IMG/VR virus record: IMGVR_UViG_3300030331_005816
Span: 1-64,000 of that record
Strand: one strand, 5' to 3'
DNA length: 64,000 nt
Source: a virus
A program made the translations under genes and the position numbers. The notes beneath the pieces were generated by a model that was not told where the DNA came from, made no database searches, and saw nothing but the letters and a program-made list of their open reading frames with translations. Positions 1-64,000 of this stretch are shown here, piece by piece. Each line of letters begins with the position of its first letter. The stretch's first letter is position 1.

Positions 1-2
1 GG

Positions 3-263
3 ATGTTAGAATGTCTGCCAATTTCAACTGATCAAGTTGATCCAATGTCTAGAGTTGACGAACAATTAAAAGATAAAATGATTGAAGATTTCCCGGGATT
101 TCCAGAAGAAGGTGCTACACTTGGTTTTGGTTACTGCCACATGTGGAAATTTAAATGTCACAGTGCCAGAGCATGCAATACTTGGGCTGGAGGAGGCCCA
201 ATTGATACTAATGAACAGTCTATAGAAACACAAACAGGTAAAAAACCAGACGATGACGAATAA
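3..263 (+). CDS. Hypothetical protein, possibly 5'-truncated
   Basis: I do not recognise this 86-residue protein. The first ATG sits three bases from the window edge, so the true start may lie to the left. The chain is acidic at its C-terminus (four consecutive acidic residues before the stop) and has a Cys/His/Trp-rich middle (GYCHMWKFKCHSARACNTW), with three cysteines and two histidines within about 16 residues, which could bind metal, although no known zinc-finger spacing is evident. Its stop overlaps the start of the next gene by 11 bases, so the two are probably co-translated. Confidence 0.6.
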   Translation: MLECLPISTDQVDPMSRVDEQLKDKMIEDFPGFPEEGATLGFGYCHMWKFKCHSARACNTWAGGGPIDTNEQSIETQTGKKPDDDE

Positions 264-792
264 CATAACAGAAGAAGAACTCAAAAAGATTATTGCTGAA
301 GAATTAAATGACACTCTTGTTCTTGTAGAAAAATGCTGGAAGGGTTATGAAAAGAAAGGCATGAAAAAGATGTTTGGAAAGATGTACCCAAACTGTGTTA
401 AAAAGAAAAAAGGTAAGAAACGAAAAAAACGTAAAAACGAAAGTGTTGATTTGTACGAAGCAGATCCAAAAAAAGGCACAGGTAAGAAACCCAAAGGCTC
501 AGGAAGAAGATTATACACAGATGAAAATCCCAGTGATACAGTATCTGTAAAATTTTCAACAGTGCAAGATATTAAGGATACTCTTTCTAAATCATCTTTC
601 AAATCAAAATCACATAAAAGACAGTCTCAAATTATTAACTTAATACATCAAAGAGCAAGAGCAGCTTATCAAAATGCTAAAGACCCAAAAGTTAAAGCAA
701 GACTTAAAAAATCTTTTGATTATGCAAAAAAAAGAAAAGAAGCATCAAAAAGAAAAACACAATCAATGAACAAGGCTAAAAAAGATGAGTAA
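253..792 (+). CDS. Basic DUF5872-like protein
   Basis: This 179-residue, strongly basic protein has two parts. The N-terminal 50 residues hold a helix with the pattern KIIAEEL followed by CWKGYEKKGMKKMFGKMYPNC, a short module I recall at the start of various marine-phage proteins, then a lysine/arginine tract. From about residue 75 to 165 the sequence (GSGRRLYTDENPSDTVSV, then a helix-rich QSQIINLIHQRARAAY) strongly resembles the DUF5872 family of viruses and phages, whose function is unknown. The net charge suggests nucleic-acid binding; this is inference. The start overlaps the upstream stop and its own stop overlaps the next start. Confidence 0.75.
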   Translation: MTNNITEEELKKIIAEELNDTLVLVEKCWKGYEKKGMKKMFGKMYPNCVKKKKGKKRKKRKNESVDLYEADPKKGTGKKPKGSGRRLYTDENPSDTVSVKFSTVQDIKDTLSKSSFKSKSHKRQSQIINLIHQRARAAYQNAKDPKVKARLKKSFDYAKKRKEASKRKTQSMNKAKKDE

Positions 793-1030
793 ATATATGA
801 AAGATCCAGAGTATTTATTTTCTATACTTGCTGCAATAGTTAAGAAAAATGATGGATTCTTAAGACTTACTCAAGAGGAAATTGAAGCTGTCACTAAAAA
901 TGATATTATTGGTATGTATTTCGAGCCGGAAACAAATTCAATTGTTTTTAAAAAGGTTGATACAAAAGATGCTTTAGCTGCATCTAGCATGATTAAAAAT
1001 AGGCCCGAAACAACAACATACGATAATTAA
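785..1030 (+). CDS. Small hypothetical protein
   Basis: An 81-residue protein I do not recognise. The start ATG at 785 overlaps the last codons of the upstream gene (stop at 790-792), typical of translational coupling here. It looks like a small helix-plus-strand protein: an N-terminal helix (EYLFSILAAIVKK), a segment reading GFLRLTQEEIEAV, then a beta-like stretch (IIGMYFEPETNSIVFKKV). No cysteines, membrane segment or catalytic motif is visible. Confidence 0.65.
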   Translation: MSKYMKDPEYLFSILAAIVKKNDGFLRLTQEEIEAVTKNDIIGMYFEPETNSIVFKKVDTKDALAASSMIKNRPETTTYDN

Positions 1031-1034
1031 TTGT

Positions 1035-1376
1035 ATGTACGAATACTCTTGTAAATTGATTCGAGTTATTGATGGCGATACTGTTGATGCACTTATTGAT
1101 TTGGGCTTTGATGTCTGGATTAAGAAAAGAATAAGATTATACGGCATTAACACTCCAGAAGTCCGCACTAGAGACATTTGGGAGAAGGAGCAGGGTCTAG
1201 CCAGCAAAAAGAGATTAGAAGAGCTTCTAGAGGGTGTAGACAACAAGTTTATATTAATTTCTAAAGGTGTCGGTAAATACGGAAGATGTCTGGGAGAACT
1301 ACTTATAGGTGAGTATGGAGAAGTACATATTAATAACTTACTTTTAAGTGAGGGTTTAGCGGAGAAATACGAATGA
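1035..1376 (+). CDS. Staphylococcal nuclease-like (SNase) protein
   Basis: This 113-residue protein is a minimal SNase (thermonuclease) OB-fold domain. It shows the family motifs VIDGDTV (residues 11-17), RLYGINTPE (34-42) and GKYGRCLG (80-87). Arg34, Glu42 and Arg84 match the catalytic Arg35/Glu43/Arg87 of staphylococcal nuclease. Asn39 sits where the staphylococcal enzyme has the calcium ligand Asp40; the carboxamide can still coordinate metal and I believe it is common in phage members. There is no signal peptide, so it should act in the cytoplasm, plausibly in host DNA or RNA turnover. Its stop overlaps the next start in an ATGA junction. Confidence 0.88.
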   Translation: MYEYSCKLIRVIDGDTVDALIDLGFDVWIKKRIRLYGINTPEVRTRDIWEKEQGLASKKRLEELLEGVDNKFILISKGVGKYGRCLGELLIGEYGEVHINNLLLSEGLAEKYE

Positions 1377-1690
1377 GTCAAAATGGATGGGACACATATT
1401 CTAAATTAGTTTTACAACAGCTTGAAACTATGGCCAACGGTATCGAAGCCCTCCGCGGTGAATTACAAGATGTAAAAGAGCAGTTGACTGAACTCAAAGC
1501 TAAAGAAGATCGTGTGCAAGATTTAAAAATGTGGAAAGATAAAATGGATGATATAGCTTCACCTCCGCAATTAAAAACTGCATTAAAAGAAATTGAAGAG
1601 CTTAAAACTTTCAAAACAAAATCAATTGCTATTTTTATGGCTGTACAAACCATGATGGGCTTGGCTATGGCATGGTCAAAAATGTTTTAA
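1373..1690 (+). CDS. Coiled-coil protein with C-terminal membrane segment
   Basis: A 105-residue protein: roughly residues 12-80 are helical with heptad-like leucines and charged residues (IEALRGELQDVKEQLTELKA), and residues 84-103 form a single hydrophobic stretch (SIAIFMAVQTMMGLAMAW). The layout, a coiled coil followed by one terminal membrane anchor, resembles XhlA/holin-accessory proteins and similar small membrane proteins of marine T4-like phages, but no family signature is decisive. It starts in an ATGA overlap with the nuclease gene. Confidence 0.65.
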   Translation: MSQNGWDTYSKLVLQQLETMANGIEALRGELQDVKEQLTELKAKEDRVQDLKMWKDKMDDIASPPQLKTALKEIEELKTFKTKSIAIFMAVQTMMGLAMAWSKMF

Positions 1691-1691
1691 T

Positions 1692-1976
1692 ATGTCAGAT
1701 TTAGATCGTCAAAAAAAATTAATTAGACAAATTATAAAACAACTGTCTGGAGAGGTTGACGAAGATATCGATTTAGTTCCAGAGTATGGTATTGAAGGCA
1801 CTGGGCATATGTTTTGTTTCCAACCATCGACCCGATCATTTGTAAAAATTTACAAAAATCAAAATATTTATGTCTTAGGTGAATTAAACGAAGGAAAAAA
1901 ACTATTAATATACACAACATGTGGTAAAATAGTAGAAATTGATACCGATAAAGTATACAAAATGGATTTTAATTAA
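1692..1976 (+). CDS. Small hypothetical protein
   Basis: A 94-residue protein of unknown function. The N-terminal 25 residues look helical (QKKLIRQIIKQLSGEV) and the rest looks like alternating beta strands (SFVKIYKNQNIYVLGELNEG, then KIVEIDTDKVYKM). It begins one base after the upstream stop and its TAA forms a TAATG junction with the small membrane-protein gene that follows. Confidence 0.6.
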   Translation: MSDLDRQKKLIRQIIKQLSGEVDEDIDLVPEYGIEGTGHMFCFQPSTRSFVKIYKNQNIYVLGELNEGKKLLIYTTCGKIVEIDTDKVYKMDFN

Positions 1977-2128
1977 TGTTATTTACATTTAACAAATTTT
2001 GGAAAACAATTTTATTTTTAGGTGGTTCATGGTTATCATTATCTCTCATAGGGTTTGAATTTACCGCTGTCACAATATTGTCACTATTATATTGTTCAAA
2101 ATTTGGAGATTCGCAGACACTAATATAG
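1976..2128 (+). CDS. Small membrane protein (50 aa)
   Basis: A 50-residue reading frame beginning in a TAATG overlap with the upstream stop. After a short basic N-terminus (MLFTFNKFWK) residues 11-40 are almost entirely hydrophobic, enough for one long or two short membrane helices, and the tail is polar (SKFGDSQTLI). The coupled start and hydrophobic content in an otherwise gene-tight region support it as real. It could be a small inner-membrane protein such as a holin-like or superinfection factor; nothing identifies which. Confidence 0.5.
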   Translation: MLFTFNKFWKTILFLGGSWLSLSLIGFEFTAVTILSLLYCSKFGDSQTLI

Positions 2129-2147
2129 ATTATTATCTATTTAAAGT

Positions 2148-2351
2148 GTGGGCAGCACAAAAAACAAAAAAAAGTACTATCGTTTTGATGGCGAAGGCTC
2201 TAAATCCACTAATTTAGTGCTTGTAAAATGGATTGAAGACGATTCAATTAAAATAAGCTCACCAATCAAGGATTATAATAAAGCATTAAGTAAATGCCAG
2301 TCATATTTAGAGAAAGGTATTTGTTCTTGGATGGTTTATTACGATGGATGA
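2148..2351 (+). CDS. Small basic hypothetical protein, GTG start
   Basis: A 67-residue protein beginning at GTG (2148); an in-frame stop at 2142-2144 prevents a longer start. The N-terminus is lysine-rich, followed by a beta-like region (STNLVLVKWIEDDSIKI) and a helix ending in CSWMVYYDG. Ribosome-binding sequence is weak. Its stop overlaps the start of the next gene by eight bases, supporting the frame. I do not recognise the family. Confidence 0.5.
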   Translation: MGSTKNKKKYYRFDGEGSKSTNLVLVKWIEDDSIKISSPIKDYNKALSKCQSYLEKGICSWMVYYDG

Positions 2352-2589
2352 AAAAGGGCCTTTTGGTTCTGGAATAGCACAAGATTTTGAGATTGGTGAC
2401 ATTGTTGAATGGTCTAAGTGGGACATCGATTTAGAAGAATGGGTTTCCAGTTACGGTATACTTGTCTCAATGGAGAATAAAGTTGTAGCTGATCGATTAA
2501 TATCAATTTCTACCATAAAACCTTTAAATGAAAAAGATAATAAATTGTTAGATTTATTTACAATATATTTAAAACGAGTGATTACATAA
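2344..2589 (+). CDS. Small SH3-like hypothetical protein
   Basis: An 81-residue protein with a short beta-barrel look: FEIGDIVEWSKW near residues 16-27 followed by SYGILVSM around residues 35-43. The pattern of a glycine-aspartate-hydrophobic turn, an aromatic and a following G-I/L-V strand is like that in small SH3-type proteins of marine phages. Two other proteins in this window (8499-8756 and 8722-8964) share the pattern loosely. Function is unknown. Confidence 0.55.
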   Translation: MDEKGPFGSGIAQDFEIGDIVEWSKWDIDLEEWVSSYGILVSMENKVVADRLISISTIKPLNEKDNKLLDLFTIYLKRVIT

Positions 2590-2623
2590 TCTTAACAACT
2601 AATTAATCTAAACCGGTTATATT

Positions 2624-3463
2624 ATGGATGATACACTAAAAAGTTTGATAAAACAGTTTATGCCTTTTGCTCAAAAACAGATTGGTTTTGAAAATCCACC
2701 TAGATTATTTTTGAGAAGAGATGGTGATAATGCCAAAAACCCGCTTGGTAAGACAGCATTTTATGACCCTAACAACATGTCCGTGACACTTTATATATCT
2801 GGCCGCCATCCAAAAGATATTCTCAGGTCACTTGGTCATGAGCTAGTTCATCATAAACAAAATTGTGATGGAAAATTTAGTGATTCTGATGATATGGGCC
2901 CCGGTTATGCTCAGAAAGATCCACACTTAAGACAAATGGAACAAGAAGCAAATCGCGATGGAAGTATGTGCTTAAGGGATTTTGAAGATATGTTAAAGAA
3001 AGAAAACACTATTTATTACGAACATCTACAAAAAGGAGATAACAAGATGTCTACAAAAGATTGGAAAAATGAAGAAATTCGTAGCCTTTTAGCTGAGGCT
3101 TGGGGTTTTAAATTTAATACATTACAAGAATTTGAGGAGTTTAATGGACAAGGTGAAATTCAAGCAGAGAGTGAAGAAGAAGTTACCGAAGAAGCTGTTG
3201 AAGAAAGCACTGAGGAAACCGTTGAAGAATCCGCCGAGGAATCTGTAGAAGAACTAGCCAGAGCAACTGGTGGTCATGGTGCCCACAGAGACAGAATGAA
3301 GGATCGTAAAGATGCTGCTAAAGCTCGTCGTAAAGATGATGATGAAGAAAAAGTTGAAGAAGCTGATCATGGTGATGATGAGGAAAAGGTTGAAGAGTCT
3401 GATGTTACCAATGAATTGACTGAGGCAATTGCGACTGTTCTTCGCAAACATCTGCGAGGTTAA
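2624..3463 (+). CDS. HExxH metallopeptidase with acidic tail
   Basis: A 279-residue protein with two parts. Residues 1-125 hold a zincin-like domain: ILRSLGHELVHHKQN contains the HExxH motif (HELVH), followed by GPGYAQKDPHLRQMEQEA, in which Glu or His residues could be the third zinc ligand. The conserved 'H-E-L-V-H-H-K/T-Q-N ... YAQKDPHLR' pattern is familiar from marine myovirus proteins. From about residue 180 the chain is a low-complexity acidic region of repeated EE(S/T/V) units, then an acidic/basic tail and a terminal helix. Such tails suggest a scaffold-like or regulatory role; substrate is unknown. A TATATT-like box precedes the start, without a clear -35. Confidence 0.78.
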   Translation: MDDTLKSLIKQFMPFAQKQIGFENPPRLFLRRDGDNAKNPLGKTAFYDPNNMSVTLYISGRHPKDILRSLGHELVHHKQNCDGKFSDSDDMGPGYAQKDPHLRQMEQEANRDGSMCLRDFEDMLKKENTIYYEHLQKGDNKMSTKDWKNEEIRSLLAEAWGFKFNTLQEFEEFNGQGEIQAESEEEVTEEAVEESTEETVEESAEESVEELARATGGHGAHRDRMKDRKDAAKARRKDDDEEKVEEADHGDDEEKVEESDVTNELTEAIATVLRKHLRG

Positions 3464-3558
3464 TCAAATGTTAGGTAAATACAAAAGTTGAGCTTAAAAA
3501 AAGTCGCAACAAATTTATCAAAAAATTATTACTATTATATTCACAAGAGGACGAACCA

Positions 3559-3807
3559 ATGTCATTAGACAAAGCATGGAGAGATTTCTTAACCGAGAGT
3601 GTTGATGAAAAAAACATCTATACATATATTCAAGGTCTCCAAGAAATAATTTCCAATCTTAAACCTAGAACTGTAACAGAAAAAAGAAGATTGCAGCTAG
3701 CTAAACAACATCTTAGAGAAGTTAGGAGATTTGCCCGTAAATTGGATAATCGCATTGGTGTTCTTGAAGAAAAATTAACAATTTTAGAAGAGTCTACTGG
3801 GGATTAA
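3559..3807 (+). CDS. Small helical hypothetical protein
   Basis: An 82-residue, charged, all-helical protein with a good ribosome-binding sequence (AGAGGACG, seven bases before ATG). Residues 40-80 read like a coiled coil (LQLAKQHLREVRRFARKL, then VLEEKLTILEE). A 95-base gap precedes it, with only weak promoter-like AT boxes. It is followed after three bases by the ligase-nucleotidyltransferase fusion gene, suggesting co-expression. Function unknown. Confidence 0.65.
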   Translation: MSLDKAWRDFLTESVDEKNIYTYIQGLQEIISNLKPRTVTEKRRLQLAKQHLREVRRFARKLDNRIGVLEEKLTILEESTGD

Positions 3808-3810
3808 AAT

Positions 3811-5883
3811 ATGGCGAAAGCTAATACTCACCTTACTCATCTTGAAGAATTAGTTCTAACACAGGGAGCGGATGGTTATAAAATGGCCAGAAGCTTCCTT
3901 TTAGAGCTTTTAAAGTCTTTGAAGGGTAATACCAGCACTAAGATTCAAACATCCGTCAAATGGGATGGTGCACCGGCTATATTTGCTGGAATTAATCCAG
4001 AGAATGGTCAGTTCTTTGTTGGTACTAAGTCTATCTTTAATAAAATACCTAAGATTAACTATACGAAAGACGATATAGTAAAAAATCATGGTCATGCACC
4101 CGGGCTTGTGGATAAGCTAACCAAAGCTTTGGAGTATTTACCTGCATTAAACATTAAAAACATCTTACAAGGTGATTTTATGTTTGACGATGAAATGATC
4201 AGAAGAGCTGAAATAGATGGTGTACCTCATTATAAATTTAAGCCAAACACAATTGTGTATGCTGTTCCTGTTGATTCAAAACTCGGTCAAGAAATAGAAC
4301 AAGCTAAATTTGGTATTGTGTTTCATACAACATATGAAAGCTTAGACAGTGGTGCTAGTTTTGGAGCAGATGTATCGTCGCTCCGTAGAGCACCCGGGGT
4401 GTGGTTTGACGATGCCTTCTTCACAGATGATACCGGTATTGTAACATTAACAGATGACGAGGAAGAACAAATTGTTAGCTTAGTTAAGCAAGCGGATACT
4501 GTTAATGGACAAATAGATTATGATAATCTACCATTCTCTTTATTAAACATTTATATTAATAGCGAAATTAAAGCTGGTAGTTTTCTCGATGACCCTGAAA
4601 AATCTTTTGAGGGATTCAATAATTGGTATTCACAAAGAGTACAAAATAAAATTGATAAGCTTAAAAGTGATAGAGGTAAAGAGTCGGCGAGTCAAAATGC
4701 CCAACAAATGTTACAATCTTTTGCTGACAAGAAAAACGATATAGTCAACATTTTTAAGGTTAGTCGTTTGCTATTTGAGGCAAAAAACATTTTTATTCAA
4801 AAATATAATAATGCCGTTTATAACACTAAACACTTTGTTGATGATGGTTCAGGTGACTTAGTTGCTAGTAATCCAGAAGGTTATGTAGCAGTCGATCACA
4901 AAGGTAACGGAATTAAGTTTGTTGATCGTCTAGAATTTAGTAGAGCCAACTTCGCTGTTGATAAGGGAGGCAAATTTACTGGCGATATCAATGAGCAAGA
5001 AGAGGACGAATTTGATATCGATAATGAAGACGACGATCCAGTGGTAGATACAGATTATCCAAAAACTGTAGCCGTGGTACCCGGAGCTTTTAAGCCGCCG
5101 CATCTTGGACATTTGGATATGGTGCGGAAATACTCTAATATGGCTGATGAAGTTATTGTGATAATATCAAAACCTACAAAACAAGCAAGAACTTTACCAA
5201 ATGGAACAGAAGTAAATTCTGCAGATTCCCTCAAAATATGGCAAGCATTAGCTAGCGGTTTATCTAATGTTAGAATTGAGGCTTCAAAAGACCATGCCTC
5301 ACCTGTAACAGCAGCATATGATTTTGTTGGCGACAAAGGCCCTTTAAATACTGGTGATAAAGTTATACTAGGTGCTAGTACTAAAGATGACGATTGGAAA
5401 AGATGGTTAAGTGCTAGCCAATATGTTAAGGACGGAGTTGTTTTGTTAAATCCAGAGGAAACAGCAGTTGATCCGTCACAACATTCTGGAGAATATATGA
5501 AATTATTATCGATGGAGGCTGAAAAAGGGTCTGACTTGTATAATAATATGCCAAGTGTTAAGGCCGGGAAGGATTCTAGACAATTCCATGCTAGTGATCT
5601 TAGGTTTGTATTAGTAGAAGCAACTAAAAGCGACATAGCCCGTAAAATGTTAGAAGATTTTGTAGGCGGACAAAATGTGGAATCTGTTTTAAATATACTT
5701 GGACTGTCGAATATGGACGAAATGTCATCCATGTCAGGAGGTGCAGTAGCAGGATACTCAGCCCCTTTGGGATATGGGTCGGCTAAAAGACCCAAAAAGA
5801 AAAAGAAAACAAATGAATATATGGATTTAAGTTTGATTGATGAAGTTATCGAACTAATTATGAAAAGAGGCATTACCCAATGA
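3811..5883 (+). CDS. Ligase-like/HIGH-nucleotidyltransferase fusion protein
   Basis: A 690-residue protein with two enzyme-like halves. Residues 40-400 show the ordered motifs of covalent nucleotidyltransferases (RNA/DNA ligase fold): KWDG at 50-53 (motif I, Lys50 as putative AMP acceptor), a GD pair at 121-122 (motif III position), NPEGYV around 356 (motif IV) and IKFVDR with Lys369 (motif V). An acidic linker follows (about 395-415). Residues 418-600 carry the HIGH-superfamily signature GAFKPPHLGH (HLGH at 431-434), as in cytidylyl-, NMN- and phosphopantetheine adenylyltransferases. The C-terminus is a lysine tract and short helix. Family members with this combination occur in marine phages; the reaction is not established. 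The stop overlaps the next start (ATGA). Confidence 0.8.
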   Translation: MAKANTHLTHLEELVLTQGADGYKMARSFLLELLKSLKGNTSTKIQTSVKWDGAPAIFAGINPENGQFFVGTKSIFNKIPKINYTKDDIVKNHGHAPGLVDKLTKALEYLPALNIKNILQGDFMFDDEMIRRAEIDGVPHYKFKPNTIVYAVPVDSKLGQEIEQAKFGIVFHTTYESLDSGASFGADVSSLRRAPGVWFDDAFFTDDTGIVTLTDDEEEQIVSLVKQADTVNGQIDYDNLPFSLLNIYINSEIKAGSFLDDPEKSFEGFNNWYSQRVQNKIDKLKSDRGKESASQNAQQMLQSFADKKNDIVNIFKVSRLLFEAKNIFIQKYNNAVYNTKHFVDDGSGDLVASNPEGYVAVDHKGNGIKFVDRLEFSRANFAVDKGGKFTGDINEQEEDEFDIDNEDDDPVVDTDYPKTVAVVPGAFKPPHLGHLDMVRKYSNMADEVIVIISKPTKQARTLPNGTEVNSADSLKIWQALASGLSNVRIEASKDHASPVTAAYDFVGDKGPLNTGDKVILGASTKDDDWKRWLSASQYVKDGVVLLNPEETAVDPSQHSGEYMKLLSMEAEKGSDLYNNMPSVKAGKDSRQFHASDLRFVLVEATKSDIARKMLEDFVGGQNVESVLNILGLSNMDEMSSMSGGAVAGYSAPLGYGSAKRPKKKKKTNEYMDLSLIDEVIELIMKRGITQ

Positions 5884-6680
5884 ACCCAAATGAAGAGAAA
5901 ACTCTCAGAGAAAGTATAAGACTTGCGATTCGTGCTGTCAAGCAGAAACGTCAAAATATTGTAAATGAACAAGAACAAAAATTACGAGAAATTATTCGTG
6001 GTTTTATGACTCTGGAAGAATCCCAGATTAAAGAAGGAACTCCAGATGTAGATCCAACTCCAAATAAATCTACTGGTATTAATGTATTAGAACAATTGCT
6101 TAAGAAAATTGTGCCAATCTTAGAAGAAGATTATAAGTCTTTGACAACTAATAAAAATCAAAGAGATTCATATCGAGCACACATTGTAAATGCTGTTGAG
6201 AACTCATTAACACCAGCAATTATGAACAATGAAGCCGGCGAAGAAGAAGATGGTGATCTTGAAGAAGTTGTGGATATCAAAGTTGGCGGAGAAATGGATG
6301 ATGATAAATTCATTGATATTAGAAGCCCGGCTGAAATAGCTGCAGATGCTGAAGATGATACAGACCCTAGAGAGGAATTTGGAAAAGATGTTGAAGGCGA
6401 CGAAACTGGAAGAAACATGGCATATGAGTCTTACAAAAAAATTGAAACAAATGTAATTGATTCATATGAACTACTTTCGGATGCTGAAGATCAAGAACTA
6501 TTTTATGATTATTTAATCGCTAATCTTAAAATGTATTTCAACAAATTTGAAGAAGAATTATCACCAGAGGTTCCAGAGCCAACAAATCAAGCCTACGATA
6601 TGGCTCAAAAAGATAAAGATGTACAAACTCAAGAACCCGGAGAGGCTGCTGAAACTGATGATCTCGAACTTGATATATAA
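5880..6680 (+). CDS. Acidic hypothetical phage protein
   Basis: A 266-residue acidic protein. The N-terminal 45 residues are a charged helix (TLRESIRLAIRAVKQKRQN), residues 65-115 a second helical region, and the middle (115-180) is rich in Asp/Glu. It resembles conserved virion- or prohead-associated hypothetical proteins of T4-like marine phages that share the 'YRAHIVNAVEN' type helix, but the match is by general appearance. It starts in an ATGA overlap with the upstream fusion gene and is the last gene before the 6.7-kb promoter region. Confidence 0.6.
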   Translation: MNPNEEKTLRESIRLAIRAVKQKRQNIVNEQEQKLREIIRGFMTLEESQIKEGTPDVDPTPNKSTGINVLEQLLKKIVPILEEDYKSLTTNKNQRDSYRAHIVNAVENSLTPAIMNNEAGEEEDGDLEEVVDIKVGGEMDDDKFIDIRSPAEIAADAEDDTDPREEFGKDVEGDETGRNMAYESYKKIETNVIDSYELLSDAEDQELFYDYLIANLKMYFNKFEEELSPEVPEPTNQAYDMAQKDKDVQTQEPGEAAETDDLELDI

Positions 6681-6698
6681 TTTTTTTTAAAAAAATAC

Positions 6699-6727
6699 TT
6701 GACAAGTTTTAAAATCAAGGTTACACT
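6699..6727 (+). promoter_or_regulatory. Sigma70-type promoter
   Basis: A perfect -35 box TTGACA (6699-6704) is separated by 17 bases from TACACT (6722-6727, four of six matches to TATAAT, including the key first T, A and last T). Transcription should start near 6734, inside the first operator listed next. It drives the HTH gene and probably the downstream lipoprotein, small protein and tmRNA. Confidence 0.75.
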
Positions 6728-6733
6728 TTGTTT

Positions 6734-6766
6734 GTGACAATCACTTGCTAGCACTGTGACTATCAC
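6734..6766 (+). promoter_or_regulatory. Tandem palindromic operators GTGANNNTCAC
   Basis: Two copies of the inverted repeat GTGA-N3-TCAC lie at 6734-6744 (GTGACAATCAC) and 6756-6766 (GTGACTATCAC). Their centres are 22 bp apart, two helical turns, so dimers bound at both would face the same side of the DNA. They overlap the predicted transcription start and the 5' leader of the HTH gene, a repressor-type position. Autoregulation by the adjacent HTH protein is inferred. Confidence 0.65.
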
Positions 6767-6777
6767 ATATATAATTT

Positions 6778-7122
6778 ATGAAATTAAATACATTATCAGG
6801 CATATCAACTATCACTAAATTAAAAGATCATAATAAAATTAATGATCAGTTATTAACCTGCATTAACAGTTTAAAATTAGAAGATCTGATAGCTATTAAA
6901 TTAGAATTATCATCACAACATGTTAATAATAGATTATATGGCCTTGACATCTGGCGAAGAACACCTTACATTGTTAGAGATGGAATACTAAAGTTTTCTC
7001 TTTCAGTTGCAAAATCAAAAAAGGATGCTGCCAGATTCTTGGGGCTAACATATGTTGAATATATGCGACATCTTAAAAATTTTAATACTAGAGAATATTT
7101 TGAGGACAAAGAAAATGTTTAA
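6778..7122 (+). CDS. Fis-like HTH regulator (putative)
   Basis: A 114-residue protein whose C-terminal segment (about residues 80-101, KSKKDAARFLGLTYVEYMRHLK) reads like a Fis/NtrC-type helix-turn-helix: an AARFLG helix, a short turn and a recognition helix. The N-terminal region is helical (LKLEDLIAIKLELSSQHVNN). Similar small proteins are encoded by marine T4-like phages. It is the first gene after a strong promoter with tandem operators, which suggests an autoregulated DNA-binding protein. Its last eight bases overlap the start of the thioredoxin-fold gene. Confidence 0.7.
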   Translation: MKLNTLSGISTITKLKDHNKINDQLLTCINSLKLEDLIAIKLELSSQHVNNRLYGLDIWRRTPYIVRDGILKFSLSVAKSKKDAARFLGLTYVEYMRHLKNFNTREYFEDKENV

Positions 7123-7714
7123 ATTATTACCACTCGTCACAGCAATTGCCTGCGGCCCAAGCAAACTAGAGACGACAGAAAATAGAGATACACAGACATC
7201 TGAGCCACTGCCGGTTCCTACAGAATTTGGAGTTATATCCGGCCCCGACTGCAGCCAGACGGGCCCGGGCGATTATGCATGCAATGTGGTGCTTTATGAT
7301 CAAGATAAAATTCCATGGCAACTTTATGATCATAAGGGCAAAGTAGTTATTTTAGATTTTTCAGCTAGCTGGTGCCCACCGTGTCAAAACTCTGGTATGT
7401 TTGTACAACCTATACAAGATGATTATGAAGATGATGTTATATTTGCTACTCTTTTAATTGATGGTTACACTTTTGGAATAGAACCTACAGATGATGAAAT
7501 AACTGATTGGGCTGATAGCCATAATATTACAACTGCCCCAGTATTATATGCTAGTAGAGATTTAGTATTTGATCCAACTGGTACAGGTATAGAGGGATAT
7601 GTTATTGAAGGCTTCCCAACTTACATATATATCGGCAGAGATGGTATAATAGCTGAAGGTCATACAGGATTCAGTGAGGGATATGTTAGAACTATTATTG
7701 AAAGGTTAAGATAA
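7115..7714 (+). CDS. TlpA/ResA-like thioredoxin-fold lipoprotein
   Basis: The 199-residue protein starts at ATG 7115, with GAGGAC upstream and an overlap with the preceding stop; a longer frame to 7052 has no such support. The start gives MFKLLPLVTAIACGPSK, a short lipoprotein signal with the lipobox-like AIAC (Cys13 as lipidation site). A linker follows, then a thioredoxin fold with the redox motif SWCPPC near residue 88, preceded by VVILDFSA, and a cis-proline-like segment GFPTYIYIGRDG near 170. This is the layout of TlpA/ResA/DsbE proteins that act outside the cytoplasmic membrane. A phage-encoded periplasmic redox lipoprotein is unusual; it could support folding of disulfide-bonded proteins or alter the host envelope. 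Confidence 0.85.
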   Translation: MFKLLPLVTAIACGPSKLETTENRDTQTSEPLPVPTEFGVISGPDCSQTGPGDYACNVVLYDQDKIPWQLYDHKGKVVILDFSASWCPPCQNSGMFVQPIQDDYEDDVIFATLLIDGYTFGIEPTDDEITDWADSHNITTAPVLYASRDLVFDPTGTGIEGYVIEGFPTYIYIGRDGIIAEGHTGFSEGYVRTIIERLR

Positions 7715-7923
7715 TGTGGAAAGTATATAAGTATGATGGAAATTACATTCAAGGTGAGCTTATAAGCAAACACACATCTGAAAATGCTGCTCTCAAGGCA
7801 GCTAAAAAGAGTATTGGTTATACTTTTTGTGAAAAAAAGAAAGTTAATAAAGAAATAAGAATTTGGCTTGATAGTGTAAATTATGCACCACTGGGTGTAA
7901 TTATAAAAAATACAAGGGGATGA
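7714..7923 (+). CDS. Small basic protein overlapping tmRNA 5' end
   Basis: A 69-residue basic protein of unknown function that begins in a TAATG junction with the lipoprotein gene. The pattern WKVYKYDGNYIQGELISKH then a helix (ENAALKAAKKSIG) suggests a small alpha/beta fold. Its last eight bases, including the TGA, lie inside the 5' acceptor strand of the tmRNA (which begins at 7916), so maturation of the tmRNA would cut the mRNA at the end of this gene. Confidence 0.6.
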   Translation: MWKVYKYDGNYIQGELISKHTSENAALKAAKKSIGYTFCEKKKVNKEIRIWLDSVNYAPLGVIIKNTRG

Positions 7924-8257
7924 TTAGGTTTCGACAGGGCAAAAGAAAAGGAATAGTGCAAGCAGGTTAGATACGACCTTAACAGTTCAAATAATTTAGT
8001 TGCAAACAACAACTTACACTTCGACGAAACAGCTCGTTTAGCTGCTTAATCGGGAGGCTGATTAGAGCCTTCTATCCAATCTAATCAACACAACAGATAA
8101 GTTGCAAAAATCAAAACATTTATCATTAGTTTGATGGGCAATGATATCTTATTTCCATCTATCTTTGTCAGTTTATGATATAGAAACTGAATAAGCTTGT
8201 GAATGACTACAATTGGAATTGTTTTGGACGCGGGTTCGACTCCCGCCATCTCCACCA
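7916..8257 (+). ncRNA. ssrA: tmRNA (one-piece, CCA encoded)
   Basis: The tRNA-like ends are clear: GGGGATG (7916-7922) pairs with CATCTCC (8247-8253), followed by A and an encoded CCA (8255-8257); the T-arm is GCGGG-TTCGACT-CCCGC (8230-8246). The early segment GATTAGGTTTCGAC matches the conserved tmRNA 5' region. The resume codon is GCA at 8002-8004, preceded by AATAATTTAGTT, much like the E. coli resume region. The tag reads ANNNLHFDETARLAA and stops at 8047-8049, ending in the LAA degron recognised by ClpXP-type proteases. Sequence from 8050 to 8210 would form pseudoknots. Length is 342 nt. tmRNA rescues stalled ribosomes and tags the incomplete protein; phage copies are rare. Confidence 0.95.
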
Positions 8258-8295
8258 TTTAAAAACATGACTATTTATTAATAATGAGGTGAGTT

Positions 8296-8481
8296 ATGTT
8301 TAGTTTTTTTAAAAAAAACAAGATTATCAAATCTGATAAAAAAGAGAAAAGATTAATATCTGACAATATTGAAAAATCACTTTGGGATATTAAAGAAATA
8401 TATGATTTTGAAACTGAAGAAATTGAAAAAGTCGTATTTGAAAAAAGAAATTTTGATTTGAAAAGAAAGGAAAATGATTAA
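8296..8481 (+). CDS. Small charged hypothetical protein
   Basis: A 61-residue lysine/glutamate-rich protein with a good ribosome-binding sequence (GAGGTGAG) just before its ATG. It begins MFSFFKKNK and is otherwise helical and charged. It resembles many small accessory proteins of T4-like phages in composition only; function unknown. It is the first gene after the tmRNA, 38 bases away. Confidence 0.5.
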   Translation: MFSFFKKNKIIKSDKKEKRLISDNIEKSLWDIKEIYDFETEEIEKVVFEKRNFDLKRKEND

Positions 8482-8498
8482 GCACCATAATTAATTTG

Positions 8499-8756
8499 GT
8501 GTATGACATTGACCAAATAGAAGTTGGCAATATAGTATCTGAAGTAAACTATGTTGCTTATTTTAATTCACCAATGACTGCGAGAATAGGAATAGTAATA
8601 AAGGTTTATGAGGCAAAAAGTAATCCATATTTAAAATATACTCACAGATTAGCTAAAATATATTGGTTCAAAAGCAAAAAGTATGAGGTTGTCCCTATAT
8701 ACCTTCTAAAACATTACGATTATGACTACTCACAATACGAATGTGAAAAAATATAA
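8499..8756 (+). CDS. Small SH3-like hypothetical protein
   Basis: An 85-residue protein with the pattern IEVGNIVSEV (strand-turn-strand) followed by ARIGIVIKVYE and a C-terminal aromatic tail (HYDYDYSQYE). The start is uncertain: GTG at 8499 and TTG at 8496 are both in frame and neither has a clear ribosome-binding site. The general look matches the small beta-barrel proteins at 2344-2589 and 8722-8964. Function unknown. Confidence 0.5.
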   Translation: MYDIDQIEVGNIVSEVNYVAYFNSPMTARIGIVIKVYEAKSNPYLKYTHRLAKIYWFKSKKYEVVPIYLLKHYDYDYSQYECEKI

Positions 8757-8964
8757 AGTTGATGATATTGTATATTATGAGCCCTTCAAACACTCAGATA
8801 CAATAAAATCAGAAATTTTAAAAAACATTTCTAAAAAATCTGTTATACTTGAAATATATGACACAAATAATAATAGATACCAGCTTTATGACTATAAAAT
8901 TTGTATAATTGATTCTGGTGAAATTAAAAAAGTCAAAGAAAAATACTTAACATTTAAGGAGTAA
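8722..8964 (+). CDS. Small SH3-like hypothetical protein
   Basis: An 80-residue protein whose opening YKVDDIVYYEPF resembles the 'GDIV' turn of its neighbour. Two starts are possible: ATG 8722, which overlaps the upstream gene by 35 bases, or GTG 8743, which shortens the overlap to 14. The remainder alternates beta-like stretches (SVILEIYDTNNNRYQLYDYKICII). No known function. It ends two bases before the nucleotidyltransferase gene. Confidence 0.5.
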   Translation: MTTHNTNVKKYKVDDIVYYEPFKHSDTIKSEILKNISKKSVILEIYDTNNNRYQLYDYKICIIDSGEIKKVKEKYLTFKE

Positions 8965-8966
8965 AT

Positions 8967-9446
8967 ATGTCCAATAACACTAAACCGACAGTTATGGTTT
9001 CTGGCGGCTTCGATCCGGTTCATGTTGGTCACATTCGTATGATTTTAGATGCATCAAAATATGGAGATGTAATTGTTATTGCTAATACTGACAATTGGTT
9101 ACATCGAAAAAAAGGTTTTGTTTTTATGGAATGGGACCGACGAGCAGAAATTCTTAATGCTTTAAAAGGTGTCATTTTAGTTGATTCAGTAGATGACACG
9201 GATGGTACCGTGTGCGAAGCAATTAGAAGATTGAAGCCTACCTATTTTGCCAACGGCGGAGATAGAGGAAAACACAACACTCCTGAACAGAAAGTTTGTG
9301 AAGAAATGGGAATAGAAATGTTATGGGGGATCGGCGGTGATTATAAAGCTGATGCATCAAGTGATCTTGTTGACAGGTTTAGAAAACACAGAAATTCTGA
9401 TGATGAGTTAAAAAACAATATAGGAAATAAACCCTCTGGACGCTAA
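8967..9446 (+). CDS. HIGH-family nucleotidyltransferase (RfaE/TagD-like)
   Basis: A 159-residue cytidylyl/adenylyltransferase with the signature GGFDPVHVGH (HVGH at 19-22) and the typical follow-up of DxVIVIANTDNWLHRKKG (substrate loop) and a late SSDLVDRF segment where relatives have SST-x-R. Length fits the stand-alone domain. It most resembles the C-terminal heptose-1-phosphate adenylyltransferase domain of HldE/RfaE and glycerol-3-phosphate cytidylyltransferase TagD; sequence alone does not decide between ATP and CTP. It has a strong Shine-Dalgarno (AAGGAG). It could activate a sugar phosphate made by the cassette at 23-27 kb, although the two loci are 14 kb apart. Confidence 0.87.
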   Translation: MSNNTKPTVMVSGGFDPVHVGHIRMILDASKYGDVIVIANTDNWLHRKKGFVFMEWDRRAEILNALKGVILVDSVDDTDGTVCEAIRRLKPTYFANGGDRGKHNTPEQKVCEEMGIEMLWGIGGDYKADASSDLVDRFRKHRNSDDELKNNIGNKPSGR

Positions 9447-9482
9447 TAAATTTTACTAAGAATATAATACACTAGTTAAAAT

Positions 9483-10019
9483 ATGGGACACTCTTCAATA
9501 AATAATAATGTAAAAACTCTGAAGCTTGATATTTCGTATAGACCAATTGAGATAGTTGATGCCATAGATGCATTAGTGTTATGTTTAATTGGTAAAGCCC
9601 AAGCAATTGAAAATTACAAAAAAGAAATCAGTTCTGTTAGTGAAAATTTCAAGTTACCCGCGGTAATTGTACTAAAAAGATTTGTTAAATTTCATTTTAA
9701 AATAGTTTCTGCACATCGTAGAGAGATTATTCTTAGAGATAATAATCAGTGCCAATATTGTAGTATTGAACTACCAAACGATAAACTTACACTTGATCAC
9801 ATCATACCAAAAAGTAAGGGCGGAAAAAATACTTGGGATAATTTGGTTGCCGCATGCAAAAAGTGTAATCAAAAGAAAGGGAACAGAACACCTGAACAGG
9901 CAAATATGAAATTGATTTGTAAACCCACTAAACCAAAATATAATATTCTCCGTTCAGTTGGAAAAAATCAAATATCTAAATTATGGGAAAATTACCTTTG
10001 GGAAATAAATGAAAAATAA
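9483..10019 (+). CDS. HNH endonuclease
   Basis: A 178-residue protein with a C-terminal HNH/ββα-metal domain: zinc cysteine pairs C90xxC93 and C125xxC128, the catalytic DHIIPKSKGG (Asp105-His106) and W-D-N-L-V then CN-x-KK-G-N. The N-terminal 80 residues are helical and probably contribute to DNA contact. It matches the stand-alone HNH nucleases common in marine phages. No intron or intein boundary is visible beside it, so it may be a free-standing homing or host-DNA-processing nuclease. A TATAAT box lies 15 bases upstream, without a matching -35. Confidence 0.88.
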   Translation: MGHSSINNNVKTLKLDISYRPIEIVDAIDALVLCLIGKAQAIENYKKEISSVSENFKLPAVIVLKRFVKFHFKIVSAHRREIILRDNNQCQYCSIELPNDKLTLDHIIPKSKGGKNTWDNLVAACKKCNQKKGNRTPEQANMKLICKPTKPKYNILRSVGKNQISKLWENYLWEINEK

Positions 10020-10254
10020 AAATATGATTTGTTATTTATCTGAAATCGGACACAGAAACTTTTTTTATCCGACACATGTAAAAGCTGTTTTAAATGACTC
10101 TTGTGAGTATGAGCTAATGAATTTTATTGGTGGCTCATCAAGAAACTTAAAAGCAGTGAAAGTTAAAAATAGTTGTCTTGTTCCACTAGAAATTAATGAT
10201 AATTTTGTACATACAGATTTAAATAGCTATTCTATTGTTTGGGTTAATGTTTGA
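10009..10254 (+). CDS. Small hypothetical protein
   Basis: An 81-residue protein of unknown function overlapping the end of the HNH gene by 11 bases. It is rich in beta-like stretches (CYLSEIGHRNFFYPTHVKAV, then SYSIVWVNV). Its TGA stop is embedded in the TTGACA -35 box of the promoter for tRNA-Asn. Confidence 0.55.
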   Translation: MKNKNMICYLSEIGHRNFFYPTHVKAVLNDSCEYELMNFIGGSSRNLKAVKVKNSCLVPLEINDNFVHTDLNSYSIVWVNV

Positions 10255-10281
10255 CAAGTAATTTATCGTATGTTATATAAT
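10251..10281 (+). promoter_or_regulatory. Sigma70-type promoter for tRNA-Asn
   Basis: A perfect TTGACA at 10251-10256 is followed at 17-bp spacing by TATATA (10274-10279) or at 19-bp spacing by a perfect TATAAT (10276-10281). The tRNA begins seven bases after the second box. The -35 box contains the TGA of the upstream gene. Confidence 0.65.
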
Positions 10282-10287
10282 TTATAA

Positions 10288-10363
10288 TGCCCCTTAGCTC
10301 AGTTGGTAGAGCAAGCGACTGTTAATCGCTGGGTCCGCGGTTCAAGCCCGCGAGGGGCAGCCA
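10288..10363 (+). tRNA. tRNA-Asn (GTT)
   Basis: A 76-base cloverleaf: acceptor TGCCCCT (10288-10294) pairs with AGGGGCA (10353-10359), discriminator G and encoded CCA (10361-10363). The D-arm contains AGTTGGTAGA, the anticodon loop is CTGTTAA with anticodon GTT at 10321-10323, and the T-loop is TTCAAGC. It has its own promoter immediately upstream. Confidence 0.95.
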
Positions 10364-10382
10364 CTAAACATAGGAGAAAAAC

Positions 10383-10859
10383 ATGTCTGTTTTAAAAAGA
10401 CTACAATCACTTAATTTATCAGATGATTCCATAATCACACTTATCCGTGAAGAAGGCACCGATGTTTTTGTTCACAATGAGACCGAAGTAGAAGATGCAA
10501 TTAATGAGACAACAGTAATTGAAGATTTTGCTACTTTAATTTCAAATACTGAGCTTGATGCCAGAAATCGCTGGAGCGGAAATATTATTGAGCATTTAAG
10601 AGAAAATGATTTTCTTGATGATTATGAAAGAGGTTCATTTGCATTTGAAGATTATTTAGCCGAAACATTATCAGAAAATTTTTATGATGTTGATTTAATT
10701 GAATATTCTACAGAAAAGTATGACCACAAACGAGGCTTTACAACTTTAACTGCTCAAGTAGATATTCCTTTTGCAAATTTTGCAGAGGTTAATCCTTTTG
10801 TTTCTGGATGGACTGTATCTGTTGAAACAGATAACGGTACTTTGACATTTGATGCTTAA
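10383..10859 (+). CDS. Hypothetical acidic protein
   Basis: A 158-residue acidic protein with an excellent Shine-Dalgarno (AGGAGA) directly after the tRNA. It is helical to about residue 100 (ITLIREEGTDVFVHNETEVED, then a long acidic helix) and looks like beta structure at the C-terminus (TTLTAQVDIPFANFAEV, GWTVSVETDNGTLTFDA). Related hypothetical proteins appear in cyanophage-type genomes by my recollection; no function is known. Confidence 0.65.
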   Translation: MSVLKRLQSLNLSDDSIITLIREEGTDVFVHNETEVEDAINETTVIEDFATLISNTELDARNRWSGNIIEHLRENDFLDDYERGSFAFEDYLAETLSENFYDVDLIEYSTEKYDHKRGFTTLTAQVDIPFANFAEVNPFVSGWTVSVETDNGTLTFDA

Positions 10860-10889
10860 TTGTTCTACTTATAAAAGGAGGGTAGTGTT

Positions 10890-10928
10890 ATGGAAAAATG
10901 TGATTGCTGTAACTGTGAATGTTGCTAA
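10890..10928 (+). CDS. 12-residue cysteine-rich micropeptide
   Basis: An ATG at 10890, preceded by a strong ribosome-binding sequence (AAAGGAGGGT), opens a 12-codon frame encoding MEKCDCCNCECC. Half of the residues are cysteine, in the spacing CxCCxCxCC. This may be a metal- or thiol-binding peptide of metallothionein character, or a leader peptide whose translation depends on charged tRNA-Cys and controls the hairpins that follow. Nothing excludes a chance frame except the quality of the ribosome-binding site and the composition, which are striking together. Confidence 0.5.
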   Translation: MEKCDCCNCECC

Positions 10929-10940
10929 ATAAATGCGCTG

Positions 10941-10993
10941 TTCTGCTCGCTTTATAAGCAGAAGGGGGTTGCCCGACCCAAACGTAGGCAGAG
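10941..10993 (+). ncRNA. Structured leader with mutually exclusive hairpins (candidate)
   Basis: Two hairpins can form in series: TTCTGCT (10941-10947) with AGCAGAA (10957-10963), seven perfect pairs, and GGGTT (10966-10970) with GACCC (10975-10979) around a GCCC loop. The segment GGCAGA (10987-10992) can instead pair with TCTGCT (10942-10947), which would disrupt the first hairpin. This lies between the Cys-rich peptide and an intrinsic terminator, an arrangement like an attenuator. I could not match it to a named riboswitch class. Confidence 0.4.
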
Positions 10994-10997
10994 GTTT

Positions 10998-11034
10998 CCG
11001 GTTATCCTAGTTCTAGACAGAAAACCGGTTTTTT
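10998..11034 (+). terminator. Intrinsic terminator
   Basis: CCGGTT (10998-11003) pairs with AACCGG (11023-11028) around a 19-base loop that itself contains a short CTA/TAG pairing, and is followed directly by six T (11029-11034). It ends transcription after the hypothetical protein and Cys-rich peptide, or conditionally in an attenuation scheme. Confidence 0.7.
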
Positions 11035-11054
11035 ATATTTGACATATATACTTT

Positions 11055-11204
11055 ATGGAAGAAGTTGCAGAATTAACTATTTTAGCTATGGTTATGTTTG
11101 TAGCTGCTTTTTTTTGCTATCGTGTTTTATTGATTCCAAATGCTTCCATTAAATCGATTGAAAAAATACATGAAGTAGAAGATATGTTGTCTGGTAATGA
11201 GTAA
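11055..11204 (+). CDS. Small membrane protein (49 aa)
   Basis: A 49-residue frame starting at ATG 11055. Residues 7-29 form one hydrophobic segment (LTILAMVMFVAAFFCYRVLL) and the rest is a charged cytoplasmic-type tail (IEKIHEVEDMLSGNE). It sits between the terminator and tRNA-Thr and ends one base before the tRNA. No strong ribosome-binding sequence precedes it. The single clean membrane helix supports a real gene; function unknown. Confidence 0.5.
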   Translation: MEEVAELTILAMVMFVAAFFCYRVLLIPNASIKSIEKIHEVEDMLSGNE

Positions 11205-11205
11205 T

Positions 11206-11281
11206 GCTCGCATAGCTCAATTGGTAGAGCAACGGTTTTGTAAACCGTAGGTTGTGGGTTCAAGTCCCTCTGCGAGCACCA
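11206..11281 (+). tRNA. tRNA-Thr (TGT)
   Basis: A 76-base cloverleaf: acceptor GCTCGCA (11206-11212) pairs with TGCGAGC (11271-11277), discriminator A and an encoded CCA (11279-11281). The anticodon stem ACGGT/ACCGT encloses TTTGTAA with anticodon TGT at 11239-11241, reading ACA, a codon used heavily by the AT-rich genes here. The T-loop is TTCAAGT. Confidence 0.95.
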
Positions 11282-11334
11282 TTATTTAAACTTACTTTAA
11301 AATTATAATACTATATATTGTATAGAAGGCAGGT

Positions 11335-12672
11335 ATGTCAAAAAAGAAAAATTATGTGTTAGATACTAGTGTTTATCTAACAGATGCAGATGCTATTTAT
11401 AAATTTGATAATCATGATATTTTTATTCCTCTTAAGGTTTTAGAAGAAGTTGATAATCACAAAAAAAGACAAGACTCTGTTGGCTCAAATGCTAGACAAT
11501 TTATTCGTACACTTGATGAACTAAGAGCCAAGGGAAGTCTAGAAAATGGTATAAGAATCGATAAAGGAAAGGGTATTATAAAAGTAATATCTTATTCAAA
11601 TTTGAATAATATAATTTTTCCACCTGACTTAGACATGAGATTACCAGATCATACAATAATTGCAACTGCCAAAACAATTCAAGCAACTTTACCAGATAGG
11701 AAAACCATATTGGTAAGTCGAGATATTAATATGCGAGTTATATGTGACTCTATTGGAATTCTCGCCGAAGATTTTGTTTCTGAAAAAGCTGTTAGAACAT
11801 CTGAAGAATTGTACAATGGATTTGTTATACATTCAGTTGATGATCAAATAGTTGATCAGTATTATGCTGGAGAAGATGTTTTTATTGAAGAAGATGATTT
11901 TAAAGAACCATGGCACCCAAATCAATATGTTATGTTAGTCTCTAATGCAAATGAGAAAAAATCTGCCCTTGCAAGATACAAAAATTCTTTTGAACCTCTT
12001 CAGCAGGTTATTAATAAGGATATTCACGATTGGAATATCAATGCTAGAAATAAAGAACAAGCATTTGCTATTGATTTACTTTTAAATCCAGACATCAAAA
12101 TTGTGTCATTAATTGGCCGTGCTGGCTCTGGAAAGACTTTGATGGCTATTGCTGCAGGATTACAGCAGACTATAGGCTTGCGAGGCGAGAACAACCATTA
12201 TGACCGAATGATAGTATCTCGACCAGTGCAGCCATTGGGCAAAGATATTGGATTTTTACCCGGCACAATGGAAGAAAAAATGCTCCCATGGCTAATGCCA
12301 ATTCAAGATAATCTTAAATTTTTAATGGGCGATAAAACATCTCTTCAAATGTATATGGAAAAAGGTAAGATTGAGTTAGAAGCACTAACATATATTAGAG
12401 GTCGTTCTATTGCGAATGCATTTATAGTTATTGACGAGGCACAGAATTTAACTAAGCACGAGGTTAAAACAATTATCACTCGTATCGGTGAGGGTACCAA
12501 AATTATCCTAACAGGAGATATTGAACAGATTGATAATGTGTATGTTAATGAAACATCCAATGGATTAGCTCATGCTATTGAGAAATTTAAAGAATACCCA
12601 ATAGCTGGTCATGTTACATTTAGAAAAGGTGAAAGATCAGAAGTTGCTACACTAGCTTCAAAAGTACTGTAA
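11335..12672 (+). CDS. phoH: PIN-PhoH ATPase (PhoH2-like)
   Basis: A 445-residue protein with an N-terminal PIN domain and a C-terminal PhoH ATPase. The PIN part starts VLDTSVYL (Asp8-type acidic site) and continues with PLKVLEEVDNHKKR and SNARQFIR. The PhoH part has Walker A GRAGSGKT at 261-268 and Walker B VIDEAQNL (Asp367-Glu368), then LTGDIEQID. This is the bacterial PhoH2 (YlaK) layout, reported as an RNA helicase/ribonuclease. phoH genes are very common in marine phages; their benefit is unclear. It is preceded by AT-rich sequence with a TATAAT but no good -35, and followed by a gene that accompanies phoH in related phages. Confidence 0.92.
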   Translation: MSKKKNYVLDTSVYLTDADAIYKFDNHDIFIPLKVLEEVDNHKKRQDSVGSNARQFIRTLDELRAKGSLENGIRIDKGKGIIKVISYSNLNNIIFPPDLDMRLPDHTIIATAKTIQATLPDRKTILVSRDINMRVICDSIGILAEDFVSEKAVRTSEELYNGFVIHSVDDQIVDQYYAGEDVFIEEDDFKEPWHPNQYVMLVSNANEKKSALARYKNSFEPLQQVINKDIHDWNINARNKEQAFAIDLLLNPDIKIVSLIGRAGSGKTLMAIAAGLQQTIGLRGENNHYDRMIVSRPVQPLGKDIGFLPGTMEEKMLPWLMPIQDNLKFLMGDKTSLQMYMEKGKIELEALTYIRGRSIANAFIVIDEAQNLTKHEVKTIITRIGEGTKIILTGDIEQIDNVYVNETSNGLAHAIEKFKEYPIAGHVTFRKGERSEVATLASKVL

Positions 12673-12686
12673 AATGGTATTTCATG

Positions 12687-12695
12687 TGTTATAAT
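12687..12695 (+). promoter_or_regulatory. Possible extended -10 promoter
   Basis: TGTTATAAT (12687-12695) matches the extended -10 element TG-N-TATAAT, in the 45-base gap before the 12718 gene. No -35 above three of six matches lies 16-18 bp upstream, as expected for extended -10 promoters. Confidence 0.4.
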
Positions 12696-12717
12696 TAATG
12701 ATATAGGAGATATAGCT

Positions 12718-13038
12718 ATGAGTAATAAAAAAGAACAATCTTCTTCGATTACAGAAGAACAAGCCCATTTAAATCCCGTGTTGGCTATGACAGTTGAAAA
12801 AGATTCAGAATTAAAAAGTTATCTTGTCGATTATGTTGGCACCAAATTTGATCAAGAAAATGTAACTGTTAACATGGTTGCAGAAATTTTGGCAACAGAA
12901 TTTCCAGATTTTATGTATGCCATGGCAGAAGAAAATTTTCTTAGAGGGTACCAACTCGGCCTAAATGATGCAATAAATGGCTTTACTGAGTTAGAAGATG
13001 AAGACTTACATACAACAACGACAACAAAAACTTCGTGA
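12718..13038 (+). CDS. Conserved phoH-neighbour hypothetical protein
   Basis: A 106-residue protein with the sequence NPVLAMTVEKDSELKSYLVDYVG, then MVAEILATEFPDFMYAMAEENF and LRGYQLGLND. I recall this pattern as a conserved hypothetical next to phoH in cyanophage and other marine myovirus genomes. It is mainly helical, ends in an acidic and threonine-rich tail, and has a good Shine-Dalgarno (AGGAGA, then ATATAGCT). The last 41 bases overlap the next gene. Function unknown. Confidence 0.75.
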   Translation: MSNKKEQSSSITEEQAHLNPVLAMTVEKDSELKSYLVDYVGTKFDQENVTVNMVAEILATEFPDFMYAMAEENFLRGYQLGLNDAINGFTELEDEDLHTTTTTKTS

Positions 13039-13684
13039 ATCGCAGACAAATTTTTACACCCCGTCTGGAATTCATATTTATATAAAAGAACCTGTAAATC
13101 AAACCGTTGTTAGTCGGGCCCTAAATATGTTAGAGCAGAGAGTACCGATCCATATACTATCTGAAGTAGAAATGATTATGTTTGGTTGGTTTGCTGAATT
13201 TGATGAACGAGGTCTACAGGCATATTTTGATGGTGGAACAATTTTTGTATCTAATCTCTTTGATGATGAGATAGAATTATTTGAAACTTTGATCCACGAA
13301 ACAGCACATGCAGTTGAAAAAACTTACGGCTATGAAATTTACGGTGATGATAAAATAAAACAGGAATTTATTAGAAAAAGACAATACCTTCATGACATTT
13401 TATGGAAAGAAGGCTACAAAATGCCAATATCTGTTTTTCTTGACACAGAATACGACCAAGAATTTGATGAAATGCTATATCAAAAAATTGGTTATGGTAA
13501 ACTCGATGGCTACGCTGCTGGCATTTTCATTACATCATATGGTGCCACTTCTTTAAGAGAATATTTTGCAACCGCATTTGATGATTACTTTATAAATCCC
13601 AACCATTCATTTTTAAAAAAGATTAGTCCTGCAGTTTATGAAAAAATAAATTTAGTTTTAAGTGAAGAAGAACTTGACATTTGA
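12998..13684 (+). CDS. ALF-like zincin metallopeptidase
   Basis: A 228-residue protein with the gluzincin motif LIHETAHAVE (HExxH) near residues 97-106 and, about 80 residues later, LREYFATAFDDYF, whose glutamate would be the third zinc ligand. This spacing and the 'GTIFVSNLF' strand before the helix recall the anthrax-lethal-factor-like (ATLF) zincin domain found in phages and secreted proteins. There is no signal peptide. The start at 12998 gives a 41-base overlap with the upstream gene; a later start would remove only a basic N-terminal tail. The substrate is unknown. Confidence 0.75.
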   Translation: MKTYIQQRQQKLRESQTNFYTPSGIHIYIKEPVNQTVVSRALNMLEQRVPIHILSEVEMIMFGWFAEFDERGLQAYFDGGTIFVSNLFDDEIELFETLIHETAHAVEKTYGYEIYGDDKIKQEFIRKRQYLHDILWKEGYKMPISVFLDTEYDQEFDEMLYQKIGYGKLDGYAAGIFITSYGATSLREYFATAFDDYFINPNHSFLKKISPAVYEKINLVLSEEELDI

Positions 13685-13701
13685 TTTCAAATGGTTATAA
13701 T
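13674..13701 (+). promoter_or_regulatory. Sigma70-type promoter
   Basis: Perfect TTGACA (13674-13679) and perfect TATAAT (13696-13701) separated by 16 bp. The -35 lies in the last codons of the zincin gene. It should start transcription near 13708 and could drive the RecB-type nuclease gene and the whole 14.5-30 kb glycan cassette, where no other clear promoter is seen. Confidence 0.75.
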
Positions 13702-13723
13702 ATAACTTAATATTGGAATATAT

Positions 13724-14485
13724 ATGAAACACATTTCCTATTCTGAATTAAAAGACTGGGCTCACTGCCCTTTCTATCACAAACTTACACGAATTGATGG
13801 AATCGATGGATTCACCGGAAACGAATACACCGCTTTCGGTTCTGCCATTCATTCTGTGTGTGAGAAAAAATTACTTAATGAAGAAGTGAAAGAAGATTTT
13901 TTTGTCCGTGAATTAAAAAAGAATATTTCTGAACTTGATGATGATGTAGATTTAAAGACAGTCCATCAGATGATGAAGCAGGGTAATAAAATCATCCCTG
14001 AAATTGATGATGCTTTGTCAGACTACTTTGACGAATATGAAGTACTGGCTGTTGAATTGCCACTATATGAGCCTATGAAAAATCAAAATTTTCGTTTTAA
14101 AGGTTACATCGATGCAGTTGTAGCAACACCAGACGGTAAAGTACATATTTTTGACTGGAAGACTTGTTCATGGGGTTGGGACTCACGAAAACGGAGTGAC
14201 AAAATGGTTACCTATCAATTGACTTTATATAAACACTTTTTCTGCCAGAAGATGTCAATTGAACCAAAAAATGTAGAAACACACTTTGCACTTCTTAAAA
14301 GAACAGCCAAAAATAATCATGTAGAATTTTTTAGAGTCACAAGTGGCCCAAAAAAGACAGAAAATGCACTTAAACTTTTAAATACTGCAATATACAATAT
14401 TGAAAACGAAAGGTATATTAAGAATCGTCTTTCGTGTACTTCCGGTTACGGATGTAAATTTTATAAGACAGAACACTGTCCATGA
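13724..14485 (+). CDS. PD-(D/E)XK nuclease (RecB/Cas4-like)
   Basis: A 253-residue nuclease of the RecB/Cas4 family. It shows SYSELKDWAHCPFYHKL (N-terminal Cys), GSAIHSVCEK, FKGYIDAVV (Asp), FDWKT (the D-x-K catalytic pair) and MVTYQLTLYKHFF (QxxxY motif), ending in GYGCKFYKTEHC. Cysteines near both ends (one in the first 20 residues, a C-x13-C-x3-C-type set at the C-terminus) are compatible with the iron-sulfur cluster of the Cas4/AddB type. Such phage enzymes process DNA ends in recombination or degrade host DNA. It is the first gene after the strong promoter and ends eight bases before the glycan cassette. Confidence 0.87.
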   Translation: MKHISYSELKDWAHCPFYHKLTRIDGIDGFTGNEYTAFGSAIHSVCEKKLLNEEVKEDFFVRELKKNISELDDDVDLKTVHQMMKQGNKIIPEIDDALSDYFDEYEVLAVELPLYEPMKNQNFRFKGYIDAVVATPDGKVHIFDWKTCSWGWDSRKRSDKMVTYQLTLYKHFFCQKMSIEPKNVETHFALLKRTAKNNHVEFFRVTSGPKKTENALKLLNTAIYNIENERYIKNRLSCTSGYGCKFYKTEHCP

Positions 14486-14492
14486 GGAATAA

Positions 14493-15776
14493 ATGAAAAA
14501 AACAAAAATTCTAACCTTGTCTGATCACCCGCTATCACCATCGGGTGTTGGTACACAAACAAGGTATTTTATCGAAGCACTTTTAAAAACTGGTAGATAT
14601 CAGTTTGTTTGCTTGGGTGGAGCAATGAAACACAATGATTATACCCCTACAAATGTTGAACCTTATGGGGAAGATTGGCAAATTATACCAGTTGATACAT
14701 ACGGAACACCTGATATTATTCGCTCTGTTTTACAAAACGAACGGCCAGATGTTTTGTGGTTCATGACAGATCCGCGGTTTTACGAGTGGTTGTGGGAAAT
14801 GGACAACGAAATTAGATCACTCGTGCCAATGGTATATTACCATGTGTGGGATAACTTTCCAGCACCTGAGTTTAACGGTAAGTGGTATCGTTCTACAGAC
14901 GAAATCGTAGCAATTTCAAAAGTAACATATGGTTGTGTTAAAGAAGTAGTGCCTGAAGCTTCATTAAATTATATCCCACATGCAGTTCCAACACAATTTT
15001 TTCACCCTGCTACAAGTAACGATGAAAAAAATAAAGCTGCAACTTTAAGAAATAATATAATCAATACATCAACTGAATTTAATAATCCAAAAAAGAAGAT
15101 ATTTTTCTGGAACAGTAGAAATGCAAGAAGAAAGTTAAGTGGTACACTTATTTGGTGGTTTAAAGAATTACTAGACGAAATCGGGCACGATAAAGCCTCG
15201 CTACTTATGCATACAGATGCTAGGGATCCACATGGCCAAGATCTGCCTCATATTATGGAAAGATTGGGTTTAACCGATGGTCAAGTGTTGTTATCAACGA
15301 ATAAAGTTAGCCCAGAAGAACTGGCACATATGTATCGTGCAGCCGACTACACTATTGGCATTAGCGATGCTGAAGGTTTTGGTTTATCAACACTTGAATC
15401 ATTAACATGCGGAACTCCAATTATTGCAAACATGACAGGCGGCCTTCAAGAGCAGGTAACTGATGGTACAAACTGGTTTGGCTGGGGCATTGAGCCTGTA
15501 AGTAAAACTGTCATTGGTTCTTTGCAAGTACCATATATCTATGAAGATAGAATCTCACAAAAAGATTTTAATGCAACAATTAAGAAAGCAATAAAATTAA
15601 GCAAACCAAAATATCAAAAGCTTTCAAAAATGTGCTTACAACATGTTAAGGATAATTATAGTTTTGAAAAATTTGAACAATCTTGGATTAATTTAATGGA
15701 TGAAATTGTAGAGAAACATGGTTCTTGGGAAACTAGAAAAAATTATGATCGTTGGACACTATTGGAGGTAGCATAA
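14493..15776 (+). CDS. GT-B glycosyltransferase (GT4-like)
   Basis: A 427-residue GT-B enzyme. The N-terminal Rossmann domain opens with SDHPLSPSGVGTQTRYFIEAL, and the C-terminal domain has the family signature ISDAEGFGLSTLESLTCGTPIIANMTGG (E-x7-E nucleotide-sugar site) near residues 285-315. A start codon with a GAGGAAT ribosome site follows the nuclease gene by seven bases. GT4 enzymes transfer a sugar from a nucleotide donor with retention; donor and acceptor here are unknown. It opens the glycan cassette. Confidence 0.9.
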   Translation: MKKTKILTLSDHPLSPSGVGTQTRYFIEALLKTGRYQFVCLGGAMKHNDYTPTNVEPYGEDWQIIPVDTYGTPDIIRSVLQNERPDVLWFMTDPRFYEWLWEMDNEIRSLVPMVYYHVWDNFPAPEFNGKWYRSTDEIVAISKVTYGCVKEVVPEASLNYIPHAVPTQFFHPATSNDEKNKAATLRNNIINTSTEFNNPKKKIFFWNSRNARRKLSGTLIWWFKELLDEIGHDKASLLMHTDARDPHGQDLPHIMERLGLTDGQVLLSTNKVSPEELAHMYRAADYTIGISDAEGFGLSTLESLTCGTPIIANMTGGLQEQVTDGTNWFGWGIEPVSKTVIGSLQVPYIYEDRISQKDFNATIKKAIKLSKPKYQKLSKMCLQHVKDNYSFEKFEQSWINLMDEIVEKHGSWETRKNYDRWTLLEVA

Positions 15777-17029
15777 TGCTTCAAAAAGTAATTTTAACAG
15801 CACCGGTATTAACTCGTTCAGGCTATGGTGAACAATCAAGATTCGCCTTAAGAGCACTTAGGTCGCGACCGGATTTATTTGATATTTATATTCATCCTTT
15901 AGAATGGGGTAAAACTTCTTGGCTTAGTGAAGATAATGAGGAAAGAAAATGGATTGATCAAACAATCCAAAAAACAATTGATTTTCTTCAAGTAAATAAC
16001 AGTGCAGATAATAACTTATTTGATGTATCACTACAGGTCACTATTCCAAATGAGTGGCAAAATATTGCTAATCACAATGTTGGTTATACTGCTGGCATTG
16101 AAACAACAAGGGTAGCACACGAATGGTTACAAAAAGGTAACGAAATGGATAGTATTATTGTTGTTTCTGAACACTCTAAGAATGTATATAGAAACACAGT
16201 TTATGATGCACACAATCAGCAAACAGGCGAAGACATTACATTATCATTGAACACTCAAATTTCTACAGTCAATTACCCTGTAAAAACATATGATAATTTA
16301 GAAGCTCTTGAGCTTAACTTAAAGCATGATTTTAATTTTGTTACCGTTGCACAAATGGGCCCAAGAAAAAACATCGATAATACCATTAATTGGTTTTTAC
16401 AAGAGTTCCACGACGATGAAGTTGGGTTAGTGGTAAAAACAAATGTTGCTAAAAATTGTCAAGTTGATAAAGAAATAGTTCACGGCTCATTAATGAGACT
16501 TATTAGAGCCCATGATGCCACTAATGAAAATAGAAAATGTAAACTTTATTTGCTTCACGGTGACTTAACTGACCAAGAAATGCACGAACTATATTTAAAC
16601 CCAAAAATTAAAGCGACTGTTTGTTTAACACACGGTGAAGGATTTGGTTTACCAATGTTTGAATCAGCTTACATGGGTGTTCCGGTTGTTGCTACAGATT
16701 GGTCGGGTCAGTTAGATTTCCTTTGTGATTCGGAAAAAAGAACAAAATTCTACAATGTTGGCTTTGATTTACAACCAGTTCCTGATCAAATATTGTGGGA
16801 TGGTGTAATTGTTAAGGGTTCAATGTGGGCAGTTCCAAGAGAAAACTCTGCAAAGTATAACATGAGGCTGTGCTATGATGAAGTTACCGAGGGGACTAAC
16901 AGTGCATGCGAATATTCAAAAGAACTTTGTGAGAGGTTTTCAGAAGATAAGATGTATGCAGCTTTTATTGAAGCTATGAATTTGCCAATTGTACAAACTC
17001 CAGAATCAGAATTGGTAGAATTTGAATGA
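15776..17029 (+). CDS. GT-B glycosyltransferase (GT4-like)
   Basis: A 417-residue glycosyltransferase that starts in the TAATG junction at 15776, with GGAGGT just upstream; an in-frame ATG at 15752 is less likely. The N-terminus has TRSGYGEQSRFALRAL, the middle IIVVSEHSKNVY, and the C-terminal domain the donor site THGEGFGLPMFESAYMGVPVVATDWSG. It belongs to the same broad family as its upstream neighbour and likely acts on the same glycan. Its stop overlaps the next start (ATGA). Confidence 0.9.
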   Translation: MLQKVILTAPVLTRSGYGEQSRFALRALRSRPDLFDIYIHPLEWGKTSWLSEDNEERKWIDQTIQKTIDFLQVNNSADNNLFDVSLQVTIPNEWQNIANHNVGYTAGIETTRVAHEWLQKGNEMDSIIVVSEHSKNVYRNTVYDAHNQQTGEDITLSLNTQISTVNYPVKTYDNLEALELNLKHDFNFVTVAQMGPRKNIDNTINWFLQEFHDDEVGLVVKTNVAKNCQVDKEIVHGSLMRLIRAHDATNENRKCKLYLLHGDLTDQEMHELYLNPKIKATVCLTHGEGFGLPMFESAYMGVPVVATDWSGQLDFLCDSEKRTKFYNVGFDLQPVPDQILWDGVIVKGSMWAVPRENSAKYNMRLCYDEVTEGTNSACEYSKELCERFSEDKMYAAFIEAMNLPIVQTPESELVEFE

Positions 17030-18639
17030 GTAAGTTAGTTTATGTCAGCGATTTTTTTGTTGAGCACATCGCCGGCGGTGCTGAGATAAACGATTCTATA
17101 TTATTAGAGAATCTATCAAAAGATATAAAAGTAGTCAAGTTTTTATCTCGTGAATTTACTAGCAAACATGTAAATTTATATCTTAAAAGTGGCTTTAAGT
17201 TTTTAATATCAAATTTTGCTACTCTTGATGTTAGCACAATGCAAGAGTTAGTAAATAATCCCAAGTGTTATTCCATAATCGAACACGACCACAAGTATTT
17301 AAAACATAGAAATCCATCAATATATAAAGATATGCTTGCACCACCGCAAGATATTATAAACAGAATACTGTATGCTAATGCCGCCTGTGTATTCGCACAG
17401 TCTAATATACACAAACAAGTTATTCAAAGAAACTTAAAAATTTCTAATGTCATAAATCTTGGCATGAGTTTGTGGTCAGATGAGCAATTATCGATAATTG
17501 AAAAAAACTACAGCGATGTAAAAAAACCGGGCTGTTCTATAGTAAACAGTCAAAATCCAACTAAAAATACAGCAGGAACAATTCAGTTCTGTGAAACCAA
17601 TAATATTGAATATAATTTAATTGGTTCTCCCTCTTACGAGGAGTTTATAAAACAACTATCTGAATACGAAAGATATGTTTACATGCCAATTGTTCTTGAA
17701 ACCTTTAACAGAGTTATAATTGAAGCTAGAATGTTGGGATGCAAAATCTCATCTACTAATTTAAATGGATGCTTTTCTGAAGATTGGTTTTCAAAGTACA
17801 AGGGCAAAGAACTAATTGAATATGTGAGACAGCAGCGACAAAGAGTTGTTAATGAAGTTGCTAGCGGTATATTTGATGATTCAGATACCAAAGAAAAATC
17901 AGACATTACAGTTATTTTGAACGGGTATAGAAGGCCATATAATCTTAAAATGCAAGTTGATGCATTAAGAAGCCAAACAAACCCTCCAAAGCAAATTTGG
18001 CTGTGGATTAATGATCATGAAGACAATCATGGTTTTGATTTTGAATCTATTGGAGTAGATAGAATATTTCATAATGATTATAATTGGAAGTTCTATGGCC
18101 GCTTTGCAGCAGCACTTTTAGCAGACACCGAGTATATTGCAATCTATGATGATGATACTGTGCCCGGCAAAAGGTGGCATGAGAATTGCTTAAAAACAAT
18201 GAAGACTCATGAGGGTATTCTTGGTTCTGCCGGCATCATACTCAATGGTTCACGATATGTGCAACACGACAGGTGCGGCTGGCCAACACAAAATTCAACC
18301 ACAACTGAAGTTGATTTAGTTGGCCATGCTTGGTTTTTTAAACGAGAGTGGTTACGATATCTCTGGCAAGAAAAACCTGTCACTTGGGATAATGGAGAAG
18401 ATATCCAATTTGCTTTTATGGCAAAAATCCATGGGGGTATACCAACATATTGTCCGCCACATCCGCCCGAAGACATTGATTTGCATGGTTCTATACTTGG
18501 GAATGAATTAGGTATAGACAATAAAGCAACATCAACCAATTCTGCTGTTTCGCATCAACAATTTTTCTCCGAAAGAGATATGTGTGTGCAAACAGGACTA
18601 CAAAAAGGCTGGAAAACAGTCAATAATATAACATTATGA
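17026..18639 (+). CDS. Two-domain glycosyltransferase (GT-B plus GT-A)
   Basis: A 537-residue protein with two glycosyltransferase-like halves. Residues 1-255 look like a GT-B chain (YVSDFFVEHIAGGAEINDS, and a donor-site-like YMPIVLETFNRVIIEARMLGC around 225). Residues 285-500 look like a GT-A (GT2) domain: DITVILNGYRRPYNLKMQVD, a YIAIYDDDTVPG metal-binding motif and a later WDNGEDIQFAFMAKI. Family GT2 enzymes bind the donor through the D-D-D motif. The first half lacks an obvious catalytic acidic motif, so it may be structural or an acceptor-binding copy. Both ends overlap neighbours in ATGA junctions. Confidence 0.82.
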   Translation: MSKLVYVSDFFVEHIAGGAEINDSILLENLSKDIKVVKFLSREFTSKHVNLYLKSGFKFLISNFATLDVSTMQELVNNPKCYSIIEHDHKYLKHRNPSIYKDMLAPPQDIINRILYANAACVFAQSNIHKQVIQRNLKISNVINLGMSLWSDEQLSIIEKNYSDVKKPGCSIVNSQNPTKNTAGTIQFCETNNIEYNLIGSPSYEEFIKQLSEYERYVYMPIVLETFNRVIIEARMLGCKISSTNLNGCFSEDWFSKYKGKELIEYVRQQRQRVVNEVASGIFDDSDTKEKSDITVILNGYRRPYNLKMQVDALRSQTNPPKQIWLWINDHEDNHGFDFESIGVDRIFHNDYNWKFYGRFAAALLADTEYIAIYDDDTVPGKRWHENCLKTMKTHEGILGSAGIILNGSRYVQHDRCGWPTQNSTTTEVDLVGHAWFFKREWLRYLWQEKPVTWDNGEDIQFAFMAKIHGGIPTYCPPHPPEDIDLHGSILGNELGIDNKATSTNSAVSHQQFFSERDMCVQTGLQKGWKTVNNITL

Positions 18640-19622
18640 TACTGATTAGTTTTGGAACTCGACCTGAGTTTATTAAAATAAAGCCTCTTATCGAGGCATT
18701 TAAAGATAGGATACCTTTCAAGTTACTTTTTACTGGTCAACATGTTGATCTGTTATCCGATGTAGAGGGCGACATTCACAAGCTGACGATCGAAGATGGG
18801 TCAAATAGGCTTGATTCAATTGTCTCCTCAATGATGAACAACGATGCTATTTTTGAAGGTGTGGAAGCAGTGTTGGTTCAGGGTGATACAACATCAGTTT
18901 TTGCTGTTGCATTGGCCGCATTTCATAGAAGAATAAAAATTATACACCTTGAGGCTGGATTAAGAACATTCAACAAAGATCATCCATACCCTGAAGAGTT
19001 TAATCGTCGTGCGGTCTCTGTCATGGCTGATATCCATCTATCGCCAACAGAACTTTGCACTGAAAACCTTAATAAAGAAAGAGTCGATGGAAAGATTTTT
19101 ACAGTCGGCAATACTGTACTGGATAATTTGGTAGATATACAACCCGAATACACAAACAAAGTTGTCATTACAATGCACCGAAGAGAAAACCATCACATTA
19201 TACCAGAATGGTTTGCTGCATTTGATAGACTTGCACTTGAAAATCCACAGTATGAATTTATTATTCCTTTGCACCCTAATCCAAATGTTCAAAAGCACAA
19301 AGACTTGTTAAAGCATGTCAAAGTTGTTGATCCTATGCAATATGCAGAGTTTATTAAGTTACTATCACAAGCTCGTTTAGTTATTACAGATAGTGGTGGA
19401 CTGCAAGAAGAATCTTCGTTCTTTAAGAAAAAGTGTATAGTGTGTAGACAGGCTACAGAAAGAGTTGAAGGTATGGGAACATTTGCATTTATGTCATCAC
19501 CAGATAAAGTAGAGAGCGATTTTTATTCTATGATTGATGATTATATTCCCGATGATACATGTCCTTATGGAGATGGTCACAGTGCAGAAAGAATTACAAA
19601 CATTCTTTTAGAGGAATTATGA
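18636..19622 (+). CDS. wecB: UDP-GlcNAc 2-epimerase family protein
   Basis: A 328-residue protein of the non-hydrolysing UDP-N-acetylglucosamine 2-epimerase family (WecB/MnaA), with the family's LISFGTRPEFIKIKPLI start, QGDTTSVFA, HLEAGLRTF, PYPEEFNRR, MHRRENH and TDSGGLQEE-type motifs. The usual length is about 370-380 residues, so this copy is somewhat short. The enzyme makes UDP-ManNAc from UDP-GlcNAc, or a related C2 epimer. It is cytoplasmic and would supply an activated amino sugar to the nearby glycosyltransferases. It starts in an ATGA overlap. Confidence 0.9.
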   Translation: MILISFGTRPEFIKIKPLIEAFKDRIPFKLLFTGQHVDLLSDVEGDIHKLTIEDGSNRLDSIVSSMMNNDAIFEGVEAVLVQGDTTSVFAVALAAFHRRIKIIHLEAGLRTFNKDHPYPEEFNRRAVSVMADIHLSPTELCTENLNKERVDGKIFTVGNTVLDNLVDIQPEYTNKVVITMHRRENHHIIPEWFAAFDRLALENPQYEFIIPLHPNPNVQKHKDLLKHVKVVDPMQYAEFIKLLSQARLVITDSGGLQEESSFFKKKCIVCRQATERVEGMGTFAFMSSPDKVESDFYSMIDDYIPDDTCPYGDGHSAERITNILLEEL

Positions 19623-20422
19623 AAGACTTTACCAATGCCTTTAATACTCTGCTGCACAAGCTAGAAAATAAAGAAAATTTTGCTTTTACTAGGTTTTCTG
19701 ATGGTGAGCTTTTTATCTTGCAAAATAAAACAGTCATACTAGCCGAGGACCATTATGTAACCGGTGATGTTAAGGGGCCTAATGTTTACACTAAAGAAGA
19801 ACAAAAAGAATTCTTACCTGAACAACATGGCTTTTTTCGTGACAAGCTGATGGAATGCTATCTTCACAATCAAGATAATTTTTACAAAGGCATATGCACA
19901 GGAACCGATCCTCATGTTGGAAATGAAAATTTTAAATGGATGATAGAGCAACACGGTGGCGATCACGAGAATTTAACATTTTCTAATCTTTTAATAAATG
20001 CAAATTATAAAAGATTCATTGAAGAAATGGTACCCATGTTGGTTGACAGAAATGTAATTTATGTTGCAAATGAGAATGCAAATATATCAAAACTACCGTT
20101 TGATGTAGAAAAGCATTTCATTGTTGGTTCAAATTGTATGATAAATGATTATAATTTAGCTGAAGAAATAAAAAAATATATTGACGATAACAACCTGAAA
20201 GATTATATTGTTCTATGTTCTGCTGCTAGTTTAAGCAATGTCGTGACTTACGAGTGTTTTAAGGATAATCCAAATAATACATTTCTTGATATTGGAAGCT
20301 GTTTAAATCCATTGCTAGATCTAGAAGGGTGGAAATATACCAGAGGTTATCTAACCAGCTATTGGCTTAATTCTGATAGCCCATTTGGCACACAGATAGA
20401 TGTATGGCAGAGTACAGATTAG
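19619..20422 (+). CDS. GT-D-fold glycosyltransferase-like protein
   Basis: A 267-residue protein that starts at ATG 19619 in an ATGA overlap with the epimerase; a longer frame from 19559 would overlap the epimerase gene by more than 60 bases. The N-terminal FAFTRFSDGELFIL (near residues 21-34) corresponds to the R-F-G-D-G-E motif of the GT-D (DUF1792, SP_1767-like) glycosyltransferases, which use it for metal and donor binding. The rest has the alternating helix/strand content expected for a Rossmann-type domain (DYIVLCSAASLSNVVTYE). Its 3' end overlaps the next gene by 19 bases. Confidence 0.72.
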   Translation: MKDFTNAFNTLLHKLENKENFAFTRFSDGELFILQNKTVILAEDHYVTGDVKGPNVYTKEEQKEFLPEQHGFFRDKLMECYLHNQDNFYKGICTGTDPHVGNENFKWMIEQHGGDHENLTFSNLLINANYKRFIEEMVPMLVDRNVIYVANENANISKLPFDVEKHFIVGSNCMINDYNLAEEIKKYIDDNNLKDYIVLCSAASLSNVVTYECFKDNPNNTFLDIGSCLNPLLDLEGWKYTRGYLTSYWLNSDSPFGTQIDVWQSTD

Positions 20423-20805
20423 TAAATAACAACCCTTCTTACTGGGAATTTATTCGTGAGCTAAGGACCATGGAAGGTGTTCGAGAAGGATTTATTTCAC
20501 AAACTGAAATTACTCCCATTGAGCAAGCTACTTATATGCTAAAATATAATTCTAACTATTGGATATGTTTGGATGACAAAACACCTGCAGGTTATGTTGG
20601 AGTAATAGACGATGATATTAGGGTAGCAACTCACCCAGACTATCAAGGCAAAGGTGTTGGAACATTTATGATTAATGAAATTATGAAACTAATACCAACA
20701 GCGATAGCAAGAGTTAAATTAGATAATGAAGCTAGTGTAAAACTATTTGAAAGATGTGGCTTTAAAAAGAAATACTATATTTTGGAAAGAGATAATGAGA
20801 CATAA
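20404..20805 (+). CDS. GNAT N-acetyltransferase
   Basis: A 133-residue single-domain GNAT with the acetyl-CoA site VATHPDYQGKGVGTFMI (Q-x-G-x-G/A, about residues 79-95) and the C-terminal strand-helix RVKLDNEASVKLFERCGF typical of the family. Within this cassette it probably acetylates an amino sugar, as in many sugar-nucleotide biosynthesis operons where a GNAT follows an aminotransferase. The aminotransferase-like gene overlaps its end by 11 bases. Confidence 0.9.
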   Translation: MAEYRLVNNNPSYWEFIRELRTMEGVREGFISQTEITPIEQATYMLKYNSNYWICLDDKTPAGYVGVIDDDIRVATHPDYQGKGVGTFMINEIMKLIPTAIARVKLDNEASVKLFERCGFKKKYYILERDNET

Positions 20806-21409
20806 CCCATATAAAATTGTAAAAATGTTTGAAGAGACCGTAGCTGACTATTGTGGCTCTAAGTATGCAGTATCGACTGACAATTGCACTGATGCTCTTC
20901 TTTTATGTTGTGAGTACTTGAGGGTGAAGGAAGTTGTAATCCCGGCTAAAACATACCTGTCGGTCCCGCAATCTATCATGCATGCGGGCGGAACTGTAAA
21001 GTTTAAAGACTACAGGTGGAAAGGTATATATCAACTTGAGCCATATCCAATTTATGATGCAGCTAAAAGATTTACAAGTGATATGTATATTCCTGACTCT
21101 TTTATGTGTTTATCGTTCCATATCAAAAAGCATTTGAAGATTGGAAAGGGCGGTATGATTCTTACCGACGATGCTGATGCTGCAGCATGGTTTAGAAAAG
21201 GTCGTTATGAAGGCCGCGGTGAAGTTATGTATCATGAAGATAACATACAGATTAACGGATGGAATGCATACATGACTCCTGAGCAAGCAGCCCGCGGCTT
21301 GATGTTAATGCAAAACTACCCAGATCATATGGAAGATTTGCCTGAAGAACCGTTCTACAGAGATTTGAGAGAATTTGACTTGTTTAAGGATGTAGAGGTT
21401 GTAGAATGA
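20795..21409 (+). CDS. Short DegT/DnrJ/EryC1-type aminotransferase
   Basis: A 204-residue PLP protein of the sugar aminotransferase family. It starts at ATG 20795 (ribosome site GGAAAGAG), not at the earlier in-frame ATG 20747. Visible motifs are YAVSTDNCTDALLL (PLP-phosphate site), VVIPAKTYLSVPQSIMHAGG, and SFHIKKHLKIGKGGMILTDD with the lysine that should form the Schiff base. The usual family length is about 370 residues, so the C-terminal domain is largely missing; it may work as a reduced enzyme, bind a partner, or be degenerate. It would transfer an amino group to a keto-sugar nucleotide, the natural substrate for the GNAT upstream. Confidence 0.8.
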   Translation: MRHNPYKIVKMFEETVADYCGSKYAVSTDNCTDALLLCCEYLRVKEVVIPAKTYLSVPQSIMHAGGTVKFKDYRWKGIYQLEPYPIYDAAKRFTSDMYIPDSFMCLSFHIKKHLKIGKGGMILTDDADAAAWFRKGRYEGRGEVMYHEDNIQINGWNAYMTPEQAARGLMLMQNYPDHMEDLPEEPFYRDLREFDLFKDVEVVE

Positions 21410-22236
21410 AGATTGCACTGTGCTTACATGGCTACTTTGCTAATGCAGAGGGGTATGAAGAATCTGTTGAGGCTCACAAATACTTAAAAAGAAAAGTACT
21501 TGATGGCAATGATGTAGATGTTTTTATACACAGTTGGGATCTTGAAAACGAAAAAAAAGTGTTATCGTTATATAATCCAAAAAAGTATAATTTTGAAAAG
21601 CAATTAGATTTTAAACAAGAATTAAAAAAAATTGATATTAACAATGATGAATATAAAAGCTCATATGGTAATACTGTATTTAGAACATTGAGTTTTTTAT
21701 ATTCAAGAATGATGGCCGTGAAAATCAAAAGTGATTATGAAGAAGAAAAAAAATTCAAATATGATTGTGTAATATTAGCAAGATTTGATATATCAAGAAG
21801 AGGATTAAAACATATACAAACACATTATGTTTCACGAATGAATTTTGATCCGAAATTAGATATGGATTTTGTTTATTCTGCATATTGGGATCAATTAAAT
21901 CATGGATATGCAGACCACTGGTTCTATTCATGTTCTGAAAACATTGACACTGTTGCAAATTTATATTATGATGTCTTTGAGTATTATCAATCAAATAGTG
22001 ATTATGTAAAATCGGTCACTGAAGGGTGGCCTGAAAGCAATGCTGAACATGAATTTTCCAATGAGTACATGAAACCTAAAAAATATAAAGCCAAAAAATT
22101 AATATTTTGGGAGAAGTCAAGTTGTATTGACAATCATAAATTATACAAATGGCATTTTATGAAAACTGGTTTACATCAAAAGTCTAAATTTGTTGATATT
22201 ACAACTGATACTGATAAGCCAAGGATTATGAATTAA
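21406..22236 (+). CDS. Putative glycosyltransferase, marine-phage type
   Basis: A 276-residue protein beginning MKIALCLHGYF and continuing DVDVFIHSWD, a pattern I recall from uncharacterised glycosyltransferase-like proteins in phage and bacterial polysaccharide clusters. A central CVILARFDISRRGLKHI may be the metal-binding R-x-D motif of GT-A-type enzymes. A position within the cassette and the ATGA overlap with the aminotransferase gene support a glycan role. No decisive family motif, hence moderate confidence. Confidence 0.6.
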   Translation: MKIALCLHGYFANAEGYEESVEAHKYLKRKVLDGNDVDVFIHSWDLENEKKVLSLYNPKKYNFEKQLDFKQELKKIDINNDEYKSSYGNTVFRTLSFLYSRMMAVKIKSDYEEEKKFKYDCVILARFDISRRGLKHIQTHYVSRMNFDPKLDMDFVYSAYWDQLNHGYADHWFYSCSENIDTVANLYYDVFEYYQSNSDYVKSVTEGWPESNAEHEFSNEYMKPKKYKAKKLIFWEKSSCIDNHKLYKWHFMKTGLHQKSKFVDITTDTDKPRIMN

Positions 22237-22239
22237 TCT

Positions 22240-22965
22240 ATGAATAAAGAAACCGCCATTATTATGTACAGTCACAGCAGTTACTCTGATGTATGGGGTA
22301 TGTTTATGGGACAAATTGATAAGTATTTTTCTAATGATGTAAAAAAATATGTATTTGTTGATGATGATAAGGGTCTTATTGACAATAATTGGAACATAGT
22401 TTTATATGATGATTCTATGTCGTATGATGTTAGATTTAGTACATGTTTAGAAAGTGTAAAAGAGCAGTATTGTATCCTTCACCATGAAGATATGCCCTTA
22501 ATAACTAAACCAGATATTGAAGAATTGCAACGATGTCACGGAATATTAAAAAATGAACCAGAGTTAGATTATATAAAGCTGATTAAGGGTGGAGAAGTTA
22601 GAGATATACCATATAAAGAATACAAAAACTTATATGACATACCACACAATTCTAAATGCATATTTGCCGTGCAGCCGACCATATGGAAAACTAATAAATT
22701 AAAAATTGTTTACAATAACACAAAAACAAATCATATTAGAGAATTTGAACCCAAAAGCCAAACTACTTGTGTTGAAAATTCGATACATGGAGCTTATTAT
22801 TTCAATTCTGAAGTTGATTTGAAAAGAGGCAGTGATCATTATAATTCATCAATTTATCCATATGTTGCCACGGCCATAGTAAAGGGAAGATGGAATTTAG
22901 CTGAGTATTATGTTGAGATATCAAACTTGGCTAGAGAATATAAAGTTAATCTTGGAGATAGATAA
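22240..22965 (+). CDS. Putative glycosyltransferase-like protein
   Basis: A 241-residue protein with TAIIMYSHSSYSDVWGMF at the start, KKYVFVDDDKGL (possible D-x-D-type acidic motif), and YCILHHEDMPLITKPDI around residues 85-102, where a His-His-Glu-Asp stretch recalls the acidic site of GT-A-like enzymes in phage glycan clusters. It follows the preceding gene by three bases and its TAA overlaps the ATG of the HAD phosphatase gene. The function is inferred mainly from context. Confidence 0.55.
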   Translation: MNKETAIIMYSHSSYSDVWGMFMGQIDKYFSNDVKKYVFVDDDKGLIDNNWNIVLYDDSMSYDVRFSTCLESVKEQYCILHHEDMPLITKPDIEELQRCHGILKNEPELDYIKLIKGGEVRDIPYKEYKNLYDIPHNSKCIFAVQPTIWKTNKLKIVYNNTKTNHIREFEPKSQTTCVENSIHGAYYFNSEVDLKRGSDHYNSSIYPYVATAIVKGRWNLAEYYVEISNLAREYKVNLGDR

Positions 22966-23489
22966 TGATTAAATTAGTGATATTAGATGTTGATGGTGTA
23001 ATGACAGATGGTCGCAAATACTATGATCACACTGGCATGCCCGTTGCAAAGACTTATTGTGACAAAGATTTCACTGCTATTAAAAGACTTCGCGGAGCAG
23101 GAGTGAAAGTTTGTATTCTGTCAGGAGATGATTTTGTCAACAAAGCTATGGCTCATAATAGAAATATAGATTTTTATTCTGCTAGAGGTAAAGATAAGGC
23201 TTCTTTTATTCCTCACTTTATTGACAATTATGATGTTGATGCGGAAGATATGGCATACATCGGCGATGACTTATTTGATAAAAGTGTGATGGAAGCTGTT
23301 GGTCATGCATTTTGCCCGGCAGATGCCTGTGCAGATATCGTTGAGTTATGCGGACCCTCAAACACATTGCCACAAAATGGTGGCTGCAATGTAGTTGCTG
23401 GCATGGTTAATACCATGCTGAAGAGAGGCTTGATACCAGATGCCACAATGAAACAAATTGAAGAGTTAGATAAAAACGAGAGGTTTTAG
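22965..23489 (+). CDS. KdsC-like HAD phosphatase
   Basis: A 174-residue HAD-superfamily protein of the KdsC/NeuA-C type. The nucleophile motif is LDVDGVMTDG (Asp8 and Asp10), with motif II SGDD around 52 and motif IV MAYIGDDLFD at about 93, and the compact size lacks a cap domain, as in KDO-8-phosphate phosphatase. In this operon it sits directly before a sugar kinase and close to a nucleotidyltransferase, isomerase and transketolase, so it may remove a phosphate in sugar-nucleotide biosynthesis. It begins in a TAATG overlap and its TAG overlaps the next GTG start. Confidence 0.88.
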   Translation: MIKLVILDVDGVMTDGRKYYDHTGMPVAKTYCDKDFTAIKRLRGAGVKVCILSGDDFVNKAMAHNRNIDFYSARGKDKASFIPHFIDNYDVDAEDMAYIGDDLFDKSVMEAVGHAFCPADACADIVELCGPSNTLPQNGGCNVVAGMVNTMLKRGLIPDATMKQIEELDKNERF

Positions 23490-24370
23490 TGAGCTTTGAT
23501 TTAACAGTCTACGGTAATCTAATATTAGATAATACATTCTGTGTAGAACAATATGCTCATGAAGAATCAAATATTTGTACAGCACGGCACATGTCTCCGG
23601 GTGCTTCTGCAAATGTGGTGAGTGCAATTAGCAGGCTTGATTCTGCTTTGAGTGTTAATATCAGTTCAATAATTGGCGATGACACTGCCGGACGGTATAT
23701 AGAGAAATGGTTTTTAAATTTTAAAAAACTTAACTCAATTAACTTAAATTTAAATTTAGAAAAAAGCTATCAAAACACATCTGAGGCAGTGATTATTTCA
23801 GACCTGACTAATAAGTCCAGAAGCAGCATTGTAAATTGGGGTGCCTGTCAAACACTAAGAAACTTAAAAAACTTTAACTCTAAGTGGTCTCATATACTTT
23901 ATCTTGACAAGCTACCTAATTTAGATTTAAACAGTTTAAAAAAATTATCAGAAGAAAGTATAATATCTGTAGACTTGTGTTCCTCTAATCAAGATTTAGA
24001 AACAAGAGAGACGATGATTTCCATGTTGCCATATATTGATTATGTATTTGCTTCGTTTGAAGAGGGTTGTTGTTTAGCACAAGAAAATAATCCTTATGAT
24101 GCATCTCGCTTTATTGCTAAAAAAACAAGAGGCTGGTGTATTCTACACTCTCCAGATGGTAGTTACATATCAGAAGGCAGCCATCAAACAACAAAAAAAT
24201 ACAATGTCGCTGACAAAGTAACAGGGCCGGTCAATGTTTTAGGTGCTGGCGACAACCTTGCTACTGCTTTTATTGTTGACCAGATTAAAAGACAAAGCGA
24301 AGTAAGCGAGTCAATTAAGTTTGCACAAACACAAGCAACCGAATATATTAAAAATAACCAAAAGGAATAA
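23489..24370 (+). CDS. PfkB-family sugar kinase
   Basis: A 293-residue ribokinase/PfkB-type kinase. It starts at GTG 23489 in a TAGTG junction with a GAGAGG site upstream. The C-terminal motif GPVNVLGAGDNLATAF carries the catalytic GAGD (Asp255), and the N-terminal part has the SPGASANVVSAISRL substrate-binding pattern. It is closest in style to the N-terminal kinase domain of HldE/RfaE. With the phosphatase and nucleotidyltransferase next to it, a role in phosphorylating a sugar phosphate before activation is likely; the substrate is not known. Confidence 0.87.
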   Translation: MSFDLTVYGNLILDNTFCVEQYAHEESNICTARHMSPGASANVVSAISRLDSALSVNISSIIGDDTAGRYIEKWFLNFKKLNSINLNLNLEKSYQNTSEAVIISDLTNKSRSSIVNWGACQTLRNLKNFNSKWSHILYLDKLPNLDLNSLKKLSEESIISVDLCSSNQDLETRETMISMLPYIDYVFASFEEGCCLAQENNPYDASRFIAKKTRGWCILHSPDGSYISEGSHQTTKKYNVADKVTGPVNVLGAGDNLATAFIVDQIKRQSEVSESIKFAQTQATEYIKNNQKE

Positions 24371-24371
24371 A

Positions 24372-25532
24372 ATGTCAAAAAAATATAATTTACTCTTGCC
24401 AATTGCTGGAAGAGCCCAAAGATTTTTAGATGCTGGCTATACAATGCCTAAGCCACTTATTATGTCTAAAGATAAACACATCATTGATTGGTCTATGAGT
24501 TCAATTAATACAGAAGAATGCAATATGATTTTTGCTGTGAGATTGGAACATATCAACAACTTTTCAATTGATGATATCTTAAGAGAAAAGTTTGGGGATG
24601 ACATTACTATAGTTGTTATTGACAGGGTGACAGATGGCTCTGTTTCTACTTGCTTGTTAGCTAAAGAACATATTAATAATGACATGCCACTTATAATCTA
24701 CACTCCAGATGTATATTTTGAAGATCAATTTAATCCCGCAGACATCCCTGAAGAATTGGATGGTTATCTGGTAACATTCAAGGCTAACAGTCCTGCTCAT
24801 AGTTACATTGAATTAAATGAAAATAACATGGCTGTTCGTACCGCTGAAAAAGATGTTATCAGCACAAATGCCGCCGTTGGTGTTTACTGCTATAAGAGTG
24901 GCCGCATGTTTGTTGATTATGCTGAAGAGATGATTGAAAAGAATATTAGAACTAAAGGTGAATTTTATATCTGTCCAATGTATAACTTAATGATTAGAGA
25001 TGGTGCACAGGTTGGCATTCACGAAGCTAAAAAGATGCATGTCTTAGGAACTCCCGCAGAGCTTGAGTTTTTCGTGGATCATGTAACAACTAGATTTGGT
25101 AATAAGCCGGTTGCCCTTTGTTGCGATCATTCTGGTTTTAGAATGAAAGAGATAGCAAAAGAAAGACTTACTAAGAATGGAGTTGAGTACATTGACTTTG
25201 GGACATATGTTGATAAAGATTGCGATTACAACGAATATGTTACTCAGGCTGTCCGAGCAGTGCATGAAAAAACTTGCGATTTTGTTATGGGATTTTGTAG
25301 AACAGGACAAGGTGTAAATATCCTTGCTAATCATTTAGATGGTATTCGTTCTGCATTGGTCATCGACGAATATACTGCTGAATATGCAATTAGGCATAAC
25401 TGTGTCAACTTTTTTGCTGTTCCTGAAAAATATGTATCTGAAGATTGTTTAGATAAGATGATTAAGATATGGAAGGAAACCACTTTTGATGGGGGCCGTC
25501 ACATGACAAGAATGAAGAAGACAATGGGCTAA
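24372..25532 (+). CDS. Sugar nucleotidyltransferase-RpiB isomerase fusion
   Basis: A 386-residue fusion. It starts at ATG 24372 after AAAGGAATAAA; the earlier in-frame ATG at 24321 overlaps the kinase gene. Residues 1-235 form an NTP-transferase domain (LLLPIAGRAQRF, then MPKPLIM, and IYTPDVYFED for metal binding), as in GlmU/RfbA-type enzymes. Residues about 242-386 are a LacAB/RpiB isomerase domain: CCDHSGFRMKEIAKE, IDFGTYVDKDCDYNEYV, MGFCRTGQGVNILAN with the active Cys, and FDGGRHMTRM. RpiB enzymes interconvert aldose and ketose phosphates. The fusion joins isomerisation and nucleotide activation in one chain; I know of no characterised example. Confidence 0.88.
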   Translation: MSKKYNLLLPIAGRAQRFLDAGYTMPKPLIMSKDKHIIDWSMSSINTEECNMIFAVRLEHINNFSIDDILREKFGDDITIVVIDRVTDGSVSTCLLAKEHINNDMPLIIYTPDVYFEDQFNPADIPEELDGYLVTFKANSPAHSYIELNENNMAVRTAEKDVISTNAAVGVYCYKSGRMFVDYAEEMIEKNIRTKGEFYICPMYNLMIRDGAQVGIHEAKKMHVLGTPAELEFFVDHVTTRFGNKPVALCCDHSGFRMKEIAKERLTKNGVEYIDFGTYVDKDCDYNEYVTQAVRAVHEKTCDFVMGFCRTGQGVNILANHLDGIRSALVIDEYTAEYAIRHNCVNFFAVPEKYVSEDCLDKMIKIWKETTFDGGRHMTRMKKTMG

Positions 25533-25533
25533 A

Positions 25534-26181
25534 ATGAAAGATATACAATTACATAAGCGATTATTAAAACTGTTATATGAGCACAACGAGGAACATGTTG
25601 GTAGTTGTTTTTCTTGCATTGATATCATAGATTCTATTTTTGCAACCAAAAGCGAAGATGACATTTTCATTTTATCAAATGGTCATGCAGCATATGCTCT
25701 ATATTCTGTTCTAGAAAAATACTACCCTCACATCGATGCTGATGCCCTTGTAGAAAAGCATGGCGGTCACCCTAACCGAGATGAGGAAAACCACATCTAC
25801 TGTTCAACTGGTAGCCTTGGTATGGGGATTATGATGGGTGTTGGTAGAGCCTTGGCTAAACCTCATAGAACAGTGCATGTTATGATTAGCGATGGCGAGT
25901 CCACTGAAGGTTCAGTTTGGGAAGCTCTTAGATACATTGAGGAAAAGAATGTAGACAACATTGAAGTTTATGTTAATGCTAACGGATATGCTTGTTATGA
26001 CGAAATGGATGTTGATTATTTAGAAAGAAGATGTAAGGCATTTTTACCAAGAATACATTTTCATCGCACTGAACAAGAAACATTTCCTTTCTCATTTTTA
26101 TGGGGCCTTGATGCACACTATATTAAGATTAATGATGAGCAATATCAAGAAGCCTTGGAGGTCTTAGAAAATGAGTGTTAG
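25534..26181 (+). CDS. Transketolase N-terminal subunit-like protein
   Basis: A 215-residue protein homologous to the TPP-binding (PP) half of transketolase. Motifs: HVGSCFSCIDIIDSIF, ILSNGHAAYALYSVL, CSTGSLGMGIMMGVG, and the TPP/metal site SDGESTEGSVWEAL (residues 119-132) followed after about 26 residues by N150. The first residue of the canonical GDG is Ser here. A typical split N-subunit is near 270 residues, so this is compact. It sits between the isomerase fusion and the C-terminal subunit gene, which overlaps its end by 11 bases. Its partner and role are a two-carbon transfer between sugar phosphates. Confidence 0.87.
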   Translation: MKDIQLHKRLLKLLYEHNEEHVGSCFSCIDIIDSIFATKSEDDIFILSNGHAAYALYSVLEKYYPHIDADALVEKHGGHPNRDEENHIYCSTGSLGMGIMMGVGRALAKPHRTVHVMISDGESTEGSVWEALRYIEEKNVDNIEVYVNANGYACYDEMDVDYLERRCKAFLPRIHFHRTEQETFPFSFLWGLDAHYIKINDEQYQEALEVLENEC

Positions 26182-26650
26182 AAAAGTATTCGTTGAATTA
26201 CTTCACAAAGAAATGAGAAAAAACGAGGATATTGTTTTTGTAATTGGTGATCTAGGCTATGGTCATTTTGATGCAATTCGAGAAGAATTTCCTGATCGTG
26301 TATTTAATCCCGGTGCTGCTGAACAACTAATGCTTGGTATGGCTTGTGGCTTAGCCATGGATGGTAAGATACCAGTATGCTATTCTATGACTCCCTTTGT
26401 GTTATACAGACCGTTTGAAATTATTAGAACTTATATCGATTACGAAAAGATTCCTGTTATCTTAGCTGGGGCTGGTAGAGATAAAGATTATGCTTCTGCT
26501 GGCTGGTCACACTGGGCAACAGACGATAAGAAGCACCTTAGTGGATTTTATAATATTGCGAAGCTATGGCCTGATGAAGACACTCTTAGGCTAGAATTTG
26601 ACAAAATTATAAATACTAAGACACCATACTATGTAAACCTGTCGAGATAA
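26171..26650 (+). CDS. Transketolase Pyr-domain subunit
   Basis: A 159-residue protein matching the pyrimidine-binding half of transketolase or DXS-type enzymes: VFVIGDLGYG, FNPGAAEQLMLGMACGLAMDGKIPV, with Glu51 as the conserved residue that activates TPP, and YSMTPFVLYRPFEIIRTYI. The split C-subunit is usually about 300 residues and includes a third (transketolase-C) domain; here only the Pyr domain is present. The gene overlaps the N-subunit gene by 11 bases, so the pair should form one heterodimer. Together they would shuffle two-carbon units, as for making a ketose phosphate precursor. Confidence 0.87.
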   Translation: MSVRKVFVELLHKEMRKNEDIVFVIGDLGYGHFDAIREEFPDRVFNPGAAEQLMLGMACGLAMDGKIPVCYSMTPFVLYRPFEIIRTYIDYEKIPVILAGAGRDKDYASAGWSHWATDDKKHLSGFYNIAKLWPDEDTLRLEFDKIINTKTPYYVNLSR

Positions 26651-26652
26651 TT

Positions 26653-27420
26653 ATGAGAGAGAATTTTACTGTTTTAGTTCAAGGACCGTTAGAGCAAAAT
26701 ACAATTAAAGCAATTGAATGCTATTCTATGGACTATAAAGTTGTTGTGTCAACATGGCAAGAAGAAACAGAACTACATGATCATGTTCAACATCTTTGCA
26801 AGTTAAACAATAATATTAAATTTGTAAATGAAAAAGCCCCTACAGTTATAGGTCCACCGGGCTTAGCTTGTGTGTTAAGAAATACAACTTTTCATTATGC
26901 AATTACTGGTTTGCAAAACGGTTTAAAATTTGTAGATACAGAATATGTTATTAGAGTTAGAACTGACGAGTTTTTTGATTCTCTTGACTATCTTGCAAAC
27001 CTTTCTTTACAAAACAGTGAAAAATTAGTGTTTGGTAACATATTTGCTCGTAAATGGTCTGATGTTAAATATCATATAGGGGATCACATTTATGCTAGTA
27101 AAACTCATATTCTCAAAAGTGCGATTGACAAACTTTACAAAATACAAATTAAAGAAACACCTTTTGAAAACTGGGCTGAACAAGGCCCATATGCCGCTGA
27201 AACAGTCTTAGCCCATGCATTCTTAGCAGCAAAAAATTCTAATCAAGCTTTTTGGCATGATCTCAATACTTTTAAAAACAACTTTTTAGTTTTTGATATT
27301 AATAACTTTAGTGATTATAGAGTTCGTCATGGCCATGCTAATATAACATGGATTAAAAATGATAGCCCATTTAACAATCAAAGATTCTTTGTAAAAGAAA
27401 TGTCGGATATGGTTACATAA
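26653..27420 (+). CDS. WavE-like glycosyltransferase
   Basis: A 255-residue protein starting FTVLVQGPLEQNTIKAIE and VVVSTWQEETELHDHV, as in WavE lipopolysaccharide-synthesis proteins, with IRVRTDEFFDSLDYL as the R-x-D/E acidic motif near residue 98-112. Family members act in the cytoplasm on outer-core sugars of LPS; the enzyme activity has not been fully defined. It is placed directly after the transketolase pair and precedes the sulfotransferase gene by one base. Confidence 0.78.
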   Translation: MRENFTVLVQGPLEQNTIKAIECYSMDYKVVVSTWQEETELHDHVQHLCKLNNNIKFVNEKAPTVIGPPGLACVLRNTTFHYAITGLQNGLKFVDTEYVIRVRTDEFFDSLDYLANLSLQNSEKLVFGNIFARKWSDVKYHIGDHIYASKTHILKSAIDKLYKIQIKETPFENWAEQGPYAAETVLAHAFLAAKNSNQAFWHDLNTFKNNFLVFDINNFSDYRVRHGHANITWIKNDSPFNNQRFFVKEMSDMVT

Positions 27421-27421
27421 C

Positions 27422-28039
27422 ATGTATGTTAATGAAGATTTAAAAATAGCATTTATACATATTGCCAAAACTGCTGGTTCTGCCATACACATTGCATTGA
27501 AAGATGCATCTAATTGGCAAATGGGAGATATCAGACGAGCGGATCCTCCACCGCCCATACATCATATGACAGTAAATGAATTTATATCAATAAAAGAAGA
27601 ATACAAATCGTATTATAAATTTGCGGCTGTCCGAGAACCACTGGACAGACTTAGATCGGGCTATGTAGATTTTTTAAGAAGCGGTGATCGAATTGATTAT
27701 AAGATTTCATCTCCTCCAGTTTCTGAATATGAAAATTTCGAGAATTTTTGTGTTAACTTTCCAAACTCTGAGTGGGCCCGTGACCCTCACTTTAGACCTC
27801 AACACGAAATGATATGCGACAGTAAAGATAATATTTTAGTAGATGTGTGTCGATATGAAAGTCTAAATAATGATTTATTAAGAGTTGGTGAAATGTTGGG
27901 GTTTTCAACAAATCCATTTACAAATTTAGGTATGCATCGCCAAGGCCAAAAAGCATGGCTAGATTTATCTCTATCTGCTGAAACTGAAACAACTATACGA
28001 AACTTTTTTAAAAAAGATTATGAGATTTTAGGTTATTAA
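27422..28039 (+). CDS. Sulfotransferase family protein
   Basis: A 205-residue sulfotransferase (Sulfotransfer_2-like). The 5'-phosphosulfate loop is IHIAKTAGSAIHIAL near residues 10-25 and the 3'-phosphate site is FAAVREPLDRLRSGY near residues 60-75, followed by FRPQHEMI. These enzymes transfer sulfate from PAPS to a hydroxyl group of a glycan. In this cassette it would decorate the completed glycan. The ATG is one base after the upstream TAA, and the next gene follows after one base. Confidence 0.86.
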   Translation: MYVNEDLKIAFIHIAKTAGSAIHIALKDASNWQMGDIRRADPPPPIHHMTVNEFISIKEEYKSYYKFAAVREPLDRLRSGYVDFLRSGDRIDYKISSPPVSEYENFENFCVNFPNSEWARDPHFRPQHEMICDSKDNILVDVCRYESLNNDLLRVGEMLGFSTNPFTNLGMHRQGQKAWLDLSLSAETETTIRNFFKKDYEILGY

Positions 28040-28040
28040 T

Positions 28041-28736
28041 ATGAAAGATAAAATTGGTTTATTGTTTAGTCATTTACATGTTAGAGAAAATGAACTTTAC
28101 AAATTTAATATGTTAAAGTACTCCATTGAGCACTTTAAAAGTTTTGATTCTGACTTTTATATTGTTGTCAGCGGCCACGGTATAAATCCTCCTGATTTTA
28201 TTACAGAACAAATTGACGACATGTATTGGGAATCCCAAATTGACACAAACGAGATAGGTGTTGGCCATCCAAAATTTTGCATTAAAGGATATGAACTATT
28301 ATTGAACCAAGGCATTAGTAATTGTATAAAGCTAAGAGGGTCAGACCTGATCACAAAAGAGGATAAACTCTTATTAGCCCTAAAAACATCGAAAGTTACA
28401 CTTACTGAACAAACATCTTTTGACCGTGGAATGATTGGTGATTTATTAATGATTGGAACAACAACCATGGTTCACGACTTATGGACAAAAAATAGCTGGA
28501 ACTATAAAAAAAGTGGACTGTACAACCTATTTGATAATGCAAGAAGTCTGTGTGAGAATCATTTTGACTTACATGAACAACTAAAAAATAAATATAACTT
28601 TTTATCACCTCATGAAATTGGTTGGATGACACTTGAAAATAACTGGAATGATCAAGAGTTAAACATTATAGAACCGTTTTCTCAGAAACACTTGTGGGGT
28701 CATATGCAAGGATACGGCTACTATGGAGGCTTTTAG
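28041..28736 (+). CDS. Putative glycosyltransferase-like protein
   Basis: A 231-residue protein with KIGLLFSHLHVRENELYK at the start and ISNCIKLRGSDLITKEDKL in the middle; the R-G-S-D element resembles the R-x-D acidic motif seen in WavE-like and related cassette enzymes. The start and context between a sulfotransferase and a small phosphodiesterase support a glycan role, but there is no decisive motif. Its TAG overlaps the GTG start of the next gene. Confidence 0.55.
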   Translation: MKDKIGLLFSHLHVRENELYKFNMLKYSIEHFKSFDSDFYIVVSGHGINPPDFITEQIDDMYWESQIDTNEIGVGHPKFCIKGYELLLNQGISNCIKLRGSDLITKEDKLLLALKTSKVTLTEQTSFDRGMIGDLLMIGTTTMVHDLWTKNSWNYKKSGLYNLFDNARSLCENHFDLHEQLKNKYNFLSPHEIGWMTLENNWNDQELNIIEPFSQKHLWGHMQGYGYYGGF

Positions 28737-29197
28737 TGATATTGATAGCTCACAGAGGTAATACAAGCGGCCCAAACCCTTCAAAAGAGAATCATCCTGA
28801 TTACATAAAAGATGCAATAAACAACGGCTACCATGCGGAAGTTGATGTTTGGTATCTTGATAATACATGGGTGCTTGGGCACGATAATCCTGAATATGAA
28901 ATTGATGATAGATATTTCAATAATTTTAGAATGATGTCATTTTGCTGGTACCATGCTAAAAACTTACAAGCACTTGAAGAGTTTTCTAGTAAACAGAAAT
29001 ATACCGATTGGAAATATTTTTGGCATGATAAAGATGATTATACTCTCACCAGTAATAAAAAAATATGGACATTTCCTAAGAAAAATGTTACATTAAACTG
29101 TATAATTGTTTGTAATAGTAAGCAAGAAACACTAAAAATGGCTAAGAAAAATATATTTGGTGTTTGTAGTGATTATGTTGGCGAGGTGAAGAAATGA
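28736..29197 (+). CDS. Small GDPD/PLC-like phosphodiesterase
   Basis: A 153-residue protein that starts at GTG 28736 in a TAGTG junction with GGAGG eight bases upstream; a longer frame from 28694 has no such signal. The N-terminus LIAHRGN, then ENHPDYIKDAINNGYHAEVDVWYLD (metal-binding E-x-D) and VLGHDNP (second His) match the start of the glycerophosphodiester phosphodiesterase barrel, whose full length is about 250 residues. It looks like the half-length variety seen in polysaccharide clusters. The substrate may be a glycerol- or sugar-phosphate diester. The next gene overlaps in an ATGA junction. Confidence 0.78.
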   Translation: MILIAHRGNTSGPNPSKENHPDYIKDAINNGYHAEVDVWYLDNTWVLGHDNPEYEIDDRYFNNFRMMSFCWYHAKNLQALEEFSSKQKYTDWKYFWHDKDDYTLTSNKKIWTFPKKNVTLNCIIVCNSKQETLKMAKKNIFGVCSDYVGEVKK

Positions 29198-30156
29198 AGT
29201 TAGTAGTTGTTACGGGTTGTTTAGGTCTTATTGGGCACCATGTAACCAGACAGTGCTTATCTTTGGGCTATAAAGTTTATGGAATTGATAAGTTAACATA
29301 TGCTGCAAATTACGAGTATATAGCTGAGTTACAACAGCATAAAGGCTTTACTTTTAAAAGAGGCGATATCGCGACACTTGATTACTTGCCAGACTGTGAT
29401 TACATAATCAATACAGCCGCTGAGTCACATGTTGGTAACAGTATTGTTAACAGTTCAGAATTTATCCATTCCAACATCACCGGTGTCCAAAATCTTCTTG
29501 AATTGATTAGATTAAAACAAGGAAATGTTTGTAAAAAGCCTGTTCTCTTTCACTTCAGCACAGACGAGGTATACGGCGATATTATATCCGGCGAGCACAC
29601 CGAGGATGACTTTCTTAAACCAAGCAATCCCTATTCTTCATCAAAGGCCGCAGCCGATATGTTGATATACGGTTATGCTAGAACTTATGGAATCGATTAT
29701 ATAATATTTCGCCCTACAAATAACTACGGAATTGGACAATATCCAGAAAAGCTTATTCCTTTATCAGTCAAACTGTTAATGAGGGATAAAAGAATTAGAC
29801 TACATGATGCGGGTGAACCAATTCGTAACTGGCTTCATTCTGCAGATACTGCAAGGGCTGTAACAACAATTATTGAGTCTGGTAAAGTAAATGAAATTTA
29901 TAATGTTGCAGGTGGTTTTGAGCAAAAGAATTATGATACAGTCTGTAAAGTTATAAAATCATACTTTAATAGACCATTAGAATCAGATTTAGACATTTCT
30001 GAATATATTGATTTAGAGCATGTCCGCCCCGGACAAGATGTGCGGTATGCTTTAAATGATGATAAACTTCGTGATCTTGGGTGGAAACCTGAGAGAACAT
30101 TTGACGAAGAAATAAATAGCATTGTTAGCTATTATAAAAATAATTTTAAGTGGTAA
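29194..30156 (+). CDS. SDR sugar-nucleotide 4,6-dehydratase/epimerase
   Basis: A 320-residue extended SDR enzyme closest to dTDP-glucose 4,6-dehydratase (RfbB). The NAD site is VTGCLGLIGHHV (G-x2-G-x2-G), the active site has STDEVYGD (Asp-Glu pair of dehydratases) and YSSSKAAAD (YxxxK), and RNWLHSADTARAV and RPGQDVRYALND match the family end. A dehydratase would give a 4-keto-6-deoxy sugar nucleotide, the usual substrate for the DegT aminotransferase upstream. It is the last gene of the glycan cassette. Confidence 0.92.
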   Translation: MKLVVVTGCLGLIGHHVTRQCLSLGYKVYGIDKLTYAANYEYIAELQQHKGFTFKRGDIATLDYLPDCDYIINTAAESHVGNSIVNSSEFIHSNITGVQNLLELIRLKQGNVCKKPVLFHFSTDEVYGDIISGEHTEDDFLKPSNPYSSSKAAADMLIYGYARTYGIDYIIFRPTNNYGIGQYPEKLIPLSVKLLMRDKRIRLHDAGEPIRNWLHSADTARAVTTIIESGKVNEIYNVAGGFEQKNYDTVCKVIKSYFNRPLESDLDISEYIDLEHVRPGQDVRYALNDDKLRDLGWKPERTFDEEINSIVSYYKNNFKW

Positions 30157-30176
30157 AATATACCAAAGGAGAAAAA

Positions 30177-30386
30177 ATGCAACTTTCAAATCAAGCACTC
30201 GGTGCAATCATGTTGGCTCTTCAAGAATCGCTACTTGAACAAACCGACATTGTTCCTGTACTTAAAGGTTTTACACTTCAAGAATCCGGCGAAGGGTTAA
30301 TTATCACAAACCCTCCAACAGTCAGATTCACCGATAATACTGAAGTTACCAACCAAGATTTAGAAAATATGGTAGCAGATAAGTAA
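30177..30386 (+). CDS. Conserved small phage protein
   Basis: A 69-residue protein that starts at ATG 30177 with AAAGGAG before it; an earlier in-frame ATG (30150) overlaps the dehydratase gene. The sequence LSNQALGAIMLALQESLLEQTDIVPVLKG is well conserved in my memory among hypothetical proteins of cyanophage-type myoviruses, next to late genes. No function is known. The TAA overlaps the next ATG. Confidence 0.7.
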   Translation: MQLSNQALGAIMLALQESLLEQTDIVPVLKGFTLQESGEGLIITNPPTVRFTDNTEVTNQDLENMVADK

Positions 30387-30655
30387 TGCCAATATACAAG
30401 TATGAATGTGCTGCTTGTAATCAAATCAGCAAGTTCATGCATGCTTCAACAGAAATGATGTCACATTGTAAAAAATGTGGCACTGAAAATTCGTTAGTTA
30501 AGCAACTAGCAAAACCTTTTGTAAATAAAGGTAATAAAACTTCCAACAAAGATTCTGAAGTTGGTGAAATAACCAAAAAATTTATTGAAGAAAACAGGAA
30601 AGTTTTAGAAGAACAGAAAAAAGAGTATTCAAACAAACAATATGACAAATCTTGA
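30386..30655 (+). CDS. FmdB-type zinc-ribbon protein
   Basis: An 89-residue protein starting MPIYKYECAACNQISKF with CxxC and a second CKKC pair about 23 residues later, the FmdB/CxxC-CxxC putative regulatory domain. The C-terminal half is a charged helix (ITKKFIEENRKVLEEQKKE). Phage versions are common; they may bind nucleic acid. Its end overlaps the next gene by 14 bases. Confidence 0.8.
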   Translation: MPIYKYECAACNQISKFMHASTEMMSHCKKCGTENSLVKQLAKPFVNKGNKTSNKDSEVGEITKKFIEENRKVLEEQKKEYSNKQYDKS

Positions 30656-30974
30656 ATTAACACTCGCAATAATATTAGCACTTTCTTTAATCGGTAATGT
30701 GGCACTGGCTGTTTATGCTCGTGCTGCGATTGTTAGATTATTAAGTGTTGCCGAAGAACTATATGATTTAAAAGATATGTCAGATTCTCTTCTTAATCAT
30801 CTGCAATCTGTATATGAGTTAGAGATGTTTTATGGTGATGAGACATTAGGTTCACTAATGAATCATGCAAGGTCTTATACTGAACAGTTTGAGACTTTTG
30901 AATACATCTACAACCTTATAGAAGATGAGAATGACAACAGAGACACCGAAGAGGAAGAGACGGAAACGTCGTAA
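30642..30974 (+). CDS. Small membrane-anchored protein
   Basis: A 110-residue protein with one N-terminal hydrophobic helix (residues 6-30, LTLAIILALSLIGNVALAV) followed by a helical cytoplasmic-type domain (LLSVAEELYDLKDMSDSLLNH) and an acidic tail (residues 95-110). It resembles conserved membrane proteins that precede the late sigma factor in cyanophage-type genomes, by recollection. Its last 50 bases overlap the sigma-factor gene. Confidence 0.65.
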   Translation: MTNLELTLAIILALSLIGNVALAVYARAAIVRLLSVAEELYDLKDMSDSLLNHLQSVYELEMFYGDETLGSLMNHARSYTEQFETFEYIYNLIEDENDNRDTEEEETETS

Positions 30975-31638
30975 GAATCATTATTTTACACAAGAACATG
31001 AAGATGCAATCGTAAGATATGCACAAATTACTTGTATAAGAGAAAGAACAGAGCTTTATGTAAGATGGATTGAGCCAGCCTTTAATGAAATGGTTGATAA
31101 AATTGTCTTTACATATAAGTTTACTAATTTGCCAAACATAGATTTGCTGCGAGACGAGTGCAAAATTTGGCTAATGACGATTCTTGATAAATACGATCAA
31201 AGTAAGGGCTCGAAAGCATTTTCGTATTTTTCAGTTATCACTAAAAATTGGTTTATTCATAAAGTTAAAAAACAACAAAAACAAAATAGAACTGAAGTTA
31301 ACATTGACAACATAGCAAAAAACTATGAAGAAAAGTATTTGTCAACTGAGGAGTCGTATCTTTCTGAAAGAGAGAAAGACGAATTTTGGATTAAGTTTTA
31401 TGAAGAATTAAAATCTTGGGACACTAATACTATGAAAGAAAATGATTTAAAAGTTTATAAAGCAATATGTGTTTTATTTGAATCAAAAGACGACATCGAT
31501 ATTTTTAACAAGAAAGCTATTTATTTATACTTGCGAGAGTTAACAGGCTTAAACACCAAGCAGGTTGTAAATTCTCTTAAAAAGTTTAAAACTAAATATT
31601 ACAATTTTAGTGCTAACTGGAAAAACGGAAACATATGA
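30925..31638 (+). CDS. 55: T4 gp55-like late sigma factor
   Basis: A 237-residue protein related to T4 gp55, the phage sigma factor that directs RNA polymerase to late promoters. After a basic N-terminus, a sigma region-2-like segment reads LMTILDKYDQSKGSKAFSYFSVITKNWFIHKVKKQQK (about residues 78-115), the signature FSYF-x-I-x2-NWFI pattern. The remainder is helical. Starts at 30925 or 30931 (both ATG) are possible. The position just before the virion module fits. I could not see a repeated late-promoter motif with confidence in this window. Confidence 0.82.
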   Translation: MRMTTETPKRKRRKRRKNHYFTQEHEDAIVRYAQITCIRERTELYVRWIEPAFNEMVDKIVFTYKFTNLPNIDLLRDECKIWLMTILDKYDQSKGSKAFSYFSVITKNWFIHKVKKQQKQNRTEVNIDNIAKNYEEKYLSTEESYLSEREKDEFWIKFYEELKSWDTNTMKENDLKVYKAICVLFESKDDIDIFNKKAIYLYLRELTGLNTKQVVNSLKKFKTKYYNFSANWKNGNI

Positions 31639-31937
31639 GTAATAAAGATTTAGACACCTTAATGGCTGAAGCTCTCGGTAACATACGAAATGATCGTAAA
31701 GTTGCCCGGGAGTTTTTGAATGAGATAGCTAACATTATATCTACAGATCCTGATCAAAACAAGTACTTAAGTCCCGTTGCAGCCAAGCACATCGAAACCT
31801 TGCAAAGGTCAAATGAACAGCTTGTTAAGATTATTTCAATTCAATCTAAAAAACCAGAAGCTGATTTTGAATTATCAGAAAATGATAAAGAAAATCTGTT
31901 TGATATGATTCAAAACCAAGCAGTGGAGGATAACTGA
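31635..31937 (+). CDS. Small hypothetical phage protein
   Basis: A 100-residue, helical, charged protein beginning in an ATGA overlap with the sigma-factor gene. Residues 20-60 contain REFLNEIANIISTDPDQNKYLSPVAAKHIETLQRSNEQLVKI, a pattern I associate with conserved proteins next to gp55 in marine T4-like phages. The stop overlaps the next ATG. Function unknown; a role in late transcription or assembly is possible. Confidence 0.6.
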   Translation: MSNKDLDTLMAEALGNIRNDRKVAREFLNEIANIISTDPDQNKYLSPVAAKHIETLQRSNEQLVKIISIQSKKPEADFELSENDKENLFDMIQNQAVEDN

Positions 31938-33307
31938 TGGCATTTGGTATTGATAATATTATAGATGCTACTGAAACAACCACAGGTGAGGCTGGTCTTG
32001 ATATGCTGGCAGAGGCTGTAGCTAATTCTGGTGTCGGCAAAAAAGACAAATTAGAAGGAAAAGATCAGTTTAATGCTGTTGTGATCTTTTCTGTTTTGCC
32101 TGATGGTAGAACATTTTCTACTACTTCGCTGTCAGCAATGTTAGGAACTGATATCACATTTGGCACTGATTCAAATCCTTCTGATTCGGGTTTTGCCGGC
32201 TACAGGGTTAGAATTACTGATGAGGACAATCCTCATGCCTTTTATCCGATGCCATGTCCGATTGATACAACCGCACCCGGTGCACCATCTATAGCAAATA
32301 AAATAATTGGTGGAATGCACACAATGGCTCTTGTTAGTTCAGATATAAAGTTGACACCCGGCGATAAAATTATTATAAAACTTAGAAAGCTAAATGGCAA
32401 TTATGATTTGAAATATGCTCATTTTATTAGTCGCACTGGCAAAGATCAAGATTATTTTACCAAACAACAAAATAGAAATTCACAAGAATCATGTCAAAAA
32501 CTTGGCGATGTATTTACTTTAGATGCAACGAAATATTTGGACGGCTCACCAAACAAAGTAATACAATCAACTTATACTGGACTAGGGGGAACTGGACTTC
32601 AACTTATAAATGGTGAACTTCCTCCTAATTTATTGGTAGAGCCAGATCCCAGATACACTAATTTCCCAACAGGATTTAAAATTTTAGTTGACTGTAAAAC
32701 TGATTGGGATAATTTGGCTAAAAAATACACCGAAGTTTTTGGTAGAAAAATACAACCATCCGGCCCAGCTTCTGGTTTTCGCAGTTTATCAAGTCAAGTA
32801 TCCACATATGCCCGGGCACCATTAACCGTTAATTCAGCCGGCCGTCCAGTTCGTGCTGCAGCCACCCCCGGGTCGGGAAGACCCCCAACTCATGGTTTTG
32901 CAACTGCAGTAGACATAAACAGAAAAACACAACCCGGCGACACCGCGGTTGCAGCTAAAATACCAGCACTAAAAAAGAAACAAGATGAACTTAAAGCTGC
33001 TGGCATCACAAGATCAATATCATATATATGGTTATTTCTTAATGCTCCTGCATTCAATTGGGGAAATCCTTCATGGGCCCAAAAACCCGAAGCATCTACA
33101 GTTCTTGGGAGACCATGTGTTCCACCTCCGGGTAAAAAATGCGGTAGTAAGATTGAACCATGGCATTGGGAGTGGGGTGGATATTCAACTGTATTTTCAA
33201 ATACTATAAAGGTAGATAAGCCGCCACCCGGTGCATCAGATCCATTAGGATCCGACCCGCTTGACCCTGAATTAGATGATCTTGGTCAACCTGAACGAGT
33301 TACATAA
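31937..33307 (+). CDS. Virion protein with M15 peptidase domain
   Basis: A 456-residue protein. The N-terminal 200 residues are unassigned and probably bind to the tail. The C-terminal region is an M15 D,D-carboxypeptidase/endopeptidase (VanY-like): SGFRSLSSQ, PPTHGFATAVDIN with His319 and Asp326 as zinc ligands, and EPWHWEW with Glu407 as base and His410 as the third ligand. There is no signal peptide, and it is next to structural genes, so it is probably a tail-associated peptidoglycan hydrolase used for entry rather than a lysin. The segment between the motifs contains a proline-glycine-rich insert (about 300-320). Confidence 0.85.
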   Translation: MAFGIDNIIDATETTTGEAGLDMLAEAVANSGVGKKDKLEGKDQFNAVVIFSVLPDGRTFSTTSLSAMLGTDITFGTDSNPSDSGFAGYRVRITDEDNPHAFYPMPCPIDTTAPGAPSIANKIIGGMHTMALVSSDIKLTPGDKIIIKLRKLNGNYDLKYAHFISRTGKDQDYFTKQQNRNSQESCQKLGDVFTLDATKYLDGSPNKVIQSTYTGLGGTGLQLINGELPPNLLVEPDPRYTNFPTGFKILVDCKTDWDNLAKKYTEVFGRKIQPSGPASGFRSLSSQVSTYARAPLTVNSAGRPVRAAATPGSGRPPTHGFATAVDINRKTQPGDTAVAAKIPALKKKQDELKAAGITRSISYIWLFLNAPAFNWGNPSWAQKPEASTVLGRPCVPPPGKKCGSKIEPWHWEWGGYSTVFSNTIKVDKPPPGASDPLGSDPLDPELDDLGQPERVT

Positions 33308-33325
33308 GATCCAATAGAGAGTTAA

Positions 33326-34468
33326 ATGTCTAAAAAGCAAGAAAAGATTTTTAAAAGGGTTAAAAAGAAAGCACAACGACCCGAATATATATCAAAATTA
33401 AAAAGCGATCTTAATAGAACTGAAGAATTAGCTCAAGATGTAATTCAAAGTTCCGGTGAACCAACGATTAACGATGCGATCAGAGAGGGTATTCCTGCAG
33501 ATCTACCAGTTAACCCACCTCTTGAGACATTGCAAGATAAAATTGATCTTGGTCAGCCAATTCAATTTTCTGAAAATGGTATATTCCACACAGCTATCCC
33601 ATTACAAACAATAAATTATAAAACTAAACCAAATGAAAAAGTCATTCAAAACGAAGGTTCATATATTGTTTTGGGCACTGATGGTGACAAGGGAACTGAA
33701 AGTGGATACGGTGCCATTGGTTCTAATAGGGCGAATTCAATAGATTTGGTCGTTGGTAGAATGTCCTCTGCTCGCGATGGAAAAGGCCCTAAAGGTTCTG
33801 ATACATTAAAAGGTGCTTATGTTGATGATTCATACTTTGCTGATGCGGCGAGAATCAACATTAGTCAACTAACCGATATTGATAAATCATTCGGACTCTC
33901 AGAGACAAACACACCTCAGTCAGTTGCTCGTTCAGGAATTGGCATAAAAGCCGATGCAGTCAGAATTATTGGCAGAGAAGGAATTAAAATTGTAACAGGT
34001 AGAGCGGATGGTCCATCAGGTTTTGGTAGAAAAGGTGAGACTAATTCTTTAGGTGGCAAAATTGCTGAGTCTGCTCCAACAATTGATTTAATTGCAGGTA
34101 ATAATACTGGTAATATTAAAGTTTGGGGAGGTTTGTTTCAGCCTGTTGAAATGATACCAAATCTACAACCAGCAGTTAAAGGGTATATTACTCGTGATGC
34201 ATTTAGAGATTTAGGCAACATTGTTGATGAATTATGGTCTGCCGTTTATGCACTTACTCTTTCTCAAATTACATTTAACGGTGTTCTGGGTGCTGATCCA
34301 TTTAGACCATGGGTACCACCCGGTGCCGTAGCTGCAACAACTTCTCAAGTTTTATTTGTTATGAATTCTCTTTATCATACAAGAGTAAACAAAAATATGT
34401 GGGAATTCAACTACTTATATCCGTTCGGTTATAAGTTTATTTGCAGCAGGAATGTCAACATAACATAG
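33326..34468 (+). CDS. Virion structural protein (baseplate hub-like)
   Basis: A 380-residue protein with regions of repeated beta content. The motif GIGIKADAVRIIGREGIKIVTGR (about residues 210-230) and the following TIDLIAGNNTGNIKVWGG resemble beta-prism/spike-like regions of baseplate hub or VgrG/gp5-type proteins in marine phages, and the C-terminus is hydrophobic and aromatic (ALTLSQITFNGVLG). The assignment is by appearance and by location between the M15 peptidase and the 2159-residue protein. Confidence 0.6.
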   Translation: MSKKQEKIFKRVKKKAQRPEYISKLKSDLNRTEELAQDVIQSSGEPTINDAIREGIPADLPVNPPLETLQDKIDLGQPIQFSENGIFHTAIPLQTINYKTKPNEKVIQNEGSYIVLGTDGDKGTESGYGAIGSNRANSIDLVVGRMSSARDGKGPKGSDTLKGAYVDDSYFADAARINISQLTDIDKSFGLSETNTPQSVARSGIGIKADAVRIIGREGIKIVTGRADGPSGFGRKGETNSLGGKIAESAPTIDLIAGNNTGNIKVWGGLFQPVEMIPNLQPAVKGYITRDAFRDLGNIVDELWSAVYALTLSQITFNGVLGADPFRPWVPPGAVAATTSQVLFVMNSLYHTRVNKNMWEFNYLYPFGYKFICSRNVNIT

Positions 34469-34475
34469 GTATAAA

Positions 34476-37400
34476 ATGGCAGAAGAAAAACCACATTCAA
34501 GTTCAACATTAGTGCCCGAGGCATCAGATCCTCCAAGCTCTGGAACATCACCATTCCTGCCTTATCAGGATCCTAATGGCGATGGTCTTCCTGATGTTTG
34601 TGATGTGGAAGTTGCCCCGGCCCAACAAATTTGTAAAGATTGTATACCCAATCCGAGTGCAATTGTCAGAGATTGGAGAAGAACTGATCAAGACAGTCCA
34701 TTTTTAAATGCAAAAATATGCAAATATCAAATTTGCTTCAATACACCAGAGACGACAACAGGCTTTGTTAATGGAATGTCAGAAGAAGAGGCTGATCGGG
34801 CCCTTAATGATTTGTATGAAAAGTATGCAGAACCAGCACTTATAGCTTTATTGGAAGGTTTTCAGAAAGACACCGGTGCCGGAATAGTATCTCAAGTTTT
34901 ACCAGCATTAGAATACACCAGTTATGATTTAGATACACGACCAAGTTCAAGACTGAAACTATTATATTCTGTTAATTTTTCTCAAATATTTTCTTTACCA
35001 GAAGAAGATATAAGGAATGAAGACGATCAAACTGATTCAGAAGAAGATATAACAGTTACCTATGAAGCTTCTGATATGGTCACAACTAACATTAGAGTTA
35101 GAAAAGGTTTAAATCTTTATGGAAGATTTTACAAAGTTGGCCGTGCGGTCGAAGGCAAAAAGATACGTGTTAAAGAAACAAACAAACTTTTTGATTTTGA
35201 AAAATACGGTGATAATGCACTATTCACCGGAAAGTCACCTGTTGGGGCATGCTTACGAGATTTAGATGCATGGCTTAACAGTCGCGACTACAATATAACT
35301 GGGATTGGCGGAATATTTAGTGGTTTGGGCGATGACAAAGTTATTAAATTAGATTTTATATTTTCTGCAAAATATAAACTAAAAAAGCTAAAAGTATATA
35401 CTGAAGCTTGCGGAACAAATGAACCCGATGCTACCTACAGTTCCAACAAACTTAAAGCACTAAATGCTAAAGATTCTTGGAAAGATCCAACTGCAGTTGC
35501 TTACTTTGCTAAAATGAAAAGTATTGAACAAGATTTGAGTGCAAGAGTTCCAATACCATTTGAAGAGTTTGTTATAAAGCATACATACCCGGAAGTACTA
35601 ATCGATACTTCTAGAACTGGAGGTGCAACCTCGGAGCAAACCATAGCAAGCTGTGTAGGAGATGCATTAGTAAACGATGCCAAAGAACTTGGCCAAGATA
35701 TATTTGATGATGTGTTTAGTTTGGCAGATGCAATTGCTTACAAGTTTCACAAGAACTTGTGCCAATCTGACCCAACTAAAGTTGACGAAGAGGCAATATT
35801 AAAAGGTCTTAACATCGGTGGTCCTGCTGGCCCAATATCTGATGTATATAATATGGCTAAAAATCAAGCTCTCAAAGAAGTAGAATCACAAGATTCAGCC
35901 TTCGCCGAACTTTGTTTTAGGATGATATCTATTGGCACATCTGGAGTTGCATGTGGCTTATCACCACTGCAACAGCTTGATCAGATGTATGCGGAAGGAC
36001 TTGATAGGGCTGGTATATGTGGTCTTATGGATCTGTTTTTAGAAGCACTTCAGTGTTTATTCAAGGGCTTAACATTAGAGGAAGCACTAGCATCAATTGT
36101 TAGAGCAGCTTTAAATGCTATGGGTGTAAGACAGATTGGTGAACTGTTTATTGGATTACCACCTGATAAGCAAGCTGAACTAGAAAGAGTAGTAAATCAA
36201 AAACTAGAATCAGGCGATATTTTTTCCGAAGGTTCTGCCGGTCAATCTACATCAGATATACTTGCTGGTAAACAAAACGCACCAGACCCTGTAATTCTTA
36301 AAAAGTTTAAAAATAAAAAACCATGGAACGATAAAGACTATGTTGAAAAAGAGGAAAGTAATAAAAGAGCTGACAATTATGGCAACATGGTTGCATCAAA
36401 AGCCCCCGGCCGGCCCGCTGATGACTCTAGAGAAAGAAGAACTATTGGTCAAAAATTAGAATCACCTCTTGGAAATGATTATCAAACTAACAATGTCATT
36501 TTAAATGCTTACATCGAAGCACTTATGGAAGTATATCAAGACAACTATCTTGAATTAATAGACTTTTTAAATAAATTTCCCGGTGCCAAATTGATAACAA
36601 ATGTTATTGCATTCATGGATTGCCCAACACCACCTCTTTTCAACCCCGGGTTCGACGACTTCTTTAAAAGCCTACAATTACCTTTCTGTAGAAATATTGC
36701 AGCCCCAACTTTCCCCCGGTGGGAAAATCCGTTTCTTTATATACCACAACTTACAGATGTATTGAAAGCTATTTTCGCTGCCCTTAAAAAATTAGTTCTT
36801 TGTATCATTATGAAGGTTATAGTAACTATACTTTCCAAGGTGTGCGAAATCATTGGTGATGCTATCTGTAAAGCCATCGAGTTAGCCGGTAAGGTAACTG
36901 CCGGCTTACTGACAGGAAATACAGATTTAGCTGGTATTCTTAGAGAAGCAATTTGTGGGCCGGATGCTACAGACGAACAAATTAATGCTACAGCCATAGA
37001 TTTAATGGCTAATTTTGGTGTTGGCGGTGCTGCATTCTCGGATCCTGAAAGAACATTTAGTTTTTTCGGAGATGTTATCAATAACTCGAATCGACAAGAG
37101 GGACTGCAACTTATGATTGATGGCCCTAGTGATGAACAAATAAGAATTGCGGATACACTACTGGAAGAAGAATATCAAGAATTCCGAGAGGCTTTACCCA
37201 ACCGCTCTTCAATTAGATCAATGTTTGAGGGTATATCAAATGTTGTGCCGGAAAGAAACAAAGATGAAATTAGGGCCGCTCTTGAAATGTCAGCCGATGA
37301 GCTTCTGCTACCAGCGAACCCTACCATTTGTGCAACTCCTGAAGATATCGAAAACTTTGAAAAGGTTAGATGCGATTTGCTAGCTGGTAGAATGTCACCA

Positions 37401-40400
37401 GAACAATGTAAAGTTCAATCTGATCGTGCAAGAGATAAATTATTAGAAGATGCAAACGACATACAAAGAGTCATTAATGAAGGATTTGGTTCGGCACTTG
37501 AAAATGAGATGCCGCCTATTTTCTCAGATCCGGGCTGCGAAAATGGACTACTACCATTCGAGCCTGAAGAATCAATAAAAACTGCGACGGGTGCTTTAAA
37601 AGGTGATATGGAAAGTCTACAGATTGCTTTTACCGACGATATGCTTGGTAATGGTGGATTGTTTGCCGGCGACGATGATTGGGGTATGATTAATATGATA
37701 TTATCAGATACATTTGCCAATCCTTATACAGCACACCAAAGAAAAACTGCTAATAGTAGAAGGTTTGTAGATTTTTATCTTCCAAGTGATGATGAAGATG
37801 ATGGTAATATTGCTAGCGAGAAAAGACAAAAAGGTGCATATCCACAATATGTTGCTGAATGGTTAAAATATCAATTTGAAGCTTCTAATCGTGTGGTAGA
37901 CCTCCACAGTTCTTTTGCATTAGGATTTAAAGGCACAAACGATGTACAAGAGTTGGAAGTAAATAGAATATCATTTTCTGATTTGGGATTTGAAGGTTTG
38001 TTTGACACTGATGTCAACTTAGTAGAACTACAGGACTATGGATATAATGTAAATTATAATGTCAATTATGAAAAAGAATTAGTTGCAATACGACGAGCCC
38101 CCCGTAAAAAAACTGCCGACATCACTATGAAGTTTAGAGATAATGCCAAGGGCTACAGGAAAGAACCTAACGGTCAGCCCTCATATGGTTTTAATCTCAA
38201 AGCATATTACTCGGATATACAAGAAGTAGATCGAGAAGACAGACAAGGCTTTTTCAATATACCAAATGACAACATCAGAGTTATAATTGATGAAGCTGTA
38301 CTTGATGATGCTCAAACTAACACATCAGATGTTGTTAGACTTGATCCAAACAGTTCAGTTCCCGCTGCTGTTCCAAATCAACCAACCTTTGAAGAAGATG
38401 CCTTTGTTTATCCAAAACATGAATTTTTTGCTATCGATACAACATTTGAAAATTTAGAAATTGATAGAGTTTTGTTCCCATTACTGTTCGATTCATTTAG
38501 AGATTCAGTTAAAGATTATTCTCCTCAAGTTTATGCTTTGGCAGATTTGACGGGTTTGCCACCTCGACGATGCAAAGTGTTGTATGATACTAACAATACA
38601 AAACTTTTTAAAGAAATAGCAAAAGAAATTGGTAAAAATGAAGAAGCATGGCAATACGGTGCAGAATTCGACGGACTATTGGAAGAAGATTTTGATTACG
38701 GAGTTGTTGTTGACGGTAGATTCGTTGATTACAAAGATCACCAAGTTCAAGAATATGATGACGACGGAAACCGTGCCGGCACCAGATCAGTTCAAAATAG
38801 TGATTCGCTTCTTGGAGTGTCCAGAGATGCATGGAAAAATCAAGACAATCCAGATAAAATCAGAGTCCATTACCTAAATCCTACTCAATTTGGTAATTCA
38901 TACATGTCTCCTTCTCTTTATGTCAAGCCCTTAAAAAACAAGGGTTGGCTTGGAGCCGTTAATCTTATCTTTCCTGAATACTCTCCATGTAAACCAAGAG
39001 AAAATAATTTAATTTCATTTGATACGATTAAGCAAAAAATCGATCAAGTGTATCCAAGAATACCAGAAGATAATCGATTAAAAACAGATCCAGATTGTAC
39101 AACTGAGATGCCATTTAATAGGATATTGTCCAGACCGTCTAGAGCAGGCTTAGAGGCATTGGTAACTGCCACTATTAGAATTTTTACAAGTGTAAGTTAT
39201 ATCAAAAGCATGCCGACTTTCTTAACATTTGCACCAAAATTTAATCAAAACTATAGCAATATATATGCCTCTTATATTATTGAGCTTATTGAAGAGTCAT
39301 GTAAAGAAGCTGGTGGTAACTTTTTAAGTCCTTTTAAGGATGATGAATTTTGGTATGCCTTTTTAGAACAAGCAGTGCAAGTTTACAGTAGAAGATTGGA
39401 TGATGATTTAGATGATAGCATTACCCCAGAGACCGTCCCAGAACATGTAAGGGAGGCAATAGAAAAAATTAATGATATGCAAGAGAACTATAATTATCCA
39501 TCACGGGATGATTTTAAGGATGCTCCTTCTGAGGAAAAGGCAAACTTCCAATCACTTAAAAGCTTTAGGGAAGAAAAAAACCTTGAAGCTGTTCAAAGAA
39601 TGGAAGAGCCTGCTAAATTTATTTTGACAGAGTTAGTGAGAGAACAACTTGAATTTGTTGGCAGTCTTTTTTCAACCAATATTAAACAAGCTGGATTTAC
39701 ACCAAAAGTAATTAATAATGATTATTATCTTCTTGAAAAATTTGCTGCCGGCGGCAGTGACCTTGATTTAGCAAAAGCTGTAAGCTTTGTTGACAGAGTT
39801 GATAATTCAGAATTAGAAAGCATTATAGAGTCAGAGGGCAGTGGCTATACAACAGGCGGCCTGTTTACACTACCAGACGGCACACCATATGCTGGCGACT
39901 ATCATGTTCATATTGATTCTAATGGTAATCCTATTTTCATGGTAGGAGAATATCATGTTGCCTCAGCTCATGATGTTTTGACTCCATATGCTAATAATGT
40001 TAAGGTGGGTTATAAAGACATCAACGGTAATGTGCAAAATATTGGAGATATTTCAAACTATAATGATGAAATTGCTGCCGCCGGTAAAATGTTCTATATA
40101 AAGAAATTTGTAGCCATTAATGGTGAACGTCAAAATGTAGAAGTGGCAGAGAATACGATTAGATCAAGAGGTACTGCTAATATTTCTGCTTACTATCCCG
40201 GCACTATGAGAGTAGTCCGAGAACCAACTAGTAGCAAAGTAGTAGGTATTGATGGTGACTTAGGTGTCCAACATGGACTTGAGTTTGGAATTATTAATAG
40301 TGGAAACCCAGTAAAGATCACCGATGTGCTAATAAATGCCTTGGACTTACCGGTAAATGAATTTGAAGGACCAAAAGCAAACAGTAAACTTTTGTTGTGT

Positions 40401-40955
40401 TTAGTAGATAATCTTAGAGATGATATTAGATTTAGAATGACAGTTGATTATATTTTCTCAATGAAGAAGGCACTTTCATTAAATGCCATTTACAATGATA
40501 TTGGTTTAATGCCGTCAATTGGAGAGTTCACCGTTGATAACAATGACTACAAGTCTAAAAATCTATCTGTTAAACCCGGAGTTAGGGCCGATATCGGCGA
40601 AGATCAGAACGGTAATAGAAAGGTTGTAATCGAATCCACACCCGGTTGGGCTCATGAATCAGATAGAAACGGATTTTTTGCAAGCCCATTTTACAAAAAA
40701 TGGGATGAGTGGGATCAAATATTACTTAGAAAATCAACTAAAAGAATAAAAAAATTATTTAAACCATATTACACAAAAAGAAAGTTTGAAGTGGAAGATG
40801 ATACCGATGCCGGGCCGGGCGAACAGTTCTTGAGTATAACGAAATCTAGATTCACTCCCGTGCCCGGTGGTAATAAAATTTCTTGGTTCAAAAGAAGAAA
40901 GCTTAAACCAAACCCGTTTGATAGTAATGGACAACTCTGCAAAAAACCCAATTAA
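34476..40955 (+). CDS. Giant virion/baseplate protein (2159 aa)
   Basis: A 2159-residue protein of unknown family, the first of two giants in the virion module. Near the N-terminus DPNGDGLPDVCD (residues 32-43) is a calcium-binding thrombospondin-3/dockerin-like loop. Around residues 760-815 lies a strongly hydrophobic run (KLVLCIIMKVIVTILSKV, then CEIIGDAICKAIELAGKV), long enough for membrane insertion. The rest alternates helical and beta regions with many acidic residues. Position immediately before gp25 and gp6 suggests a baseplate/tail hub component or a tape-measure-like protein delivered to the cell; I cannot decide. It follows the previous gene by seven bases. Confidence 0.7.
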   Translation: MAEEKPHSSSTLVPEASDPPSSGTSPFLPYQDPNGDGLPDVCDVEVAPAQQICKDCIPNPSAIVRDWRRTDQDSPFLNAKICKYQICFNTPETTTGFVNGMSEEEADRALNDLYEKYAEPALIALLEGFQKDTGAGIVSQVLPALEYTSYDLDTRPSSRLKLLYSVNFSQIFSLPEEDIRNEDDQTDSEEDITVTYEASDMVTTNIRVRKGLNLYGRFYKVGRAVEGKKIRVKETNKLFDFEKYGDNALFTGKSPVGACLRDLDAWLNSRDYNITGIGGIFSGLGDDKVIKLDFIFSAKYKLKKLKVYTEACGTNEPDATYSSNKLKALNAKDSWKDPTAVAYFAKMKSIEQDLSARVPIPFEEFVIKHTYPEVLIDTSRTGGATSEQTIASCVGDALVNDAKELGQDIFDDVFSLADAIAYKFHKNLCQSDPTKVDEEAILKGLNIGGPAGPISDVYNMAKNQALKEVESQDSAFAELCFRMISIGTSGVACGLSPLQQLDQMYAEGLDRAGICGLMDLFLEALQCLFKGLTLEEALASIVRAALNAMGVRQIGELFIGLPPDKQAELERVVNQKLESGDIFSEGSAGQSTSDILAGKQNAPDPVILKKFKNKKPWNDKDYVEKEESNKRADNYGNMVASKAPGRPADDSRERRTIGQKLESPLGNDYQTNNVILNAYIEALMEVYQDNYLELIDFLNKFPGAKLITNVIAFMDCPTPPLFNPGFDDFFKSLQLPFCRNIAAPTFPRWENPFLYIPQLTDVLKAIFAALKKLVLCIIMKVIVTILSKVCEIIGDAICKAIELAGKVTAGLLTGNTDLAGILREAICGPDATDEQINATAIDLMANFGVGGAAFSDPERTFSFFGDVINNSNRQEGLQLMIDGPSDEQIRIADTLLEEEYQEFREALPNRSSIRSMFEGISNVVPERNKDEIRAALEMSADELLLPANPTICATPEDIENFEKVRCDLLAGRMSPEQCKVQSDRARDKLLEDANDIQRVINEGFGSALENEMPPIFSDPGCENGLLPFEPEESIKTATGALKGDMESLQIAFTDDMLGNGGLFAGDDDWGMINMILSDTFANPYTAHQRKTANSRRFVDFYLPSDDEDDGNIASEKRQKGAYPQYVAEWLKYQFEASNRVVDLHSSFALGFKGTNDVQELEVNRISFSDLGFEGLFDTDVNLVELQDYGYNVNYNVNYEKELVAIRRAPRKKTADITMKFRDNAKGYRKEPNGQPSYGFNLKAYYSDIQEVDREDRQGFFNIPNDNIRVIIDEAVLDDAQTNTSDVVRLDPNSSVPAAVPNQPTFEEDAFVYPKHEFFAIDTTFENLEIDRVLFPLLFDSFRDSVKDYSPQVYALADLTGLPPRRCKVLYDTNNTKLFKEIAKEIGKNEEAWQYGAEFDGLLEEDFDYGVVVDGRFVDYKDHQVQEYDDDGNRAGTRSVQNSDSLLGVSRDAWKNQDNPDKIRVHYLNPTQFGNSYMSPSLYVKPLKNKGWLGAVNLIFPEYSPCKPRENNLISFDTIKQKIDQVYPRIPEDNRLKTDPDCTTEMPFNRILSRPSRAGLEALVTATIRIFTSVSYIKSMPTFLTFAPKFNQNYSNIYASYIIELIEESCKEAGGNFLSPFKDDEFWYAFLEQAVQVYSRRLDDDLDDSITPETVPEHVREAIEKINDMQENYNYPSRDDFKDAPSEEKANFQSLKSFREEKNLEAVQRMEEPAKFILTELVREQLEFVGSLFSTNIKQAGFTPKVINNDYYLLEKFAAGGSDLDLAKAVSFVDRVDNSELESIIESEGSGYTTGGLFTLPDGTPYAGDYHVHIDSNGNPIFMVGEYHVASAHDVLTPYANNVKVGYKDINGNVQNIGDISNYNDEIAAAGKMFYIKKFVAINGERQNVEVAENTIRSRGTANISAYYPGTMRVVREPTSSKVVGIDGDLGVQHGLEFGIINSGNPVKITDVLINALDLPVNEFEGPKANSKLLLCLVDNLRDDIRFRMTVDYIFSMKKALSLNAIYNDIGLMPSIGEFTVDNNDYKSKNLSVKPGVRADIGEDQNGNRKVVIESTPGWAHESDRNGFFASPFYKKWDEWDQILLRKSTKRIKKLFKPYYTKRKFEVEDDTDAGPGEQFLSITKSRFTPVPGGNKISWFKRRKLKPNPFDSNGQLCKKPN

Positions 40956-40982
40956 GTATATTTAGTACAGTAGGATAACAAT

Positions 40983-41351
40983 ATGTCTTCGTTAGCAATA
41001 AAATTACCTTTGATAAGAGATGATATAGATGGCTTTGAAACAGTAAAATCATTTCGTAGTTTAGTAAAACAAAATTTTAAAATGTTGCTCTTAACTGATC
41101 AAGGTGAAAGAGTAATGGAACCCAATTATGGTGTTGGGTTAAAAAAATATTTATTTGAAAACTTTGATCAATCTACTTTTTCAAGAATTGAAACAGACAT
41201 ACTTGAACAAGTATCAATATACATGCCGATAGTGGCAATACAAGAAATATCTTTTCAACCATCAGATAGGTTCAGCAATAGGCTGAACATTAAAATAGCT
41301 TATGCTATCCCTGAGATTGCTGCGAAAGATTTGCTGCAATTTACTATTTAA
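40983..41351 (+). CDS. 25: Baseplate wedge subunit, gp25-like
   Basis: A 122-residue protein of the GPW/gp25 family. The family signature LLLTDQGERVMEPNYGVGLKKYLFEN is at about residues 36-61, where the family has 'T-x2-GER-x-x-P-x-x-G'. T4 gp25 is 132 residues. It is a wedge protein of contractile-tail baseplates and the one conserved across T4-like phages, type VI secretion and pyocins. It begins 28 bases after the 2159-aa gene, preceded by a GTAGGATAAC ribosome site, and is followed by gp6. Confidence 0.92.
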   Translation: MSSLAIKLPLIRDDIDGFETVKSFRSLVKQNFKMLLLTDQGERVMEPNYGVGLKKYLFENFDQSTFSRIETDILEQVSIYMPIVAIQEISFQPSDRFSNRLNIKIAYAIPEIAAKDLLQFTI

Positions 41352-41365
41352 ATTGAGGATTTAGA

Positions 41366-43162
41366 ATGCCAAAGAAACAAAAAGACCTTTTACCAATTGA
41401 TTATACTCATAGAGAATTTTCAACCATTCAGCAAGACTTAATTGAAATAGCTGAAAGGTTTTATCCTGATACATTTCAAGACTTTAGTGAAGGCTCTTTT
41501 GGTGCACTTATGATTGATGCCGTATCATATGTCGGCGATCAACTTTCATTTTACATGGATTATAATGTTAATGAATCTTTCATGGACACCGCTTTTCAGT
41601 ATTCTAATATTGTCCGACACGGTCGCACACTCGGATATAAATTTGAAGGTCGTCCATCAACATATGGCACGGTTGCTTTGTACATTCTAGTCCCTGCTTC
41701 CTCAATTGGAATCGGCCCTGACAGAGATTATTTGCCACTATTAAAAAGAGGTAGTACATTTGGAACAACAACTGGATTAAGTTTTATTCTAACTGAAAAT
41801 GTAGATTTTTCCAATTCAAGAAATTTATTCGTTGTGGCTAGAAATGATGAAACCACCGGTGCCCCAACTTTCTATGCGGTTAAAGCATACGGGAATGTAG
41901 TCTCCGGTCAGTTTGGTCAAGAAAGAGTGACTATTGGAGCTTTTGAAAAATTTAAAAGAATTACACTTGAAGCGGATAATGTGTCGGAGATAATTTCTGT
42001 TTTTGATACTGAAGGTAATCAATATTATGAAGTAGATTACTTGGCTCAAGACACAATATTTAAGGAAATACAAAATCCAAACTTTAAAAATGATAATGTT
42101 CCATCTATTATTAAACCGTTCTTGGTTTCAAGAAAATTCATAACTCAGTTCAATAGAAACGAAATTACACTACAATTTGGTAGCGGAAAATTTAACCAAT
42201 CAAATATTGTGGAAAACCCACAGAATGTTGCTGTAGATGTTTATGGTAAAAACTATGTTACTCAAACAACATTTGATCCAAGTAGATTATCTGAAAATGA
42301 AAGCTTCGGCATTGTTCCAGCGAACACAGAATTAATAATCACATACCGTGCGAATAATCCAACAAATTCTAATATAGCCGCTGGTAATTTAAATACTGTT
42401 TCCGAATCTAGCTTGTTTTTTAATGATGAACAGTCACTTTCAGCAACAAAATTAAATCAAGTTATTTCCTCTATTGAGGTAGAAAATGAAGAGCCAATCG
42501 TTGGTGATATCTCTTTGCCAACATCCGACGAAATAAAACAAAGAATTTATGACACTTTTCCAACTCAAAATCGAGCTGTAACTCAAGCTGACTATGAAAA
42601 CATCTGCTACAGAATGCCTGTAAAGTTTGGTTCAATTAAACGAGTTTCAGTGCAGAAAGATGTTGATTCTCAAAAAAGAAATCTAAATTTATATGTTATA
42701 TCTGAGGATGTAAACGGCAAACTTGTAATAAGCAATTCAGTTATAAAAAACAACTTAAAAACTTGGATTAATCAATATAGAATGATTAATGACACTGTTG
42801 ATATTTTAGATCCATTTATATTAAATTTTGGAATTGATTTTGCTGTTCGTGCACAAGAAGCCGCTGAAAAATTTACTGTATTAGAAAGTTGCATGGCCGC
42901 CCTTAAAACTAATTTTGAAAAGACATACTTCATTGGTGAATCTTTACACATAAGTGATATATTCAATGTTTTAAAAGAAGTATCTGGTGTTCTGGATGTC
43001 TTAAAAGTGAAAATTAATATGAAAGCCGGCGGAGAGTACTCAACTTCATCAATAGATATAAACTCCAACTTATCTGCTGATGGTTCACAATTAATAGTAC
43101 CAAATAATGCAATTCTTGAATTAAAATTTCCAGAAGTTGATATTGTAGGAAAGATTAGATAA
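41366..43162 (+). CDS. 6: Baseplate wedge protein, gp6-like
   Basis: A 598-residue protein in the position and style of T4 gp6 (660 residues), the baseplate-J-like wedge protein. The N-terminal EFSTIQQDLIEIAERFYPDTFQDFSEGSFGALMIDAVSYVGDQLSFYMD matches gp6-like marine-phage proteins, and the mid-C-terminal SDEIKQRIYDTFPTQNRAVTQADYENI is the typical baseplate-J pattern. It follows gp25 by 14 bases and its TAA overlaps the next ATG, as expected for one wedge operon. Confidence 0.9.
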   Translation: MPKKQKDLLPIDYTHREFSTIQQDLIEIAERFYPDTFQDFSEGSFGALMIDAVSYVGDQLSFYMDYNVNESFMDTAFQYSNIVRHGRTLGYKFEGRPSTYGTVALYILVPASSIGIGPDRDYLPLLKRGSTFGTTTGLSFILTENVDFSNSRNLFVVARNDETTGAPTFYAVKAYGNVVSGQFGQERVTIGAFEKFKRITLEADNVSEIISVFDTEGNQYYEVDYLAQDTIFKEIQNPNFKNDNVPSIIKPFLVSRKFITQFNRNEITLQFGSGKFNQSNIVENPQNVAVDVYGKNYVTQTTFDPSRLSENESFGIVPANTELIITYRANNPTNSNIAAGNLNTVSESSLFFNDEQSLSATKLNQVISSIEVENEEPIVGDISLPTSDEIKQRIYDTFPTQNRAVTQADYENICYRMPVKFGSIKRVSVQKDVDSQKRNLNLYVISEDVNGKLVISNSVIKNNLKTWINQYRMINDTVDILDPFILNFGIDFAVRAQEAAEKFTVLESCMAALKTNFEKTYFIGESLHISDIFNVLKEVSGVLDVLKVKINMKAGGEYSTSSIDINSNLSADGSQLIVPNNAILELKFPEVDIVGKIR

Positions 43163-44793
43163 TGCCAATTAAAAAATATACAGCAGATGCTGATAACACT
43201 ATAGTAAATGCATTTCAACAAGACTTGCAAACAAGGGCCACCGGTGCGAATGCAGGTGCTGCTGATATTGTTGAGGTCTACTCTGTTTTTGGCCGTCAAT
43301 CCAGTGGTTCCCAAGAGCTATCCAGAGTGTTAATGCAATTTCCTGTTACATCTATCAGTACAGACCGCTCAAATGGTGTTATTCCTGCCTCTGGTTCGGT
43401 TAGTTTTTATTTGAGAGTTTACAATGCAGAAACTAGTAGAACTGTTCCGAGAAATATGAAAATGATGGTGCATGCTATATCACAGTCATGGCAAGAGGGT
43501 GTTGGGCTTGATTTAGAGGGTTACAAAGACTTAACTAACGGCAACGAAGGCTCTAACTGGATGTCGGCATCAAATTCAACTTTTTGGAAAGATGCTCACG
43601 GAATTGTATTGGCCGGCGGATCCTACCACACACAATCGGTACCAAATGCAGATGTGAACACAGAAGTTCATATATTTGATCAAACATTATCAACAGGTTT
43701 GGAAGATATTGAAATTGATATTACACCGCTTGTAGAACAATGGATAGATGGCACTTATGCAAATTACGGTGTCGGCCTATCTCTTACAGCCAGTCAAGAA
43801 TCATTTATTTCAGGAGCACTCAATGGTGTAGCTAGCAGGGTTGATAGATTGCCTGACCCCGCTGACTCTTCTCAAGCTGTTATTTATAACCCAAGCGGAT
43901 CGACTGTTTCGTTTTACACTAAAAGAATGTTTGCTAGAGGTACAGAATTTTTCTTTAAAAAGCCTGCCATTGAAGCAAGATGGAATAACATAAAAAGAGA
44001 CGATAGAGCTAACTTCTTTTATAGTAGTTCTTTAGCATCTGGGCCAGATAATCTTAATACACTGTTTCTTTATAACTATGTGCGCGGCCGGCTTGCTAAT
44101 ATCCCCGAGATTGGTGCAACCGGTTCAATTATGGTTAGTCTTTATTCTGGTTCTGCTGACAACTCTGGACCATCTGGCTCCAAACTAATTCTGTTTGACG
44201 GCAAGACTAGTATTACAGGCGGTCATGTGGCAACTGGTATTTATAGTTGTTCGTTGGCTATCACAGCCGCTGCAACTCCCATACAAACTCTTTACGATGT
44301 CTGGCATAGTGGCTCAATGAAGTCAGAGCATTCGCCCACTAGTGAGTTTTCAACAGGTTCAATTAGGCCTCAATCGTTGGAAGCTGCTGAAACTGTGGAT
44401 AAAGAAAGACACTTTATTAATATTACCAACTTAGAGAACGAATATTCTAAAAATGAGACTGCTAGGTTTAACTTGTACATCAGAAATAAAAATTGGTCAC
44501 CAACTATTTATGTAAAGGCAAAGGAGAACCCGCCACATTCACCAATCATAAGTGCTTCATATCGAGTATTTAGAACTCTCGATGCTCTAGAAGTTATACC
44601 GCATAATACAGGTAGTGATTTTGCTACTGGTTTATCATATGATGTATCTGGAAACTACTTTAATCTCGATATGAAATTACTACAACCCGGATTTGAATAT
44701 GGTTTTAAGTTTGCTTTTTATGATCAAGAATTCGATTCTTGGCAAGAACAAGATAAAATATTCAAATTTAGAGTGTTAAACGATGAGTACTAA
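43162..44793 (+). CDS. Virion protein with DNRLRE-like domain
   Basis: A 543-residue virion protein beginning KKYTADADNTIVNAFQQDLQTRATGANAGAADIVEV, like DNRLRE-type beta-sandwich domains in bacterial surface proteins and in marine-phage baseplate proteins, where 'VLMQFPVTSI' and 'GLEDIEIDITPLVEQWIDG' are the conserved strands. Beta-sandwich folds here may bind glycans. The TAATG start overlap with gp6 and ATGA-type overlap with the giant gene place it in the wedge operon. Function is inferred. Confidence 0.72.
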   Translation: MPIKKYTADADNTIVNAFQQDLQTRATGANAGAADIVEVYSVFGRQSSGSQELSRVLMQFPVTSISTDRSNGVIPASGSVSFYLRVYNAETSRTVPRNMKMMVHAISQSWQEGVGLDLEGYKDLTNGNEGSNWMSASNSTFWKDAHGIVLAGGSYHTQSVPNADVNTEVHIFDQTLSTGLEDIEIDITPLVEQWIDGTYANYGVGLSLTASQESFISGALNGVASRVDRLPDPADSSQAVIYNPSGSTVSFYTKRMFARGTEFFFKKPAIEARWNNIKRDDRANFFYSSSLASGPDNLNTLFLYNYVRGRLANIPEIGATGSIMVSLYSGSADNSGPSGSKLILFDGKTSITGGHVATGIYSCSLAITAAATPIQTLYDVWHSGSMKSEHSPTSEFSTGSIRPQSLEAAETVDKERHFINITNLENEYSKNETARFNLYIRNKNWSPTIYVKAKENPPHSPIISASYRVFRTLDALEVIPHNTGSDFATGLSYDVSGNYFNLDMKLLQPGFEYGFKFAFYDQEFDSWQEQDKIFKFRVLNDEY

Positions 44794-47700
44794 GGATTTA
44801 TTCACTAGAAATTACTTAACTGATAAAAATGAAAAAGATGCATTTTCTGAAGTTGAATCTGCTGACAATATTAAAGAAGTAAGAAAAAAACAAACAACCT
44901 TTGTACCTAATGTTGATTACACTGACCCATTATCGTTTGCTAGATATGGTTCCGCTCGCCTTTATTATAAAAGTGCTATTGATAGAATAGTTGATTTCTA
45001 TCCTTATGATGGTTCACAGGCTGAATTAAATGAGTTCCATAACAAATCTCTTGACATAGAAAAGCATATATTTGATAATCGCTACCCAAGAACAACAGGG
45101 TATGCCAACTTTTCTCCTAATGGCTGGGGTACAGCTACCTCACGACCCGGAGGATATGGCTCCTCAAATGTAAATGAGTACATTACATTTAAAGCTGGCC
45201 CAAACTCAACCAGCCAAACTGCTGCTTTGAAAAGCTTAGTTCCAGACTCAGAAACAAGCACATATCAATACAGCAATATTTACGACGAATCCCTGTACAC
45301 CAATAAGGGCCTACCTTCAGATTATGGTCAAGGAACTCGTACCTCAAACTTAAAATCAAATTTTGATACAGGTGTAACAATTGAGTTCTGGGCTAAGACA
45401 GGCTCACTTGACACATCACTTACTGAAAAGCAAGTAATAGTTGATATATGGAATAATGAACTTAGTTCAAGTGCTCATTATGGCAGAATTACTGTTGAAC
45501 TTGATGGAACTGCCGGCGGTGCAACTCCATGGCTAGTCACTGTTGAATCTGGCTCAACAAGTGTCTTTCAACAATCAGTTGGTACAGATTTATCAATTGA
45601 CACTCTGAGTGATTGGAAACACTATAGTTTTGTTTTACAAAACAGTGGTTCTGATTTTCATATTAAGCTATATGTAGATGGCCAGCACAATGATACCGAA
45701 GTTGTATCTTCTAGGGCTGTGTCAGAAATTAATCCCGAAAATCTTATGGGACGAATTGGTGCTCTTCAAACTGCCCCCAAGGGATTGGAAGATGTATCAA
45801 AAATTTCCAACTATAGCGGTGCAGGGAAACTTAGTGGCTCAATCGACGAATTTAGATTTTGGAAAGTTGCGAGAAATGCCAAGCAAGTAGGGCAAAATTG
45901 GTTTACACAAATTAGGGGTGGTGTTAATACAGATATATCCAACACTACTCTTGGAATGTACTATAAGTTTAACGAAGGTATTACAAATTCCTCATCGTTA
46001 GATAGTGTTGTGTTGGACTACGGCGGCCGTGTATGCAATGGTACATGGACTGGGTATGTCGCAACATCCAGAAACACTGGCTCAGCCATAGTGTCTGCTT
46101 CGGCAGCCGGCAGTGAGTATCTTGACCCGATTATTTACTCAGTACATCCAGATGTAGTTTCTCTTAAAAGTGAGTTAGAAGACTTAGGAACTTTCCACGA
46201 TTCGCAAAATAATAGCATGTTCTTAAAGAGTGTGCCGGCATGGATTCTCGAAGAAGCTGAAGATCTTGGAAACAGCGATCTTGAAAAATTAACACATATA
46301 ATGGGTGCTTATTTTGATAAACTTTACTTGCAAATTCAAGCTATACCAAAGTTAAGACATCAAAATTATATTAGTGGCTCTGAACAACAAATTCCATTCT
46401 CCCAAAACTTACCTCAATCTTTAGGACTTCAGACACCAGAAATATTTGTTGACTCAACTGTTCTCGAAAAGTTTGCCAACAGGACCGACACACAGTTGTT
46501 TCAAGAGGATTTACAACAAACTAAAAGTTTAATTTATCAAAACATTTACAATAACTTAGCAGACATTTATAAAGCTAAGGGAACAGAAAAAGCAATCAGA
46601 AATGTTCTTAGATGCTTTAATATTGATGACAACTTAATATACTTGAGAGCTTATTCAAACAATCAATTATTTGAATTAAAAAACAATCTCAAACAAACAC
46701 AGAAAAAAACCAGACTTCTTAATTTAAATAAGCAAACATCTACGACCGCAGTTGTATACCAAGCCGCCGATCCAAGTGTGACCGATGCAAGAGGCTTTAT
46801 ATCAGGATCTGAAGGACTGGCCTATGAGGATAACTACGGCTTCACTGCTGAGGTTGGTGTAAAATTTCCCAAGTTTTTCCGCTCTCTAGACAAAATTGAT
46901 AGAGAGTTTATAAACACTGTTTCCATTTTTGGTATGCACTCAGCAAGTGTTGATAATCCATCTGAGACAACTATATTCTCATCTGACACCGCCAACTTTC
47001 AAGTTCAGGCTGTGAGAGATAAAGTATATTCTAAGAATGTATTCTTTAGACTTTCATCATCTGTGACTCCTTTCCCGGCACCATTACTCACTAGTAGTTT
47101 ATATTATAATGTTTATGACGATGAAAACTGGAACCTCTCTGTTGGCTTAAGACCCTCTAAATACCCGTTTGTTAACATATCGTCAGGTTCAGAAGACTTT
47201 ACCTATGATTTTGTATTCCGAGGCTACAACAATAAATTAGGCACTGTTAACAATAGCTTTGAGCTTACCGCATCTGTTAGTAAGGAAGTTGGACAGAACT
47301 TCTTAAGAGCAGCGAAAAGATTGTATGTTGGGGCTACGAATGAAAACATAACCGGTTCAACTAATACTGTACAATCAGATGTTCAATATACGGATGCTAG
47401 ATATTGGACCAAGTATATTGATTCTTACACTCTCAAACAACATTCGGTTGATAGAGAAAACTTTGGCTTATCTGGCTCTTACAGGAGTATTGACCCAGTA
47501 ACAACACCGATAGATAACCAAAACAGTTACAATTTTAACTCATTGGCACTTGATTGGTTCTTTGAGACTGTGACTGGATCTGATGCAGCAGGACAATTTT
47601 ATGTTACTGATTTAAGTTCAGGTTCGGCACTTATAAGAAACAACTTTGGCTGGGCTGGTCAAATTGGTGGTCATCCACATACTGGCCGCGGGAAAGGATT

Positions 47701-50700
47701 CCAAGCCAATGATGACCAAGTTGCAGTCAATCAAATAGTTAACGAGTTTAAATTTACTGAGCCTGAAATGCTAATATCATCTGACATGGTTCAAATATTA
47801 GATGAAGATGATGAAATACTTGGCACATTTGATCAAGTTCCAAACTATGTTTTCGTATTAGAGAAGAGCTTATACGGAGCAGTCTCTGAAGAGATTTTAG
47901 ATTTCTTTGCTGGCTCGCTAGACTTCAACAACCTTATCGGAGATCCAGTAAATCGATATAGAAAAGAATATAAATCATTAAATTATTTAAGAAATATTTT
48001 CTTTGAAAAATTTGAAAAGATATCAACAGTTGAAAAGTATGTTGATTATTACAAATGGTTTGACGATGCTTTAGCAACTATAATATCACAATTGGTTCCA
48101 GCTTCGGCTGATTTTATAAACGATGTTTATAATACCGTTGAGAGTCATGTACTAGAAAGAAATAAATACCAATCGCAATTTCCAACGATTGACTTTAAAC
48201 AAGCTGATCCAGAAGCTAGTATCAGGGGTATTGTTGAAACTAAGTTAGGCTATCAACAAGATTTATTTGGTGGTGTTGAAACATCTCCCAGACCAACAAA
48301 TGTTCATAAAAATTTCTGGAGAAGGAGAGCATTACCGGGCCCTCGCGGAACAGCAGATCATGAAATTACCTCAAGTGATGCTAGTGTAGATACTAAGCGA
48401 AGAAAAATAAGAGAAGGCTTATACAGCCGCCCTCAGTTTAGTTCTTCAATGCCTACCCTTACTAAATTTGACGGAACTAAATATTCTCTTAATAGATTGC
48501 TTGAAACACAAAAGGCAGGAACCGTTGACTTTAGTAATCCTGAAAATGCAACAATAAACAGAACCATAGTTGGCGGTGTTAACTTTGAACATAACAAAGA
48601 TATACATTACACATATACCTCTCTTTATCCCGCGGGACCAGTCATGGCACCTGCCGGTGGTGTGTTTGTGCCACAGAATGTTCTTTATGCTAGAACAGAT
48701 GACACCAATCGTGTTGACACACTTGAAGATTGGATCCTTGATGGTAATGTCGGAGTAAAAAGAAAGAAGCACTTAAAAGTTGTGCAAGGTAGAGATTATA
48801 ACGATGGTTTGGGTTACACTTGTAACAAAAACTCATTTGCATTCCCATTCAATGTTATGAGTTCGTCCATCACTGGTGGAGTAGATGACTTCATCAGAAG
48901 AAGAACTGAACTAGACATTAGTATTACTAACCTGCACAATGATGTATACGGTAATGAAATGGAAGTCCCTATGCAGGGCCCATTTACAAACTATGCTGTC
49001 GGAGGCCACCAGTCTAGACACATCGCACTGAACAGCGGCTCTGATACATACACCAACAGACCAGAGGCATGGAAGATACTACTTGGAGTTAGGGGTGACT
49101 GCCCAGAGGGTGAAGCATTGACCGGTGCGATAGGAATGGCTGCACCTGATTACCCATGGCCAGAAGCAAATGATGTTGGGGTAACACCATATCCAATGAC
49201 TGCCTCTCATAAAGCAGTTTATTATCGAGATCATATTGCCAAGAGACCAGTTAACATTAAAAATATACAAGTTTCCACAGGTTCTACAATATTAGGAAAC
49301 TTTGAACACAGATACGAAGTTGTTCATTCATTCGGTACTTTTGAAAATCCAAGAAACTTTATTGAGTCCCAGCCCTCTCTTCCAACAAACTTATTTCAGT
49401 CTAGAGCTACCTCCTCGACTCAAACTAGAACATTTTACGATACAAGAAGATCATCTGAAAGTCATTTTGAATTTATGGCAGATTACGATGTTGGCTATTT
49501 ATCTGGCACTAATAACAATACAATTATAACTACCAAATTTGATCATGGTGCCGGCGGAATGTTAACCAATGGTAACGGGTATAGAGATTTTAGATCCAAT
49601 GAATTTTCCGTATATAACAGTATTAATAACAGATTTTTATCTGTAAAAAGAAGATCCCAAGTATCAACTGGACAAACAAGCGAATTAGTTGGCTCTGGCA
49701 CTGCTGGGATTAGAGTATTTGATATACATGGTTTAGATTTTGGTTTAAGGTCGCATTCTTCAAGACATACTGCCAGATTTGGTAGAGATAGCTCTATATT
49801 TCCAACAGGACTTCAAAGAGCTGCTTACAATTTGGGTGCTGACTTTATGGGATATTCCGAGGTTAGTATTTATCGTCATGGTCACAATTTACAAGGATGG
49901 TGGAGATTAAATGAGAATGTTGCCAGTTCCGGTGACGTTGTAGATAGTAGTGGCAACGGTAGAACAGGAACATTTGATAGCTCTGGAGATCGACCAGCTT
50001 TTTCAACAACCTCCTTTCCTAGTCGCTTTGTTCAGACCGCTTCGTGTGTGTTTGCTGAATCTAGCGATCGTGCAACTAAAATTGGTGCACCCGCGACTTG
50101 GGATGCAATTATTGGTAATGATACTGCAAACGGTTCAACTGAAAAAATGTCATTCACAGCTTGGATTTTTAAAACCGGAGATGGCGGATTTAATGTTGGA
50201 AGAATTCTTGATTTTGGTGACTCCGATATAAGTGTGTTCACTGATAGTGATGATCAATTAAGATTTTCAGCAAGATGGTCTAGTGGTATCGCGTTCTTTG
50301 AAAGTGCTGCAATATTAAATCAAAATGTATGGACCCATGTGGCCATAACTTATGATGCAACTGATAGAACAAATCTTCCAAAAATGTATATCAATGGCAT
50401 AGAAACGGCAACATCAATTACGTCAGGCACCCCAAGCGGTGGTTCTACATTTAGTGGGATATCTACAGAGCAATGTTATATTGGGAATAGAGCCAGCGAA
50501 GATGCAGGATTTGATGGTAATCTCGCAGATGTTGCAGTTTGGAATGCTATCTTAACAAGTGAGAGTATAGCTGCAATATATAATGCAAGTAAGACACCTG
50601 AAATCGATGGCCCGGGCACAAATTATGATGAAGCACCCGGCTTTCATAAAGTGCATAGAAATTGCATGCCACGTAAAAAAATCAATTACTTATTAACTTC

Positions 50701-53700
50701 AAGTGAAATACCCGGCACTGGCTTAACTAATTCAAAATGCATAGACATAACCAACGGCGTTGGCACCTGTGCAGTTATGCCCAACTTAACAAAGCGTAAT
50801 GAAAGAATATTTGATGGAGCCTATGCTGCTTCTAATGGTGGAGAAGTAAAATTTACATTTAGTGGTTGGATCAAAAACGATTTAAACGGAGTACAAAAAT
50901 CAATTTTTGAATTTGGTATATGTACTGGATTGGGCTCTGCTCCACCAATACATAAATTTTTCATAGACAGCGCTTATAAATTAAAATACACATTCATTAC
51001 TAGCGACAGTGGTAACTCAAGCTTCAATAGCAACACATATACAACAACCAATAATGTCCTTACGGGCTCAGGATTCAAACATGTTGCAATTAGTGTAACT
51101 GGCTCTCAAGGTGCAATACCCGGCTTAGGGCCATCAATTAAAATTTATGTAAATGGAGAACTACAAGGAGGTTCTACATCAACAGGTAATACCAAACCAT
51201 TTTTCCCAACTAGCTCAACTAGCGGATTACCGGCAAAAGTCAGTAATTTTAGAGGGTTTGGCAGTTCACTGCTTTCACCATTTGTATTTTTCTGCGCAAC
51301 AAATAATCATGCAAATGATGAATATACCGGCAAAGCAGACGAGTTTTCTCTGTACAATAGTGAATTAAGTGCAACTGATATTGAAACGTTATATAATTCT
51401 GGGAAGCCGCAAAACCTCACATCGAGCGGGATGGCAGGAAGTTCTAGTTTACTTTCGTGGTGGCGGTTCGGCGATGCGGCCGGAGATGATCTCTCCAAAG
51501 GAACCACATCAGCTAAAAGCCCATTCACCGCAGCAGATGGAAACATAGTTGTTGATATAAAAAATTCAGCAAACATACAATTCACAGCAAAAAGCGGCAA
51601 CAATTTAACTTCTACAACTAGTTCCATAGGCGACACTCTGCCGGGCCAACCACCGGATACAATTTTAACTGAGTTAATAACTGGGTATAGCCAAGACAAA
51701 ATATGTGATAATTTATTTGTACAACATCAAATACCAAGAATGAGTAAACAGTATGCTTGGATTACAGCTTCGCTTGTTAGTGACAATGGTATTAGCGGAT
51801 TTTACCGTCCAGATTTTAGAAGAAGAGTCTCATCATCTAGTGGTATAAATTATGTCGATTCCTTTGACTTTGTGACTGCGAGTCAAGATGGGAGTGCTAT
51901 TGAGAATAATATTAGAATATTTCCAACATATGGCACCGGTTCGTTTACTGCCCGCGGCGGAAGTTCATTCAATGCATCAACTAACTACCTTCCACAAGTC
52001 ACAAGACTTAATTTAAACATAGTGGAACCTATTTCATCTTCAACTAATACACTTGGATACCCAGCTTCAGTACCTTTAGCAGATGAAACAACTAGTACAT
52101 TACAATATGTTAATGTTGGTCCATTTGGCGGCGGAGACCAACATCTCATTGATCTTGTAACTGATGATCCTGATTCAACCACCGGGTTCCGAGGGCTTGG
52201 TGTCGCTTTTAACAATCTTATGTTCAAGAGAGGCAATCAATTTGGTTATCCATCTTGGAAACAAGTTCGCCAACAAGACCATCCAATATTGGTCAACGAG
52301 AGAATAAACAACAAGATCACTGTTGTTAATGATTCTGAACTAAGGGAATTTGATTTAAGACCAGTATCAATGGTTGGTCGCCCATCATTTGCAAATTATG
52401 ATTTTGAACAAAATCCATCTATTGAAGAGTCTCTCCCGCAAAATGCCACATTTAAGACCTCTTATAGTAATGAGTATGTGTTGTTTAATGATCCCGAACT
52501 AAATGCTTTGGTTGAGGTGGATTTCAATAATCAAATAACACCATTTGAACAATTAGTTGCCCTTAACAAATTGCGGATCTACAATTTAAATTGGGTTCTC
52601 TATCAAGAAAACCTATTCCCATCTCTCAGAAACGAATTTGCTTCATCATCAACAACCAGAGTGGACTATAACAGTGGATTCTGGAAAGATAATCACAATG
52701 AAAGAGTTAGCAGCAGTACAGGAATCGCTAACTCTGTCGGTGTGTTTCAATACGGTGATTTCGATCCCGGCGGAAGTATACTACCTGCAGAAATAAGATT
52801 AATAACACAAAGTATATGGCCTCTTGATGCTCCTTTAGATTTTGAAACTAGAAATGCACCCCCGGTTATTGCATCTACAATTGTCAGCGGATTCAAATTT
52901 CTCACTGGCTCTTCCCTGATAAGTTCAAACTCCGCAGGTGAGTTACAAAATACTTATAGTACATATCACTTTTTTGAAAATCAAAGTAAAATACCAACTG
53001 GCCAATTCGCTAAAAGACAAGTACCTCTCTGTGTTAGAAATGCAGCTTTGTATTCAAGAAAACACATGTTGGCATCTCCATTGTCAATTAATAATCCAGC
53101 CGGAATGAACACATATATAGATCCAATCCCGCAAAACCCTAATATAGCATTTAGTCCAACAAGTTATGGTGTTTTACCAGTGGCTAGTGGCTCTGGTGAG
53201 GCCAAGTGGGAAGCTGATCGTTTGGCTGGTATATTGAAGCTGGTATCAACTTTATCTTCCAACAATCAAAAAGAAACTGTCGCAACTTTTGTTTCTGCTG
53301 CATCTGAACCTTTTTATGACAATTATGATGATTTCCGTGCAGACTTAAAGTTTATAGCCAAAGGATATTCAATACTGCCAGAGTTTAGAATATCTGAACA
53401 TGTGGAAGACTATACTAGATTAGGCATTTCCCCTAACATCAATCAGAAAACTGATACATTTGAAATTCCCGGCACAACAATAAACAGTTCTCAAAATAAT
53501 TTTTACAAAGATTATTCAAATTCTGACTTTTTAGAAAACTTCTTAGATGTAAAAAATCTGACCGATTTTTCAGCTAAAGAAATAAAATTAACCTGTAGAG
53601 CAGCAATCAAGTTCCATCCATATAAGGGATTCTATCCGGCTCAAAGATCTTTAGATCTTGTAAGTCAATTTAGTAGATCATATGCCGATACAATTGATGT

Positions 53701-56470
53701 ATCAATTACCGGTTCATCTGCGGTTCTTGCACCTTCTAAAATTCAATTTAGCTATGTTAAACCAGTAATGCAACCACTTTTTGCACCGGGTATACTTTTT
53801 AACTCGATTAAATCTGGTATTGCTGTTGACTATCCGGTACAGTCTGATGGTCTCAGAGTGACATCACAAAATGTCTCAGGTTCAGCAACAGATTTAACTA
53901 ATAGAAACTTCCTAATCGGAGCTGCTATATTAGATGATATAGGCTCTGATCAGGAGGCAAAAAATTATTTATCTGGTGCATTCTGGACTAAAAGAATACC
54001 ATTCGAGGGGATTATTAATCCGGCAGCACATATGCAAGGTATTGAGTTGCCTGACATTGAACCACACCCAAGTATGAGTTTTTCAGGCCAAGACATAACT
54101 GCTTCAATTAACGGAGCACCATCAGACAATATTTATACTCTTATGGCTTCAAATTATTTTGCTGAAGTTGGTAAATTCTTCCTTAATGGTGGAGGATATA
54201 CAAAACTGAAATCCAATGGTGTTAATACCGCAGATTTTAAATTTGAACAAGGTGAAATATATGGGGCACGACTTAGACTTAAAACATCATATTCGGGAAG
54301 CAGAACATATGATTTTGAAAGTGGTTCCGATGGAACAAATGGCTTTTATGGTGTTTTTGGAGCTAAAGCAATTGATAAAATAAAATTTGGCACAGCTATG
54401 CCCCTTTTCCAAGGTCTGGGCTCCACAGCAAGGGTTGCAGCACCTGCACTTAGTTCCTCGACACTCGCAGCTTCTGGCACTTATGAAATACCACAAGATC
54501 CAACTCAAAATCCCGAGTTTAGTAAAAACTTTACAATGTACAGTAGAACAACAGCCTTTGGCCCACCCATCTTGGGTAGAAAGTACACAGATAGTTATCC
54601 TACTACAGTTGCACTTAAAAGTTATAATGAAATTGCTACGGGATCAGCTAATTTTGGAACCAAAGATTCACTCAACGGATTTAATTGGTCGTTTACTCCA
54701 CCATATTATGATGGTGAGGCATGGGTCGATTTTGTGTTTATTCCAACAGCATCAGTTAACTACGACTTAAATAGAATTTTAAAAGAGACAAAAATAGTAC
54801 CCAGAAGATTTGATCCCGGCGATAGCTTGGTCCGCACCGCCACAGGTGATCCTCTATATTCTGGTTTCAGAACACTTGTAAAAGATAGATTATATCCCGC
54901 CGCCGACCCGGTTGCAACCTTCTCGCCGGACAACACCAATAGTGTCAATGATTCGGTTGATGGCTTTGAAATATACTCAGGCGAAAACATCAATAGTAAT
55001 GCAATGCAAATAAATGCATCGATTAACTTATTCGGTGTTGAGAATGTTCCTAAAACAACTTTTGACAAGTTTGGTCAGTTGGTACAAGATGAAAATGAAA
55101 TTGTATCAAAACGATGGGTAATACAACCTAAGTTTGAAACTCCAATGATGAACTTCCATGATACCGGTGCTAGACCAATATCAGCAGACGAAGGAACACT
55201 AACACTGCCACAGAATTTTGGTTCTGAATCTGTACCTCGTGGTATGTGGCATCAATTTGGAACAATACCAGAAGATGCTAATAAAGGTATTTTCTTAGAG
55301 ATTGGTGAAATACCTCAGACATGGTTAAGAAATCATTATGAAGTGGTAGGAAGTTCGTCTGTGTATAACGATTTTAATGGTTTAGTTGGTCCTTCAATTC
55401 ATCAAAGTTATAAATCATTTGCCGATTTAATGGGATTCACAAATGAAAACTCAAGTGTTAGACTTGGTGAATTAGCAAACAGACAAACAATTAGAGAGGC
55501 AGTTGTCGCGGTACCGTATGTAGTACAGGCTCCACCACTCATCGTGAGTCCTTCCACCGAGTCAGGTGTAGAAATTCCTTTAGATTCCTCAATCGACCCC
55601 CGCAAGAAGTTTATTTCTATTCCACAATTGCGATATGAAGCTGCTTTATCAGAAAATGCCGGCTCAGCAATTGGTAATTCTTTAGACGCTGCTGGTAAAT
55701 CAATTAGAAATCAAGTTAATAAAATGAAACAATTTGTGTTACCACCTCAATTTGATTTTATTAATAATACAGAAATCGAACCAATGGTAATGTATATATT
55801 TGATTTTAAGTATGAACTTGACAAAAATGACTTGTCGTATATTTGGCAGAACTTATCTCCAAGAGATAGCCGTAGGGTGTCATTAGCTGAAGATGCTGTA
55901 GCACATGAATTAATCAACACTGAGTTACTTACTGAAGACAATCTTATCAATAATGCAAATTTGAGATGGATGGTATTTAAGGTTAAGCAAAGAAGTCAAG
56001 CCCTTTATGAAGACATAGTTGTCAAACAGGTTAATCAATCAATCAAACCTCCACAATTATTAGGCCCACAAAGACAAGCTGCCGACACACAAGGCTACAA
56101 AGTTAGATTTAATTGGCCATATGATTATGTTTCAATTATTGAAACAGTAAAACTTGATGCTGATCTACTCTATAAAAAAGATAATGAACAAGCTCCTGTA
56201 AATCTCATTACACAACCACCGCAAACACCCAATGGACAAGCTGCGGGTGCTCCTTCTATCCTTGGACAAGACATTAACGGCGACGGCTTTTTTGGACAAG
56301 ACATCGACGGCGACGGCTTTTTTGGGCAAGATCTTGACGGCGATGGCCGGACACAAATTAAATCATCTAAGATTCAGAGTAAAAACATTGGAAAAATTAA
56401 TCAAACACTTGATAAATCTAAACGAAAGAAAAAATATTTTAATAGACCCACAAAAAAAACAACAAAGTAA
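44783..56470 (+). CDS. Giant virion protein with LamG-like domains (3895 aa)
   Basis: A 3895-residue protein, 18 percent of the window. Three concanavalin-like (LamG) regions are visible: about residues 193-366 (TGVTIEFWAKTG, KHYSFVLQNS, GSIDEFRFWKVAR), 1706-1936 (LQGWWRLNENV, WTHVAITYD, LADVAVWNA) and 2020-2232 (KFTFSGWIKND, FKHVAISVTGS, KADEFSLYNS). The last 60 residues carry three 10-residue DxDxDG calcium-binding-type repeats. The N-terminus (about 595) contains a AKGTEKAIRNVLRCFNID element I recall in marine-phage wedge giants. Position after gp6 suggests a gp7/tail-fibre-network type role in baseplate periphery or host recognition by binding surface glycans. No frameshift or stop interrupts it. 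Confidence 0.82.
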   Translation: MSTKDLFTRNYLTDKNEKDAFSEVESADNIKEVRKKQTTFVPNVDYTDPLSFARYGSARLYYKSAIDRIVDFYPYDGSQAELNEFHNKSLDIEKHIFDNRYPRTTGYANFSPNGWGTATSRPGGYGSSNVNEYITFKAGPNSTSQTAALKSLVPDSETSTYQYSNIYDESLYTNKGLPSDYGQGTRTSNLKSNFDTGVTIEFWAKTGSLDTSLTEKQVIVDIWNNELSSSAHYGRITVELDGTAGGATPWLVTVESGSTSVFQQSVGTDLSIDTLSDWKHYSFVLQNSGSDFHIKLYVDGQHNDTEVVSSRAVSEINPENLMGRIGALQTAPKGLEDVSKISNYSGAGKLSGSIDEFRFWKVARNAKQVGQNWFTQIRGGVNTDISNTTLGMYYKFNEGITNSSSLDSVVLDYGGRVCNGTWTGYVATSRNTGSAIVSASAAGSEYLDPIIYSVHPDVVSLKSELEDLGTFHDSQNNSMFLKSVPAWILEEAEDLGNSDLEKLTHIMGAYFDKLYLQIQAIPKLRHQNYISGSEQQIPFSQNLPQSLGLQTPEIFVDSTVLEKFANRTDTQLFQEDLQQTKSLIYQNIYNNLADIYKAKGTEKAIRNVLRCFNIDDNLIYLRAYSNNQLFELKNNLKQTQKKTRLLNLNKQTSTTAVVYQAADPSVTDARGFISGSEGLAYEDNYGFTAEVGVKFPKFFRSLDKIDREFINTVSIFGMHSASVDNPSETTIFSSDTANFQVQAVRDKVYSKNVFFRLSSSVTPFPAPLLTSSLYYNVYDDENWNLSVGLRPSKYPFVNISSGSEDFTYDFVFRGYNNKLGTVNNSFELTASVSKEVGQNFLRAAKRLYVGATNENITGSTNTVQSDVQYTDARYWTKYIDSYTLKQHSVDRENFGLSGSYRSIDPVTTPIDNQNSYNFNSLALDWFFETVTGSDAAGQFYVTDLSSGSALIRNNFGWAGQIGGHPHTGRGKGFQANDDQVAVNQIVNEFKFTEPEMLISSDMVQILDEDDEILGTFDQVPNYVFVLEKSLYGAVSEEILDFFAGSLDFNNLIGDPVNRYRKEYKSLNYLRNIFFEKFEKISTVEKYVDYYKWFDDALATIISQLVPASADFINDVYNTVESHVLERNKYQSQFPTIDFKQADPEASIRGIVETKLGYQQDLFGGVETSPRPTNVHKNFWRRRALPGPRGTADHEITSSDASVDTKRRKIREGLYSRPQFSSSMPTLTKFDGTKYSLNRLLETQKAGTVDFSNPENATINRTIVGGVNFEHNKDIHYTYTSLYPAGPVMAPAGGVFVPQNVLYARTDDTNRVDTLEDWILDGNVGVKRKKHLKVVQGRDYNDGLGYTCNKNSFAFPFNVMSSSITGGVDDFIRRRTELDISITNLHNDVYGNEMEVPMQGPFTNYAVGGHQSRHIALNSGSDTYTNRPEAWKILLGVRGDCPEGEALTGAIGMAAPDYPWPEANDVGVTPYPMTASHKAVYYRDHIAKRPVNIKNIQVSTGSTILGNFEHRYEVVHSFGTFENPRNFIESQPSLPTNLFQSRATSSTQTRTFYDTRRSSESHFEFMADYDVGYLSGTNNNTIITTKFDHGAGGMLTNGNGYRDFRSNEFSVYNSINNRFLSVKRRSQVSTGQTSELVGSGTAGIRVFDIHGLDFGLRSHSSRHTARFGRDSSIFPTGLQRAAYNLGADFMGYSEVSIYRHGHNLQGWWRLNENVASSGDVVDSSGNGRTGTFDSSGDRPAFSTTSFPSRFVQTASCVFAESSDRATKIGAPATWDAIIGNDTANGSTEKMSFTAWIFKTGDGGFNVGRILDFGDSDISVFTDSDDQLRFSARWSSGIAFFESAAILNQNVWTHVAITYDATDRTNLPKMYINGIETATSITSGTPSGGSTFSGISTEQCYIGNRASEDAGFDGNLADVAVWNAILTSESIAAIYNASKTPEIDGPGTNYDEAPGFHKVHRNCMPRKKINYLLTSSEIPGTGLTNSKCIDITNGVGTCAVMPNLTKRNERIFDGAYAASNGGEVKFTFSGWIKNDLNGVQKSIFEFGICTGLGSAPPIHKFFIDSAYKLKYTFITSDSGNSSFNSNTYTTTNNVLTGSGFKHVAISVTGSQGAIPGLGPSIKIYVNGELQGGSTSTGNTKPFFPTSSTSGLPAKVSNFRGFGSSLLSPFVFFCATNNHANDEYTGKADEFSLYNSELSATDIETLYNSGKPQNLTSSGMAGSSSLLSWWRFGDAAGDDLSKGTTSAKSPFTAADGNIVVDIKNSANIQFTAKSGNNLTSTTSSIGDTLPGQPPDTILTELITGYSQDKICDNLFVQHQIPRMSKQYAWITASLVSDNGISGFYRPDFRRRVSSSSGINYVDSFDFVTASQDGSAIENNIRIFPTYGTGSFTARGGSSFNASTNYLPQVTRLNLNIVEPISSSTNTLGYPASVPLADETTSTLQYVNVGPFGGGDQHLIDLVTDDPDSTTGFRGLGVAFNNLMFKRGNQFGYPSWKQVRQQDHPILVNERINNKITVVNDSELREFDLRPVSMVGRPSFANYDFEQNPSIEESLPQNATFKTSYSNEYVLFNDPELNALVEVDFNNQITPFEQLVALNKLRIYNLNWVLYQENLFPSLRNEFASSSTTRVDYNSGFWKDNHNERVSSSTGIANSVGVFQYGDFDPGGSILPAEIRLITQSIWPLDAPLDFETRNAPPVIASTIVSGFKFLTGSSLISSNSAGELQNTYSTYHFFENQSKIPTGQFAKRQVPLCVRNAALYSRKHMLASPLSINNPAGMNTYIDPIPQNPNIAFSPTSYGVLPVASGSGEAKWEADRLAGILKLVSTLSSNNQKETVATFVSAASEPFYDNYDDFRADLKFIAKGYSILPEFRISEHVEDYTRLGISPNINQKTDTFEIPGTTINSSQNNFYKDYSNSDFLENFLDVKNLTDFSAKEIKLTCRAAIKFHPYKGFYPAQRSLDLVSQFSRSYADTIDVSITGSSAVLAPSKIQFSYVKPVMQPLFAPGILFNSIKSGIAVDYPVQSDGLRVTSQNVSGSATDLTNRNFLIGAAILDDIGSDQEAKNYLSGAFWTKRIPFEGIINPAAHMQGIELPDIEPHPSMSFSGQDITASINGAPSDNIYTLMASNYFAEVGKFFLNGGGYTKLKSNGVNTADFKFEQGEIYGARLRLKTSYSGSRTYDFESGSDGTNGFYGVFGAKAIDKIKFGTAMPLFQGLGSTARVAAPALSSSTLAASGTYEIPQDPTQNPEFSKNFTMYSRTTAFGPPILGRKYTDSYPTTVALKSYNEIATGSANFGTKDSLNGFNWSFTPPYYDGEAWVDFVFIPTASVNYDLNRILKETKIVPRRFDPGDSLVRTATGDPLYSGFRTLVKDRLYPAADPVATFSPDNTNSVNDSVDGFEIYSGENINSNAMQINASINLFGVENVPKTTFDKFGQLVQDENEIVSKRWVIQPKFETPMMNFHDTGARPISADEGTLTLPQNFGSESVPRGMWHQFGTIPEDANKGIFLEIGEIPQTWLRNHYEVVGSSSVYNDFNGLVGPSIHQSYKSFADLMGFTNENSSVRLGELANRQTIREAVVAVPYVVQAPPLIVSPSTESGVEIPLDSSIDPRKKFISIPQLRYEAALSENAGSAIGNSLDAAGKSIRNQVNKMKQFVLPPQFDFINNTEIEPMVMYIFDFKYELDKNDLSYIWQNLSPRDSRRVSLAEDAVAHELINTELLTEDNLINNANLRWMVFKVKQRSQALYEDIVVKQVNQSIKPPQLLGPQRQAADTQGYKVRFNWPYDYVSIIETVKLDADLLYKKDNEQAPVNLITQPPQTPNGQAAGAPSILGQDINGDGFFGQDIDGDGFFGQDLDGDGRTQIKSSKIQSKNIGKINQTLDKSKRKKKYFNRPTKKTTK
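56264..56350 (+). repeat. Three 30-bp tandem repeats encoding Ca-binding-type loops
   Basis: Units start at 56264, 56294 and 56324, the first two nearly identical and the third diverged and shorter. Each encodes ten residues (GQDINGDGFF, GQDIDGDGFF, GQDLDGDGRT), each with a D-x-(D/N)-x-D-G loop typical of calcium sites. They lie near the C-terminus of the 3895-aa protein. Confidence 0.9.
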
Positions 56471-56495
56471 ATGATAAAAAGTAAGGAAATATATT

Positions 56496-57542
56496 ATGGC
56501 TAAATTTTTAGATAAAAAAGAAAGAGTAATGGATATTGAACTTACAAGTTACGGCAAACATTTACTTTCAACAGGCAAGTTTAAGCCTGTATATTATTCA
56601 TTCTATGACGATAATATTATTTACGATGGCGATTATGTAAACAATAATGAGTCACAGAACGCTGCCCATACAAGAATTAAAGACGAAACACCTTATTTGG
56701 AAAGCTTAGTATTGTTTGAAGACATAGAAAGCAAAATGCAAAAAATACCAAGAGTTGATGAAACTGGATTAGGTATTATTAGTATTGACACTGTTCCACT
56801 TGAGCCAGAAAAGCCAAGATTAGATAATTTCATACATAATAATGCTATTGGAGATGCTTTGTTAAATGGTGAGCAACCAAATCTGGTACCGTCATGGAAA
56901 GTTGTTATGCTGCAAAGTAGTATAACATCATCAGCAAGACAACAAACTGGAACCTCAAAAGTTCCAATTGATATTCCACAAATAAACATATCTGCATCAT
57001 ATTCAAAGCAATTGGTTGATCTTCAAGACATTAGCATTATACCAGACTCGGTTAGAGATTCTTTGGTACAATCTTCTGTTTTTGTGGACAACAAAGTAGT
57101 TCAACTTGTGATGGATGATCCAATTATTTATTTGGAGGAAATTAACACAGAGTTATTAAATGACAATTTTGATATCGAAGTATTTTGCCTTGAAGAAGGA
57201 CTTGAAAGTGAAAGCATGACAAGAAAGTATTTTGAATCCAAAAAAGAACAAATTGTTGATGGTATGATGGTTATGCCAAATCCAGTTGTTGATCAAACAC
57301 AAAGTGATGGGGAGGAACCGCCCAATAACGATATACAATTTAGTAATAATGCAGTAGAATATTATTTTACAATCTTAAAAGATGCAGATACTGATCAAGA
57401 AACAGTGTGCAAGGCAATGCGAGAATTTAATAAAAATAACTATTATGTTGATTTAGATTTTGATTGCAATACAGAAGATGAAGAAAACTTTTTCAATGAT
57501 ATTTATGGTAGTGAGGTAGTTCCAGAAATATGCCTAGATTAA
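56496..57542 (+). CDS. Virion structural protein
   Basis: A 348-residue protein starting AKFLDKKERVMDIELTSYGKHLLSTGKFKPVYYSFYDD, a pattern I recall for conserved structural proteins of marine myoviruses ('ERV-x-D-x2-LT-x-YG-K-x2-L-x-G-x-F-x-P'). The middle has IDIPQINISASYSKQLVD and the C-terminus is acidic with three conserved-looking cysteines. Twenty-five bases separate it from the giant gene (ribosome site AAGGAAAT). Its last 13 bases overlap the next gene. Confidence 0.68.
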   Translation: MAKFLDKKERVMDIELTSYGKHLLSTGKFKPVYYSFYDDNIIYDGDYVNNNESQNAAHTRIKDETPYLESLVLFEDIESKMQKIPRVDETGLGIISIDTVPLEPEKPRLDNFIHNNAIGDALLNGEQPNLVPSWKVVMLQSSITSSARQQTGTSKVPIDIPQINISASYSKQLVDLQDISIIPDSVRDSLVQSSVFVDNKVVQLVMDDPIIYLEEINTELLNDNFDIEVFCLEEGLESESMTRKYFESKKEQIVDGMMVMPNPVVDQTQSDGEEPPNNDIQFSNNAVEYYFTILKDADTDQETVCKAMREFNKNNYYVDLDFDCNTEDEENFFNDIYGSEVVPEICLD

Positions 57543-60500
57543 CCTATAGCGGCGATACGACAGACTTATTTGGTAGATTTTTACCAACACCAATATTTGA
57601 TGGTATAAAAATTAGTAATGTTTCTCCAAGTGACAAAGATGTTGAGGATGCTAAAGATAGTGGCCTTGCAACCATAGCCATCATCGAAGGAGACGCTGCT
57701 ACAGATCTCGGCACCTTGGGTGATATAAATTATTCAAATATGGCTAGAATTGAAGTCAATGCTTCTTTGATATTTAATTCTGATGATTCCTTTAATCCAG
57801 AAGAATATTTTAATACATTATTAACAAATGGTGCTGATAATGTTCCATCTTTATATCTTAATATTATTGCAATAAAAGAAAGTAACTTGGAGCAAAATTT
57901 TATACGAGCACTAAAAGATGATAAGTTAGAAATTTCTAATCTTAGACTGGCTATGGATTCTATACAAAATACGGTGAACAGATATACAGGAGACTCATCA
58001 TTGTATGAACTGCCATCTTCTGCTCTTGAAAACGATTTAATTGTTAGTAAATTTTTAAACAAGACGGCATTTCAAGCATATTCTATTCCTTATTCTTCTG
58101 TTGTGTCAGATTACGAATTTAGAACTGATTACGATGATGATGGAAATCCATTTTTTGTCACTGGTAACCAGACCTTCAAATTTATTATTCCAGATTTTAG
58201 AGGGCTTAAAAATGTTTCAATTTTTGCATGCCTCTCAACTCGTAGTATTCATGATATATCTCTGCAATCAAAAGCAATGTTTGCATTAAATTTTGGTGAC
58301 ATAAGCTACGAAGACATTGTAATAGGTGGCAAAGTTGCAAAGTTTGGTGATCCTGTTTTTATCGATTCACAAAGTTTAGTTTACACGAATATGCCTTTAA
58401 TGGCACTAAACTCTAAATTTTATAAAACTGACTCAATAACAAAATTAGATTTGGATAAATCTCTTGATCCGATAATAACAAAATATAGTAAGTTTATAAA
58501 TAACGACAAATCTTTAAAAAGACAAATTGACAATATTTTATTTGTAAGACAAAAATATTCTGATTCTACTGAATTACTTCCAAATTTGCAAAAGAGTAAT
58601 AATCTATCTCCAAGCAAAAGTCCTAACAACAACATTGGCAGAATGTATGATGAAATTAGAATTTCCATCAATAATTTTAATGTTGGGCTACAAGGAGAAG
58701 AAGAAGTAGTAAAAAGAATTTTTAGAAATTTTAAAATTTTAGACTTAAGAGATGTTGTTAATTTAGAGTTTACCACATCTTATGACGAAAATAATGATCT
58801 TGAAGTGGTCGATGGTAGAAATGTGGACGAAAATTATATCTACATGAACAAAATACACTCTAATGCTGCCAAATATGTACCAATAAACGATGCTATGAAT
58901 TGGCCCGGTAGAGCCGAAATACCAGTGACATCTGCCGAAAGAAAGCAACAAGTTTTGACTAGGATTGCTACCATAAAACAAGAAATAAAAAAAGTAGCAA
59001 AGGATGCCATACTGGGTTCATTGGGAGATATTACTAATGACACTCTTGAATCTAAAATTGATGAGGCTGATGAGTGGTTTCAAGGATTTTGTCAATTTTG
59101 GGCTGGGAAGGATGATAATGTCAAGAAGCTTGTTGGTGGGAACTGGATAAATCAGAAATCGACAAATTCTAAACTTTACTTAGCAAAAGAATCTTCCATA
59201 GAAAATGTAGATGAGATTACGAAATCCGAAGCAGGCGCCGCCGCAAAGCAAGCTTCAGAATATTTTGAAACAGTGTATAACAATGAAAGTTTGGACTTTT
59301 TTATGAGAGGTCCATGGGAAGATGATGATATCGAAGACGGCAATCTCGCACCCACAGTTACGGGCGGCTCAAAATATGAAGAACTTTCCGTCAGACAAAT
59401 TCACGAGTTAACCGGAATGGCCCATTTAAATGCCAAAATACAACTTATTTTCCCAAAAACAGTCTCCGGCCGGAATGACACTTTGCCAACAATAGGTTCA
59501 GATAGAGCGGCTCATATTTCACAAGCAAATGATGTTGCTAAGGAGTTTCGTGTTTTTGATACTTTGGTTAAAACATATGATGACCCGTATAGTTTTTCTG
59601 AATTTGTTTATAGTAATACATATGGTGTGTTTGGCACAGCTAATGCAGAAGAGTTTGTTTCTGGAATTGCAGTTAAAGATAACGAACAAGTCAAACAAGA
59701 CTTTCGTGTAAATTTAAAAAATGCAATTGAAAATCATTTGACTGGCAATGGCAAACTTTTAGACGGTACTCTTGGCCCCGATGATAACGAAGGACTCGCC
59801 TATAATATATTTAAAATAAAAGATCAAATTTTTAATAACATTGAACAAATTATAGATGAAGAAATTGACAAAATACTTAATACGAACCTTTATCAACAGC
59901 TACTACAGGAAAGTTCCAGAGATCTTAGAGCAAAGGCAATATTTGTTACATTGAGAAAAAAATTAAAGGTAGCCGTAGAAGAAACAATTAGCTCTGCTGG
60001 CTATACAGCCTTTTTAGCAACTCCTGCAACTATCAGTGGGGATCCGCCCTCTGATCTCATTAGGGAGCAATGCATACCACAAGCTAAATTAATAAAAACA
60101 AGTGACACCAATAATAAGGGAATAATATACGGTAAATATCCAAAACTACAACAGAAGTTTAGCCCAAGCTATGCTAATGGTGGTTCGTTATGGTATCATA
60201 AAATTGATTTGAGTGGTGGCATGCTAGAAGCAATGAGCGAAGGGTTGATGTCAGAAAAAACACAAATTGAAAATTTAATTGAAAATGCGCTTGAAGAGGC
60301 AGTTGGATATGAAGCTATTGTTTATGATACTAGATTATTTGATAAACTGGCAGAGACAGACATTATAATTCAAAAATCAGGATATTTTTTCTTTGATTAT
60401 GAAAAGTTTGTTAGACGGCGATCATTTTTATCAAGGTATATGGATGTTGGAAGATTAATTGACTTTACTTCAACCGGCAAGGAACTTACAAATGCATCCA

Positions 60501-61612
60501 TTAAGGTTGATAAGGTTAGACTTATTAATTTAACTCACAATTTAAATATGCTATTAGATCGAGATATCCAAAGTTTTAGTGCAGAACCACAAGATCCAGT
60601 TGAATATAAAACCTTTAAATTTCATACTAGTCTAAATTCAAATGGAGATTTACATGCATTTCCAAAAGCACCTATTTCAAAAGCAATAACATCTGAACAA
60701 TTTTTTAATTTAGATTCTTTGCCAACTGCAACCGCGGTAGCCACTGCCACCGGCACACCAATTAGTGCTGGGTACGAATCTGCGGCTGCCACTGGCTTAC
60801 CCACCACGGCTTTAACGGCTGATACTTCCGTAATTGCTTCCGAGACTGATGTAGAATCTTCATTCGTTGATACATTTTCAAAAATTACACAAAGAAATTT
60901 TAACTTTACTGATTTCAATAATGGGCTTTTGAGAGAGGGCCAAACATGGAAAGATGATTATAGACTAAACATGTATCAATATCAATTTTTTATTGATGAT
61001 GATCAATTTAATAGAGTTCCTACCACAGTCGATCCCAGTGACTTTTCACCCAATTCCGAGCGAAAAGATGGTCATACAATAGACTATCAAGTATACGAAA
61101 TTAAAATAATAGATGATTCACATGACTCATTGATTGCAATTGCTGCTAAGTTTGAGGATCTTTACAATAATTTTAAAAACAATTATTACGATGTGGCATT
61201 GGAGCAATGCTCATATAACGAATTTAACAAAACGTTTAATGATTTTTTTGTATCTGCAATTAAAGAAAAATATCCAAATACTTTAAACCCTTGGTCGCAG
61301 ATGGTCTCAGTATATGTTCTATATTTGAATATCTTCACCAATAGTTTTGAAGGAGACTATGTACAAATGGTTGAATTTGGTGAAAAAATGTTAAGCAGCA
61401 TAAGACCCGAAACAGGAACTTTGGATCGTTTGATATCAGTTAATAATGTATTCGTTAATTTTAATAATGAATTGAAATCTTTAATTTCGACTGCATCTGA
61501 CGATTTTAAATCATACTCAAATATACAAACAATTCAGGTTCAACAAGCTATTCAAAGACCAATATTAGATCATATTGGCGACTATTCTGATGTTCTTGGA
61601 CCAACAGGATAA
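57530..61612 (+). CDS. Large virion structural protein (1360 aa)
   Basis: A 1360-residue protein of unknown family. It mixes helical and beta regions and contains an alanine/threonine-rich low-complexity linker at about residues 1066-1110 (TATAVATATGTPISAGYESA). The segment YDEIRISINNFNVGLQGEEEVVKRIFRNFKI is a typical structural-protein look. The start overlaps the preceding stop by 13 bases, so it belongs to the same late operon. No enzymatic motif is evident; the function is inferred from location. Confidence 0.65.
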   Translation: MPRLTYSGDTTDLFGRFLPTPIFDGIKISNVSPSDKDVEDAKDSGLATIAIIEGDAATDLGTLGDINYSNMARIEVNASLIFNSDDSFNPEEYFNTLLTNGADNVPSLYLNIIAIKESNLEQNFIRALKDDKLEISNLRLAMDSIQNTVNRYTGDSSLYELPSSALENDLIVSKFLNKTAFQAYSIPYSSVVSDYEFRTDYDDDGNPFFVTGNQTFKFIIPDFRGLKNVSIFACLSTRSIHDISLQSKAMFALNFGDISYEDIVIGGKVAKFGDPVFIDSQSLVYTNMPLMALNSKFYKTDSITKLDLDKSLDPIITKYSKFINNDKSLKRQIDNILFVRQKYSDSTELLPNLQKSNNLSPSKSPNNNIGRMYDEIRISINNFNVGLQGEEEVVKRIFRNFKILDLRDVVNLEFTTSYDENNDLEVVDGRNVDENYIYMNKIHSNAAKYVPINDAMNWPGRAEIPVTSAERKQQVLTRIATIKQEIKKVAKDAILGSLGDITNDTLESKIDEADEWFQGFCQFWAGKDDNVKKLVGGNWINQKSTNSKLYLAKESSIENVDEITKSEAGAAAKQASEYFETVYNNESLDFFMRGPWEDDDIEDGNLAPTVTGGSKYEELSVRQIHELTGMAHLNAKIQLIFPKTVSGRNDTLPTIGSDRAAHISQANDVAKEFRVFDTLVKTYDDPYSFSEFVYSNTYGVFGTANAEEFVSGIAVKDNEQVKQDFRVNLKNAIENHLTGNGKLLDGTLGPDDNEGLAYNIFKIKDQIFNNIEQIIDEEIDKILNTNLYQQLLQESSRDLRAKAIFVTLRKKLKVAVEETISSAGYTAFLATPATISGDPPSDLIREQCIPQAKLIKTSDTNNKGIIYGKYPKLQQKFSPSYANGGSLWYHKIDLSGGMLEAMSEGLMSEKTQIENLIENALEEAVGYEAIVYDTRLFDKLAETDIIIQKSGYFFFDYEKFVRRRSFLSRYMDVGRLIDFTSTGKELTNASIKVDKVRLINLTHNLNMLLDRDIQSFSAEPQDPVEYKTFKFHTSLNSNGDLHAFPKAPISKAITSEQFFNLDSLPTATAVATATGTPISAGYESAAATGLPTTALTADTSVIASETDVESSFVDTFSKITQRNFNFTDFNNGLLREGQTWKDDYRLNMYQYQFFIDDDQFNRVPTTVDPSDFSPNSERKDGHTIDYQVYEIKIIDDSHDSLIAIAAKFEDLYNNFKNNYYDVALEQCSYNEFNKTFNDFFVSAIKEKYPNTLNPWSQMVSVYVLYLNIFTNSFEGDYVQMVEFGEKMLSSIRPETGTLDRLISVNNVFVNFNNELKSLISTASDDFKSYSNIQTIQVQQAIQRPILDHIGDYSDVLGPTG

Positions 61613-61641
61613 ATTAATAATTATTATGGAGGCATAAAACG

Positions 61642-62220
61642 ATGTTTAAAATACCTTTTCAGGTTTCACAAATTAAAAAACAGCCAAAGCTTTATACAAA
61701 AAATAAAAACAAGTTTATATTAGGCGATAAAATTGTTAATAAAAATACCGATCCAACATTATTCAATGTACAAAATGCTGCACTAGCTGTCCAGCATATG
61801 TCTGGCACACCATCGTCTGCCAGACCCACCACTCACTCCACGACAACAGATATAGAAGCAATCTCTGTTGAAACTTTAATTCAGATGAATGTGGGCATTA
61901 GTGGTTTAAAAAAAGATTTCTCTTTACTAGAAGATAATAACCCTCAAATCGATTTGTCAAATCCAAGCATTATAGCTCAAAAAGAATTAGATAATGTAAG
62001 TAACGACCTAATCAAGCCAAGCGGATTTGATTTAGCTAATGATCCTATTTATGAACTTGATGCTGCTAAAGTGTCTGCAGCAAATATTAATGATTTGCAA
62101 GATGCTAGAGATTTTTTTGCACCCGTTGATCCATCTCAAATACTCTCTGGTTTAAATATTATGAATCAAAGTTCAGAGTATTTTGGTAGAAATAAGTACT
62201 ACGAAAAATTTGGGAGATAA
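61642..62220 (+). CDS. Virion-associated hypothetical protein
   Basis: A 192-residue protein with a clear ribosome site (ATGGAGGC). It opens basic (FKIPFQVSQIKKQPKLYTKNKN) and continues with VIQMNVGISGLKKDF-like helices and acidic, serine-rich stretches. Location in the late virion operon suggests a small structural or scaffold-like component. Not recognised. Confidence 0.55.
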   Translation: MFKIPFQVSQIKKQPKLYTKNKNKFILGDKIVNKNTDPTLFNVQNAALAVQHMSGTPSSARPTTHSTTTDIEAISVETLIQMNVGISGLKKDFSLLEDNNPQIDLSNPSIIAQKELDNVSNDLIKPSGFDLANDPIYELDAAKVSAANINDLQDARDFFAPVDPSQILSGLNIMNQSSEYFGRNKYYEKFGR

Positions 62221-62223
62221 TAA

Positions 62224-63051
62224 ATGCCAACTCTTGAAAATATATTATTAAAAATTGACGAGCAAGATAGCACACATATAGACAAAATTATTGATTTTAC
62301 TGATGAAAACAAACTAGAAGTAGAAGATTTAACCAAAATAGTCTCCTCTGGTGATAATACACAATTATTATTAGGAACATCAATTGAAACTGACGGGCAA
62401 GTTATAGATACTGACTCATTTGTGAGTTCACTTTACAATTCTGGTCTAATTGGCCAACAATTTACCGGTGACGGCGGTATAAGTGAGGAACAATATGCAA
62501 TTTACTCAAGCACTTTAAATAATAGTATTGGGCTTGTCTTAGTTTTAATGGAGCAGTCCCGTAAACTTAGCAGCGGTTACACAACCACTGAATTGGTCCC
62601 TGTGTTTGCACACACAGCTAACGATGCATTAAATGATCCATCTTTTAATGCAACATTTGATTTTGGCGAGCAGAGTGAAGACACATCATTGCCTACCAAT
62701 TATATATCTTATGAGCCGTATGGAAGTGAAGCTTACAATAATTCTGAATATCTTGCACTTAGAGGTAAGTTTGGATATGAAGAATTAACAACAAGCAATG
62801 TTGTTCTGGCCCCTTTTAATGAGGCATATGCTAGAATGACACAAGATGTTGACAAACTTGCTTTGGACATAGCATCTGGAATCCTAACATCAAAAGACAT
62901 CATAAAAACAACTAATAAGTTAGAATTAACAGATAATCTGTTGCAGGAAATAACTCAAGATGAAGTTTCAAGCACAAGAGCAAGCCTAGAATCATCGAGT
63001 CCAAATACATCAGCAACTACTGTTTCCGTCCCAACCGGAGTATCATATTAA
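62224..63051 (+). CDS. Virion-associated hypothetical protein
   Basis: A 275-residue protein. It is acidic, with beta-like stretches near the middle (TELVPVFAHTANDALNDPSFNATFDFG) and a helix-rich C-terminal part (RMTQDVDKLALDIASGIL), and ends in a Ser/Thr-rich tail. It starts three bases after the upstream stop and its TAA forms a TAATG with the next start. No family recognised; context is structural. Confidence 0.55.
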   Translation: MPTLENILLKIDEQDSTHIDKIIDFTDENKLEVEDLTKIVSSGDNTQLLLGTSIETDGQVIDTDSFVSSLYNSGLIGQQFTGDGGISEEQYAIYSSTLNNSIGLVLVLMEQSRKLSSGYTTTELVPVFAHTANDALNDPSFNATFDFGEQSEDTSLPTNYISYEPYGSEAYNNSEYLALRGKFGYEELTTSNVVLAPFNEAYARMTQDVDKLALDIASGILTSKDIIKTTNKLELTDNLLQEITQDEVSSTRASLESSSPNTSATTVSVPTGVSY

Positions 63052-64000
63052 TGAGTGTCGATTTAGAACAAATTCAAATTTATATTGACTCAATATCACA
63101 ATATCCAACACAAGAATATGGTGGTAAATTTACTAGTCTAGTTGATGTCAATTTATTTTCCGGCTCTAATGATCTGTTTAGAAACTCAGTTGGTGGATAT
63201 TTTTTTAATTCTATAGATGATGCACAACAATTAAAAGTACCACCAAATTTTAAAAAATTTCTATACTTTGATAATATTAATCCACAAATATATTCTATTA
63301 ATTCTTACAAGGGCGAAAGAATCAACAGTAATATTGAGTTTGTCCAATCTGGCATGGATCGCAGCGAATCTAGCTCTGGTGCTAGCTTAATACAAAACAA
63401 GGGTGTTGCAAGTCAAGATACAATATTACCTTCCGTAAAATTTGTTTGTCAAGTTGAGGGCGATCCTAGAAATGAATTTTTGCAAGATCCCGTTGTTGGA
63501 AATAAATATTGGGAAAAATTATTCACTGGTGGTCAATTTAACGGCCAGAATATTGAACCAATATACTCAACTGAGTCATTTGATTCACACTATACAACGA
63601 TTAACATGCCGTATGATAAAATTGATTTTAAAACTTTAAAAAATGGCTCAGCAGTTGATAGATATACACAAGTTTCATATGAATATAATACTTATAATCA
63701 ATTATATCAAGACTTTGTCAGATCACTAAGCTCTGAAAAGCAAAATATAAATTGGTATTTATTAAACATGTATTCATTAAACTTTTCAATTGATGTCCAC
63801 ACTAAATCACACTATGGATTTTCCTCAACAGAAGAACCAATAAAACTTTTTAATGAAAATACTGAACAATATTTACTCAATGTCAGAGAAAATATTTTAA
63901 ATTCAGGGCCGACACAATCTTCTGAGTTTGAAAAAAGGCAAACAAATCTAATATTCAACAGTAACTCAATCCGTGAATTATTAAAGCCAGATACACCTGC
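63051..64000 (+). CDS. Virion protein, 3'-truncated by window end
   Basis: An open frame begins at ATG 63051 in a TAATG junction with the upstream gene and continues without stop to the last base, about 316 codons. It starts SVDLEQIQIYIDSISQYPTQ and has beta-rich sequence with many aromatic residues (QIYSINSYKGERINS, then LYQDFVRSLSSEKQ). A short reading frame at 63442-63639 lies out of frame inside it. Position suggests another virion structural component; the family is not recognised. Confidence 0.65.
   Translation, partial: MSVDLEQIQIYIDSISQYPTQEYGGKFTSLVDVNLFSGSNDLFRNSVGGYFFNSIDDAQQLKVPPNFKKFLYFDNINPQIYSINSYKGERINSNIEFVQSGMDRSESSSGASLIQNKGVASQDTILPSVKFVCQVEGDPRNEFLQDPVVGNKYWEKLFTGGQFNGQNIEPIYSTESFDSHYTTINMPYDKIDFKTLKNGSAVDRYTQVSYEYNTYNQLYQDFVRSLSSEKQNINWYLLNMYSLNFSIDVHTKSHYGFSSTEEPIKLFNENTEQYLLNVRENILNSGPTQSSEFEKRQTNLIFNSNSIRELLKPDTP

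What the first reader, a model, noticed from the sequence alone, without database searches (positions are those of the whole stretch)
10890..11034. Cys-rich 12-residue peptide followed by alternative hairpins and a terminator
MEKCDCCNCECC has six cysteines in twelve residues and an excellent ribosome site. It is followed by TTCTGCT/AGCAGAA, a second hairpin, a segment able to compete with the first stem, and an intrinsic terminator at 10998-11034, then a small membrane-protein gene. This looks like either a transcription attenuator sensing charged tRNA-Cys or a metal-binding peptide with a structured RNA. Neither is described for phage to my knowledge.
Basis: partly seen in the sequence, partly recalled or inferred. 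Interest (0 to 1): 0.65.

Follow-up and report, generated by a model that had tools for sequence, protein, structure and literature searches.

The report
Phage Cys-rich micropeptide beside new pseudoknotted RNA
A 12-residue, half-cysteine peptide gene and a roughly 95-nucleotide knotted RNA sit side by side in an uncultivated phage; both are conserved in many related viruses but they travel separately, so this is two undescribed small phage parts and not a cysteine-sensing switch.

Summary
MEKCDCCNCECC (10890-10928) belongs to a family of free-standing Cys-rich micropeptides (12-24 aa, one 43-aa form) in uncultivated phages, nearly all with strong Shine-Dalgarno sites. The 20-aa branch is under purifying selection (pN/pS 0.19) and its Cys codons swap TGT/TGC freely. 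In two otherwise unrelated phages the peptide gene is the only similarity to this genome.

The 'alternative hairpins plus terminator' are one conserved non-coding RNA (about 10935-11028), found in 60 distinct versions: two tandem H-type pseudoknots and a 3' hairpin, with strong covariation (91% of cells paired against 32-47% when slid). The hairpin loop carries a palindrome that takes at least nine sequences yet stays palindromic, pointing to kissing-loop homodimers. A tRNA gene starts within a few bases of the RNA in 43 of 60 versions, so the last stem is not generally a terminator.

The RNA occurs without the peptide (46 of 64 loci) and the peptide without the RNA. Best explanation: two independent modules, a mini-metallothionein-like peptide and a trans-acting RNA resembling ROOL/GOLLD in location. 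No match in Rfam, Pfam, PDB or 50,697 phage records for the sequences tested. Metal binding, dimerisation and function are inferred.

The parts
10876..10882 (+). Shine-Dalgarno AGGAGGG of the micropeptide
   Evidence: Sequence; strong SD sites also precede nearly all relatives.
10890..10928 (+). micropeptide gene MEKCDCCNCECC (6 Cys in 12 aa)
10935..11028 (+). conserved non-coding RNA: two tandem H-type pseudoknots plus hairpin P3
   Evidence: CM hit 124 bits, E 7e-32 (the window is a training sequence); 60 distinct homologues; covariation.
10935..10937 (+). PK1 S1 5' strand GCG (pairs 10948-10950)
   Evidence: GCG/CGC, GTG/CAC, CCG/CGG, ACG/CGT across classes; extended TGCGCG/CGCGCA in L017 and GTGCGCG/CGCGCAC in L184.
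10941..10947 (+). PK1 S2 5' strand TTCTGCT (pairs 10957-10963)
10948..10950 (+). PK1 S1 3' strand CGC
10957..10963 (+). PK1 S2 3' strand AGCAGAA
10964..10966 (+). PK2 S1 5' strand GGG (pairs 10977-10979)
   Evidence: GGG/CCC, CGT/ACG, GGT/ACC, GGA/TCC in relatives; 80.9% paired, the weakest stem.
10969..10973 (+). PK2 S2 5' strand TTGCC (pairs 10987-10991)
   Evidence: CTGCC/GGCAG, TTGCC/GGCAA, TCGCC/GGCGA, CCGCC/GGCGG; 99.3% paired.
10977..10979 (+). PK2 S1 3' strand CCC
10987..10991 (+). PK2 S2 3' strand GGCAG
10998..11003 (+). P3 5' strand CCGGTT
   Evidence: CCGGTT/AACCGG against CGACTT/AAGTCG, GTGGTTT/AAACCAC etc..
11012..11017 (+). palindromic loop element TCTAGA (putative kissing-loop dimer site)
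   Evidence: 33 of 39 distinct loops keep a palindrome of at least 6 nt; shuffle mean 8.4, maximum 18 in 2000.
11023..11028 (+). P3 3' strand AACCGG
11029..11034 (+). T6 tract; P3 may work as a terminator in this genome, where no tRNA abuts
11055..11204 (+). 49-aa membrane-protein ORF after the RNA; neighbour, not shown to belong to either module
   Evidence: no PHROG match, no significant Pfam match.
11206..11281 (+). tRNA-Thr(TGT), neighbour

Best explanation
Two independent small phage modules lie next to each other. (1) MEKCDCCNCECC is a translated, free-standing micropeptide. Its conserved Cys-x-Cys and Cys-Cys pattern, acidic/Gly/Lys spacers and lack of aromatic residues make a thiolate cluster that binds soft metal (Zn, Cu(I) or Cd) the likeliest activity, so it would buffer or divert metal during infection like a minimal metallothionein. 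(2) The RNA at about 10935-11028 is a stable non-coding RNA of a tRNA operon. It folds into two tandem H-type pseudoknots and a hairpin whose palindromic loop makes a homodimer by loop kissing. Its 3' end is made by processing at the adjacent tRNA in most relatives, and probably by the P3/T6 terminator in this genome. It acts in trans. Shown: peptide family and selection; RNA structure by covariation; separability; tRNA adjacency; palindrome retention. Inferred: translation in vivo, metal binding, dimerisation, 3'-end processing, trans action.
For: Peptide: 20-aa branch with 16 distinct sequences, pS 0.622, pN 0.119, ratio 0.19; Cys codons vary TGT/TGC at every Cys position but the first. Strong SD sites. 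L001 and L002 share only the peptide gene with the window, with SD in L002 (92% over 39 nt, 87% over 52 nt), and nothing at protein level, so the gene moves as a unit. RNA: CM finds it in relatives down to 41 bits, E 8e-9. Over 60 distinct sequences 91.2% of cells pair (32-47% when slid), 186 cells changed on both sides (69 in shuffles, 0/500 as high). S1 of PK1 co-changes GCG/CGC, GTG/CAC, CCG/CGG, ACG/CGT. Palindromes TCTAGA, CCATGG, CATATG, TCGCGA, CCTAGG, TCATGA, CCGCGG, GACGTC and TGCGCA (L058). tRNA-Asn, -Thr or -Gly abuts the RNA in 43 of 60 distinct versions (49 of 70 hits). RNA without peptide in 46 of 64 loci; peptide without RNA before tmRNA (L127, L134, L247, L249), tRNA (L106) and protein genes.
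Against: No experiment shows expression, metal binding or dimers. Six of 39 distinct loops lack a 6-nt palindrome, most being TCCTTGGA, which could dimerise with two U-U mismatches or form a small hairpin. PK2 S1 is only 3 bp and 81% paired. In the clade carrying the RNA the peptide, when present, lies directly 5' of it, so a joint role there is not excluded. No metal-handling gene was noticed beside the peptides examined.
Confidence: 0.66

Rival explanations
1. Transcription attenuator: ribosome stalling at Cys codons when charged tRNA-Cys is short switches the downstream hairpins and the terminator, controlling the membrane-protein gene.
For: Six Cys codons, hairpins and a T-tailed hairpin in order; polycysteine short ORFs do act as attenuators in mycobacteria (Canestrari et al. 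2020, cited in PMC9031893).
Against: RNA without peptide in 46 of 64 loci, peptide without RNA. In 43 of 60 distinct versions a tRNA follows P3 at once. The competing pairing is lost where the first stem is TATCGT/ACGATA while GGCAG stays paired in PK2. Non-Cys residues and spacing are conserved.
Confidence: 0.03
2. The RNA is cis-acting: a riboswitch-like or processing element that controls its own transcript or the maturation of the tRNA next to it.
For: Fixed place just 5' of tRNAs or the small membrane gene; a P3 hairpin with T tract in some genomes.
Against: The downstream gene changes (Asn, Thr, Gly tRNA, protein genes). A swapped palindrome has no obvious use in cis. No Rfam riboswitch matches.
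Confidence: 0.17
3. The peptide is not a metal buffer but holds an Fe-S or other cofactor, is a redox/disulfide substrate, or binds a host protein through its thiols.
For: Same sequence facts; a thioredoxin-domain protein is encoded at 7052-7714 in the window and a thioredoxin-like ORF lies near the 43-aa form (by eye).
Against: 9 to 10 Cys in 20 residues and many CxC/CC motifs resemble thiolate clusters more than a single-site cofactor; the Trx neighbourhood was not tested for enrichment.
Confidence: 0.25
4. The palindromes are DNA-level sites (dimeric protein or methylase sites), not RNA dimer contacts.
For: Several equal common restriction sites; DNA palindromes bind dimers.
Against: They lie at one structural place, the P3 loop, with changing sequence, which a sequence-specific protein would not allow; the rest of the element covaries as RNA.
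Confidence: 0.08

Closest known systems
ROOL and GOLLD RNAs (phage RNAs near tRNA islands; homo-oligomers; Nature 2025, PMC12286853)
   Same: Encoded in phages beside tRNAs, pseudoknots, function unknown, no known protein partner. Palindrome swapping in symmetric kissing loops is the evidence used there for homo-oligomers (OLE L9.3, GOLLD L21a).
   Different: About 95 nt, against more than 800 nt for many GOLLD members; no sequence or CM match to any Rfam family; a different fold.
T4 stable RNAs of the tRNA region (from memory, not tested)
   Same: Small stable RNAs of unknown function in a phage tRNA cluster.
   Different: No match found in 50,697 phage records by blastn.
Metallothioneins, e.g. 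the short fungal copper form (from memory)
   Same: Cys-x-Cys and Cys-Cys motifs, small polar spacers, no aromatics.
   Different: 12-24 residues; no Pfam or PDB match; metal binding untested.
Polycysteine leader ORF attenuators of mycobacteria (Canestrari et al. 2020)
   Same: Short ORF rich in Cys codons.
   Different: No constant downstream operon, peptide and RNA separable, spacing conserved, strong SD instead of a leaderless start.

Membership tests
Amino-acid transcription attenuator | leader peptide and antiterminator/terminator inherited as one unit | tested here: not met
   18 of 64 RNA loci have the peptide; several peptides have no RNA.
Amino-acid transcription attenuator | mutually exclusive stems conserved | tested here: not met
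   First-stem change to TATCGT removes pairing with GGCAG while both pseudoknots are kept.
Amino-acid transcription attenuator | intrinsic terminator before the regulated gene | tested here: not met
   tRNA abuts P3 in 43 of 60 distinct versions, 32 of these without a T run of 5; a T6 tract is present in the window.
Amino-acid transcription attenuator | response to charged tRNA-Cys | not testable with these tools
   Needs reporter assays.
Metallothionein | very high Cys content with CxC/CC motifs and no aromatics | tested here: met
   6 Cys in 12; 9-10 in 20; conserved in the family. The 43-aa form has one Tyr.
Metallothionein | sequence match to a known metallothionein family or structure | tested here: not met
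   No Pfam match for four longer family members; no PDB match for one 20-aa member; the 12-mer is too short to scan.
Metallothionein | binds metal through a thiolate cluster | not testable with these tools
   Needs purified peptide.
ROOL / GOLLD | match to the family covariance model | tested here: not met
   Rfam 15 scans: no match for this element at gathering score, only a chance SNORA72 hit at E 3.5.
ROOL / GOLLD | phage-encoded, adjacent to tRNAs | tested here: met
ROOL / GOLLD | homo-oligomer through kissing loops | tested here: inconclusive
   Palindrome swapping supports it; no biochemical test.
Any Rfam RNA family | score at or above gathering threshold | tested here: not met

The most novel reading that the evidence does not exclude
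A new phage RNA class, a roughly 95-nt RNA-only homodimer with tandem pseudoknots released from tRNA operons, lies beside a horizontally moving gene for what would be among the smallest gene-encoded metal-thiolate peptides known; where they co-occur they are co-expressed from one stable-RNA transcript.
Probability: 0.35. Interest if true: 0.87.

Novelty: new variant of a known kind. Interest (0 to 1): 0.74.

Why it matters
Genes of 12 codons are below annotation cut-offs, so a family of Cys-rich micropeptides in many phages would be missed; if they bind metal they would show phages managing the cell's metal or thiol pool with the smallest possible protein. The RNA adds a compact candidate to the short list of phage-borne, probably self-assembling RNAs near tRNA islands. 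At about 95 nt it is far easier to synthesise, probe and solve than GOLLD or ROOL, which makes the open question of why phages carry self-assembling RNAs beside tRNAs directly testable.

Tried and rejected
Rfam search of the window and of the local region with lax limits: only a chance SNORA72 hit. Single-sequence folding: not better than shuffles. Phage records: 20-aa peptide by tblastn (low-complexity filter may hide it) and two RNA versions by blastn: no match. Genome-contig scan with the 20-aa pattern: mostly Cys-rich tails in long, GC-rich frames, judged unrelated; one Faecalicatena ORF (L167) resembles the family but ends differently, left open. A link between T tracts and lack of an adjacent tRNA was weak (Mann-Whitney p 0.035; Fisher p 0.13 for runs of at least 5), so I do not claim it. 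A fuzzy-regex search timed out and was replaced by the covariance model. Literature searches for phage metallothioneins or Cys micropeptides and for a pseudoknotted RNA in phage tRNA clusters found nothing relevant; the library holds open-licence papers only.

Full report
Observation. No comparable SD-led Cys-rich mini-ORF arose in 60 Markov shuffles of the window. Thermodynamic folding of this one sequence does not stand out, so the case rests on comparison. The window is part of a 73.7-kb uncultivated virus record with PhoH, baseplate-wedge, HNH and thioredoxin-domain matches, a tmRNA and two tRNAs. The closest PhoH in 50,697 phage records is 39% identical.

The peptide is a family member. 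A pattern for CDCCNCECC hit only two viral contigs, L001 (MKECDCCNCECC) and L002 (MKDCDCCNCECC). Against the window, L001 shows 92% identity over exactly the 39-nt gene and L002 87% over 52 nt (gene plus SD); no encoded protein of these two loci matches the window. So the gene has moved between otherwise unrelated phages. Loci around close PhoH relatives and further scans gave related peptides: MEKCECCGCVAPCQCECCCK, MKNCDKCGCSCPCECECCCK, MNCCDKCECSTSCNCECCCS, MGNCDKCGCSCPCSCECC, MCGCDNCKCEKDCGCDCCCG, MNCKCCECCNCDCC, MSKCKCCECCSCTCCG, MELKCDCDCCMCECCG, MTNCKCCKCCDCECCDE, a 43-aa form, and others. Over 16 distinct sequences of the 20-aa branch pS is 0.622 and pN 0.119 (ratio 0.19). Cys codons alternate TGT/TGC at every Cys position except the first, while Lys3, Gly8, Pro12 and an acidic or Asn residue at 5 and 16 are largely kept. 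Selection therefore acts on the protein. The 12-mer looks like the 20-aa form with the middle and the last two residues missing (inference). Whether the more distant peptides share ancestry with the window's, or arose separately, is not settled by such short sequences.

The downstream DNA encodes a structured RNA. The block after the peptide is conserved, and a covariance model built from 26 sequences found it in relatives down to 41 bits, E 8e-9. In 60 distinct sequences aligned by MAFFT without structure, 91.2% of cells of the proposed structure pair, against 32-47% when partners are slid; 186 cells change on both sides against 69 in shuffles (0 of 500 as high). Cells count sequences and not events, but the stems change class outright: PK1 S2 TTCTGCT/AGCAGAA becomes TATCGT/ACGATA; PK1 S1 is GCG/CGC, GTG/CAC, CCG/CGG or ACG/CGT and grows to TGCGCG/CGCGCA and GTGCGCG/CGCGCAC in L017 and L184; PK2 S2 is CTGCC/GGCAG, TTGCC/GGCAA, TCGCC/GGCGA or CCGCC/GGCGG; PK2 S1 is GGG/CCC, CGT/ACG, GGT/ACC or GGA/TCC. 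S1 and S2 of each pair interleave, giving two tandem H-type pseudoknots followed by hairpin P3.

The P3 loop keeps a palindrome. Of 39 distinct loops, 33 contain a perfect palindrome of at least 6 nt; composition shuffles gave 8.4 on average and at most 18 in 2000. At least nine different hexamers occur at one structural place: TCTAGA, CCATGG, CATATG, TCGCGA, CCTAGG, TCATGA, CCGCGG, GACGTC and TGCGCA (L058). Related sequences are not independent, but the number of different palindromes is hard to get otherwise. Exceptions are TCCTTGGA and, in L016, TCATGG with a G-U closure. The same type of argument, palindromes swapped in a symmetric kissing loop, was used for OLE and GOLLD homo-oligomers (PMC12286853). 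I infer a kissing-loop homodimer.

Place in the genome. In 43 of 60 distinct versions a tRNA gene (Asn, Thr or Gly) starts within a few bases of P3 (49 of 70 hits), so P3 is not generally a terminator and the 3' end is probably made by tRNA processing. In the window no tRNA abuts, and P3 with T6 may serve as the terminator; a general trade-off between T run and tRNA adjacency was weak.

The two modules are separable. Of 64 distinct RNA loci 18 carry the peptide directly upstream and 46 do not (example sequences where the RNA starts at or a few bases after the stop codon of the preceding gene). Peptides occur without the RNA: directly before tmRNA in L127, L134, L247 and L249, before tRNA in L106, and before protein genes in other families. 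A pattern scan of 50 PhoH-bearing contigs without the peptide beside PhoH found none elsewhere in those records. The attenuator model needs a unit of peptide plus switching stems plus terminator; each of these links fails. The competing GCAGA pairing also vanishes where the first stem is TATCGT.

Mechanism. Peptide: cytosolic thiolate cluster for soft metals, a minimal metallothionein-like part (shown: family, selection; inferred: translation, metal). RNA: stable trans-acting homodimer from a tRNA operon (shown: structure, adjacency, palindromes; inferred: dimer, processing, trans action). What the RNA does for the phage is not shown; by its place beside tRNAs I would look first at translation or tRNA biology of the infected cell.

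Novelty. No Rfam, Pfam or PDB match was found for the sequences tested, no hit in the phage collection, and no paper was found in the open library. Both parts work like known kinds, metallothionein-like peptides and phage RNAs near tRNA islands, but belong to no family I could test, hence 'new variant of a known kind'.

Noticed in passing
L019:3474-3569, L029:2480-2575, L041:3355-3451, L102:7913-8004: tRNA genes directly after the RNA with a class-II body (long variable arm, Leu/Ser-like) but a GTT (Asn) anticodon with U at position 37; they could put Leu or Ser at Asn codons or be non-decoding.
   Followed up: no
window 7916-8257: Phage-encoded one-piece tmRNA with tag ANNNLHFDETARLAA; relatives carry tags beginning ANNN. 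In four other phages a Cys micropeptide sits 2-12 nt upstream of the tmRNA.
   Followed up: partly
L231:32-117 (-): A shrunken version of the RNA that seems to have lost much of the second pseudoknot, behind the peptide MKNCNECACPCPCQCECCCG.
   Followed up: partly
window 7052-7714: Thioredoxin-domain, lipoprotein-like protein near the region; a thioredoxin-like ORF also lies near the 43-aa peptide (L097, L098).
   Followed up: no
L001:1300-1575, L139:4935-5246: Lipoprotein-like ORFs directly after the micropeptide in a probable lysis region, similar between two different peptide families.
   Followed up: no
window 15752-30156: Long run of ORFs that look like glycosyltransferase and sugar-nucleotide genes (epimerase, UDP-GlcNAc epimerase, nucleotidyltransferase, PfkB-like kinase) by eye.
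   Followed up: no
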